A DNA stretch of 39,205 nt. Origin: a virus. Positions 1 through 39,205 of the stretch are shown piece by piece. The notes below the pieces were generated by a model. That model saw only the letters and a program-made list of their open reading frames with translations, had not been told where the DNA came from and searched no databases. The position numbers were made by a program, and so were the translations under genes. Position 1 is the first letter of the stretch; each line of letters starts with the position of its first letter. The stretch covers positions 1 to 39,205 of IMG/VR virus record IMGVR_UViG_3300021363_000011; one strand, written 5' to 3'.

Positions 1-608
1 TTGGTGCGCGGCGGCGGCGACGAATAGAACCCGCCCGTTCTGGCTAGCTGGTCCAGAGCGTACGACGCGTACAGGCCCGGTTTCTGCGCCCAGTCACCCG
101 ATACGTCACCAGCGAACGACGGCAGCGTCGGTGCGATGCCGAGCGCGGCCCGGTTGTCCAGGCACGACACCTGCACAGTACCGGCCTGCATGTCTACCGT
201 GTAATCATCAACCACCCCGGTGAACACCGTGACCTGTTCCGGGACGGTAGACCCGGGCAGGTACAGCCCCGCCTGAATGGTGACCGTATGGTTGAGGATG
301 TCGGTGCGGTACAGCGGCGAATCGTTCTCGGCAGGGTTCAGTAGCCACGCCACCGTTTTGGTGGCGTCGGTACGGTCGATCAGGCCGGTGAGGGTGAGCG
401 TCGCGGACGCGGCCGGGTAACCGGAAATCAGGCGGGTACCGTCCGGCATGTCCGTGGTCAACTGCCGGTCCACCGTCAACGACTCCACGAACAGCGGCGA
501 CCGCAACAGCGCGTTCCCCGCTACCCCGAAATCGATGGTGACCGTGTGCGTCACGGTCATGGCGTTGCCGGCGATGGTGGTCGCGAACGCCGCTGTGGAT
601 GCCTGCAT
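1..608 (-). CDS. minor tail protein, C-terminus outside window
   Basis: An open frame of 202 codons starts at ATG 608 and runs off the left edge without a stop. The start overlaps the stop of the gene before it (TGATG). The N-terminal part is rich in beta-prone Thr/Val segments (for example TVTHTVTIDFG near residue 18 and ATLTLTGLIDRTDATKT near residue 70), as in tail baseplate or minor tail proteins. Its place directly after the tape measure and one more tail gene supports a minor tail role. I do not recognise a specific family, and the product is inferred from gene order. Confidence 0.7.
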   Translation of the reverse strand, partial: MQASTAAFATTIAGNAMTVTHTVTIDFGVAGNALLRSPLFVESLTVDRQLTTDMPDGTRLISGYPAASATLTLTGLIDRTDATKTVAWLLNPAENDSPLYRTDILNHTVTIQAGLYLPGSTVPEQVTVFTGVVDDYTVDMQAGTVQVSCLDNRAALGIAPTLPSFAGDVSGDWAQKPGLYASYALDQLARTGGFYSSPPPRT

Positions 609-1561
609 CAGATCTCGACCAGTTGGATGCCGTGGTCGCGGAGCACCACCAGCGTCGATTGGGACGCCAGGCCGGCGCCTGAGGAGCCGCCGGCCGGTCC
701 GAGGATCACACGTGGTGATCCGGTGCCGGTCACCCACGCCCCCCGTGGCGTGGCCGCTGTGGGCAGGTATTGCGTGTCCGCGTTGGAGAACAGCAGCGGG
801 GGGGAGCTGTTGGTGTTGCAGGTGAACCCGTGGATGACGTAGGTCGCGCCGACGTTCGCCAGCACGGTTGCGGTGAACTGTGTCCACGTCGTGCCTACCG
901 TGGCGTTCACCGACGACGCCGACACCAACGACCCGGCCGCGTTCATGCCGTACGCGAAAAATGTGAGGTTAGCTGTGCCCGAAATGGCCCGCGAATACGC
1001 GGACAGCGAATGCGTCACCGCCGACCCGTCAGTCACACCGGGCGGCGCCGATAACACGTCCGGTATCAGCGTCCCCGCCGTATACGTGCCGAGCCCCATC
1101 TTCGACCCGGACTGTGCCCCGGTCCATCGGGCCACCCCTGACCCGGCCTGGAACGGTGTCACCGTCCCGTCGTAGGTGAGCGACTGCGACGTCACCGACA
1201 GGGACCACGCCGACAGGGCTTGGAACCGGACACCGAACGTGGACGCATCCAAAGCCAACGCGTTCCGCCATGCTGGGTCAACGAAACAGAACGGGCCGGC
1301 GCCGTAGATGCCGGTGTAGAACTGGACCAGCAGGTCCGCGCTGTCCGGGGTCATGCCCGTGAACGACAGCGGCCACGTACGACGCGGGTCCCGCCTACGG
1401 GTGACCGTGTTCCCGCCGCCCGCGAGCTGATGCAGCACCTCCGCACGGGACATAGCCGACGAATAGCCGTGGTCCACTACCCGCAGTTTCTTCAACGTCC
1501 CGGGTGTGCCGAGGTAGAACGACTTGAACGCGGACCCGAGCGCCGACAGAGGCAACGTCAT
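608..1561 (-). CDS. minor tail protein (distal-tail-like position)
   Basis: A 317-residue protein that starts 1 nt after the tape measure stop, with a good ribosome site (GGAGGAAC) inside the end of the tape measure gene. The first ~110 residues include RRRDPRRTWPLSFTGMTPDSA and FVDPAWRNALA, typical of the N-terminal half of actinophage distal-tail or minor tail proteins. The rest is Ser/Thr/Gly-rich beta-sheet-like sequence (carbohydrate-binding-like). It probably sits at the tail tip below the tape measure. The role is inferred from position and composition. Confidence 0.7.
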   Translation of the reverse strand: MTLPLSALGSAFKSFYLGTPGTLKKLRVVDHGYSSAMSRAEVLHQLAGGGNTVTRRRDPRRTWPLSFTGMTPDSADLLVQFYTGIYGAGPFCFVDPAWRNALALDASTFGVRFQALSAWSLSVTSQSLTYDGTVTPFQAGSGVARWTGAQSGSKMGLGTYTAGTLIPDVLSAPPGVTDGSAVTHSLSAYSRAISGTANLTFFAYGMNAAGSLVSASSVNATVGTTWTQFTATVLANVGATYVIHGFTCNTNSSPPLLFSNADTQYLPTAATPRGAWVTGTGSPRVILGPAGGSSGAGLASQSTLVVLRDHGIQLVEI

Positions 1562-1562
1562 G

Positions 1563-4541
1563 TCAGTTCCTCCGGTTCAGGCGTTGGTTGGCGTCGTTGA
1601 CGGCGCGGGCGAGGGGTTGGCCGCCGCGTTCCAGGACGAGCTGCACCGGCCTGTCCCCCACGGATGCGGCTAACGCGTCTACACGGTTGATCAACGCATC
1701 CAGGCGGGCCGTCACAGCGTCGCCGCCCGGGGACGCTGCGACCGCGACAGAACCGCCCTGAGCCCCACCGCCGCTCGTGCCGGAGTTGATCTGCTCCAAC
1801 AGCGGCCGGAACTTCGCGGTCGCGTCCGCGTTCACCACGAACTCCTTGTTCGACAGCCGCGCCACAATCGAATCCGACGTGCTGGTGCCAGGCCCCTGCA
1901 CATACCCGCCGCCCGCGTACACCGCGAGACGGCCACCCGCTGTCGCGCCGGTAGGGCCGATCAGTTGGGTACGGATCAGCACATGCCGGTCCTGGGACAG
2001 TTGGGCGAGTTTCTTTTCCACAGCCGCCACGTTCGACAGCGTGACCTGAGTGTTCTTCAACGACGGGATACGCGCCAACGCGGCCCGCACGTTAGCGATG
2101 CGCTGCTCAGCGGTGAGCGTCCCAATCACCACAGTCGAGTTCTTCACGGACGGGACACGCCCGATCGACGCGATCAACGCGTCGACCTGCTGCTTGTTCA
2201 GTCCGGCGGCAGCGGCAGCCCTCTTAATCTGCGCAATGTTCGCCTCGTACGCGGCTGTGCCCTTGGTGAGCGACCCGGACTGGTTCGCGACCGCCTGCGA
2301 CAAGCTGTTGTTCTGCTGGATCAGGGAGATGATGTTCGCGACGTTCCGGTTACCCGCGCTGGTCATGTTGTCGAGTGAGGCCGCGTACTTGTCGCCGCCC
2401 TGTTTCGCTGTCAACACGGTTCCGGTCAGGTTCAGCAGGCCGGCGTCGAACTGGTTCGTGGCCTGCGCTGTGTCTAGGGCTTTACCGTTCAACTGGTCCA
2501 ACGCGAGTTTCAGCAGTCCGGCTTTGTCACCGGCCACGGCCATCTGTTCGGCCTGCTTTTTGGTCGAGTCGGCTGACTGTGTCGCGGCGTCTTTCGCGTT
2601 CAGGTATCCGGCAGCGGTCAGCCCGAGTGCTTTCGCGGCGGTCTGATATTCCGGGTAGGTGATTTTGAGGACGTCTAGGTTTTTCTGATCGGCGGCTGTC
2701 TTTTTGGCGATCGCGTCTGTGCCGGTCTGGTATGCGGTGATCGTTAGCCCCACGGCGGCGGCTTGCGCGGCCAACTGCGGGTTCATCTGCGCTAGCGCCG
2801 CATCATACTGCTGCAATGCTTGCGTATTGGTGTCAACGGTCGTCTTCGATGTAGCTAACGCTTTCTGCTGCTCCTTAAGTTTACCCGTGAGCAATTGTGC
2901 GTCAATAGCATTCTCGCCGAAGCTCAACCCCTGCGCTTCTAACGCTGCTATAGTATCGTTAACGGAGAGATTCTGCTTATTGAATAGTCCGATTAATGTA
3001 GTGGTGGTAAGGCCCGCTTTAACAAGGCTCTGATACGATTTGTCATCAGCGAGATTCTTTAGCAGCGTTTGGTTTGTTGCGTCTTGCTGCGCTCCGGCGT
3101 TGTCGGTGAGCGCCTGCGTGTACGACTGTGTGTCTTTCGCGAGTTGCTGGGCCTGCTTCGCGTTGTTGTTCATGATCGAGGTGAGCGCGAACATGCCGAT
3201 GCCGACGACAGCGGCGACACCTCCGAGTATGCCGAGACTCCCTGCGGCGCCTACTCCGGCCGCTGCGCCCGTGCGTGCCATCGCCGCTGAGACAGCGTCG
3301 AACACTGACGTCAGGACCCTCAGTGCGAGCCCGGCTGTGCGCACCGCAACGAACGTGGTAACCAGTGTCGCCAACACAGGCATGGGCAGCGAGTTGATGA
3401 CGTTCGCGAGCGCAGTGATCGAGTTGAGCACCACCCCACCCAACGGCCCCGCCGCCCGACTGATCCGGCCCAGCGCCGTGAACAACGCCTCAAACGCGTT
3501 AACCACCCTCGGCAGTTGCGACTGCGCGTACGTGCTGAAATTTTGCAGCCCCGACCCCGACGCCCACGCCTGCAACGAGACAGCGCCCCGATCGAAATAG
3601 GCGAGAATCGTTTGGAACAGCGGCGACAGCGTGTGCAGACTCGTGATGAACGCGGACAAGGTACGGCCCGCGATGTCGCCGGTCACGCCGGAAAACAACG
3701 CCACCTGACGTGTCAAGTTCGGCATCTGTGTCTGCAACTGCAACACGGCAGCGTTGAACGGGCCGAGCAGCCCCGACGCCGCCACCCCCTGCAACGTCTT
3801 CAGGTTGCCTTTCAGCAGGCCGATAGCACCCGCAAACACCTGCCCGGTTTGGGTGCCGGCGGTCATCTCCTGTTTGACGCCGCGTATGCCGAGGAGCAGC
3901 GACCCGGCCGCGAGCGCCGCCGGGCCGAGCGCCGCTACAGCGACCGCGCCGATCGGCAGCAACGCCGGAGCGAGCAGCAACGCACCGTCTAGCAGCAGAT
4001 TGAACGAGAACCCCAGGTCGTGGGTTTTCCGTTCAAGCGCCTCCTCTTCATGCCGCAAAGCGGCCAACTGTGCGGCAGCGGCGGCTGCGTCGACACGGAC
4101 CCGGATGTTCGGGGACTCCCGGGCGAGCGCCGCCAGACGGGTTTGGATCTCATCGATCTGCCGGATCGCGGTCTCGTCATCGATACGGCCGATACGGAGA
4201 TGCGCGTCGGTCTCACGGATTTGGCGGCGTAGGTTCTCCAGCTCGGCGACAGCGGGGTCGGTGTTGGCGTCGATGGTGACGCGTGGGGGCAGCGACCGGA
4301 TAGCCGCGTCAACCCGGGTGCGGAACTCGCGGGTGAACGCGTCGCCGGCCTGCTGCCCGACACCTCGGCCTAATCCGCCGCCGCCCGCGCCCGCGCCGCC
4401 CGCTTCGCGGATACCGCGCTGAATTTCGTCGCGGATGTGGCCGGCCAGTCCGGCCTGTTCCACCGATCGGCGAATGTCCGACGAGAGCTGGTCGGTGATG
4501 AGCCGGACCCGGACGAACGCTGAACCGACCGGCGTGGTCAC
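1563..4541 (-). CDS. tail tape measure protein
   Basis: At 992 residues this is the longest gene here, placed directly after the tail assembly chaperones, as in nearly all siphoviruses. It starts at GTG 4541, overlapping the previous stop (GTGA). An N-terminal coiled-coil-like region (residues ~60-180) is followed by a long hydrophobic segment (LLLDGALLLAPALLPIGAVA, ~180-220) and a second one near residues 435-460, then Gln/Asn/Ala-rich helical sequence. Tape measure length sets tail length. The stretch at about 2820-3070 uses TTA, ATA and AAT codons rare in the neighbours, which suggests a recombined patch. Confidence 0.93.
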   Translation of the reverse strand: MTTPVGSAFVRVRLITDQLSSDIRRSVEQAGLAGHIRDEIQRGIREAGGAGAGGGGLGRGVGQQAGDAFTREFRTRVDAAIRSLPPRVTIDANTDPAVAELENLRRQIRETDAHLRIGRIDDETAIRQIDEIQTRLAALARESPNIRVRVDAAAAAAQLAALRHEEEALERKTHDLGFSFNLLLDGALLLAPALLPIGAVAVAALGPAALAAGSLLLGIRGVKQEMTAGTQTGQVFAGAIGLLKGNLKTLQGVAASGLLGPFNAAVLQLQTQMPNLTRQVALFSGVTGDIAGRTLSAFITSLHTLSPLFQTILAYFDRGAVSLQAWASGSGLQNFSTYAQSQLPRVVNAFEALFTALGRISRAAGPLGGVVLNSITALANVINSLPMPVLATLVTTFVAVRTAGLALRVLTSVFDAVSAAMARTGAAAGVGAAGSLGILGGVAAVVGIGMFALTSIMNNNAKQAQQLAKDTQSYTQALTDNAGAQQDATNQTLLKNLADDKSYQSLVKAGLTTTTLIGLFNKQNLSVNDTIAALEAQGLSFGENAIDAQLLTGKLKEQQKALATSKTTVDTNTQALQQYDAALAQMNPQLAAQAAAVGLTITAYQTGTDAIAKKTAADQKNLDVLKITYPEYQTAAKALGLTAAGYLNAKDAATQSADSTKKQAEQMAVAGDKAGLLKLALDQLNGKALDTAQATNQFDAGLLNLTGTVLTAKQGGDKYAASLDNMTSAGNRNVANIISLIQQNNSLSQAVANQSGSLTKGTAAYEANIAQIKRAAAAAGLNKQQVDALIASIGRVPSVKNSTVVIGTLTAEQRIANVRAALARIPSLKNTQVTLSNVAAVEKKLAQLSQDRHVLIRTQLIGPTGATAGGRLAVYAGGGYVQGPGTSTSDSIVARLSNKEFVVNADATAKFRPLLEQINSGTSGGGAQGGSVAVAASPGGDAVTARLDALINRVDALAASVGDRPVQLVLERGGQPLARAVNDANQRLNRRN

Positions 4542-4924
4542 GGCGCGACCCCGTACGCGGGTTCCCGCAGGCCGGGCATGCCCGGCACCTGCTCAGCGCC
4601 CGGTTCCACCGCGACGGGGCGTCCGTCCGCGTAGGACCCCGCCAACGCCGAATCTGCCGTACCGAACGGGTTCGGGTCTTCGAACCCGTCATCCACAGCG
4701 GCAGACGGGGTTGTGGCTGCGAACGCGCGTGCGAACCTGGCACGGGCCTCGCCCTGCTCGGTGGTGGCGTCTTCCTCCCACGCCGCCAGCACGGCAGCAC
4801 CGAACTCGGACACCGGCATGACGGTCATGTCACGTCCTGTCCGCCACATCATCCGCCCTCTCAGCACCGTGTACCGTTGCACCCCCCAGGCCAAAACGGT
4901 TGTCGCTAAGCCTGGTCGCCGGTA
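4538..4924 (-). CDS. tail assembly chaperone, frameshifted C-terminal part (gpT-like)
   Basis: This frame has no convincing own start (no ATG with ribosome site near its upstream edge). It is open back through the end of the preceding chaperone gene, in the -1 frame relative to it. A slippery heptamer TTTCCCT lies in the overlap with correct phasing (T TTC CCT). Slippage there would give a fusion of 113 residues of the upstream protein plus 128 residues of this frame. This mirrors the G/GT chaperones of lambda-like phages, placed just before the tape measure. The downstream tape measure overlaps its stop by GTGA. Confidence 0.8.
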   Translation of the reverse strand, partial: YRRPGLATTVLAWGVQRYTVLRGRMMWRTGRDMTVMPVSEFGAAVLAAWEEDATTEQGEARARFARAFAATTPSAAVDDGFEDPNPFGTADSALAGSYADGRPVAVEPGAEQVPGMPGLREPAYGVAP

Positions 4925-5262
4925 GGGAAACGCATGTACTCCCCGAGGACCCAGTCCGCAATCTCGGCGAGTTGCGCCCCGGTCGGGCGGGTCGCTTTCA
5001 CGGCGTCGTGGAAAGCGGGCAGGTCGTCGGGTTCAATGATCCGATCCCACAGCGTCGCGATGGTGCGTAGCTGGGTGGGGCCGTCCATGCCGGACAGGTC
5101 AGCGACCATGCCGAGCACCACGGTGGTGTCCTGAATGTCGACCACGCGGATAGTTCGGCCACCCAACGAGAACGTGGCAGGGGTACGGGCCGGGTTCCGG
5201 AAATCGAACACATGCGGTGCCACAACGTCGGGTTCAGCGACCGGACGCAAATCAGTGGTCAT
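4906..5262 (-). CDS. tail assembly chaperone (gpG-like)
   Basis: A 118-residue acidic protein immediately upstream of the frameshifted partner and the tape measure. Chaperones in this position bind the tape measure and promote tail tube assembly. Visible features include a small beta-rich start (FSLGGRTIRVVDIQDT) and a helical C-terminal half (IIEPDDLPAFHDAVKATRP), a pattern common in actinophage gpG-like proteins. The stop TAG is bypassed in a fraction of products if the TTTCCCT frameshift site works. It overlaps the upstream gene by ATGA. Confidence 0.82.
   Translation of the reverse strand: MTTDLRPVAEPDVVAPHVFDFRNPARTPATFSLGGRTIRVVDIQDTTVVLGMVADLSGMDGPTQLRTIATLWDRIIEPDDLPAFHDAVKATRPTGAQLAEIADWVLGEYMRFPTGDQA
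4924..4930 (-). other. -1 ribosomal frameshift site TTTCCCT
   Basis: In the reading frame of the upstream chaperone the bases fall as T TTC CCT, the X XXY YYZ arrangement. It lies five sense codons before the TAG stop, and the -1 frame continues open for 128 codons to the end of the second chaperone frame. Programmed -1 frameshifting at this point is well established for long-tailed phages. Whether a downstream structure stimulates it was not folded here. Confidence 0.82.
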
Positions 5263-5669
5263 TGCGTGAACTCTCTAAGCGCATCGGTTAGATACGTATG
5301 CGGCTGTGTGCCGGGATGGTTCACGCTTCTCCGGAATATCGTAACGCCGCCGATGGTGAACCGCAACGCCCGGCCACGTCTCGCGACTATCCGGTGGGGG
5401 CGGGACCCCTTCGACACCACAATCGCGTAACCACGTCGTTTCTTGTCGGGGTTCACACCGATCTCGGCTTTCAAACCGGACGCAAGTTCGGATCGGACCT
5501 GCCGGATCTCGCCGGCCATTCGCCCGGTACGGCGCGGCGCCGCCGCTTTCACGGCCTGCTCAAGCTTGTCGCAGCGTCGCCCGAAATCGCGTCCCGCCGG
5601 GCCGTCCCACGACTTGAACAGCCGCATCCCCGCAGGGTCTTCCACGAACGTCACATCACCTGCCGCCAT
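5259..5669 (-). CDS. tail completion / head-tail joining protein (HK97 gp10-like)
   Basis: A 136-residue basic protein. The pattern LEQAVKAAAPRRTGRMAGEIR, then a beta-rich region and a C-terminal HPGTQPHTYLTDALREF, matches the HK97 gp10 / tail completion family (A-P-x-x-TG near the start, HPG..P..FL at the end). It joins tail to head in related phages. The start at 5669 overlaps the previous stop (TGATG). Its place after the connector genes and before the chaperones agrees with this. Confidence 0.8.
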   Translation of the reverse strand: MAAGDVTFVEDPAGMRLFKSWDGPAGRDFGRRCDKLEQAVKAAAPRRTGRMAGEIRQVRSELASGLKAEIGVNPDKKRRGYAIVVSKGSRPHRIVARRGRALRFTIGGVTIFRRSVNHPGTQPHTYLTDALREFTQ

Positions 5670-6196
5670 CAGGACGGCCACAGTTCGACGGTGGTAGTCA
5701 ACTGGACACCACCGAAACCGCCCTGAGGGTGGAACACGGTCGTGGTTTGCGGGACAGGTTGCCGGCCTTGCCCGACCAGCGTGTACGCGGCGTTGACCAG
5801 CACGGCGGTATCAGCGCTGATCGCGGTCAGGTCGGTGAGGAACTGGTCCGCTGTGGGAGGGACGCGGCCTTGCGGATCCGCTGAGACGGCGCACACCGGC
5901 CGCACAATCCCTGCTTCCACGGTCAGCGTCCACATGGTGGTGTTCCCGACGCCGGGCCACGACTCGGCCCCGAACGATTCGACACCTGTGCCGGCGGCGG
6001 GTTCGGGCAGTCCGAGCTGCACCGACATGGCCGCGACGTACAGCATCGCGCAATCCCAGGTGGCGCCGCCGGTCAGTTGTAGCTGCCGCGCCGGCAGTGT
6101 GACAGACATGTCGTCGCTGGCCTGCACGATCGTGTCGAGGACACGACCTACGCATTCGGTGACCGTCGACGGGTCGAACACGACGGTGGTGGTCAC
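5669..6196 (-). CDS. head-to-tail connector or tail terminator-like protein
   Basis: A 175-residue protein starting at GTG 6196 in a GTGA overlap with the upstream gene. No catalytic motif is visible. The sequence alternates helix (FDPSTVTECVGRVLDTIVQA) and beta segments and ends with TTTVFHPQGGFGGVQLTTTVEL. Genes in this slot, between the connector and gp10-like genes, are usually head-tail stopper or tail terminator subunits. The assignment is positional only. Confidence 0.55.
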   Translation of the reverse strand: MTTTVVFDPSTVTECVGRVLDTIVQASDDMSVTLPARQLQLTGGATWDCAMLYVAAMSVQLGLPEPAAGTGVESFGAESWPGVGNTTMWTLTVEAGIVRPVCAVSADPQGRVPPTADQFLTDLTAISADTAVLVNAAYTLVGQGRQPVPQTTTVFHPQGGFGGVQLTTTVELWPS

Positions 6197-7086
6197 GACG
6201 CGGCCCACACCCAGGTAGGTGCCGCGCCCGGGTAGGTGAGCGTCACCGACGACAGAGCGGGGATCATGAACATCGCGCCCGTTAACGCCCCGCCGAGACC
6301 GACAGACAGTCCGTCCACAGCAACGTCGGTGACCGTGCCGGTCAGGGTGATCTGCACCGGACGGAGGAACGGCGACACCACCGGCACGGCGGACACCGGC
6401 ACCGCAGGCGCCGTCACCGGCCCGGACGTGCCGTCATCGACCTGCACCGACGACAACCTGCGCGGCGGCGGCGCCTCTGGTGACACCACCATTGAGCGGG
6501 TTTTACCGCCCGAATACACCTTCAACACCAGGTCCACGTAGTACAGGCCGGTGCGGCCCTTGTCCAGGAAGTCCTGTGGGTCTATCAACGTCCAGGACAC
6601 GCCGTCGCGGACAACTGACGTGACCCGCTCGGGGAGTTGACAGGCCCCGCCCATGTCCGCGCGGGCGAACTGGTCCGCTAGCTGATCGATCGCCCGTTGC
6701 ACATCCGGGGCCGGCTCAGACCCGTACGTGTACTCCACAGTGATGATGGTGGTGCCGGGGCGGGGGAACATGTTCGGCCACAGATACGGGCTAGGCGGGT
6801 AGTTGGAGTCGATCCACAGACCGTTGCCGCCCCACCAGTTCGGGAAATCGAGGCGGTGGCCGCCTGACAGTTCGAAGTTGATGGGCTGTGTCTGCTGGTC
6901 GAGGACCGAATGCACCGTCAGCACCGGACGCCCCCACAGCGTCACCGTTTGGCATCCGTACGGGACCTGGTACTTCTCGGTCACACGACGTGGGGGCCAT
7001 GTCCAGCGCCATCCGAGGAGCCCGGACATGATCCGGGTAGCGATCAGTTGCAGCTCCGGGGAGGGGATAGGTGTCGTCACCGGCAC
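6193..7086 (-). CDS. head-to-tail adaptor / connector protein
   Basis: A 297-residue protein. The first ~180 residues (PELQLIATRIMSGLLGWRW, then TVEYTYGSEPAPDVQRAIDQ and LADQF) resemble gp6-like head-tail connector proteins, which form a ring under the portal. The C-terminal ~90 residues are Pro/Val/Thr-rich and may be an added beta domain. The start is GTG 7086 preceded by GGGGGTAG. The family is inferred from this pattern and position. Confidence 0.65.
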   Translation of the reverse strand: MPVTTPIPSPELQLIATRIMSGLLGWRWTWPPRRVTEKYQVPYGCQTVTLWGRPVLTVHSVLDQQTQPINFELSGGHRLDFPNWWGGNGLWIDSNYPPSPYLWPNMFPRPGTTIITVEYTYGSEPAPDVQRAIDQLADQFARADMGGACQLPERVTSVVRDGVSWTLIDPQDFLDKGRTGLYYVDLVLKVYSGGKTRSMVVSPEAPPPRRLSSVQVDDGTSGPVTAPAVPVSAVPVVSPFLRPVQITLTGTVTDVAVDGLSVGLGGALTGAMFMIPALSSVTLTYPGAAPTWVWAAS

Positions 7087-7137
7087 CTACCCCCTTTCCG
7101 TCGACCGAAGAACCTCGTGAGAGATGAAACGCGCGGG

Positions 7138-7797
7138 TTAGGACACGAAGCCGTTACCGACCGTCGGTAACGTCGCGCCGCGCGCGTACTGGTACGGCTT
7201 GTCCGTCGCGAACGGCCACAGCGGGGTGGCGCCGCCGCCGCCGAACCCGGAGTTACCGAACCCGAACCCTTCGATGACCGTGGCCAACAGGCCGTTCTCC
7301 AACGTGCGGTCACCGTTCAACACGAGCTGGCACGACGGGAACACCCATTGCCAGTACGGGTTCACGGCCGCGAGCCGGCCGTTCGTGTACGCACCGGACC
7401 ACACCCGGAGGCCGACCCCGTTGGGTACGGTGATCGCACCGGACGCCTGCGACGCGTACCCGGTGACCGCGCCCGTACCCGGTGGGGGTGTCAGCGTCGA
7501 CCCGCCCGCCAACAGGGCGATCAGTTCCGGTTCCGGGTTGCACAACTCGATATGAATGTTGACGTACTTGAAGATATCGGGTGACTTGAACACTGCGCAC
7601 AGGGATCCGTCAGCGGCCTTCTGCGCGACCTCATCACCGGACTCGTACACGGGCGTGAACCGCACCATGATCATCTGATTCGAAATCCACACCGACCCGG
7701 ACGTGCCCGTCGTGGGCACCCCCGCAGCCGACAGATTCGACACTTCCAACGCGAACGCCCTGATGCTGACGGCGTGATCGGTAGCGACCGGAGGCAT
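7138..7797 (-). CDS. probable major tail protein
   Basis: A 219-residue protein with ribosome site GAGGAG 5 nt before ATG 7797. The segment NIHIELCNPEPELIALLAGG is typical of tail tube subunits of actinophages, and the Gly-rich C-terminal half with YWQWVFPSCQLVLNG fits a beta-barrel tube protein. The location is unusual: it lies before the connector genes and not between tail terminator and chaperones. No other tube candidate exists in the expected place, which supports the call indirectly. Confidence 0.6.
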   Translation of the reverse strand: MPPVATDHAVSIRAFALEVSNLSAAGVPTTGTSGSVWISNQMIMVRFTPVYESGDEVAQKAADGSLCAVFKSPDIFKYVNIHIELCNPEPELIALLAGGSTLTPPPGTGAVTGYASQASGAITVPNGVGLRVWSGAYTNGRLAAVNPYWQWVFPSCQLVLNGDRTLENGLLATVIEGFGFGNSGFGGGGATPLWPFATDKPYQYARGATLPTVGNGFVS

Positions 7798-7811
7798 TAG
7801 CTGCTCCTCAT

Positions 7812-8567
7812 CTAGACTGCTCGGACGGCCGAAGCCGGGTTGAATTCGACAGCGGCCAGACGTTGCGAGACCAGCCGTACACGGTTGATGGTCGGGTCGT
7901 GGATTTGGAAGTCCTTGATCGTGGAACCGAGCCGGACGATCACCGGTCCGGTCGCGGCGACCGCTGTGGCCGGGTACGACGGTGACATGACGATCGGGGT
8001 GCCCGTCGCTTCCAGGTACAGCTTTGACGAGGTGGGGGTCGGTGATGCGGCCTGCCCGATCGAGAGGGCGATAGCCGCCTGATACCCCATGTGCAGCGTG
8101 GGGTTCGAGTCGACCGACCCGGCGTAGTAGGCGCCGAGCACGCTCGCGACCGTCGTGGTCACATCCGCCGACGCGGCCACCGTGTCAACATCGGAGTTCA
8201 ACATGAACGGTTCCCGCGGCCCCCACCCCGGTAGACCGTTCCACAGCACGTACCCGGCGGTGCGGTCCGTGGCGTCGTCAAGGTAGCTGTGGAGGCGGGC
8301 GTACAGGTCTTCCTGCTGCCGGTCCGTGCACCGTTCCGGCGCCAACGCGGACACCATCGCGCCGAACGCGGACACCGTGTACACGGAAGGGGTGCCGGTT
8401 AGCGACCCGGCGATCAGGGACGCGTTCCCGGACACGCACCGGTCTTGCGCGATCAGCGCGGCTGCGGCGTCCCAGTATTGGATGTCGCGGGGGACTGCGG
8501 CCCAGTCTTGGCCGGCGTCGTCGGTGTCGGATCGGATGACGGTGGCGACGTCGAGCAGCGTCGACAT
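7812..8567 (-). CDS. virion structural protein, function unknown
   Basis: A 251-residue protein without recognised motif between the capsid and tail tube genes. The N-terminal part is acidic (ATVIRSDTDDAGQDW), the middle holds helices with YLDDATDRTAGYVLWNG, and the end is beta-rich. Similar genes lie next to the capsid gene in other actinophages. It may be a capsid-associated or connector protein. The function is not claimed. Confidence 0.5.
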   Translation of the reverse strand: MSTLLDVATVIRSDTDDAGQDWAAVPRDIQYWDAAAALIAQDRCVSGNASLIAGSLTGTPSVYTVSAFGAMVSALAPERCTDRQQEDLYARLHSYLDDATDRTAGYVLWNGLPGWGPREPFMLNSDVDTVAASADVTTTVASVLGAYYAGSVDSNPTLHMGYQAAIALSIGQAASPTPTSSKLYLEATGTPIVMSPSYPATAVAATGPVIVRLGSTIKDFQIHDPTINRVRLVSQRLAAVEFNPASAVRAV

Positions 8568-8568
8568 G

Positions 8569-8775
8569 TCAGTACCCCGCAGGATCTACGCCGTCGACCA
8601 GACGCCGGAGAGCTTCCAGCGCCTCAGCCTGCGAAGACCACGATCCCGACAACAGGAACCCCCCATTCGAGATAGTCCAGGAGGACCCTGAAAGGTTCTG
8701 CACGAATATGGTCGTCCCGGAATCGATGCGGAGATACCCGCTGGCACCCCCGGCTGTGGTTCCTAGAGCCCACAT
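8569..8775 (-). CDS. small structural-cluster protein
   Basis: A 68-residue protein chosen to start at ATG 8775 because AAAGGAGG precedes it at ideal spacing. It begins with a Gly/Ser/Thr-rich stretch (ALGTTAGGASGYLRIDSG) and ends in a helix (SQAEALEALRRLVDG). It sits just after the hairpin that follows the major capsid gene. The strong ribosome site suggests high expression, so a minor capsid component is possible. The function is unknown. Confidence 0.7.
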   Translation of the reverse strand: MWALGTTAGGASGYLRIDSGTTIFVQNLSGSSWTISNGGFLLSGSWSSQAEALEALRRLVDGVDPAGY

Positions 8776-8798
8776 GCGCGTTCCTCCTTTCGCCAGTC

Positions 8799-8829
8799 TG
8801 CGGAGGGTCCCTCTTGGAGACCCTCCGCA
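8799..8829 (-). terminator. hairpin after major capsid gene
   Basis: A perfect 11-bp inverted repeat (TGCGGAGGGTC and GACCCTCCGCA) with a 9-nt loop lies 10 nt past the capsid gene stop. There is no T-run, so it is either a tail-less terminator of the actinobacterial kind or a partial terminator / mRNA-stabilising hairpin that raises capsid over downstream expression. Confidence 0.7.
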
Positions 8830-8839
8830 TAGTCGGGGG

Positions 8840-10615
8840 TTAGCTGGAGACAGCGGCGAGTTGGCCGCCGACCTGACCCTGGGTGTGCGTGATCGTGGTG
8901 ACCTGCAACGACTCGATCCCGACCTTCGCGATTCCCTCGAAGTTCTCGGTGAACATGCGGTAGTCGTTCGTGCCCACGAGCGTGGAGTCGCGGACGATAC
9001 CGATGTCGAGGGTGCCGCCGTCGAGGAACAAGAACGTGCCCTCAGCGAAGATGTACCACTTGAACTGGGTCGGGAAGTCCAGCAGAGACCCAGTCGTCTG
9101 AGCTCCGGTGAACGTGGAGTCATCCAGATGCCACGACGCGGTCACGTTCCGCGACGCCAGCCACGCGGTGATCGCAGCGTCGGCGTAGTCGAGCACGTTG
9201 TCCGTGGCCGGCGACTGCGACGCGGCGATGTCTTCGCGCATCGCGTCCCGCACCCACGACGGCACCAGGACCCGCAGCTTGGCGTCAGAAGCGAGACGGT
9301 GCCGGGTCCGGTACGCGGACGCGGCCCGTGCGGCAGCGGAGAGGAAGTCCCGTGCGGTGCCGAGCTTGAACGTGGACGTGACCGCTGTGGACAGCGACGA
9401 CACCGACGTCAGCAACGTCTGCTCCGCCAACCGGGCCTGAGCGATGATACCCAGGTTGGTGTTCGCTGCCACCATCTCCGGATATGCCCGGGTCATGAAG
9501 TTACCGAACTGCATCTCCAACGTGATCGCGGAGATGGACACGGTTTGCTCGGCGCCGCACGCCACCGTCAGCACGTTCTTCGTCGCACCACCCGGGGTCG
9601 TGTCCACCGCAGCCGTCCACACACCGACAGCCCCGGTATCACCCGCCAGCGTCGGAGGCGCGATGAACCGGATACCGCCACGGGTGGCCTGGAAACCGGG
9701 GAACGCGTCACGGACCGGACGGTCAGACACACCCATCCCGAACACGTCATACCGTGATTCCAGCGGCGCGCAGTACCCACCCGACGCGATCAGCGCCGAC
9801 GTTTCCTGCACGTTCGCGCCGATCGCCGCGCGGATCTTCTCCGCGTTTTCGCCGGGCTGACCGCCGATGAGCTGACGTTCCGCCGGGAACTCGTTCCGCA
9901 CCGACGCGACCAGGACATGTTCGCCGCGTCCCTCAGCCGAGCGGAGCGCGTCGATCCGGTCCAGGAACGCCTGGTTGACCTGCTGGCCGTCAGCGAATTC
10001 GACGCCGGCAGAGATGCCGCGCAGGTCAGCCCCGGCGACGATGACACGGGTTGAGGCGGCCACGGCGGGAACGGGCCGGTTCTCAACCGGGATAACTGGG
10101 GTATCAACCACCGCAGTGGCCTCCTTCGAGTGAGCAGGGATCTCCGGGGCGGCGCTCGCGGCCGGTTCCGGGGCTGGTTCATCCACGGCGGCCGGCGTCT
10201 CGGCCGGCACGTCCGGGGGTACGTCCGGGGCGGGGTCCGGTTCGAGGACCGGCTCCACCACCTCGGGGGTGTCGTCTGCGGCGGCCGTGATCTCCTTCGA
10301 CGCCGCGTCCGTGTCGGCAGCGGCGGAGGTGACCGTCACGTCGGTAGCCGCGTCAGGGTTGTTGTCCGTGGACGTGTCGTCGTCTCCGTCGCCGTCCGGG
10401 TCGGTCGGGTTCAGGCCACGGGACTGCGCCTCGGTCTGGACCTGGTCCAGAGCGTCCGCGAGAGCGGACATGCGTTCCACGTCGTTGCTTTCATCAGCTG
10501 CCGTGAATTCGGTGACGATCTGCGTTTCAAGGCCGGCGAGCGCGTCGTTCGAGAGCTGCGCCAGATTCGCGAGCTGATCCTCAACGGTCGGCGCGCCGTC
10601 AGTTGGTGCGGTCAT
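8840..10615 (-). CDS. major capsid protein with N-terminal scaffold-like domain
   Basis: A 591-residue protein, read from ATG 10615 (GGGAG ahead of it). Residues 1-80 are helical and acidic (delta/scaffold-like), and ~80-170 form an Ala/Pro/Glu/Asp/Val low-complexity linker. The rest has the HK97-fold features of a capsid protein (for example ARLAEQTLLTSVSSLSTAV and a C-terminal FTENFEGIAKVGIESLQVTT). A scaffold fused to the capsid subunit is usually removed by the maturation protease, which lies next upstream. A 127-nt untranslated region separates the two genes. Confidence 0.9.
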   Translation of the reverse strand: MTAPTDGAPTVEDQLANLAQLSNDALAGLETQIVTEFTAADESNDVERMSALADALDQVQTEAQSRGLNPTDPDGDGDDDTSTDNNPDAATDVTVTSAAADTDAASKEITAAADDTPEVVEPVLEPDPAPDVPPDVPAETPAAVDEPAPEPAASAAPEIPAHSKEATAVVDTPVIPVENRPVPAVAASTRVIVAGADLRGISAGVEFADGQQVNQAFLDRIDALRSAEGRGEHVLVASVRNEFPAERQLIGGQPGENAEKIRAAIGANVQETSALIASGGYCAPLESRYDVFGMGVSDRPVRDAFPGFQATRGGIRFIAPPTLAGDTGAVGVWTAAVDTTPGGATKNVLTVACGAEQTVSISAITLEMQFGNFMTRAYPEMVAANTNLGIIAQARLAEQTLLTSVSSLSTAVTSTFKLGTARDFLSAAARAASAYRTRHRLASDAKLRVLVPSWVRDAMREDIAASQSPATDNVLDYADAAITAWLASRNVTASWHLDDSTFTGAQTTGSLLDFPTQFKWYIFAEGTFLFLDGGTLDIGIVRDSTLVGTNDYRMFTENFEGIAKVGIESLQVTTITHTQGQVGGQLAAVSS

Positions 10616-10742
10616 ACCTACTCCCACTTGTGCGGTTGGCTACAGGTGTGGGAGGGGACCGTCACGGCGTCGCCTCTACCTCGCGCGGGGAAACAGAAGT
10701 TCGTTACCCCACTTACTTGCATGTCACATTAACAGCGGGCGG

Positions 10743-11507
10743 TCACTTTCGGTTGCCCACCGCGAATGCGACACGCGCTTTCAACCCCGCCCGCGCAACA
10801 GCGTCCTCGACGGCGGTCAGCCGGTCGTACACGCCGATCGCCTCCGCCTGCCTGCGCTGCCACATGTCCTGCGCACCCGCCGCGACCAACGCGACAGGTG
10901 CACCACCCGCGACCAGACACTCGGCACGCGGGATCGGGAAGCCGGGGGCGTTGACCTGGCACACCGCGATCAGTTCCAGACGGCCGTTGATGGGGCGCCA
11001 ATCACCGGACGGCGCCGACGCCCGCAACGCCCGCACCTGCGAGTCGGTGACGTCAGGGCGCAGCGCTCCTGCAACCCAGATGCCGTGGCGGTCCTCGCCC
11101 GCGTTGACGTCCGCGACCGTCGAGTCGGTGTCGTCGTAGTGTTGGACGGCGCTGGCCGCATCCGCGCTCAGGGGAGCGTGGCCGCCTGCGAGGGTGAGTT
11201 GACCGACCGGCTGATCATGTCCCTCGGCGGTGCGGACGACACCCGTCTTGTAGTAGGCGTATCCGCTGCGTGAACGCGGCGGGGTCACATTCCCGGGCAA
11301 CCCGATGTGACGTGTGCCGAACGCCGCGATGTGCCCGAAGATGCGGCCGTCTGCCGTGACCGTCAACGGTGTAGGCCGCAGAAACGTCGGAGGCGTGAAC
11401 CACTCCGTAGGAGGCGCAGACGGGCCGCCGTCAGCAGTCAACGCCCGCACCAGCACCCCATCGAACAGGTCCGTCTCCGTATACGTCTGCCGCTCAATCT
11501 CAGCCAT
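10743..11507 (-). CDS. capsid maturation protease
   Basis: A 254-residue protein. The block GRIFGHIAAFGTRHIGLPGN, followed by TLAGGHAPLSADAASAVQHYDD, ASAPSGDWRPI and INGRLELIAVCQVNAPGFP, is the conserved core of actinophage capsid maturation proteases (His/Ser-containing). It would cut the scaffold domain from the capsid protein during head maturation. The start at ATG 11507 overlaps the upstream stop (ATGGCTGA). A C-terminal helix of ~40 residues follows. Its position directly upstream of the capsid gene agrees. Confidence 0.85.
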   Translation of the reverse strand: MAEIERQTYTETDLFDGVLVRALTADGGPSAPPTEWFTPPTFLRPTPLTVTADGRIFGHIAAFGTRHIGLPGNVTPPRSRSGYAYYKTGVVRTAEGHDQPVGQLTLAGGHAPLSADAASAVQHYDDTDSTVADVNAGEDRHGIWVAGALRPDVTDSQVRALRASAPSGDWRPINGRLELIAVCQVNAPGFPIPRAECLVAGGAPVALVAAGAQDMWQRRQAEAIGVYDRLTAVEDAVARAGLKARVAFAVGNRK

Positions 11508-13686
11508 GAGAGGCGTCACCTTTACCGTCGCCGTGTTTACCGGGCCACGTCCCCGTAGCCAGCTTGTATAGGTTCGCGCACTGACCGTGCACCTGCGCCG
11601 GGTTCACGTACTTCGCCAGCTCGCGGACACACCTGTCATAGGAGCCGTGTGTTCCCCACCGCACTTTCGCGACACCCTTACCGGCGACCCAGTAGTCACG
11701 CAACGCGGAAGGTGTCGCCGTGTGCGCTGGAGTGTCCGCCGCAACCAACGCCGATGCGGGCACGGCAGCGATGTCGCGGGCCAATTTCGCGGCCCGTTTC
11801 TTGCCGCTGGCCGTGAGTTTCAACGCTGCCGCAGTACGCCGTTTCCGTTCCACCGACGCTGTAGCTGTCGCCTTCGCCTGCCATGTAGCGCGCCGCCCAG
11901 CCTCAGCCTTCGACGCTGCCGCCTGTTGCGTCTGCGGTAACGCCGCGATACGCGCGGTGGCGGCGGTGCGGCGCTGCTGCTCCGCCGCGTTCTCGTTCGC
12001 TGTCTTCGCCGCGTACGCCTGCTGCTTATCCTTCTCGACCTGCCGTTCCGCTTTCGCGGCGGCAGCCGCAGCCTTCTTCAAGGCCGCGACCTTCGCGTCG
12101 TGGATCTTCTTCCGCGCTGCCGCCGCCTTGTTCGCGGCGCCCTTACCGCTCCCGCCGCCGCCTTTAGCGTTTTGGAGGATGCCGGTGATGTTGCCGTTAG
12201 CGTCGGTTTGGAAGCCTGCGAATTTCTGGTTCTTCCCCAACGACGCCGGGCCCGGTGTCGGGCCGCTGCCGGCTTTGCCGCTTTTGCTTTTACCGCCGCC
12301 TGAGCCTGAGCCTCCGCCTGCTGACCACTTGCCGGTAGCGTCGCGCTGCTCCCCTGGGTCGAACCCGGCAGTCACCGACGCGGGAGACCCGCTGAATGGG
12401 AAGTCGCGACGTTCCGTGCCATACCACAGACCTACGCCCTCAGCGGGGAACGGGGTACCCGCAGGCACAGGCGGCTGGTCCGGTAGCCCGTACCCGACCG
12501 TCACATGCGGGGTGTAGCCGTGGTTCTGCACCACCGGCACACCGTGACTCTCCAGATGGTCTACGAGGGTTTGCCGCATCTCCGGGAGCGGCGCTGCGTC
12601 CACCAACGCCACCGACACAGGTGCGTCCTCGTTGCCGGTGCCGGCGAACAGGCCCGGGCCGGACAGTTCCCCCGTGAACGGCTCCCACTGCCCGGCCCAT
12701 TCCTCGACCAGGTTCGACAGTTCGTTCACGTCGAGAGGGCAGTCCCGGGTGTGGCCTAGGTAGGCGACGGTGACGTGCATGTCGTCCGGGGCGAGACCGT
12801 CCGGGACGGCGAGCTGGTTCGCGAGGTCGGCCGGCACGGGCAACGCGACCATGATCCCTTCATCCTCAACGTCCTCAACGTCCTCAACGTCCATGTCGTC
12901 TGCCGGGCCGACGTCGGCGATCAACGTCAGATACACGGCGTCGTGGTCGTCCACAGCCCGCACCACGTTCCTGACCTCGCCAGGCGGAATAGGAACGATA
13001 GGGGCTCCCGATGCGGTCAACACCCCCACAGCGTCGTCAACGTCCGGAACCCACACCCCACCGGCACGCACAGCCGACATGTCGTCGTCGGCTACACGGA
13101 ACACATCCAACACGGCTGTGGTGTCGACGTCATCGCAGACCGCGTACACGCCGGCATGCAGCGCAGCCCCAGCCGTGACCGGCGTGGGGGCGCCCTTACG
13201 CAGCCACGTCTTAGGCTCACCCGCACGCAGCAGCAGGCCCCCGTTACGGGCGGTCGTGTCCATCGCGTCCGTGAGGAGATCCCCGGACAGTTCAACCACC
13301 GTCAACCCGGCAGGTTCGGCATCCTCGCTGATCGGTGCCCACCCGGCGCCGTCCCACCGGCACACACCCTCACCGGACGCGGCGATAACTGCCGTCACGA
13401 TCATGTCATCGGCGTCGGGGGCGAGGACACCGAATCGTGCCCTACCGTCCGGGATATCCACGACCCTGCCAGGGGCGGTCACCGACCGGCTGTACAAGCC
13501 CTCAGCCCACTGCCGTACCCGACCGTCAACCCCGGACGCGATCAACGCCAGCAGCGTCGTAGCGCCGACAGGGAGCCGGCTCCCGAGATCCCGGAGACGG
13601 TCCGCGTCGACACCGTCAGCCGACGTGGCGGCAGCTCTAGCCGCCTGCGCCACATCGACAGGGACGGTGACCTGACGCGCCACCAT
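11500..13686 (-). CDS. head-associated protein with 2H phosphoesterase domain
   Basis: A 728-residue multi-domain protein. Residues ~280-440 carry two H-x-T-V motifs (DDMHVTVAYLG and YTPHVTVGYGLP) of the 2'-5' RNA ligase / 2H phosphoesterase superfamily. A Gly/Ser/Lys-rich linker follows after DPGEQRDATGKWSAGG, a motif found in many actinophage head proteins. Then comes a long Ala/Lys coiled coil (~500-640) and a C-terminal domain with RWGTHGSYDRCVRELAKYV and GQCANLYKLATGTWPG. It may be a portal-proximal or injected virion protein carrying an RNA- or nucleotide-directed enzyme. The acidic tandem VEDVEDVED lies near residue 270. Confidence 0.75.
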   Translation of the reverse strand: MVARQVTVPVDVAQAARAAATSADGVDADRLRDLGSRLPVGATTLLALIASGVDGRVRQWAEGLYSRSVTAPGRVVDIPDGRARFGVLAPDADDMIVTAVIAASGEGVCRWDGAGWAPISEDAEPAGLTVVELSGDLLTDAMDTTARNGGLLLRAGEPKTWLRKGAPTPVTAGAALHAGVYAVCDDVDTTAVLDVFRVADDDMSAVRAGGVWVPDVDDAVGVLTASGAPIVPIPPGEVRNVVRAVDDHDAVYLTLIADVGPADDMDVEDVEDVEDEGIMVALPVPADLANQLAVPDGLAPDDMHVTVAYLGHTRDCPLDVNELSNLVEEWAGQWEPFTGELSGPGLFAGTGNEDAPVSVALVDAAPLPEMRQTLVDHLESHGVPVVQNHGYTPHVTVGYGLPDQPPVPAGTPFPAEGVGLWYGTERRDFPFSGSPASVTAGFDPGEQRDATGKWSAGGGSGSGGGKSKSGKAGSGPTPGPASLGKNQKFAGFQTDANGNITGILQNAKGGGGSGKGAANKAAAARKKIHDAKVAALKKAAAAAAKAERQVEKDKQQAYAAKTANENAAEQQRRTAATARIAALPQTQQAAASKAEAGRRATWQAKATATASVERKRRTAAALKLTASGKKRAAKLARDIAAVPASALVAADTPAHTATPSALRDYWVAGKGVAKVRWGTHGSYDRCVRELAKYVNPAQVHGQCANLYKLATGTWPGKHGDGKGDASHG

Positions 13687-14663
13687 CAGCGGCCACGGGC
13701 AGCTTCAACAGCGGCGCGCATCACAGCCGGCGTCATCCGCGACGCAGCCAACGGCGGCGGCACATCCGGGGGTGTCTTCTTGGCTGGCTTCTTCTTGCCG
13801 TTGAATTTCGCCCTCAGAGCGTCCACATCCACCGGCTGCGTGGCCGGGGCAGCGGCGGCAGGCGCCGGCTCCGGGACCGGCGCCACCATCATGTGGGGGG
13901 CGCCAGCAGCGGTCAGCTTCGCGACTACAGCAGCCGCTACCGCGTCGAGCTGCTCCGGTGTCAACGCTGGAGGGGACGCGTACACCGTGACGTTCTGCGG
14001 CAACTGGGGCGCAACAACCAGTTCAGCCAGCACGGCGTCGCCTCCTTCAATCTCTGACGTTTCGGTGTCCATGATGGCAGTTTCAGCGGTTTCGGTGGTG
14101 TCGTCGCCGGGGCTGTGCGCTTCGAGGACCTCCGCCGCGTACAGCTCCGGCACATCCCGGTACTGTTCGAAGTCGGCGGCGAAACCGTCCGTGTCCGCCT
14201 CCACCTCGGCAGCGTCACCGCCGGCAGCCGTGATCAGCTCCCGCACCTCATCCGCCCACACCGCGACCGCGTCGTCCGCTTCGACAGCGGCGGCCGTTTT
14301 CGGTGTCCACGTATCCGGCAACAGATCCTTCGAATGCAACGCGGTCGCACGTTTGATGATGTGTTTCTTCGCGGCGGCCTTGTTCTTCGCACGACCGAAC
14401 GCCCGTACCGCACGCGACAGGGCGGCGCGGTCCGTGATCGGGAAGCTGCCGTCAGGGAGTGCCGCGCCGGACTTCGCGAGCTTGTCCCGAGCGGCCTGGC
14501 TCATCGTCGCCGCCGTGACACCCCACTCCTCCGGGATCAGGTCCGGCCGGCCCAGCGTCTCAGCCCTTTTCGCGACGTACCACCGCGCCGCCGGATGCGT
14601 CTGCCCGAACGTGACAGCGCCGGGCAGTTCCCCCACCGACGCGACAACCGGGATCATCGACAT
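13686..14663 (-). CDS. head-associated protein with DUF6582-like segment
   Basis: A 325-residue protein. Residues ~55-120 (MSQAARDKLAKSGAALPDGS, then AFGRAKNKAAAKKHIIKRA) match a short domain frequent in actinophage capsid-region proteins. A weaker second copy lies near residues 25-48 (ARWYVAKRAETLGRPDLIPEEW). The rest is acidic then Pro/Ala/Lys-rich. The start at ATG 14663 and the TGATG junction with the next gene support co-translation. It may bind capsid or portal; the function is unproven. Confidence 0.7.
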   Translation of the reverse strand: MSMIPVVASVGELPGAVTFGQTHPAARWYVAKRAETLGRPDLIPEEWGVTAATMSQAARDKLAKSGAALPDGSFPITDRAALSRAVRAFGRAKNKAAAKKHIIKRATALHSKDLLPDTWTPKTAAAVEADDAVAVWADEVRELITAAGGDAAEVEADTDGFAADFEQYRDVPELYAAEVLEAHSPGDDTTETAETAIMDTETSEIEGGDAVLAELVVAPQLPQNVTVYASPPALTPEQLDAVAAAVVAKLTAAGAPHMMVAPVPEPAPAAAAPATQPVDVDALRAKFNGKKKPAKKTPPDVPPPLAASRMTPAVMRAAVEAARGR

Positions 14664-14760
14664 GCGTAACCTTCTCTACGGGGCATTGCCGGCACGGCCG
14701 GAGAATAACACGGCGTGTAAACATGTCGTGGCCGACACGCAGCATGGGTGTTGCTGACAG

Positions 14761-16374
14761 TCACGACGCGGTCCTAGGTGGCAATGTCCCGCCGGGCGGT
14801 TCCGCCGCAGGCAACGCCGCCGGGGGCGTCGGCCCCAGCGGGATCGTCGCCGCCTTATCCCCAGCCATACCGGCCTGAGCCTGCGTCACCAACGACGGCG
14901 CCGACTTGAAAAACGTCGGGAACACCTCCCGCGCCACATAGTCGATCAGGTTCGGCGGCAACTGCGTCTTAGACGTCAGCATCCGCTGGATCAGTTCCTC
15001 ATCCGAAGGCGCGTCCGACGCGGAGAAGCCGTGCTCACGGCGCCACGCATCATCCGACAGGGCACCACGGTCGAACCCGGCGTCCGCGTCCGCGCCCCTA
15101 TCCGGGCGGGTCACAATCTCCGACGGGTCATACCAGATAACGACCTTCGCGACCTGTTCCGGGTCCCAGCCGTGGACCTCCGCATCCGCCCGCAGCAACG
15201 GTTGCAGAAACACTTTCGTCAACCCGTCAACCCAACTGAGCGCTTTCGGCTCAACGGCCTGCTTGTACAGGTTTTGGTCCACCAACTGCCCGTTGCTGAA
15301 TCGGACCTGGTGATAGCCGGTGATCGCGTCCTTAGGTAGATCCAGGCCGTTCAACACGCGGGTAAGAACCGTCTCCGCGCGGGCAGCGAGATGCTCATCG
15401 ATATCGCGGGCCATGCTGATCCACTGCACCCCCGACCCGCCGGACTCCGCTTCCGGGCCGGTGAACACCATCGGCACCACCGCCGCGCCGTGCTGATCAT
15501 CCATGACCGGCTGAGTCATCGTCGTCATCAGATCGGTGAGGAACGGGTACTGTTCCTCCGCGCCGGGCTGGTCGACGTTTCCCTCCGCGCCCGGCGTGCG
15601 GGACGCTTCCAGGATCGCCGGGGGCACATACAGCAGGCCGGCGTTCATCCTCGACCGGATCGTGTTCCGCGACATCCGCGACAACAAGATCAGTTCTTCG
15701 CAGTCGGCAAGCACCGACCGTAGCGAACAGTCCGGGTCGGCCGAATACATCGGGTGCTGGGTCCAGAACCGGGCGACCGGTGTGTCCCTGGACAGTCTCC
15801 GGGGCGCTAACGCCGACGTCGACAGCGACGGCTGCAACAGCACAGTGCCCGCAGCGTCAACTTTCAACTCGAAATTCGACCGTATCGACCATTGATTATC
15901 GATACAGGCCAAATAGCATTCGCCCGCGACCTGATCGTTCAGGGCGTATGCGCGTTGCATCGCCGGGAGGCCGGCGCCTGTGTCCAGTTGGCCGACCAGT
16001 TCCCGGGCACGCTCCGCCAGGCGGGGGTCGATACCTGTCTGATGCCCAGCCAACACGGCGCCGTCGGCGTCGCGGAGCGTGGACGCATCCCCGATCTCGA
16101 CCGGCGGTTCGTCCGCGTTCACGACCACAGCGGCATGCACCCTGAGCCGGGACATCAACGCGGCGACAAGGTTGAACCCGTACCGGACTTCGCCTACGTT
16201 GTCGTACACGCGCCAAGCTTCGCCCTGCCACAGATGCGACATGGACGACCGTTGCCGGGTGATCTCCAGTTCCGTCTTCGTGAACCGGACTTTAGCGGCG
16301 GCAGCGGTCAGCGGGCGGGCAGCGGAATAGGGGGCCGGCTTAGCCCGTCCCTCTTTCTCCTTGCCCCAGGCCAC
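14761..16374 (-). CDS. portal protein
   Basis: A 537-residue protein of typical portal length. The N-terminal segment (LWQGEAWRVYDNVGEVRYGFN) leads to LMSRLRVHAAVV, the middle carries LLSRMSRNTIRSRMNAG, and ARAETVLTRVLNGLDLPKDAITGYHQVRFSNGQL lies near residue 340. This is the pattern of actinophage portals. The portal ring forms the DNA entry vertex and docks the terminase. The start GTG 16374 lies inside the end of the upstream gene. The terminase is unusually far upstream (about 5.6 kb). Confidence 0.88.
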   Translation of the reverse strand: MAWGKEKEGRAKPAPYSAARPLTAAAAKVRFTKTELEITRQRSSMSHLWQGEAWRVYDNVGEVRYGFNLVAALMSRLRVHAAVVVNADEPPVEIGDASTLRDADGAVLAGHQTGIDPRLAERARELVGQLDTGAGLPAMQRAYALNDQVAGECYLACIDNQWSIRSNFELKVDAAGTVLLQPSLSTSALAPRRLSRDTPVARFWTQHPMYSADPDCSLRSVLADCEELILLSRMSRNTIRSRMNAGLLYVPPAILEASRTPGAEGNVDQPGAEEQYPFLTDLMTTMTQPVMDDQHGAAVVPMVFTGPEAESGGSGVQWISMARDIDEHLAARAETVLTRVLNGLDLPKDAITGYHQVRFSNGQLVDQNLYKQAVEPKALSWVDGLTKVFLQPLLRADAEVHGWDPEQVAKVVIWYDPSEIVTRPDRGADADAGFDRGALSDDAWRREHGFSASDAPSDEELIQRMLTSKTQLPPNLIDYVAREVFPTFFKSAPSLVTQAQAGMAGDKAATIPLGPTPPAALPAAEPPGGTLPPRTAS

Positions 16375-16669
16375 GGGCCGTCACCTTCCGCTGGAACTCA
16401 CGTTGAGCGGCACCCTCACGGATGTCTGTGATCCACATCGTAGCGGCAGCAACCGCTAAACCCTCCGTTACCGGGTCAGGGAGTAGCTGTGTCGCGGCGG
16501 CAGCCCACACTGCGACACAGGTGCGGCACGACAGAAGGTACGCCAGCCGTGTGCCGGGCCAGCGGCCGGTCACCCGTTCGCGGACGGGGCGGGTGACCTC
16601 GTCGGCGACGACCAGCTCTGTGAGCCGCCACGCCGCGACCGCCCGCACCACCGTCCGGGACACGTTCAT
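16340..16669 (-). CDS. small membrane protein, DUF1360-like
   Basis: A 109-residue protein. The pattern WRLTELVVADEVTRPVRERV, then YLLSCRTCVAVWAAAATQLL, with two Cys three residues apart next to a hydrophobic helix, matches the DUF1360 type of small membrane protein found in actinobacteria and their phages. It overlaps the portal start by 35 nt and the MuF-like gene by ATGA, so it belongs to the head operon. The function is unknown. Confidence 0.7.
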   Translation of the reverse strand: MNVSRTVVRAVAAWRLTELVVADEVTRPVRERVTGRWPGTRLAYLLSCRTCVAVWAAAATQLLPDPVTEGLAVAAATMWITDIREGAAQREFQRKVTARGLGQGERGTG

Positions 16670-17304
16670 GCGGGCAGCTCAAAGACGGTTCGGCACCGGC
16701 ATCCAGCGATCTGCGCGAGGGGCGCTGCAGGGTCGCCCGGGCGTTGCAGCTTCGTGCCGTCCGGTGCCAGGAACGGGCGGCCAAGTTTCTGCCGCTGATT
16801 CTCCATGCCGGCATGTTGCGGACGCACGTGGGAGTCGGCGCGGGTCCGCCACCGCTTCGCGACCGCCCCCAACGCGACCGCGACAACCTCGCGGACGGCC
16901 TCGCGTACGTACGTGGTCAGGGTGCGGGCGATCATCCCGGCCGATGATTCGGCCTCGGTCCGGCCTATCGCCTCGGACCTGCCAAGACCCAACTTGGCGG
17001 CGCGGTCACGGACAGCCTCAGCCAGCCAGTCAGCGGTGTGCCGTTCCACCTGCGGTAGTAGGCCCTTGACAGCCTGGTCGGTGACCTGTGCTGCGTCAGC
17101 GGCGTCGAGACCGGCCGCGCCTGCAAGGTCGGACGCGGACCGTTCCATGAACATCGACAGCAACCCGGACAGCCGCGCTTTCGTGAGCGCAAGGAACGGT
17201 GCGGTCACAGCGGCCGTAGCGAGCAGCAACACGAGCGCGGCAGCAAGTACCTCCTCGGTGTGGTCGCGGTCCTGTTCGTCCACACCATCCACCGTGTCAG
17301 CCAC
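16666..17304 (-). CDS. MuF-like minor head protein
   Basis: A 212-residue protein. The C-terminal 60 residues have the MuF signature: KRWRTRADSHVRPQHAGMEN, GRPFLAPDG, LQRPGDPAAP and the final GCRCRTVFELP. The N-terminal half carries a hydrophobic segment (ALVLLLATAAVTAPFLAL) followed by helices. Such proteins sit at the portal vertex and assist head assembly. It begins the virion gene series of this window (GTG 17304). Confidence 0.87.
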   Translation of the reverse strand: MADTVDGVDEQDRDHTEEVLAAALVLLLATAAVTAPFLALTKARLSGLLSMFMERSASDLAGAAGLDAADAAQVTDQAVKGLLPQVERHTADWLAEAVRDRAAKLGLGRSEAIGRTEAESSAGMIARTLTTYVREAVREVVAVALGAVAKRWRTRADSHVRPQHAGMENQRQKLGRPFLAPDGTKLQRPGDPAAPLAQIAGCRCRTVFELPA

Positions 17305-17383
17305 GCAGTGACCTTACCGACACGACGCCTGCGCCGGGCTTAGCGCGCAGCTCGGCGGCATGTTCCGGGGCAGACTGAACTCG

Positions 17384-17584
17384 TCACGGTGTCCAGTCCC
17401 CGCACTCGATGCAACCCGTGAACGCCGCCACCGTCGATACCCCGGCATCGCCGAGATACGTCAACGGCACCCGCACACCCGTGGGCGCCTCACAACGACC
17501 GCACCACACCCCGAGCCCTGGAGTGCCGTAATCCAGCCGCACCACCGGCACCTGCCCATCCGCGTCCAACTCAACCCGCGTCAT
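17384..17584 (-). CDS. small zinc-ribbon-like protein
   Basis: A 66-residue protein from ATG 17584 (in overlap with the upstream gene). Two Cys pairs (WCGRC and GCIEC) about 30 residues apart suggest a small zinc ribbon. It belongs to the accessory cluster between portal and terminase. The function is unknown. Confidence 0.6.
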   Translation of the reverse strand: MTRVELDADGQVPVVRLDYGTPGLGVWCGRCEAPTGVRVPLTYLGDAGVSTVAAFTGCIECGDWTP

Positions 17585-17843
17585 CCTCAGCCCCTCCGCC
17601 CATACGGTGGTTGTCGGCAAGTTCCGCGTCCCGTACAGCCGCCCACCACTCCGGGGCGTCCCCCATCGGGATGTCCGCGAACACCGGGCCGCCGACGCTA
17701 GAGGTGAGCATCAGACACAACACGTCACCGTCCGTGCATGCGTATAGCGACCCGAGCCGGTCGAGGTAGTCGACCTTACGGCCAGACCGCACACAAGGAC
17801 TGACCGTCACCCACCCATCAGGGGCATAACCGCTGGTCATCAT
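17571..17843 (-). CDS. hypothetical protein
   Basis: A 90-residue protein, not recognised. It has a beta-rich centre (DVLCLMLTSSVGGPVFADIP) and a C-terminal Trp-containing helix (APEWWAAVRDAELADNH), as in many small phage proteins. It overlaps the downstream gene by 14 nt. Confidence 0.6.
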   Translation of the reverse strand: MMTSGYAPDGWVTVSPCVRSGRKVDYLDRLGSLYACTDGDVLCLMLTSSVGGPVFADIPMGDAPEWWAAVRDAELADNHRMGGGAEDDAG

Positions 17844-17880
17844 GTCGACCCCCGTTCGCCCTCGACCAGTTGAGTGGACA

Positions 17881-18162
17881 TCACTGACAACCTCCCCCGT
17901 AAGAGTTGATTAGGAGGACGTCGTCCTCGTCGTCAGGATCGATGTCGAACCAGATGTTGTCGTCTTCGGCGGGGTGACGGAACTGAACCCCACCCGCATT
18001 GACGTAGTCCGGCTTGATGTTGTGCCTAACCTGAAACAGGTCGTACTCCGCGAGGGCGTCGAGTAGTCGGACGGCTTCGGCCAGGGACGACACGGACACC
18101 AGGAACGGCTGCATAGGGACCTGAGGCACCCACCAGACCCGGAACTCTCCGGAAGTCGTCAC
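17881..18162 (-). CDS. hypothetical protein
   Basis: A 93-residue protein. The GTG at 18162 is chosen because GGAGGA stands 5 nt before it. It has an N-terminal beta-alpha unit (RVWWVPQVPMQPFLVSVSSL, then EAVRLLDALAEYDLF) and an acidic end (DDNIWFDIDPDDEDD). It resembles small phage proteins of unknown role. Confidence 0.65.
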   Translation of the reverse strand: MTTSGEFRVWWVPQVPMQPFLVSVSSLAEAVRLLDALAEYDLFQVRHNIKPDYVNAGGVQFRHPAEDDNIWFDIDPDDEDDVLLINSYGGGCQ

Positions 18163-18200
18163 TGGGGTCCTCCGTTCAGCGGCACGGGCGGCGTCCGCGT

Positions 18201-18605
18201 TCACCACGAACTCGACTCGATGCGCTCTACGAGGATGATCTCCAGGGCGTGCGCACGGGGTGCGCTCATCCACTCGCCCACGGGGCGGTAGCCGTGGTTG
18301 ACGATGTGAGCCTCCACATCCGCTTCCCACTCGCCGCCGTCCGCGTCGTACACGCCGATGTGGCTGCGGCCACCGTCGTCCACCAGGAATAGATCTCCGT
18401 CCGTGCCGTAGCACACGTGCAGGGGTCCGCTCCGCACGTAGCCGACGCCCTCAGGAATCTCGATGATGCCAGTTCCCGGGCACGTGTCGCTGTAGCTTTC
18501 CAGCCACTCGTCCTGAGTAGCGGGACGCAACTGGATCTCTCCGTTGCTGTCCTGGGTGGTGATGACCTGGATCATCGTGCCCCACGATGTGGTCTCGTCG
18601 CTCAT
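18201..18605 (-). CDS. hypothetical protein behind a conserved phage promoter
   Basis: A 134-residue acidic protein. It starts at ATG 18605 with GGAGAAAG ahead, about 65 nt downstream of a strong promoter (18642-18669) of the family repeated through this genome. The promoter suggests strong expression, but no family is recognised. The second half (VEAHIVNHGYRPVGEWMSAP) looks helical. Confidence 0.65.
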   Translation of the reverse strand: MSDETTSWGTMIQVITTQDSNGEIQLRPATQDEWLESYSDTCPGTGIIEIPEGVGYVRSGPLHVCYGTDGDLFLVDDGGRSHIGVYDADGGEWEADVEAHIVNHGYRPVGEWMSAPRAHALEIILVERIESSSW

Positions 18606-18641
18606 GACTTTCTCCGATTCGTTGTCTGCCTGACAACCCCA

Positions 18642-18669
18642 ACGATACACCCCACGGGCGGCACGTCAA
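18642..18669 (-). promoter_or_regulatory. promoter, conserved phage family (copy 1)
   Basis: -35 TTGACG, 16-nt spacer, -10 TATCGT. It is followed by GTCAGGCAGAC in one-gap form (TTGTCAGGCAGAC), a GGAGAAAG ribosome site and the start of the 134-residue gene. It is nearly identical to the copy at 37271-37298. Confidence 0.85.
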
Positions 18670-18674
18670 GGGGG

Positions 18675-19004
18675 TTATGAGAGTGTGGTGTTGATACGCC
18701 GCCGGCCCGGGAACAGGTCCACATTCCCCAGCGACGCGCCACACCCGCAACCACCCGACTTCCCCACCACAACCACACCATCATCCGTGGCCAGCTCGAA
18801 CGCCGTCCTCACCGAACCCGACCACCCTGTCAACGGATGCTGAAACACCACGACCGGACCCCCCGACGTTTGCCGCCACAGTTGCAGCACCCCGTCAGCG
18901 ACCACCGCCCGCACATTGCTGTAAGTGGTGCCGCCTGAAAGTGCGGCGTCAGCGGGGAACAGATCCAACGCCACGATCACGTCCGAGCTGTCACCAGCCG
19001 TCAC
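18675..19004 (-). CDS. hypothetical protein with CGCG motif
   Basis: A 109-residue protein from GTG 19004, directly downstream of tRNA-Tyr. It is a beta-rich protein with a C-terminal GKSGGCGCGASLGNVDLFP segment. Small proteins with this ending occur in the head regions of actinophages, but their role is not known to me. Confidence 0.6.
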   Translation of the reverse strand: MTAGDSSDVIVALDLFPADAALSGGTTYSNVRAVVADGVLQLWRQTSGGPVVVFQHPLTGWSGSVRTAFELATDDGVVVVGKSGGCGCGASLGNVDLFPGRRRINTTLS

Positions 19005-19025
19005 AGCGCCGCCCCCTCTAGACGG

Positions 19026-19108
19026 TGGCGGGTGTCGGGTTCGAACCGACGTAGGACTGAACCGGCGGTTTTACAGACCGCTCCCTTTGACCACTCGGGC
19101 AACCCGCC
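19026..19108 (-). tRNA. tRNA-Tyr (GTA)
   Basis: An 83-nt cloverleaf. The acceptor arms GGCGGGT and ACCCGCC pair perfectly, the anticodon stem GCGGT/ACCGC encloses CTGTAAA (anticodon GTA), and the T arm GTCGG TTCGAAC CCGAC is complete. A long variable arm of about 14 nt fits a class II tyrosine tRNA. The 3' CCA is not encoded in full. It lies within an operon of small genes. Confidence 0.93.
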
Positions 19109-19181
19109 TCGCGTCATCACCGTGCACGCCCCCGCTCATTCTGTGGCCTCCCAAACCGGAGCCACGCATGGCCCATGCCCA

Positions 19182-19209
19182 AGTCGCCGGTACGAGGCCC
19201 CAGCGCCGG
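19182..19209 (-). repeat. solo CRISPR-like hairpin repeat (copy A)
   Basis: Minus-strand stem GCTGG, loop GGCCTCGTA, stem CCGGC, then GAC. It lies 18 nt past the stop of the small membrane gene at 19228. The 5' flank (GTGGACGGGCCGGC) is shared almost exactly with array copy I at 25808. The downstream 12 nt, ACTTGGGCATGG including the last bases of the handle, also occur at the start of the gene at 19359-19547. Confidence 0.75.
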
Positions 19210-19227
19210 CCCGTCCACAGCAGCCAC

Positions 19228-19362
19228 TCAACCCCCAGAGACACCACGAAGATGCCGGCAATGACCGGCCACTGCCGGAGGACCCGGAACCCGCATGGCG
19301 AACACGAGCAGCATCGTCAATGATCCGATCAGCCCCCACACCGAAGCCCACATGACGGTCAT
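19228..19362 (-). CDS. very small membrane protein
   Basis: A 44-residue protein from ATG 19362, overlapping the upstream stop (ATGA). One membrane helix is evident (WASVWGLIGSLTMLLVFAM) followed by a short basic tail. Together with the next upstream gene it forms a pair of tiny membrane proteins. Confidence 0.55.
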   Translation of the reverse strand: MTVMWASVWGLIGSLTMLLVFAMRVPGPPAVAGHCRHLRGVSGG

Positions 19363-19547
19363 AGCCGCTCCTCGTAGATCCAGGACGGTTCCTCGCAGTG
19401 TTGCTGCTGGTGAGCCTCGCTCCATCGTCGCCGATTCCTAGCTCGTTCTTTGCGGCGGCAGTCCCAGCGAGCGACGACATCCACGAACCAAAACCAAACC
19501 ACGGTCCCTACCGTCATAGCCGGTACCAACCATGCCCAAGTGATCAT
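19359..19547 (-). CDS. small single-pass membrane protein
   Basis: A 62-residue protein. The N-terminal hydrophobic helix (MITWAWLVPAMTVGTVVWFW) is followed by a strongly basic region (RRKERARNRRRW). The start ATG 19547 was chosen because it begins the helix. This layout resembles holin-like or signal-anchor proteins, but without neighbouring lysis genes no function is claimed. Confidence 0.6.
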   Translation of the reverse strand: MITWAWLVPAMTVGTVVWFWFVDVVARWDCRRKERARNRRRWSEAHQQQHCEEPSWIYEERL

Positions 19548-19575
19548 CAGCCGAGCCCCGATCCGGCCGCCGCAG

Positions 19576-19905
19576 TCACGGTGTCCAGTCCTCACCCATC
19601 GCGGCCCGGTGGCCGTCGCCAGCGGCGAACGCGTCCGTGGCGTCGGGGAACCGGTCCGACTCCCACCGGCCACACGAGCATGATGCGGTGTACACGACCG
19701 GCTCACCGGCGAAGGGGCGGTCCGTGCGGACAGCGGTCGAATGCCCGCGGCCCTCCAAATGCGCCGCACCCGCGCCGCACGCCGCGTAATAGCCGTCGAC
19801 CGGGCCGGACACCCACCCGCACCGGCACGACGTCTCGTACGTGAACTCGCCGCCCGCGTCGGTCGTGCCGTGGGTCTCGACGTAATGCCGCGTCACAGTG
19901 CTCAC
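19576..19905 (-). CDS. small protein with two CxCG zinc-like repeats
   Basis: A 109-residue protein from GTG 19905 (GGGAGGGC ahead, GTGA overlap upstream). Two similar units, TSCRCGWVSGPVDGYYAACG with a later His and ASCSCGRWESDRFPDATDA with a later His, suggest a duplicated CxC...H metal-binding motif. The role is unknown. Confidence 0.65.
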   Translation of the reverse strand: MSTVTRHYVETHGTTDAGGEFTYETSCRCGWVSGPVDGYYAACGAGAAHLEGRGHSTAVRTDRPFAGEPVVYTASCSCGRWESDRFPDATDAFAAGDGHRAAMGEDWTP

Positions 19906-20312
19906 GACTGCCCTCCCTCGTCGGGCAGACGAAGCACCTCGATAGGGCGCCCCCACCAATTCGTGTTCGCGTCTTCGCCGTGACCGTCAGAGCTGTACTC
20001 AGCCCAGCCAGTCGCGGTGCGTACACCGACATCTCCTGCGCAGTCGATGATGAGCGCACCCACGGGCAGACCGGCCAGGCGAGGGCGGTCCTCTTCCGCC
20101 TCGATGACGTCACCAACCTTCAGCGGCGGCGGGGGCGGATCAATACGGATCAGTACGGCGTCAACAGGCAGCACGAGACTGGTGGCGCCCATGCCCACTA
20201 TGTGCCTGGTGCCGACCACGTGGCCGCCAGTGGCGTTGTAGCCCAGTGTCACGCCCGCGTACGTGGCTGTGAACTCGACGCGCACCCGGTCGCCGGGCTT
20301 CAACTCGGTCAT
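19902..20312 (-). CDS. hypothetical SH3-like protein, paralogue of 20874-21332
   Basis: A 136-residue protein from ATG 20312 (GGAGGTCG ahead). The beginning (ELKPGDRVRVEFTATYAGV) and LKVGDVIEAEEDRP look like small SH3-type barrels. The C-terminal WGRPIEVLRLPDEGG closely parallels SLPVKVLRMPDDGG at the end of the 152-residue protein upstream, so the two are likely duplicated paralogues. Confidence 0.65.
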   Translation of the reverse strand: MTELKPGDRVRVEFTATYAGVTLGYNATGGHVVGTRHIVGMGATSLVLPVDAVLIRIDPPPPPLKVGDVIEAEEDRPRLAGLPVGALIIDCAGDVGVRTATGWAEYSSDGHGEDANTNWWGRPIEVLRLPDEGGQS

Positions 20313-20605
20313 GATTCGACCTCCATAGCGCAGCACTTGCCGACCGCGCCTTCGAGACGCTGCGACCACGCCGCCAACCCGCCGTCACGGATCGGCCCCT
20401 CGCACGCCGCGCACACCCCCCGCTCGACGGGCAGCCACGCCACCTTCGTCGGGGCCGGGTCGTCATCGATCAGCCGCACCGTCGGCTCGTCGGCGTCGAG
20501 GCCCACCTCGTCGGACAGGCCCCGACAGATCGAGCATGTCGACCGGCCGTCGAGGACCTCCATGTCGTGCCGACATCGCGACGCCAACGTCTCTGTCCCG
20601 TTCAT
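20309..20605 (-). CDS. small protein with CxxC pairs
   Basis: A 98-residue protein from ATG 20605. The pairs CSIC (near residue 25) and CAAC (near residue 67), plus a final CC, suggest metal binding. A His (RCRHDME) precedes the first pair. It is co-translated with its neighbours through ATGA overlaps. Confidence 0.65.
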   Translation of the reverse strand: MNGTETLASRCRHDMEVLDGRSTCSICRGLSDEVGLDADEPTVRLIDDDPAPTKVAWLPVERGVCAACEGPIRDGGLAAWSQRLEGAVGKCCAMEVES

Positions 20606-20877
20606 GACCGCCCTCCCTCGCCGGTGTGCCGCGCCGCCATGTGCTGCGGCAGGTCGACACCTTCGTGCGCCCACCGGCCACACAGCGGGCATCGCACCGC
20701 ATGCCAGCCGGCCGTGCCTGCGGCATGCCGGGCGACGTGACGACGAACGCCGCGCACACCCATCTCGATTGATCTGTGCCGCCCGACATACACCGTCGTA
20801 CGGTCCGGGTCGGTGTCGCCCCAACGGACCTGCCCCATCGGGATCACCGTCGTGGGTGCCTCATCCACCGTGATCAC
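20602..20877 (-). CDS. small C2H2-like zinc protein
   Basis: A 91-residue protein from GTG 20877 (GTGA overlap). The C-terminal region reads CPLCGRWAHEGVDLPQHMAA followed by RH, a C-x2-C-x12-H-x4-H arrangement of a C2H2 finger. A nucleic-acid-binding role is possible. It lies in a run of tiny Cys-containing genes. Confidence 0.65.
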   Translation of the reverse strand: MITVDEAPTTVIPMGQVRWGDTDPDRTTVYVGRHRSIEMGVRGVRRHVARHAAGTAGWHAVRCPLCGRWAHEGVDLPQHMAARHTGEGGRS

Positions 20878-21332
20878 GGCGTGCCACCGCCTATACCCCC
20901 GTCATCAGGCATGCGCAGAACCTTGACCGGCAGAGACACCCACCCATAGCCGACATCACGTGCCGTACCCGGCCACAGTTCGATGCGGACCCGTCGACCC
21001 GCCTGCACCTCCACGACATGGCTTTCCCTGTCCACAAGCAGTGTGCCGGGCTGCAGAAGGTCCAGCCCCCACCGCTTCGTGATGACGTCACCTACCGTCG
21101 GCATCTCATCCTCGACCAGGTCGGTCTGCGCCGTGTTTCCAGTGGGCCGGCTGATTACCTCGACAGGCATGTCGAGGTAGCTGAGCGGCCGATGCCTGCC
21201 GCCCGAGTGAGCCATCCGAACGCCGGCCTCTACCGTCCCGATATCGCCGCAGGCGTCTCTCACCACAGCGCCCAGCGGCAACGCCTCCAACCCGGCCAGA
21301 TCGTAGATGAAATCACCCGGTTCGCTGGTCAT
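20874..21332 (-). CDS. hypothetical protein, paralogue of 19902-20312
   Basis: A 152-residue protein. The region with VVEVQAGRRVRIELWPGTA and the C-terminal VKVLRMPDDGG are shared in style with the 136-residue neighbour. The first part (LEALPLGAVVRDACGDIGTV) is a small beta domain. The function is unknown. Confidence 0.65.
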   Translation of the reverse strand: MTSEPGDFIYDLAGLEALPLGAVVRDACGDIGTVEAGVRMAHSGGRHRPLSYLDMPVEVISRPTGNTAQTDLVEDEMPTVGDVITKRWGLDLLQPGTLLVDRESHVVEVQAGRRVRIELWPGTARDVGYGWVSLPVKVLRMPDDGGIGGGTP

Positions 21333-21505
21333 CGGTGGTCCCGGACAGCGAGCTGGTAACCGGCGACCACAGCCCCGCCGATAATCACCATGAGGAAATA
21401 GGGAGGGGACGCCGCTGCGAGTACGGCGGTGAATCCGACGATGAACAGCGCCGCGAGGAACGTTGCGGGTGCCCAGTTGGTGCGGTGGTTCTGCCTGATG
21501 CTCAT
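21329..21505 (-). CDS. two-helix membrane protein, leaderless start
   Basis: A 58-residue protein. It has two hydrophobic segments (ATFLAALFIVGFTAVLAAA and YFLMVIIGGAVVAGYQLAV) and a short basic end. Its promoter (21513-21540) ends 7 nt before ATG 21505, so the transcript probably starts at the start codon. It overlaps the next gene by TGA/ATG. Confidence 0.65.
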   Translation of the reverse strand: MSIRQNHRTNWAPATFLAALFIVGFTAVLAAASPPYFLMVIIGGAVVAGYQLAVRDHR

Positions 21506-21512
21506 GCCTGCA

Positions 21513-21540
21513 ATCCTACAGGTTCTTGCCGCCTCGTCAA
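21513..21540 (-). promoter_or_regulatory. promoter of leaderless type
   Basis: -35 TTGACG, 16-nt spacer, -10 TAGGAT. The spacer contains GGCAAGAAC, also present in the cas12m promoter at 25712-25741. The start codon of the next gene falls where transcription should begin. Confidence 0.75.
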
Positions 21541-21544
21541 GGTA

Positions 21545-21826
21545 CTAGAAGCCGAGACCACCCGACACCGCAAGCCACGTCACGCCACCATCAACCGTCG
21601 TCAACCGCACCACATCCGTCTTCGCCGCCACCACCGACAACGTCGGCACACCCACCGTGCCCCACCGCACCGACCCGGGCCACGTCACCAGACGTGCCCC
21701 CGTCGCGTCCTGCACCAGATACACCGTGAGCTGACGGAACAGCCCCGACGCCGGGCTAGTCAACGTCACCACAACCGGGGACCCCGTCAAAGTCAACTTC
21801 TGCGCCGGACCGTTCACCGCCAGCAT
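21545..21826 (-). CDS. orphan tail-like beta domain protein
   Basis: A 93-residue protein. The sequence FRQLTVYLVQDATGARLVTW and the final TTVDGGVTWLAVSGGLGF match a short beta-sandwich seen at the C-terminus of phage tail and fibre proteins. The start ATG 21826 directly abuts a CRISPR-like repeat (21827-21854), with no clear ribosome site. GTG 21814 is an alternative start. It may be a displaced tail fragment downstream of terL. Confidence 0.55.
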   Translation of the reverse strand: MLAVNGPAQKLTLTGSPVVVTLTSPASGLFRQLTVYLVQDATGARLVTWPGSVRWGTVGVPTLSVVAAKTDVVRLTTVDGGVTWLAVSGGLGF

Positions 21827-21854
21827 GTCGCCGGTACGAAGCCCCGACGCTGGC
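21827..21854 (-). repeat. solo CRISPR-like hairpin repeat (copy B)
   Basis: Minus-strand stem GTCGG, loop GGCTTCGTA, stem CCGGC, then GAC, after which the ATG of the 93-residue gene follows at once. The 84 nt between this repeat and the terL stop (21855-21938) contain a 12-bp palindrome CCGTCCGGACGG at 21879 and a CCCGC/GCGGG hairpin at 21911-21925 that may end terL transcription. Confidence 0.75.
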
Positions 21855-21938
21855 CATGTCGTAGGCCCGGCTCACCGACCGTCCGGACGGCTGCCGGGGT
21901 TCCTTCCCGCCCGCTCAACGCGGGGGGCATCGCTGAGT

Positions 21939-23444
21939 CTACCCGAACCGTGCACCGGGGCGCGACCCGCCGAGAGCGCCCCCGATCCCGGACGGCAACG
22001 CCACCGCCGGTCTGCCGAGGATTTGCGCTTTCGCGACGGGGTGTCCGAGCAGCCTGTCCACAGCCTGCGTCAACGTGTCCACCCTGTCATCGTTCGCGCT
22101 GTTCGGGAAAACAGCGCATTCCTCTATCAAACCCTCCGTGTACGACGCGGCAGCGGGGAGCCACACGTTCCCGCCTTCCACGTACGGCAGCACCGCGACC
22201 GCGCGGGCGTACTTGCCGTCTCGCGGGTTGACCGGAATGAACCCGGGGATTTCGCGGCGGAGGTAGTCGATCACGGCGGCGCCGTTCGCTTTCTCCTCCA
22301 CCACCTTGCCTGCGGCCTGCGGCCATTCAGCGGTGAGCCGGCGCACCGCGTCGACGGTGGCGACGAACCCGAGCCGGGCATGCACCTGATCCAGCAAATA
22401 GACGTCAGTACCCCACCTGCCCCACACCTGACCGCACACGAAGTCGGACGCTTTGGTGTCTTTGAATGCCATGTCCCAGGATTGGATGATCTCGTCTGCG
22501 CCTGCGGCCCACATGGTGCCGTCGTCGCGGCGGACCGCTCTCGGCGTGTCGTAGAGGCGCCAAAACTGCCGCTTCAACAGGGCACCTTCGGCGGGTGCGG
22601 GACGGCCCTGATACAGCGACCCGAACGTGCGGGGTGATGTTCGGCGAATGTCCTCCCAGTCCGGTATGCGGTTCCCTCGCGCTGACTGCATCCATTCCCC
22701 GGGTTCACGACCCAGCGGATCGGTTTCGCCTTTCTCTGGCCGGTGGTCGGCTAGGGCCGGGATGTTCAGGACATCCCATGTGTTGCTTTCGCGGTCGATC
22801 AGCCGGCCTGCCAGGTCGTCTGTGTGCCACCGTGTTTGTATGAGCACGACCCATGCGGCGATGGAGAACCGGGTTTTGGCTACGTCGGTCCACCAGTCCC
22901 AGACGGTGTTGCGGTAGGCAAGGGAATCGGCTTGATGCCGGTCTTTCACTGGGTCGTCTATTATGAGCCCGTCCACCCGGCGGCTGGTCAACGCCCCTCC
23001 GATACCGACCGAGTACATGCCGCCGTCAGATCTGTCTAGCACCCACTCGTTCGCTGCTGACGTGTCATCGCGGACCCTGAGCCCCAACTCAGGATGCCCC
23101 TTGATGTCGTTGCGGACCGCGCGGCCCCACCTGATAGCTGTGCGGGCCTCGTAAGAGGCGACAGCAAGCTGAATGTCAGGGTTCCGGATCAGCGCCCACA
23201 GAGGGAACGCCCGGGACGCTCGCTGGCTTTTACCTTCCTGCGGGCTGATTGAGATGATCAGGCGTTTAGGGCCGGCGCCGTTGAACATCGCGACCAGTTT
23301 CCGGTCGATTAGTTCCAGCGCGGGCGTTTGTTTCACGCCGGGGTCGAGTGCCTGCGCCAACGCCCCCGGTGTCGCCGCGTCCTTGACCGCGACCCGGTTG
23401 CCTTCCAGCTCGGACGCGGCCAGCTCCCACACCGAGGCTCCCAT
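21939..23444 (-). CDS. terL: terminase large subunit
   Basis: A 501-residue protein with ATPase and nuclease domains. The Walker A-like ISISPQEGKSQ lies near residue 65-75, Walker B GLIIDDPVK near 160, and the coupling segment VLIQTRWHTDDLAGR near 205. Nuclease acidic motifs follow: SWDMAFKDTKASDF, VVEEKANG, and NDDRVDTLTQAV near the end. It packages DNA through the portal. It is isolated from the portal by small genes and is followed in coordinates by the cas12m block. No separate small terminase is adjacent. Confidence 0.93.
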   Translation of the reverse strand: MGASVWELAASELEGNRVAVKDAATPGALAQALDPGVKQTPALELIDRKLVAMFNGAGPKRLIISISPQEGKSQRASRAFPLWALIRNPDIQLAVASYEARTAIRWGRAVRNDIKGHPELGLRVRDDTSAANEWVLDRSDGGMYSVGIGGALTSRRVDGLIIDDPVKDRHQADSLAYRNTVWDWWTDVAKTRFSIAAWVVLIQTRWHTDDLAGRLIDRESNTWDVLNIPALADHRPEKGETDPLGREPGEWMQSARGNRIPDWEDIRRTSPRTFGSLYQGRPAPAEGALLKRQFWRLYDTPRAVRRDDGTMWAAGADEIIQSWDMAFKDTKASDFVCGQVWGRWGTDVYLLDQVHARLGFVATVDAVRRLTAEWPQAAGKVVEEKANGAAVIDYLRREIPGFIPVNPRDGKYARAVAVLPYVEGGNVWLPAAASYTEGLIEECAVFPNSANDDRVDTLTQAVDRLLGHPVAKAQILGRPAVALPSGIGGALGGSRPGARFG

Positions 23445-23460
23445 ACCGCATCACCCCACT

Positions 23461-23800
23461 TCGTTGCCTACGATGCCGGTGCGCTGGCATATCTGATTAC
23501 CGCATCTGGCCCGCGCTCGGGCCGGGTCGTGCCTACGATGCCGGCACGCAGGCCGCATCATCAGTCACCACGCGTCGCCGGTATGAAGCCCCCGCGCTGG
23601 CATGGACCGCCCGGTGCCCCTTCGGTGACGTCGCCAGTATGAAGCCCTGACGTCGGCAAGAACCCTTGCAGTTTACCGTACCGTCAAGCTCCCGTCGCCA
23701 CCCGCCGCCGCGCTCGCTGTATCAGCGTCGCCCACACGACCCGGGAAGGAGTGCCGAATTTGTATATCACGCGTCGCCCGTATGAACCCCGGACGCTGGG
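23461..23800 (-). CRISPR. degenerate CRISPR-like array between cas12m and terL
   Basis: Five minus-strand copies of the hairpin repeat start (plus coordinates) at 23461 (C, degraded, stem lost), 23526 (D, stem GTGCC/GGCAC), 23574 (E, one stem mismatch), 23630 (F, GTCAG/CTGGC) and 23773 (G, GTCCG/CGGGC). G is identical over the core and its 5' flank TTTGATGT to copy J upstream of cas12m. A possible remnant starts at 23727. Spacing is 48-65 except for one 143-nt gap. That gap holds a TTGACG at 23682-23687 and GCAAG/CTTGC, resembling the cas12m promoter but with a poor -10. Copy C forms the leader of terL. No gene occupies 23445-23846. Confidence 0.72.
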
Positions 23801-23846
23801 CACATCAAACAGGTTCCCAGCCCACGGCCTCGGTCCGGGTCAGCCA

Positions 23847-25667
23847 TCACGCCGTCAACCTACCCGCCGCAGACGCGGCACCAAGCATCAACACCGTAGC
23901 CGAATAGTCCTGATCGTAAACCTCGCCGCACCCGTCACACGGCACCGCCGCCGCCGCCCCGTACCTGTCATCGACCGGGTTCACATGCCCGCACCGCGCA
24001 TGTGTGCGGGTCAAACCGGCATGGGACACGACAGTGACAGTGACACCTTCCCGTGCCGCAGCCGCCCGCACAGCGTCACGTAGACCGCCTGGTGCCGCAT
24101 CGACACGTTGCCGCCCAGGCACAGCCGCCACAGCCGCAGGCACCGACGACTCGTCCGGGTCGCTACGCCTGGCCACCGCAGCCAGATCGGTGTCGTCTAA
24201 AACCAGCTCACCTGCCATGCCCGCAACCCACGCGGCGAACCGTCGCCACGCGTCGTCGCGGCGGCCGATGGTCTTGTCGCGGCCGTGGGCCTGCGTCTCC
24301 CACACCCGTCTGTCCGATCGGCGCCACGCCTCCACATCAGCGAGCAGCCCCGTCATGTGCTCGTCCATCGGGCGGCCTTCGTGGAGGGTGGCCCACCTGC
24401 GGGCCATGCCGACGAGACGCCCCGGGGAACGCCACCGCGCCACATCCCCGCCGGCCACCTGGTAGTCGACGCCGGCGTGGTCCTGTTCGATCGGCGCGTC
24501 ATGCTCACCCAACCAGCCGACCACCCGGGCCTTGACCTGCTCAAACGCGACATCGCGGCTCGACTGCACCACGGCCGGTCGGGCAGCATCGTCACGCCAC
24601 CGCGCAGGCAACACCACCGTGCCGGACCTGTCCGTGTTCACCCGAACAACATCCCGCAACGTGTCCGGCACGTCGACCGGGGAATCGGCCCGCCACACAG
24701 CAACCCGCACAGCACCAGCACCGTCCAAACGTCGCCACCCCACATGCACCGCCACCTGCGGACCGCCGAACACAGGCGACGGATCAGCCACGCGGGCCGT
24801 GACCGACAGCGTGACCCGCTGCCCCCCTGCGACACGACGCACCACCAGTTGCGCCCCGGTGATATCCGCGTCGGCCGGTAGCATGCGATGCACGATCACC
24901 GGCAGCTCGGCATGCCGGCCGGCTCCGTAAGCCCACAGAGCGACTCCACGCCCCGCGCGGCGCTGGTCCGCCCGCGACATGCTGGTGAACACGACAGGGT
25001 CGGTCCACGGCAGGCGGAACGTGTTCCGCCACTTCCCCGCACCTTCGCTGATCACGTCGGGTGACCTCGGCGGGTCCGCAGCCAAGCGCTGCAACTGCAC
25101 CGTCAGACGACCGGAACCGTCCCACCTGTGATGCCGCAACTCAGCCGGCCTACCAGCCTTCCGGGCAGCGAACACCCTGCTCACCGCGACACGATGCCGG
25201 TCAGTAACGTCGTTCCATGTCGCCCAATACAGGCCACGGGTTTGCACGTAGTCGGCGTAGGTGGCTTTCACAGCCGCCCGGTGCCCGGCGATGACGGCCT
25301 GCTCAGCCGTTTCCGCTGCCACGCTGATCGCGGCCACAGCGGCCTTCCGGGCGGTGCGTGCCGCCTTCACCTCGGCGCGTGCCGCCATGAGTGCGGCGCT
25401 GGACGCGACGGTCCGCGACCGCGACTGTCTGCGTTCCACCGCAACGGCCTCGACCAGACGGACAGCGTCCGCCTCAGCGGCGGCAAGAACCTCCTCAGCG
25501 GCAGCGACCTGCGGGTACGCCGACCACACCGCCCGGACAGCTGCCTCGCGGGCGTGTTCCAACGTGACGAGATCCTCGCGGAGGTCATGGGCCATGCGGA
25601 GCTGTTCCCGCAAACCGTCCGGCAACACGACCCGGGAAGGGGTGCCGAACTTGTACACGGTGATCAT
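23847..25667 (-). CDS. cas12m: Cas12m (type V-M, formerly V-U1) RNA-guided DNA-binding effector
   Basis: A 606-residue protein, close to the ~596 residues of the characterised Cas12m. The start ATG 25667 gives an N-terminus (MITVYKFGTPSRVVLP, then LRMAHDLREDLVTLE) that aligns with remembered Mycolicibacterium Cas12m. Residues ~35-140 are helical. RHHRWDGSGRLTVQLQR is near 178 and HRMLPADADITGAQLVV near 260. RuvC-I reads VAVHVGWR (His308 where active nucleases have Asp), RuvC-II LVLDDTD (~488), then a zinc ribbon (Cys559, Cys577, Cys580) and RuvC-III YDQD (~584-587). Known Cas12m processes crRNA and binds but does not cut DNA, blocking transcription. The altered RuvC-I here agrees. Repeats flank the gene on both sides. 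Confidence 0.93.
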   Translation of the reverse strand: MITVYKFGTPSRVVLPDGLREQLRMAHDLREDLVTLEHAREAAVRAVWSAYPQVAAAEEVLAAAEADAVRLVEAVAVERRQSRSRTVASSAALMAARAEVKAARTARKAAVAAISVAAETAEQAVIAGHRAAVKATYADYVQTRGLYWATWNDVTDRHRVAVSRVFAARKAGRPAELRHHRWDGSGRLTVQLQRLAADPPRSPDVISEGAGKWRNTFRLPWTDPVVFTSMSRADQRRAGRGVALWAYGAGRHAELPVIVHRMLPADADITGAQLVVRRVAGGQRVTLSVTARVADPSPVFGGPQVAVHVGWRRLDGAGAVRVAVWRADSPVDVPDTLRDVVRVNTDRSGTVVLPARWRDDAARPAVVQSSRDVAFEQVKARVVGWLGEHDAPIEQDHAGVDYQVAGGDVARWRSPGRLVGMARRWATLHEGRPMDEHMTGLLADVEAWRRSDRRVWETQAHGRDKTIGRRDDAWRRFAAWVAGMAGELVLDDTDLAAVARRSDPDESSVPAAVAAVPGRQRVDAAPGGLRDAVRAAAAREGVTVTVVSHAGLTRTHARCGHVNPVDDRYGAAAAVPCDGCGEVYDQDYSATVLMLGAASAAGRLTA

Positions 25668-25705
25668 GTCGTGGAGCCGAGCTGCTGCCTGGCGTTCATG
25701 TTCAT
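25664..25705 (-). CDS. 13-codon leader peptide overlapping cas12m start
   Basis: An ORF reading M-N-M-N-A-R-Q-Q-L-G-S-T-T ends at a TGA that overlaps the cas12m start (ATGA). Its ATG at 25705 stands about 7 nt past the -10 box, so the message is probably leaderless and translation of cas12m coupled to this ORF. No ribosome site precedes the cas12m ATG itself. Only the junction and spacing are seen; function as a leader is inferred. Confidence 0.5.
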   Translation of the reverse strand: MNMNARQQLGSTT

Positions 25706-25711
25706 AACTCC

Positions 25712-25741
25712 ACCATAAACCAGTTCTTGCCATACCGTCAA
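25712..25741 (-). promoter_or_regulatory. cas12m promoter
   Basis: -35 TTGACG, 18-nt spacer, -10 TATGGT (or TTATGG at 17 nt). The spacer contains GGCAAGAACTGG, shared with the promoter at 21513-21540. It starts within the presumed spacer of repeat H, so array and gene control regions meet here. Confidence 0.75.
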
Positions 25742-25756
25742 GACCAATCACACCGC

Positions 25757-26166
25757 GTCGTCGGTACGAAGCCCCGACGCTGGCCACCCCACCCAACCAC
25801 TCAGCTAGTCGCTGGTACGAGGCCCCAGCGCCGGCCCGTCCCACGGCGCCGAGCTGGAGGTCGCCCGTATGAACCCCGGACGCTGGGCACATCAAAGCCC
25901 CGTGGTGCCTACCCGGCCAGGCCGGACAGCGGACCGTTTCCACGGGGCGATACCACAGCGTATACACGTTGCGCTTGTCTCGCCGATACCAAGCCCCGGC
26001 ACCGAATGATGCGCATCATCAGAGTCGCCCACACGATGCCTGGACGCGGGCGTTAAGCTTCCTACCGGATCACGATTCGCTTGTCGCCGGTACGAAGCCC
26101 CGACGCAGGCAGCCGCGCACCGTGCAGGGCTGCGCCGAGTCGCGGATATGACGCCTCCGCGCTGGC
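25757..26166 (-). CRISPR. degenerate CRISPR-like array upstream of cas12m
   Basis: Seven minus-strand hairpin repeats start at 25757 (H, stem GTCGG/CCGAC), 25808 (I, GCTGG/CCAGC), 25860 (J, GTCCG/CGGGC), 25979 (K, GCCGG/TCGGC), 26024 (L, GTCCA/TGGGC), 26083 (M, GTCGG/CCGGC) and 26139 (N, GCGGA/TCCGC). A doubtful remnant is at 25902. Each core is 28 nt with a 9-nt loop near GGCTTCGTA, a 5' GC and a 3' GAC. Spacings are 45-59, leaving 17-31 nt of unique sequence. If the repeat is 36 nt as in known Cas12m arrays, spacers are about 15-23 nt. Stem changes are compensated, so the hairpin is under selection although copies differ. No protein gene is supported in 25706-26198. Confidence 0.78.
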
Positions 26167-26169
26167 GGA

Positions 26170-26184
26170 ACCCGCTTAGCGGGT
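26170..26184. terminator. short hairpin at array edge
   Basis: ACCCGC and GCGGGT form a 6-bp stem with a 3-nt loop between the end of the 137-residue gene and repeat N. It may stop or attenuate the upstream transcript, or be a weak structure only. No T-run. Confidence 0.4.
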
Positions 26185-26198
26185 ACTTCGCTCAGTGA

Positions 26199-26612
26199 TT
26201 AGCCGAGATCCTCGGTACGCGCTGAATGTAGTCGCCAAGGACGGCCAGGATTTTCTGATCCGTCATTCATGGTACCCCATTCCCAGGGCAAGTGTCTACC
26301 CTCAGGTTCCGCTATCACAGCCGCGTCGTCGCCGCGCGCGATACGGTCAACCGCCGCCGCATGCCGTTCCCACGCGTCATGCCGTTCCCACGCGTCAGCA
26401 GCAGCGATAAAAACCTCACCCACCGCCCGCGCGTCCGGGCCGGGCATGTCTGCGCGCATACGGCCGTCAGGCCCGATCACCTGCACCCTGATCACGAGCA
26501 TGCCGTCGCTGTCACGTCTCAGAACGCTGCCCGACCAGTGGACAGCGCCGACCGAGCCGTCACGGATGACGTCCGGTTTACGGCGGGAGAACCACGACCG
26601 CCACGCCCTCAT
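26199..26612 (-). CDS. hypothetical protein with DAWERH tandem
   Basis: A 137-residue protein from ATG 26612 in ATGA overlap with a 23-codon ORF. The N-terminus is basic and aromatic (MRAWRSWFSRRKPDVIRDGS), the centre beta-rich (MLVIRVQVIGPDGRMRADMP), and DAWERH is repeated in tandem (an 18-nt direct duplication, CGTGGGAACGGCATGACG-like, at about 26365-26400). Not recognised. It is the last gene before the repeat array. Confidence 0.6.
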   Translation of the reverse strand: MRAWRSWFSRRKPDVIRDGSVGAVHWSGSVLRRDSDGMLVIRVQVIGPDGRMRADMPGPDARAVGEVFIAAADAWERHDAWERHAAAVDRIARGDDAAVIAEPEGRHLPWEWGTMNDGSENPGRPWRLHSARTEDLG

Positions 26613-26680
26613 CGGTGAGCTCGAACATGGCCCGGCTCGACCGGGGTTTCGGCCGGCCATACCGGCTTGGTGACATCCAT
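26609..26680 (-). CDS. 23-residue ORF upstream of 26199-26612
   Basis: The ATG at 26680 follows GGAGAATAGGT, a good ribosome site, and the TGA overlaps the next start (ATGA). The next gene has no good site of its own, so this short ORF may act by translational coupling, as for cas12m. The peptide is Pro/Val-rich and not recognised. Confidence 0.5.
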   Translation of the reverse strand: MDVTKPVWPAETPVEPGHVRAHR

Positions 26681-26703
26681 ACCTATTCTCCGGACCGTTC
26701 TTT

Positions 26704-27357
26704 CTACAGTGCCGGCACTTCCGGCACCGAATGCTGCCGCATCATCAAACCCTCGATCTGCCACTGCGTCGCCGGTCGCAACCCCCACGCATCCACCCCC
26801 ACATGCACCTGCCGGCCGTCCGTGACCTGCACCGCCGAATGGGTGTGTCCGTGCAGCAACCAACCCCCCAGGTCGGGTAGCCGCCACTGCGCCGCCGTAT
26901 CCACAGCATGCCCCTCAGCCGCATGGCGGCCGTCCTGCGCATACGGGAAGTGGGACAGCAGCACCGGACCCGTCACCTGCTGACCGTCCACCCGCAGCGT
27001 CGACATGCGGAGCCGCGCGAACGGCTGCACCGACGCGAACACCGACAGGTACCGGGCCTGCCATTTCCACGCCCCCCGGTGCATCGGATGTACCGGGTCG
27101 TGGTTGCCGGCCACGAGATGCTTAGCCCCGGGAAGCGCCCCGATTTGGTCGAGGACCGTGTCCACCCCGCCCGACGAGGACGTGACAGCGACGTCGCCGA
27201 GGACCCACACAGTGTCTTCCGGTCGCACCACCAGTGCCCATGCGGCAGCTATCGCTGCGTCGTGTGCTGCGGTGTCGTCGCCGAAACCGCGTAGCTCTGC
27301 GACGAGTCTGTGCCCGAGGTGCAGGTCAGATGTGAACCATGTCGTACCCATGCGCAT
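26704..27357 (-). CDS. metallophosphoesterase
   Basis: A 217-residue protein with the complete calcineurin-like set: DLHLGH (near residue 10), GDVA (54), GNHD (84), a His in LLSHFPY (~134) and HGHTHS (~170). Two metal ions would be bound and a phosphoester hydrolysed; phage members are common, substrate unknown. Start at 27357 or at the second ATG 27351. Its last ~15 codons (plus 26721-26749) contain a copy of the 5' part of the CRISPR-like repeat (CCGGCACCGAATG shared with copy K), so the C-terminus derives partly from repeat DNA. Confidence 0.88.
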   Translation of the reverse strand: MRMGTTWFTSDLHLGHRLVAELRGFGDDTAAHDAAIAAAWALVVRPEDTVWVLGDVAVTSSSGGVDTVLDQIGALPGAKHLVAGNHDPVHPMHRGAWKWQARYLSVFASVQPFARLRMSTLRVDGQQVTGPVLLSHFPYAQDGRHAAEGHAVDTAAQWRLPDLGGWLLHGHTHSAVQVTDGRQVHVGVDAWGLRPATQWQIEGLMMRQHSVPEVPAL

Positions 27358-27376
27358 CTGCTCTCATGGCTTTGCT

Positions 27377-27404
27377 GTCGCCCCTATGAGCCCGGGACGC
27401 TAGG
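27377..27404 (-). repeat. solo CRISPR-like hairpin repeat (copy O)
   Basis: Minus-strand stem GTCCC, loop GGGCTCATA, stem GGGGC, then GAC. Its first bases are the TAG stop of lsr2, and 19 nt later comes the start of the metallophosphoesterase. The repeat thus fills the whole gap, and its would-be spacer runs into that gene's ribosome site and start codon. Confidence 0.72.
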
Positions 27405-27804
27405 AAGAGATACCGTCCCGGTCAACAGCCGGAACCGCGCCAGCACGCTCCCGCTCATCCGCCTCGAACGCCGCAACCACCTGCGCGCCGATACGGCCAC
27501 GACCGGACACCTCATGCCCACGCGCCTTCGCCCACTCACGGATCGTCCGCGTCCGTGCAGCATCCGGGCGCCGCTTACCTGCAGCGCTCTTGGCGCCACT
27601 ACTGCGGGGCACAGACGTCGACACCTGCCGACCGGCCTTGACCGCGTGATCCGTGTACGACGCGAAGTTCTTCCGCAGCAGCTCCGCGTTCGCAGCGGAA
27701 AGGTCGATCGTGTACCGGGCACCGTCCAAACCGAACTCGACCGTCTCCGCAGCCTCCGACCCGTCGATGTCGTCAACGATCGTGATGTGCACCTTCTTAG
27801 CCAT
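27400..27804 (-). CDS. lsr2: Lsr2-like nucleoid-associated xenogeneic silencer
   Basis: A 134-residue protein. The N-terminal MAKKVHITIVDDIDGSEAAE, then TVEFGLDGARYTIDLSAANA and ELLRKNFASYTDHA form the Lsr2 dimerisation domain. The C-terminal RTRTIREWAKARGHEVSGRG with R-I-G is the AT-hook-like DNA-binding domain (RGR). Lsr2 binds AT-rich DNA and silences foreign genes in actinobacteria, and phage copies may silence phage or rival genes or act against host Lsr2. ATG 27804 is preceded by AGGAAG. It is close to the Cas12m block. Confidence 0.92.
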   Translation of the reverse strand: MAKKVHITIVDDIDGSEAAETVEFGLDGARYTIDLSAANAELLRKNFASYTDHAVKAGRQVSTSVPRSSGAKSAAGKRRPDAARTRTIREWAKARGHEVSGRGRIGAQVVAAFEADERERAGAVPAVDRDGISS

Positions 27805-27909
27805 TATCAATCAACTTCCTGATAGGGGTTGTTGGGGCCGTCAACGGCCGCACCGCGAAGGGTAGCGCATTCATGGCCGCCATACCTGGTCGTAGTCGGA
27901 GCTTCACCA

Positions 27910-28197
27910 TCATGCGTCCACTCCATACGCCGCGTCGCGGGCACGCCGCAACGTCTTGATCAGCCGATTAACCTCATCACGAGACAACACCGGAGACCAC
28001 ACCATCCTTCGCACGTCACGATCCCCATCCGCGACAGCAAGCAGATGATTCGGGTCGGCCTCGAACGCAACCTGCACCTTCTCGCCGTTCGGTGTCCACC
28101 CGACATGGACGGCGGGGTCATGCCACGACGTGTCCTCGGTCATGTTCGGGTGCAAGCCCTGATCGAGGTTCGGATAGTTGATCTGTTCTCGCGGCAT
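27910..28197 (-). CDS. hypothetical protein
   Basis: A 95-residue protein from ATG 28197. The middle is beta-rich (VHVGWTPNGEKVQVAFEADP) and the end helical and basic (SRDEVNRLIKTLRRARDAAY). Similar small proteins are common in actinophages. No function is known to me. The 131 nt upstream (28198-28328) hold no gene I can support. Confidence 0.65.
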   Translation of the reverse strand: MPREQINYPNLDQGLHPNMTEDTSWHDPAVHVGWTPNGEKVQVAFEADPNHLLAVADGDRDVRRMVWSPVLSRDEVNRLIKTLRRARDAAYGVDA

Positions 28198-28328
28198 CAC
28201 GCCACTACCTTTCCGTCGTATCTGTCGATGTTCGATTGGATTGGGGGTCTGGGGGTCCGTCCAGTTGCCTTCTGCTTCCCGCAACGCCCTCTTTCCGAGC
28301 GCGGGTGAAACGGCGTACTACCCCCGCG

Positions 28329-28550
28329 TTACCGGCCACTCGACCCCCAAGCAAGCATCAGCGACCAGGCTCCGGTAGCACCTGATCCCAGGGTGAGCTT
28401 GCCGCCGCATCCCAACTGTTCCACACCGGCCGGCTCAGGTTGGCTGCTGTCCATGAGCTGCCGAACGTCCGCAGGTGTCGCCGTGCCCTCGGCGAGGGCA
28501 TCCCACAACGCTGCCCGCTCACGACGGACCCGCCTACGCGACCTCACCAT
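28329..28550 (-). CDS. hypothetical protein
   Basis: A 73-residue protein whose start ATG 28550 overlaps the stop of the gene before it (TGATG). The basic helical N-terminus (MVRSRRRVRRERAALWDALA) may bind nucleic acid, and the end is Gly/Ser-rich. Not recognised. Confidence 0.55.
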   Translation of the reverse strand: MVRSRRRVRRERAALWDALAEGTATPADVRQLMDSSQPEPAGVEQLGCGGKLTLGSGATGAWSLMLAWGSSGR

Positions 28551-28735
28551 CAGTACCGGATGACAGTGACCGCGTTGTCGTAGAGGATGTCGTCCGTAGT
28601 CCACGGCACTCGGTTCAACGCATAGTCCTCGGGAGCATCCACGACCACTAAACGGGTCTGGCTCACGTAGTTGTCCGGAGCACCACCCATTGCCTGATCC
28701 AGTTCGTATGCGGTGACGTTGGTAGTGATGATCAT
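28550..28735 (-). CDS. hypothetical protein behind conserved promoter
   Basis: A 61-residue protein from ATG 28735, about 40 nt downstream of promoter copy 2 with GGAGACGA ahead. Acidic, beta-strand-rich (IITTNVTAYELDQAMG; TRLVVVDAPEDYALNR). Not recognised. It is the first gene of the small operon that follows the type IV-B block. Confidence 0.6.
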   Translation of the reverse strand: MIITTNVTAYELDQAMGGAPDNYVSQTRLVVVDAPEDYALNRVPWTTDDILYDNAVTVIRY

Positions 28736-29478
28736 GTCTTCGTCTCCGATCCGTTCGTCTGCCTGACCCCACCCACTTTACTCTCCGCCGTTGGCATGTC
28801 AAGCGGTGGCGGGTAATACCTGTCCTCCCACGCCTGCCGCCCCTGCATCGCGCCAAGCGACGTCCCCAAATGATGCACACGAACCGTGTCACGAGGCCAC
28901 GCCCCACCACCCGTCATCGCATACGCCGGATGCACCGGCAAACCATGCACATACAGATACGCGAACACATCCGCCGTAGACCACCGGAGAATAGGGCGAC
29001 ACGTCCGCGCCGTAGCCACCCCATGCACACGCGCGGACGTATCCCGGACACCGGACTCGGCGGCGCGGACCCCCGTCACGCGACGGCCGAAACCAGGCAA
29101 CACTGTGGGGATGAGCGCGAGCTGATCGGACACCGGGTCAGGCACCCACAGCTCCACATACCGGGCCGGATGATCACGCAAGTAGATGTCGCGGACGAGG
29201 GCTGAGTCAGGATCAGGGCGCCGCCCAGGGTGGGTGGTGTGCAAATGCAGCAGCGGCAGACCCAAGCCGTGGGCGAGGTGCGCCACCACAACAGAGTCCT
29301 TACCCCACGACGTGGACAGGTAGCAGCCGCCGGCTGCGGCGAACTCCTCCACAGACCTGCGGGCGCGGGCGGCCATACCGGGCAGGTCCCGGATACGGGC
29401 GTGTAGCGCGTCGGTCTGCTCGGCTGCATCCCACGCGGCCAAGTCGGCGGCGGTATGGGAGCGGCTAGGCAGCAGCAT
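28732..29478 (-). CDS. cysH: CysH-like PAPS-reductase-family protein of type IV-B CRISPR loci
   Basis: A 248-residue protein. The PP-loop YLSTSWGKDSVVVAHLAHG (~residue 53), LHLHTTHPGR, TGVRAAESGVR and the TCRPILRWSTADVFAYLYVHG block are those of the phosphoadenosine phosphosulfate reductase family. The C-terminal catalytic Cys motif of true CysH (ECGLH) is absent. CysH-like proteins are a recognised companion of type IV-B loci with unknown role. It overlaps csf3 by 14 nt. Its last ~23 residues (from PLDMPTAESK) are encoded by a copy of the phage promoter, and its TGA overlaps the next start. Confidence 0.87.
   Translation of the reverse strand: MLLPSRSHTAADLAAWDAAEQTDALHARIRDLPGMAARARRSVEEFAAAGGCYLSTSWGKDSVVVAHLAHGLGLPLLHLHTTHPGRRPDPDSALVRDIYLRDHPARYVELWVPDPVSDQLALIPTVLPGFGRRVTGVRAAESGVRDTSARVHGVATARTCRPILRWSTADVFAYLYVHGLPVHPAYAMTGGGAWPRDTVRVHHLGTSLGAMQGRQAWEDRYYPPPLDMPTAESKVGGVRQTNGSETKT
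28775..28802 (-). promoter_or_regulatory. promoter, conserved phage family (copy 2), inside cysH 3' end
   Basis: -35 TTGACA, 16-nt spacer, -10 TAAAGT, then GGGTCAGGCAGAC. About 56 nt around it are identical to copy 4 at 37497-37524. It lies within the last codons of cysH and drives the 61-residue gene and those behind it. Confidence 0.85.
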
Positions 29479-30214
29479 CGGCAGGTGCCACCACCCACGG
29501 GGCGATCACCGGCCGCAACGGTCGGGACGCCGTATGCCCGTCGAACGTCGGCCGCCAGTACGGCGGCCGGTATGTCCATCCGATCGTGTCGACCGCGCAG
29601 AGGTTGAGGGTGCGGGCTGCTGCTTGCGGGAGCGGACGGGCCGGGAACCCGGCCGTGGTCCATACGATCCGGTCACGGTCGGGCGGTCCGTGGTCGACCA
29701 CTTCCCATCCTGTGACGACCCCTTCGCCTTGGCCGCGTCTGCGGCCCACTTGGCTCACGCCGGTCAGGATGTCGCGTATCCCGTCCGGGTCGCCGCACGC
29801 CCACCACTCCGCCCGGTCGGCGAGCGTGACCACGGTCGGGGACCGCCACGGCTTGAACCGGCCCGTATCGGTCGACGCCGGTAACGCGTCTACGACACGT
29901 TCAGCAGGCACTGTGTCGAACCGTTGATGCCACCAGCGGATGTCCGTGCCGGCGATGCCGGGGAACGCGGCGCAGGTAGCGGCCCACACCCAGGGTCCTT
30001 TCAGCGGCAGCAACGCCAACGGCAACGGCTGGACGTGATGGTCCACGAGTCGCCCGTAGGAGCCTGCGAGACGGTCCCGCCGCGCGGCTGCCGCTAGCAC
30101 CCCGTCGAGCGGTATCGGGAACTGGTCGGTGGTGACCACGCCGTGCGGGAACCGGGCTGTGACATGCATCAGCCGGGCCTGCCCCCATCGGGCAGAGTCC
30201 GGGCTGTGGCTCAC
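29465..30214 (-). CDS. csf3: Csf3 (Cas5-like) subunit of type IV-B effector
   Basis: A 249-residue RAMP protein. GTG 30214 overlaps the csf2 stop (GTGA); ATG 30169 is an alternative. The N-terminus has the RAMP beta strand (MHVTARFPHGVVTTDQFPIP), a central TGRFKPWRSP, and the Gly-rich loop LTGVSQVGRRRGQGEGVV near residue 175, typical of Cas5/Csf3. In type IV complexes Csf3 caps the 5' end of the guide RNA. Identification rests on these features and on its canonical place between csf2 and cysH. Confidence 0.83.
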   Translation of the reverse strand: MSHSPDSARWGQARLMHVTARFPHGVVTTDQFPIPLDGVLAAAARRDRLAGSYGRLVDHHVQPLPLALLPLKGPWVWAATCAAFPGIAGTDIRWWHQRFDTVPAERVVDALPASTDTGRFKPWRSPTVVTLADRAEWWACGDPDGIRDILTGVSQVGRRRGQGEGVVTGWEVVDHGPPDRDRIVWTTAGFPARPLPQAAARTLNLCAVDTIGWTYRPPYWRPTFDGHTASRPLRPVIAPWVVAPADAAA

Positions 30215-31197
30215 GCGAACCAGCCCAACGCATCCAAAATGTCGGCCTGGTTGTCTCGGACATGCGCGGTGAACAGGTCCGTGGTTCCGCCGCCGGACAA
30301 CGCGGCGAGCGCTGTGCCGGCTGTTGTCACCGGGGTTTGGTGCTGCCACTGATGCACGTCCAGCCGTAGCCGGCCGTGGCCGGTCGCGGAACGGCCGCCG
30401 ATGTGAGCGCCGTCCGTGATCCACGCGTCCAACGCGGCGGCGAGCATGCCCGTCTCGACGGGAGTGACATGCCGTAGCTGCATCCACCAATGCAGCCGGG
30501 TTCCGGCCGCGAGAGTTTCGACGCCGTACCGCATCTGCTGCGCCGGTCCGTCGCGGAGGTCATCCTCGACGGCTTTCGCCGGGGCGTCGACGGTGAGTAA
30601 CTCCCCCTGTGTCGGTGCCAGTTCCTTCGCGGCCGTGAACCCTGCGATAGCGGGGTGGAGCTGCTCACGTTTGGAATCGTCGCGGCGGGTGAACTCCTCG
30701 ACCTGGATCAGATCCCACACCGACGGCAACGCGGCATCTGCGAAGCCGTCGGGCAGCAGATGCGCTGTCTCTTCACATGCCGGCACCAGTTTCCCCACCG
30801 ACAGTTTCCCTTCCATGATCTTCCCGGCGCCGGAGCCGCCGAACAGCGACACCACCGGGACGAGCGCGCGGACCTGCGCAAGCTGTCTGGCGCCCAGCGA
30901 TTTACCCCCGCCCGTTTTGGTGAGCGCACCACCGGACCACAGCAGGTGGAATACCGGGGCCGGCAGTTCCGGGGAGCCGAGAGCACGCCAAAACGTGTGC
31001 GCGGCGTGGTCGCGGAGGATGCCCCGTAACGCATTCCCCGACACCACCGGCACGTCCGACACCCCGTCCGGGGTGAGGATTTTCTCTCGCCGCAGGTAGG
31101 AGACAGTGCCCCCGGACTCGCCGATGTGCGACAGCGACGACAACAGCGTCGCAGCCCCTTCGATACGGTATGACGCTGTCTCCAGCACACCAGTCAT
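30211..31197 (-). CDS. csf2: Csf2 (Cas7-like) backbone subunit of type IV-B effector
   Basis: A 328-residue protein. The opening SYRIEGAATLLSSLSHIGES is a RAMP strand with the conserved H-I-G, followed by LRREKILTP, DVPVVSGNALRGILRDHAAH (Cas7 signature SGNALRG) and FGGSGAGKIMEGKLSVGKLV near residue 130. The end contains GGRSATGHGRLRLDV. Csf2 forms the helical filament along the guide RNA. Start ATG 31197 (AAGGAACG ahead) overlaps cas11 by ATGA. This is the best-conserved member of the operon. Confidence 0.9.
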   Translation of the reverse strand: MTGVLETASYRIEGAATLLSSLSHIGESGGTVSYLRREKILTPDGVSDVPVVSGNALRGILRDHAAHTFWRALGSPELPAPVFHLLWSGGALTKTGGGKSLGARQLAQVRALVPVVSLFGGSGAGKIMEGKLSVGKLVPACEETAHLLPDGFADAALPSVWDLIQVEEFTRRDDSKREQLHPAIAGFTAAKELAPTQGELLTVDAPAKAVEDDLRDGPAQQMRYGVETLAAGTRLHWWMQLRHVTPVETGMLAAALDAWITDGAHIGGRSATGHGRLRLDVHQWQHQTPVTTAGTALAALSGGGTTDLFTAHVRDNQADILDALGWFA

Positions 31198-31610
31198 AGC
31201 GTTCCTTCCGTTCCGGTCTCGGTTGCCTGGTTGCGGTGACGGTGGAACGCGACACGGACACGCAGACATAACGCCTCAGCGGAGCTGCGCATAGCGCCCA
31301 GGACCGCCTGGTCGTCACCGCACGCCAGCGCCAACGCCAACGCCGCACGGTCGTCGGGGTCACGTGGCTGCCCGCATCCCAGAGCACGGGTCATCGACAT
31401 CCACCATCCGTCCAACGACCGTGACGAGTAGGTGCCTCCGCGTACCTTGTCCGGGAGCCGGTCCCAGTAGGTGAGGGCACGGTCCCCACCCCATGTCGCC
31501 CGGTCGCGGCTTTGGTGCGCCACCCCGATCAGCAGCTCAGCGCATTCACGCGCCGGATCGACCCGGCCTATCTCGTCACGTGCCTCGATGAGCACGTCGG
31601 CGACGCTCAC
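31194..31610 (-). CDS. cas11: Cas11-like small subunit of type IV-B effector
   Basis: A 138-residue, largely helical protein. GTG 31610 is chosen because it overlaps the csf1 stop (GTGTGA) with AAGGAG ahead. The helical sequence ADVLIEARDEIGRVDPAREC and a later SAEALCLRVRVAFHRHR fit small-subunit length and composition. Type IV-B loci carry such a gene between csf1 and csf2. There is little sequence conservation, so the call is mainly positional. Confidence 0.72.
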   Translation of the reverse strand: MSVADVLIEARDEIGRVDPARECAELLIGVAHQSRDRATWGGDRALTYWDRLPDKVRGGTYSSRSLDGWWMSMTRALGCGQPRDPDDRAALALALACGDDQAVLGAMRSSAEALCLRVRVAFHRHRNQATETGTEGTL

Positions 31611-32287
31611 ACGGTCTCCTTCGGTACGCGGGTAGCCCTTGCGGCCACATCCAGATACGGCGGCACACGCCGCCACGGGTCCAACTCCGGCCACACAGCC
31701 AGCAGCGTGCGCTGCCCCGCATGAGGGAGCCTGGTCAAGATCGGCCAACGCGGCGCCGGCTCAGCGATCGCGGCCTCGCCGAATCCTGCCGCCCGCACCT
31801 CCCGGTACATGGCCAGCCTGTCCACGTCGGCGGTAGTCCACGGCAGACGCCCGTGGTCGGTTATCAACGCGCCCGGTGCCGCCCACGGCAGCAGATGCTT
31901 CTGCCCCGACACAGGTACGGTCACGAACCCGGCATCGGCCGGTAACGTCATCAACGCCGCCAGCAGCCCTGCGGGGGACAGTTCCGCCCACTGTCCCCGG
32001 ATCAAAGCGTGGGGTCGTTGCATCGCCGTGCGATGCCTAAACGCCCAAGCCGCGACCCGACCGAAACCCGCCCCGGCAGCGCCGCGATGCGGCAACAGAT
32101 CCCATCCGGTGAACAGCTCGGACACGACATGCCGCGTGTCCACGACATCGCCGTAGACGCCAGTGAGCGCGCACACCCCGGTCCGCCACGGCGGTGCAGC
32201 ACGGGGATGGACAGCTTTGCCCTGCCAGTTCGGTTCAGGGCGTCCCGCCGCATGCCACGCAGCAGCGAGAACACCACCCTCCGTCAT
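31607..32287 (-). CDS. csf1: Csf1 (Cas8-like) large subunit of type IV-B effector
   Basis: A 226-residue protein, of Csf1 length. TGVCALTGVYGDVVDTRHVV followed by SELFTGWDLLPHRG corresponds to the Csf1 zinc-finger region and its F-T-x-W-D block, but only one Cys remains here, so zinc binding may be lost. The rest contains LAALMTLPADAGFVTVPVSG near residue 115. It is first in the operon, with AGGTGAGG near the start, and divergent from the RHH gene. In type IV complexes Csf1 sits at the 5' end of the RNA. Confidence 0.8.
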   Translation of the reverse strand: MTEGGVLAAAWHAAGRPEPNWQGKAVHPRAAPPWRTGVCALTGVYGDVVDTRHVVSELFTGWDLLPHRGAAGAGFGRVAAWAFRHRTAMQRPHALIRGQWAELSPAGLLAALMTLPADAGFVTVPVSGQKHLLPWAAPGALITDHGRLPWTTADVDRLAMYREVRAAGFGEAAIAEPAPRWPILTRLPHAGQRTLLAVWPELDPWRRVPPYLDVAARATRVPKETV

Positions 32288-32326
32288 TCCTCACCTGAGA
32301 ACAAAACCGGAACTCTCCCCATACGC

Positions 32327-32340
32327 CTATGATACCATAG
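32327..32340. promoter_or_regulatory. inverted-repeat operator between csf1 and RHH gene
   Basis: CTATG, 4-nt spacer ATAC, CATAG lies 5 nt before the RHH start codon. It overlaps TATGAT, a -10 candidate for the RHH gene (near-leaderless start), and TATCAT, a -10 candidate for csf1 on the other strand. It is a likely operator for control of both by the RHH protein; this is inference. Confidence 0.55.
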
Positions 32341-32344
32341 ACAT

Positions 32345-32551
32345 ATGAGCGACGAGGACACCCAGCAAGTAGCAGTCCGATTCCCCACCCACCTACTCGA
32401 AGCAATGGACGCCCGAGCAGCCGCCACCGGCCGATCCCGCCACGCCTGGATCATCCAAGCCATCAGCTACATCCTCACCGAACTACCCGCCGGAGCAACC
32501 ACCGAACAACGCCGCAACGCCCGCGCCGCATGGGACGACCAACAGCTCTAA
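32345..32551 (+). CDS. ribbon-helix-helix DNA-binding protein
   Basis: A 68-residue protein. The RHH pattern QQVAVRFPTHLLEAMDARAA, then TGRSRHAWIIQAISYIL, has the basic strand followed by two helices of CopG/Arc-type regulators. It is transcribed divergently from the type IV-B operon and next to two sets of palindromes, so it is a candidate repressor of csf1-cysH or a partition-type DNA binder. Confidence 0.82.
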   Translation: MSDEDTQQVAVRFPTHLLEAMDARAAATGRSRHAWIIQAISYILTELPAGATTEQRRNARAAWDDQQL

Positions 32552-32565
32552 CCCGCCACCGTCCC

Positions 32566-32649
32566 GTGATATCACCCTCTGATATCACCGGACGGTTTGA
32601 TATCACTTCCGGCCGCGAAAGTGATATCACCGACGGCCGGTGATATCAC
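32566..32649. repeat. five GTGATATCAC palindromes
   Basis: TGATATCAC occurs at 32567, 32580, 32598, 32622 and 32641. Three copies are the full 10-bp palindrome GTGATATCAC. A perfect inverted repeat CCGGCCG / CGGCCGG (32609 and 32634) flanks the fourth. The block fills the space between two convergent genes and the last copy contains the stop of the HTH gene. Protein-binding iterons are likely; they may bind the RHH protein or mark a replication or partition site. Confidence 0.75.
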
Positions 32650-33599
32650 CCCTGCTCAGCGCCGACAGCCCTCAACGTCCGCCCCACCACAGCCCAACGC
32701 TCCGGCGTCATCTCCACCCCCATATCCCGCAACGCCGACCTCAACACCTCAGCGATCACCGACGCCTGCCCCTCAGCGACCCTCACCAAACGCTCAGCCA
32801 CCCCGGCATCGATCGCGGCCTTAGAACACGCGACCAGATGTTTCCGCTCCAGCAGATAGACGCGGAGCCACCCCAACACCTCCGACTCGGCGACGACGAC
32901 GGAGGATGTGACGTCGGACCAGACTTGCTGGTTCAGCTCCGGGAGGCCCGTGTTTTCGGCGATCCGTGCTCGGACAGGTTCCGTGATACCGGAGAGGTCC
33001 CATGCCTGGATGCGTTCCTGGAGCCAGCGGACGATGCCGGCGGAGCGGCGAACTTCTTCGAGGAGGGCTTCCTCTGGGGTGATGGTGGGGAGGTCGATTT
33101 GGTAGAAGAGGGCTTGGCGTCGGCGGTCTTGTACGAGGTCGAGCATGCGGAGGGTGGCGGCGTGTTTGCGGCTGTTGGTGTTGCTGCCGTGGTGTTTGGA
33201 GCAGTGGCCGTAGCCGGGGTGGTCGGTTTTGTGGCCGGCTGGTAGGTGGCAGGTGCGGTTTTGGGTGCGGTATCCGCATGTTCCGGGGAGGGGTTTTATG
33301 TCGGGGTGTTCGGGTTTGTAGTTTCGTAGGGGTTGTGTTGGTTGTTCGTTTGCGAGTCTTTCCGTGAGTGTGTGGTCATCGGTGATCATTTGGTGTCGTG
33401 TGTTTACGGGGTGGTCGGTGAGGGTTTCGAGGTGTTGGGCGAGGTTGTGGAGGCGGTGTAGGTATCGGGGGCGGGGGTGGACGTCGCCGAGGTAGGTGCT
33501 GAGTGTTTGGGGGGAGATGCCGGTGGTGGTGGCGAGGTCGCGCCAGGACAGTCCTGATTGTTCGCGTATCCACAGCACCAGGTCGGAGGTGGTTGTCAT
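32646..33599 (-). CDS. HTH protein with small-terminase-like C-terminal region
   Basis: A 317-residue protein. Residues 1-60 are an XRE-like helix-turn-helix (LVLWIREQSGLSWRDLATTT, ISPQTLSTYLGDV). Residues ~95-125 carry a Cys/His motif (GTCGYRTQNRTCHLPAGH then YGHCSKHH). From ~165 the sequence EEVRRSAGIVRWLQERIQAW, ERKHLVACSKAAIDAGVAER and VRVAEGQASVIAEVLRSAL resembles actinophage small terminase or terminase-associated proteins. It may recognise the packaging site or regulate genes. Codon composition is uneven: the N-terminal half is unusually A/C-rich. Confidence 0.62.
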   Translation of the reverse strand: MTTTSDLVLWIREQSGLSWRDLATTTGISPQTLSTYLGDVHPRPRYLHRLHNLAQHLETLTDHPVNTRHQMITDDHTLTERLANEQPTQPLRNYKPEHPDIKPLPGTCGYRTQNRTCHLPAGHKTDHPGYGHCSKHHGSNTNSRKHAATLRMLDLVQDRRRQALFYQIDLPTITPEEALLEEVRRSAGIVRWLQERIQAWDLSGITEPVRARIAENTGLPELNQQVWSDVTSSVVVAESEVLGWLRVYLLERKHLVACSKAAIDAGVAERLVRVAEGQASVIAEVLRSALRDMGVEMTPERWAVVGRTLRAVGAEQG

Positions 33600-34189
33600 G
33601 GGTGTTGCTCCTGGTTGGGGACGTGTTCTCGCAAAGCCGCCGCTATGGCGCGGGCAACGGCGACCGATGCGGCATGATCCATTTCGACCCAGCCGCCCAC
33701 GTCCCACAACACCCGCCTGATCAATTCGAGCGTGACGTCGTCGGTGGTGTCCACCCGGACGATGCTCGCCACACGGTCGGCGCCCGGGTCGGTGATCTCG
33801 GCGAGCCGGCGACGGGCAGCCGTGGCTTCGTGCACAGCGACCGTCAGCCCATCGATCTCGTCGTTGGAGCGGATGAACCGGATGTCGATGCCGAGCATTA
33901 CGGCGATCTTCGCCGCGTTCGGTCTGGGCAAACGCACGATCGCGGCCTGATGCGGCTTCAACACCGGGTTCACCTCGCCCAGGTCGACATCGAACCCGGC
34001 CGACCGGCCGTCCTGGTCGGGGGATGCGGCGCGACGGGCAGCCGTGGCCTCGTGCACAGCGACCGCCAGGTCGTGCTCGGTACGTTCCAGCTCGGCCTGT
34101 AGTTCACCGTGCGTCCAGTCGTCATACGGTGAAGCGTCGCCGTCGTCGTAGGGCGCTTCGAAGGTCGAGTCGTAGTAGTCGTAAGTCAT
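33596..34189 (-). CDS. hypothetical protein with internal duplication
   Basis: A 197-residue acidic protein starting YDYYDSTFEAPYDDGDASPY. The segment AVHEATAARR occurs twice (~residues 42 and 116), and the DNA of both is nearly identical, so part of the gene duplicated recently. The middle has IRFIRSNDEIDGL. Not recognised. ATGA overlaps on both sides. Confidence 0.65.
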   Translation of the reverse strand: MTYDYYDSTFEAPYDDGDASPYDDWTHGELQAELERTEHDLAVAVHEATAARRAASPDQDGRSAGFDVDLGEVNPVLKPHQAAIVRLPRPNAAKIAVMLGIDIRFIRSNDEIDGLTVAVHEATAARRRLAEITDPGADRVASIVRVDTTDDVTLELIRRVLWDVGGWVEMDHAASVAVARAIAAALREHVPNQEQHP

Positions 34190-35025
34190 GCGGCACCGTC
34201 CGTGGTGTCGAGGTCGAGGGGTGAGAACAAGTGGTCGCCGCCGAGTGGGCGGTTGGACCACAGCACCTCTGTGCGGTTGGCCCACGTGCCGCCCTGCCCG
34301 GTGAAGGAGGCCATCTCGTGGCGGTGCCAGCCGGCGTAAAGGTCCCGGTCGTACAGGTCGGACGGGTACCCGGACAGGACCACTGCCGCCCGGGCCGCCC
34401 GCAATGCCGCAGCGAGGTCGCGGTGTTCGGTGTCGGTGCGCATCTCGTGCCGGTAGACGTTGTCATTCGCCCGCGTCGACCCCAGATACGGGGGGTCGAC
34501 GTACAGCAGCACATCTGGTGAGGCGCCGTAGCGGTCGATGATCTCCAGGGCGGGGCGGCATTCCAGGCTGACATGGTGCAGACGTTCCACGGCCGGGGCC
34601 ATGCGGTCGATGTAGCCGGTCAGGTAGGCCGGCATCGGGAAACCCCCGCCGGGCTGGATGTAGTGCCGCCACCCGGTCCGCCGTAAGCTGCCGCTGCGCC
34701 CTTGGGTGAGTTTCACCCACACCTGTCGGGCCAACTCCACGTCACTGGCAGCGCCTAGATCGCTCGCGTCGTGTTCAGCGCGGGAATGCGGTGTGAGAGC
34801 GCACACCCGAATCAACTCGGCTGGCTGCTCACGCAGAACCCGCCAGAATGTGACTACCGCGTGGTCTAGATCGTTGACCGTCTCCATCGTGCTGAGCGGC
34901 TTGGCCAGCAGCACCGCGAGCGACCCCGCGAACGGCTCAACGTAGTGGCTGTGCGCGGGCAGCAGTCCGGCGATCGCCGGACCGAGGGTGATCTTCCCGC
35001 CGTGGTACGGCATCGGCGGCTTCAC
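34186..35025 (-). CDS. DNA adenine methyltransferase (Dam/D12 class)
   Basis: A 279-residue protein. The start MPYHGGKITLG preceded by GTG-VKPP, motif I YVEPFAGSLAVLLAKP (~35), NDLDHAVVTFWRVLREQ and the catalytic DPPYLGS motif (~195) identify the D12 class N6-adenine methyltransferases. It probably protects phage DNA from restriction. GTG 35025 is taken because it overlaps the previous stop (GTGA); ATG 35013 is an alternative. It lacks an accompanying endonuclease, so it is an orphan methylase. Confidence 0.9.
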   Translation of the reverse strand: MKPPMPYHGGKITLGPAIAGLLPAHSHYVEPFAGSLAVLLAKPLSTMETVNDLDHAVVTFWRVLREQPAELIRVCALTPHSRAEHDASDLGAASDVELARQVWVKLTQGRSGSLRRTGWRHYIQPGGGFPMPAYLTGYIDRMAPAVERLHHVSLECRPALEIIDRYGASPDVLLYVDPPYLGSTRANDNVYRHEMRTDTEHRDLAAALRAARAAVVLSGYPSDLYDRDLYAGWHRHEMASFTGQGGTWANRTEVLWSNRPLGGDHLFSPLDLDTTDGAA

Positions 35026-35075
35026 GCGGCGTCCAAAGATGCGGCGCCAGCGAACATATCGGCGACCGTCAGCAT
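35022..35075 (-). CDS. 17-residue ORF resembling a methylase N-terminus
   Basis: The peptide MLTVADMFAGAASLDAA resembles the SAM-binding beginning of DNA cytosine methylases (F-A-G-x-x-S). It overlaps both neighbours by a few bases, so it can couple translation of the adenine methylase to the gene before. It may be a relic of a former second methylase, or only a coupling ORF. Confidence 0.4.
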   Translation of the reverse strand: MLTVADMFAGAASLDAA

Positions 35076-35305
35076 GGGGGCTCCGTGTCGAATAGGGCGT
35101 CCTGGTCGGGGGACACGGCAGGCGTGTCGGTGCGGTACGTGTCGAGCGCGCCGTCGGTCCGGGCTGATCCCCACGGGTGCAGGTCGGCGCATGGGCACGG
35201 CTGCCGGCAGGTGCAGTAGTCGCCGGGGTCCCCGCACATCGCGCAATGCGCGGTGCGCGCATACCAGGTCGCGGCGTCGGCGACGCTCATCTGCGGAGGC
35301 TTCAC
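35069..35305 (-). CDS. small Cys-rich protein
   Basis: A 78-residue protein from GTG 35305 (GTGA overlap); ATG 35289 is an alternative. The stretch TAHCAMCGDPGDYCTCRQPC with a following C-A-D-L-H is a zinc-binding cluster. The C-terminal half is acidic. Not recognised beyond this. Confidence 0.65.
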   Translation of the reverse strand: MKPPQMSVADAATWYARTAHCAMCGDPGDYCTCRQPCPCADLHPWGSARTDGALDTYRTDTPAVSPDQDALFDTEPPC

Positions 35306-35628
35306 GTCGTCGGCTCCGCGTAGCTCCACGTCACGCTCGGACCCGTTTCTTCAAACCGAGTGACGATCGGAGCGTCACGGCGAGGAGGCTGGCCGCCTTC
35401 CCATTCGCCCTGATAGCTATCCTCAACATGGCAACACTCCAGCCACGGCAACACCCAACACGTCGCCTGTGGCACGGACGGGTGCTCGTGGTCGTCGTCC
35501 CAGGTCTCACACCCACAGTTGGGGTAGTTGCGGCAATCCGCCGTCTGGTCCCCGTCACAATGGAACGACACGTTGAACGAGTCCTCCGCCCACGTGTGCC
35601 AGACGACGCGATGCACAGCGACAGTCAT
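35302..35628 (-). CDS. hypothetical protein with Cys/His cluster
   Basis: A 108-residue protein. The sequence SFHCDGDQTADCRNYPNCGC, then a Glu/Asp/His stretch and ATCWVLPWLECCHVEDSY, suggests metal binding. It is a type seen in several actinophages, with unknown role. It overlaps the upstream gene by ATGA. Confidence 0.65.
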   Translation of the reverse strand: MTVAVHRVVWHTWAEDSFNVSFHCDGDQTADCRNYPNCGCETWDDDHEHPSVPQATCWVLPWLECCHVEDSYQGEWEGGQPPRRDAPIVTRFEETGPSVTWSYAEPTT

Positions 35629-36137
35629 AGCCCCAGCCCCTCCGCGTCCTGTCGGATAGCCGCTACGGACGCGGCATACCGGGCGACCGTAGACGGCCCG
35701 TCAACCTCGGTCTCCGTGAGATGCGCCCATCTGTCGGCTGAATCATGCGGCATGCCGTCGTACATGGCCTCATACACGCCACCCACCAGCAACTCGCACG
35801 GCACGTTAAACCATGAAGTGGCGCCGACCAGACTTGCGGCGTCCCTGATAGCCGACGCGTGCATCTCACACCCGAGCGACCACGACCCGTTGACCGCGCG
35901 CCGAACCGCCGCGACAAGCCCCCCCCAGTGGTCTATCGCATCATAAACGACATAGCGGCGGAGGTCCTCGTAGAACTGGGCACTATCTCGGAGACGGTCC
36001 ACCTCGGCGCACAAGTCGTACACCAGCCGATGCGGCTTATCTCGCCACGTGTGGGCGAGCGGCCCGACACCGTTCACAGCATGACGGTACCCGTCCACCG
36101 ATCCCACCTCCGGGGTCAGGGTCAGCTTCTTCACCAT
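35625..36137 (-). CDS. hypothetical protein
   Basis: A 170-residue protein from ATG 36137. Mostly helical (DLCAEVDRLRDSAQFYEDLR, then AIDHWGGLVAAVRRAVNGS). No family recognised. Both ends overlap neighbours. Confidence 0.65.
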   Translation of the reverse strand: MVKKLTLTPEVGSVDGYRHAVNGVGPLAHTWRDKPHRLVYDLCAEVDRLRDSAQFYEDLRRYVVYDAIDHWGGLVAAVRRAVNGSWSLGCEMHASAIRDAASLVGATSWFNVPCELLVGGVYEAMYDGMPHDSADRWAHLTETEVDGPSTVARYAASVAAIRQDAEGLGL

Positions 36138-36433
36138 GCCGCAGCCGTTCCTGCCGCCGGAGACTGGCGCCAATACCTGACCGGGCGGCGATCCACCACC
36201 GACCGCAGATAATCCGACGTCGCCGTGTGCTGCCGCAACGGAACAAACCCGGGAGGCACCATCCCGACCAGGGACACGTATTGCATTGCGTGGTCGGACA
36301 GCGACGCCCGCATAACACGCAGCGCCCCCACCGGGTTGTAAAACGACCGCAGCTGCCGGTACAGGTGCAACACGGCCGCTTTGTCCTCGGCGGTCGGTTC
36401 GAACCGACGGGCCTCTTGTACTGCTGTTTCCAT
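36131..36433 (-). CDS. hypothetical protein behind conserved promoter
   Basis: A 100-residue protein from ATG 36433, about 40 nt downstream of promoter copy 6, with GGAGAACC ahead. It is helical in the middle (DKAAVLHLYRQLRSFYNPVG) and has no recognised motif. It leads the gene run that includes the methylase and the HTH protein. Confidence 0.65.
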   Translation of the reverse strand: METAVQEARRFEPTAEDKAAVLHLYRQLRSFYNPVGALRVMRASLSDHAMQYVSLVGMVPPGFVPLRQHTATSDYLRSVVDRRPVRYWRQSPAAGTAAAW

Positions 36434-36472
36434 GTCCAGGTTCTCCGATCTGGCTGGTCTGCCTACCATCCC

Positions 36473-36500
36473 ACTATACGCTACCCGGTCGGGTAGTCAA
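36473..36500 (-). promoter_or_regulatory. promoter, conserved phage family (copy 6)
   Basis: -35 TTGACT, 16-nt spacer, -10 TATAGT, then GTAGGCAGAC and ATCGGAGA. The -35 overlaps the stop of the MazG-like gene. The spacer contains CTACCC/GGGTAG-type symmetry not seen in the other copies, perhaps an extra operator. Confidence 0.8.
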
Positions 36501-36796
36501 TCTCTGTCCCCGCGTCCCGTGTCCCGGATCGTTTTACGTCGGATGCAGTCCTCGACCGTCACACCGAGCTGGCGGGCCAGCACGGCGGTAGCGAGCACCA
36601 CATCCGCTATTTCGTCTTCCACGTACTGATGCGGGAGACGCCGGGCGACCGCTTCTTGCAGTTCCCGCGCTTCATCAGTGATGCGTTCGGCACGTGCCAT
36701 GCCTTTGTCCAGCGCCCGGTAAACGAGCCCACGCGCTGCCAAGTAGCCGGTCAGCATACCGTCTATCCCGGTCACCCAGGATACGGTCTCGCTCAT
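36497..36796 (-). CDS. MazG-like nucleotide pyrophosphohydrolase
   Basis: A 99-residue protein of single-domain MazG size. The helical pattern RITDEARELQEAVARRLP, then YVEDEIADVVLATAVLARQL with E-D-E-I-A-D metal ligands and IRRKTIRDTGRGD at the end, is the MazG/NTP-PPase fold. It would hydrolyse (d)NTPs to monophosphates, shaping nucleotide pools or alarmones in infection. Confidence 0.8.
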   Translation of the reverse strand: MSETVSWVTGIDGMLTGYLAARGLVYRALDKGMARAERITDEARELQEAVARRLPHQYVEDEIADVVLATAVLARQLGVTVEDCIRRKTIRDTGRGDRD

Positions 36797-36951
36797 TTTG
36801 CTCCTGCCCTTTTATGCGTTTTGTATGATGCGGCTACTTTCGCGAGCAGCCACGAGAGGTACGCGTCGTCGTGGAACCGGGATCGACAATGATCTTTCGT
36901 CCGATGACACGTCCCATTATGGCCGGGCCGTTTCAGGCATAGCTCCCGTAC
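36793..36951 (-). CDS. possible small Cys/His protein without clear start
   Basis: A frame of 52 codons ends in ATGA overlap with the MazG-like gene and reads RELCLKRPGHNGTCHRTKDH, then C-RSRFHDDAYLSWLLAK, a gene-like Cys/His pattern. No ATG, GTG or TTG lies between it and the upstream in-frame stop. A GTG start exists only in another frame (36967 region, GTGA overlap with the gene before), joined across a run of five G. A frameshift, sequence error or decayed gene would explain it. Confidence 0.45.
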   Translation of the reverse strand, partial: VRELCLKRPGHNGTCHRTKDHCRSRFHDDAYLSWLLAKVAASYKTHKRAGAK

Positions 36952-36966
36952 CCCCGTGTTGTGGTA

Positions 36967-37242
36967 TCACCGTGATTCCATGTGCTCCGTCTCCACCTGG
37001 AACCGACCGCAGTTGGGTGAGTCGCCCTCCCAGCAGCGGCATCGAGGAAGAGTAGCCCGGTAGACCGATCGCTTCCCGTTGACTCGACGGATCTCGTGCT
37101 CTCCGACGATCTCCCAGCGCTCTACCGTCCCGTCATGAGCGAGGTAAGTCGTTAGCGTGACCGTGCCGTACCGATACCGGGTCGTCTGCGACGTCGCTGA
37201 GGGGTCGAGGGGACTGGGCCACGGGTAAGTCATGTTGTTCAT
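36967..37242 (-). CDS. hypothetical protein behind conserved promoter
   Basis: A 91-residue protein from ATG 37242, downstream of promoter copy 3. It is beta-rich (YRYGTVTLTTYLAHDGTVER) and ends with a Cys/His group (PRCRCWEGDSPNCGRFQVET). Not recognised. Confidence 0.65.
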   Translation of the reverse strand: MNNMTYPWPSPLDPSATSQTTRYRYGTVTLTTYLAHDGTVERWEIVGEHEIRRVNGKRSVYRATLPRCRCWEGDSPNCGRFQVETEHMESR

Positions 37243-37270
37243 ACTTTCGTTTGCCTGCCTGACACCCTCA

Positions 37271-37298
37271 ACGATACACCCCACGGGCGGCACGTCAA
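37271..37298 (-). promoter_or_regulatory. promoter, conserved phage family (copy 3)
   Basis: -35 TTGACG, 16-nt spacer, -10 TATCGT, then GTGTCAGGCAGGC. The spacer is identical to copy 1 (TGCCGCCCGTGGGGTG). It drives the leftward small-gene operon. Confidence 0.85.
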
Positions 37299-37336
37299 GT
37301 GACGAGTGACGCGGTCATGCAGCAGACGTACCTGGA

Positions 37337-37364
37337 GTCGCGGATACGTCGCCTCCGCGCTGGC
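37337..37364 (-). repeat. solo CRISPR-like hairpin repeat (copy P)
   Basis: Minus-strand stem GCGGA, loop GGCGACGTA, stem TCCGC (perfect), then GAC. It stands between the 13-bp hairpin at 37379 and promoter copy 3, over 11 kb from cas12m. It is closest to array copy N. About 38 nt of unique sequence separate it from the promoter, enough for one spacer. Confidence 0.72.
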
Positions 37365-37378
37365 CTACCGTAAATGCG

Positions 37379-37412
37379 GGCCGCCCCTGTCCAGGCAGAG
37401 ACAGGGGCGGCC
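37379..37412. terminator. 13-bp perfect hairpin between divergent operons
   Basis: GGCCGCCCCTGTC and GACAGGGGCGGCC pair perfectly around an 8-nt loop. It lies between the leftward operon (promoter copy 3) and the rightward one (copy 4). A strong bidirectional terminator or insulator is likely, or a structured small RNA. There is no gene I accept in 37243-37563. Confidence 0.75.
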
Positions 37413-37496
37413 TTACGAGACGGTGCTCTAGCCGGATCGGAGGTACGGCGAGCTGCTGCCTCACCACCCACTCTACATGATCATGACCGCCACCGC

Positions 37497-37524
37497 TTGA
37501 CATGCCAACGGCGGAGAGTAAAGT
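37497..37524 (+). promoter_or_regulatory. promoter, conserved phage family (copy 4)
   Basis: -35 TTGACA, 16-nt spacer, -10 TAAAGT, GGGTCAGGCAGAC, then ATCGGAGAA-type ribosome site. Identical to copy 2 for about 56 nt. It drives the rightward operon from 37564. Confidence 0.87.
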
Positions 37525-37563
37525 GGGTGGGGTCAGGCAGACACACGGATCGGAGAAACGAAG

Positions 37564-37632
37564 ATGGACCAGGCCACTACAACGCGTCGATCCACGGAGC
37601 GCGACGAGCGCGCTATGGAGATCGAATCATGA
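37564..37632 (+). CDS. 22-residue first ORF of rightward operon
   Basis: ATG 37564 follows GGAGAAACGAAG; the peptide begins MDQATTTRRSTERDE and is charged throughout. Its TGA overlaps the next ATG (ATGA). The strong promoter and ribosome site suggest it is translated, perhaps to couple the next gene. Confidence 0.5.
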   Translation: MDQATTTRRSTERDERAMEIES

Positions 37633-37766
37633 AGCAGCAACCTCCTGTGCCGGCGAAGCGCCCGCAAGGACAAATCAACCGCACGTCCAGAGCTCGGCAG
37701 GAATGGCGTGCCGCCCGCACAGCCGCAGAACGAAACCGACGCGCCGACAACAAGAGGGGTAAGTAA
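37629..37766 (+). CDS. 45-residue basic protein
   Basis: A small Arg/Lys/Gln-rich protein (MKQQPPVPAKRPQGQINR, then ARQEWRAARTAAERNRR). Such composition suits nucleic-acid binding. Start and stop overlap neighbours (ATGA; TAATG). Not recognised. Confidence 0.55.
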   Translation: MKQQPPVPAKRPQGQINRTSRARQEWRAARTAAERNRRADNKRGK

Positions 37767-38032
37767 TGGCCACCGACGTCCCGGCCCCCGCGCCGCTGTC
37801 CTACCGCATTACCAGCTATTGGCAGCGCAAACGCGGGTCGACGGGCCTGACGCAATGCACCTCAAAACGTCTGAACGCGATCGACGTGCTCAACTGGGTG
37901 CTCCATGATCTGCCTGAGGAAGCCATCGGGATCGGGGAAGAGGATGAAACCGGGTGGATCACGGTGCGTCTGCACCTGCCCTCGGTCAATGTCGTATCCC
38001 CGCCGCCGCGTAGCGCTGCCGGAGGGTTCTGA
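37766..38032 (+). CDS. hypothetical protein
   Basis: An 88-residue protein in overlaps TAATG and TGATG. It opens with a Pro/Ala region and RITSYWQRKRGSTGLTQ, and has an acidic centre (DLPEEAIGIGEEDETGW). No family recognised. Confidence 0.6.
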   Translation: MATDVPAPAPLSYRITSYWQRKRGSTGLTQCTSKRLNAIDVLNWVLHDLPEEAIGIGEEDETGWITVRLHLPSVNVVSPPPRSAAGGF

Positions 38033-38163
38033 TGACGGTGGTCACGGTAGTGACTACGGTCGGGGTAGCTGTGGCGGGGGCGTTGATGGTGGTCGGGGCG
38101 TGGTGGTCGGGGCGTCGTCGGGATCTGGGCCGGGATGAGTTCCCGTTGTGGCCGCGCGACTAA
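38032..38163 (+). CDS. 43-residue single-pass membrane protein
   Basis: The hydrophobic N-terminal half (VVTVVTTVGVAVAGALMVVG) is followed by WWSGRRRDLGRDEFPLWPRD. The basic residues after the helix suggest an N-out, C-in orientation. Start overlaps the previous stop (TGATG). Function unknown. Confidence 0.6.
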   Translation: MTVVTVVTTVGVAVAGALMVVGAWWSGRRRDLGRDEFPLWPRD

Positions 38164-38169
38164 GCCCAC

Positions 38170-38197
38170 TTGACGTCACTCCTGTGGAGTGTATAGT
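38170..38197 (+). promoter_or_regulatory. promoter, conserved phage family (copy 5)
   Basis: -35 TTGACG, 16-nt spacer, -10 TATAGT, then GCGTCAGGCAGAC and ATCGGAGAA. It begins 6 nt past the previous stop and drives the 109-residue gene. Confidence 0.85.
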
Positions 38198-38237
38198 CAT
38201 GGGCGTCAGGCAGACACGGAAGCATCGGAGAACCCCA

Positions 38238-38567
38238 ATGAGCGACACATACGTTCGCACAGCAGACGGCCTTATGGCCGCAGTCCAGAACGGCCCGCAC
38301 CACGCCATCGGTGTCGTGCGGGCCGTCGCGCCTCACGCCCCGATTGAGCAGGTCAACGCTCTCATCGAGTACGTGGCCGACATGATCGCCCGCGCCGCGC
38401 TATGGCAGGACGACCCGACTTACGCCCGGGACGTGCTCACCGACCCCGGCGACTGGTTCGGCTCACCTGACGACGAGGCCGACCGGGCGTTACGCGACGC
38501 GTACGACGCGGTCGACGCGTTCCTGGCCGCCATCCAGAACGCCGAGCACCGAGGAGAGACCGCATGA
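38238..38567 (+). CDS. hypothetical protein behind conserved promoter
   Basis: A 109-residue helical protein from ATG 38238. Segments IEQVNALIEYVADMIARAAL and ADRALRDAYDAVDAFLAAIQ are amphipathic helices. Strong promoter and ribosome site indicate high expression. Not recognised. Confidence 0.65.
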   Translation: MSDTYVRTADGLMAAVQNGPHHAIGVVRAVAPHAPIEQVNALIEYVADMIARAALWQDDPTYARDVLTDPGDWFGSPDDEADRALRDAYDAVDAFLAAIQNAEHRGETA

Positions 38568-39205
38568 CCGGCCAGAAGAAGTACTCCTTCTATGATCATC
38601 CCGACCACAAGGAGCAGCTCGGGCCGTGGGCTGAGCGGTGGATCGCCAACGCCATGAGCACGCAGCCGGCCGACCGTGACCGGATGACTGCGGCGATGAC
38701 GGGCCTGTACGAGGCTACGGCCCTGGAAGCGCCGGAGCGGGGGGTGTTCGTGCGGACGCCGATGACGGCGGCTATCGCGGGTGGTGTCGCGGCGGGGGTG
38801 TGGTGGCTGCGGGAGAACCCGTCTAAGCATGCGGCCCTGTTCGGCCGTGTGGTGGGGGCGGGGGAGCTGATGTCGGCTATCCCGGTGGCGTGTCGTGTCG
38901 CGGTGGCGGCTGGGATGGCGGCGTTGACCGGCGATGAGGTTTCGCCCGTTACCGCGACCTCCGTCGCAACCTCCGTCGCGACCCGCGCCGCAACCTACGT
39001 CGCGACCCGCGCCGCGACCGACGACGCGATCTCCGCCGCAACCGACGACGCGATCTCCGCCGCGACCGACGCCGCAACCTACGTCGCGACCTCCGTCGCG
39101 ACCGACGCCGCAACCTACGCCGCGACCGACGACGCAACCTACGCCGCGACCCGCGCCGAGACCGACGCCGCGACCCGCGCCGCGACCCGCGCCGCGACCC
39201 CCAAC
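38564..39205 (+). CDS. protein with Ala-Thr tandem repeats, C-terminus outside window
   Basis: 214 codons from ATG 38564 (ATGA overlap) to the window edge without a stop. Residues 1-125 are a helical domain (DHPDHKEQLGPWAERWIANA; TAAIAGGVAAGVWWLREN). From about 38950 a 4-residue unit A-T-x-x (coded by 12-nt repeats of GCGACC NNC GNC pairs) is repeated to the edge, which predicts a regular helix or coiled rod. Such repeat proteins occur in actinobacteria and their phages; function unknown. Confidence 0.75.
   Translation, partial: MTGQKKYSFYDHPDHKEQLGPWAERWIANAMSTQPADRDRMTAAMTGLYEATALEAPERGVFVRTPMTAAIAGGVAAGVWWLRENPSKHAALFGRVVGAGELMSAIPVACRVAVAAGMAALTGDEVSPVTATSVATSVATRAATYVATRAATDDAISAATDDAISAATDAATYVATSVATDAATYAATDDATYAATRAETDAATRAATRAATPN

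Follow-up and report, generated by a model that had tools for sequence, protein, structure and literature searches.

A small ribbon-helix-helix (RHH) gene lies divergent from a phage type IV-B csf operon, and immediately behind it stands an array of five TGATATCAC palindromes that occupies a single locus in the contig and that recurs, physically paired with RHH genes, in other phages. We consider it fairly probable that the product of this phage gene regulates its own transcription as a member of the Arc/MetJ class, that TGATATCA represents its binding sites, and that it sits beside, and possibly controls, the type IV-B module.

A type IV-B module and an RHH gene on a phage contig

The window analyzed here is an entire IMG/VR virus record of 39,205 bases, which is linear and hence possibly a fragment. 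This GC-rich contig encodes a tape measure protein and a terminase and is therefore a tailed phage; its host is probably actinobacterial, judging from its nearest csf2, that of Skermania phage SPI1. The csf1 gene (type IV large subunit; 31607 to 32287, minus strand; PADLOC Csf1 E value of 4e-37) is the first gene of a csf1-cas11-csf2-csf3-cysH run that is divergent from the RHH gene. Beyond csf1, PADLOC returned Cas11 (2e-20), Csf2 (5e-70), and Csf3 (7e-35), and a PAPS_reduct match called the cysH-like (PAPS-reductase-like) gene that follows the csf genes; these five genes together make the module type IV-B. Orf40 to Orf44 of SPI1 constitute an unannotated type IV-B module with the same gene order (59% identity in Csf2 and 51% between Csf1 and Orf40).

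The same contig bears both a Cas12u1/V-U1-like effector gene (23847 to 25967, minus strand; PADLOC 7e-151) and the complete csf1-cas11-csf2-csf3-cysH module (28732 to 32287). A CRISPR-like degenerate repeat of 28 nt, GTCGCCGGTACGAAGCCCCGACGCTGGC, is present in 15 copies, all on the plus strand, from 19183 to 27404 and at 37337 to 37364; two clusters (23526 to 23800 and 25757 to 26166), one at each end of the Cas12u1-like gene, hold copies mostly 45 to 59 nt apart, and single copies lie elsewhere in the contig. A further element, marked by TTGAC- and TAnnnT-like boxes plus a common GTCAGGCAGAC-like end, occurs five times (18622 to 18670, 28755 to 28803, 37251 to 37299, 37493 to 37544, and 38166 to 38217) and is probably a phage promoter family. 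In SPI1 (L149), part of the 5' end of csf1 occurs a second time (10152 to 10298; 49 aa, with 73% identity to the csf1 of SPI1 itself), ahead of Orf39 and of the intact gene, an arrangement suggestive of a cassette insertion at this place; a palindrome, GGTGGTACCACC, lies just before Orf39.

The RHH gene (32345 to 32551, plus strand) encodes a protein of 68 aa (MSDEDTQQVAVRFP...), which we assign to the DNA-binding proteins of the Arc/MetJ superfamily because profile matches and a predicted structure agree. The profile matches come from PHROGs (phrog_13890, E value of 7e-6; Arc-like phrog_3178, E value of 4e-5) and from the NCBIfam model YlcI/YnfO (30.7 bits, just over its cutoff of 30); Pfam RHH/Arc models scored under their cutoffs, and the sole sequence match in the PDB was Mnt, at an E value of 0.25. 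The AlphaFold model is confident (pLDDT of 83) and predicts an extended N-terminus followed by helices at residues 15 to 27 and 32 to 46. Its leading Foldseek matches are RHH proteins; the best PDB folds include Arc, CopG, AmrZ, and MazE6, with Arc at the top (1bdv, probability 0.97 to 0.99). Like Arc and Mnt of phage P22, then, this would be a small phage RHH protein with an operator, putative here, at its own promoter; unlike them, it has an array of five palindromes behind its gene, a different operator sequence, and probably an actinobacterial host.

The searches also returned Foldseek matches to antitoxins and weak, sub-cutoff matches to the BrnA, VapB, and RelB-like antitoxin families, as might be expected if the protein were an orphan antitoxin or a toxin-antitoxin autoregulator with TGATATCA operators. 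We judge this very improbable, however, given that the gene is flanked by csf1 and an HTH gene with no toxin gene adjoining, that the gene after RHH in relatives belongs to a family without a PHROG match (L013) or to a run towards structural genes (L057), and that no cognate toxin was seen in the same operon of a relative.

The palindrome array and its pairing with RHH genes

The array spans 32566 to 32650, with TGATATCAC starting at 32567, 32580, 32598, 32622, and 32641, at spacings of 13, 18, 24, and 19 bases. These are the five palindromes that a first-pass annotation of this DNA had described downstream of the RHH gene, and they withstand a statistical treatment. The five copies give 8 pattern matches, since three of the copies extend to the full palindrome GTGATATCAC and are read on both strands, versus 0.05 expected in dinucleotide shuffles of the window; the array is therefore not a product of chance. 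A search across the 39-kb contig, which that annotation had proposed, found exact TGATATCA only in the array copies. The array fills the convergent gap between the RHH gene and an HTH protein gene (32646 to 33707, minus strand; phrog_3678, E value of 5e-16; HTH_31, E value of 3e-5), and its fifth palindrome overlaps the HTH stop codon.

A gap between convergent genes is also where a bidirectional terminator would be placed, in which case tandem hairpins would be the main function of the array and the 10-mer would be stem sequence rather than a protein site. An inverted repeat with 17-nt arms (ACCGTCCCGTGATATCA/TGATATCACCGGACGGT; 32558 to 32596; 94% arm match; RNA fold of −24.6 kcal/mol) encloses palindromes 1 and 2, reaches beyond them, and is possibly a bidirectional hairpin, and the RNA of the whole array folds strongly on both strands (z scores of −7.3 and −6.2 against ordinary shuffles and of −2.2 and −2.5 when the palindromes are held in place during shuffling). 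Strong folding is to be expected of any series of identical palindromes, however; the excess over the fixed-palindrome shuffles is small and is absent in three array-bearing relatives (L013, L021, and L065), a scan for intrinsic terminators (a GC-rich hairpin followed by a T tract) found 0, the hairpin being without a T tract, and relatives retain the same 8-mer where their RHH genes begin, at the 5' ends. We rejected termination as the sole function, which is weak once the palindromes are held fixed, and regard it as unlikely to be the main one; a terminator role may coexist with RHH binding, and it leaves the pairing with RHH genes unexplained.

The identity of the binding protein has to be weighed as well, since the array touches the end of the HTH gene. 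RHH dimers (MetJ, Arc, and CopG among them) read short palindromes via a beta-ribbon, and a site of 8 to 10 bp thus suits an RHH dimer better than one of the HTH type; for a dimer of the lambda-repressor kind, 10 bp with abutting half-sites would be a short palindrome. No homologue of the HTH protein was found in array-bearing loci, and we give scant credence to the HTH protein, in place of the RHH protein, as the ligand. A close precedent for the array itself is provided by the met boxes of MetJ (AGACGTCT), which are arrays of 8-bp palindromes that take one RHH dimer each, as would be expected of the sites described here; the met boxes abut one another, whereas the palindromes of the window are spaced by 13 to 24 bp and the protein lacks a corepressor domain.

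The crucial evidence for the RHH protein is comparative. We scanned IMG/VR for three clustered copies of TGATATCA by DNA pattern alone, with no use of the protein, and obtained 75 stretches. When all the main proteins of the window were compared with these stretches by tblastn, the RHH protein matched at 46% identity in L035/L057/L073 and at 43% in L031/L058, and each of these homologues lies directly at the array. A profile extended the series to RHH genes that abut the array in L029/L037, L013, L011/L042/L070, L021, L065, and L059, with weaker cases in L019/L074, L089, and L095, so that array-abutting RHH genes are found in at least eight distinct lineages. These relatives were reached only by the DNA scan and then by profile: the RHH protein alone as a query gave no matches in viral contigs or in phage or plasmid collections, and a profile search of genome contigs gave none. 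Nine array-adjacent RHH open reading frames (ORFs) were recovered at an E value below 0.02, versus three in a control set of positions five times as large, two of the three being genes already in the array set; arrays from genome contigs entered this count only.

In ten array-RHH records (8 to 83 kb, this contig included), moreover, every exact TGATATCA sits in the RHH-linked array. Confinement to the neighborhood of one small DNA-binding gene fits an autoregulator rather than a genome-wide regulator, a stoperator, or a dispersed repeat, and linkage of short palindromes to the RHH gene across relatives is what an autorepressor would be expected to leave. Binding of the array by the RHH protein is accordingly likely in our reading, with strong support from the recurrent pairing: a scan of DNA alone leads to RHH-abutting arrays, and all copies are at the pair in the ten records. 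The earlier proposal had implied that relatives without the RHH gene should be without the palindromes, and this stands for the homologous group only; TGATATCA clusters are not RHH linked in general, most other loci being AT-rich and unrelated, and a Pfam scan of 115 ORFs beside these other arrays found no further RHH genes and one Rep3.

That Rep3 initiator, adjoining an unrelated array, bears on the suggestion of the first-pass annotation that the repeats recall plasmid partition or replication control, with the RHH protein as a ParB/ParG/omega-like centromere binder and the array as the parS site or iteron cluster of a phage-plasmid. Plasmid partition does employ RHH proteins with repeated short binding sites (omega, ParG, and ParR), omega and ParG have such sites beside their own genes, as is proposed here, and the protein has weak profile likeness to PHROGs labeled partition protein (phrog_795 and phrog_2685). 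The search for a ParA gene came back empty, however: PF13614 (ParA type) was unmatched in all 12 records, the window and 11 related ones, which are fragments, while the control was positive in 14 of 14 well-known genomes. No Rep gene was found among the scanned ORFs, the neighbors of the array are RHH/csf1 and the HTH gene, and the arrays of relatives stand in operator position. A partition or replication site is therefore a reading that we think has very little chance of being correct.

Several features of the related loci deserve mention in their own right. In L057 (466 to 654) and L031 (~5466 to 5628), a second RHH-like gene, without a Pfam match, runs up to the array from its 5' side and stops there, giving the order RHH1-array-RHH2; a counterpart was looked for in the window and was not found. 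In L013, L011, L042, and L029, the gene next after RHH belongs to one common family (...HIHCSSRFDRSAASLDADI...); the L013 member has no PHROG match, and to our eye the family resembles an endonuclease/exonuclease/phosphatase protein. Other short palindromes are scattered in the manner of stoperators or terminators, namely CTAGTTACTAG in L087 (14 sites in 12 kb) and TAGTSSACTA in L035 (15 sites in 13.7 kb).

The candidate operator in the divergent gap

The RHH and csf1 genes are separated by a divergent gap of 57 bp that contains, just as first described, CTATGATACCATAG (32327 to 32340), a putative operator. Within it lies TGATACCA, one of only four 8-mers outside the array, in 39 kb, that fall within one mismatch of TGATATCA; the one-base difference noted earlier between operator and array thus holds. 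The chance of such an 8-mer in the gap is ~0.5% for a random 57-bp window of the contig and 4.7% in shuffles of the AT-rich gap itself, and the likeness is real and moderately significant, suggestive but not decisive. Scored against the palindrome profile of the relatives, the CTATGATACCATAG site is the 15th best 14-mer of the contig, ranks 1 to 5 being the array itself.

The putative operator coincides with sequences that may be read as −10 boxes. TAnnnT hexamers occur in CTATGATACCATAG on the plus strand (TATGAT, 32328 to 32333; TACCAT, 32333 to 32338) and on the minus strand (TATGGT, 32339 to 32334; TATCAT, 32334 to 32329); a two-box sigma-70 promoter scan gave no match. The hexamers of both strands fall within one palindrome, and a dimer bound there could therefore shield both promoters, that of RHH and that of csf1, at once. 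The two closest relatives have a degenerate TGATATC on the putative −10 (TAnnnT) of their RHH gene, which is placed 6 or 7 bases before the ATG (L057, CTATGATATCGGA-ATG; L031, GTGATATCGTTTCTGAT-ATG), as TGATACCA overlaps the putative RHH −10 in the window. These degenerate sites, together with the arrays found beside RHH genes by DNA alone, lend comparative support to the first-pass idea that one protein may bind both kinds of site. The proposed arrangement follows a pattern reported for mycobacterial toxin-antitoxin operators, which are usually centered on the −10 region (PMC9477884). Mycobacterial RHH antitoxins of the MazE6 type share this putative placement of the operator on a TANNNT −10 region (PMC9477884) and differ in having a toxin partner, of which there is none here.

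A proposed autoregulator beside the csf operon

We infer the following mechanism. One RHH dimer would probably occupy each TGATATCA palindrome of 8 to 10 bp, so that the protein would hold the degenerate TGATACCA on the −10 of its own promoter as well as the five strong copies behind its gene, and would thereby occlude the promoter and silence its own transcription, perhaps with the assistance of cooperative contacts or of looping across the 0.2-kb gene. Such autorepression is plausible. Since −10-like hexamers of the csf1 strand likewise lie under the promoter copy, occupancy of that copy may in addition restrain the divergent type IV-B (csf) operon; this control of csf is possible.

Several observations weigh against the autoregulator. 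The array is 5' of the RHH gene or overlaps its start in every relative (the last palindrome of L011 doubles as the coding sequence for the MSDIT start of the RHH protein), and it is 3' in the window, a position that rules out a direct block of the RHH or the csf promoter. As described above, the copy at the promoter ranks only 15th in the contig. The predicted DNA-contact residues of the beta-ribbon vary among the RHH proteins linked to arrays, being Q-A/S-R in most, A-I-R in L011/L042, and R-L-R in L021/L065. Finally, L087, which has a weaker homologue, contains no copy of TGATATCA, its RHH pair being flanked instead by a different near-palindrome of 19 bp. A beta-ribbon specificity code drawn from four proteins (Q-A/S-R with the array and Q-K-R in L087 without it) was discarded, as it fails with L011, L021, and L065.

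The relationship between the regulator and the csf genes can be assessed from their distribution. SPI1 and seven csf2-bearing IMG/VR loci have neither an RHH homologue nor TGATATCA, and csf2 was not convincingly detected in the array-bearing relatives (a single marginal match, of 47 residues, in G005). We therefore rejected the idea that csf modules include the RHH gene and array as conserved components: the regulator does not belong to the type IV-B module, and the two modules are independent and met in this phage. The proposed tie of the repeats to the plasmid ancestry of type IV modules finds no support in the same data. A mobile cassette of the RHH gene and TGATATCA could instead have been placed by the type IV-B module as a dedicated on/off switch, with a shared RHH/csf1 operator and the downstream array as a looping silencer or buffer; we advance this arrangement tentatively and regard it as rather doubtful.

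If true, the cassette switch would be the first regulator proposed for a type IV-B system. Within the library searched, we found no paper that combines TGATATCA with ribbon-helix-helix. More broadly, the pairing of array and RHH gene connects one particular operator sequence with a family of small regulators encoded by phages, mostly without an assigned function, and provides a directly testable pair of protein and site. In this contig, it also offers a testable handle on the timing of expression of a phage type IV-B csf operon.
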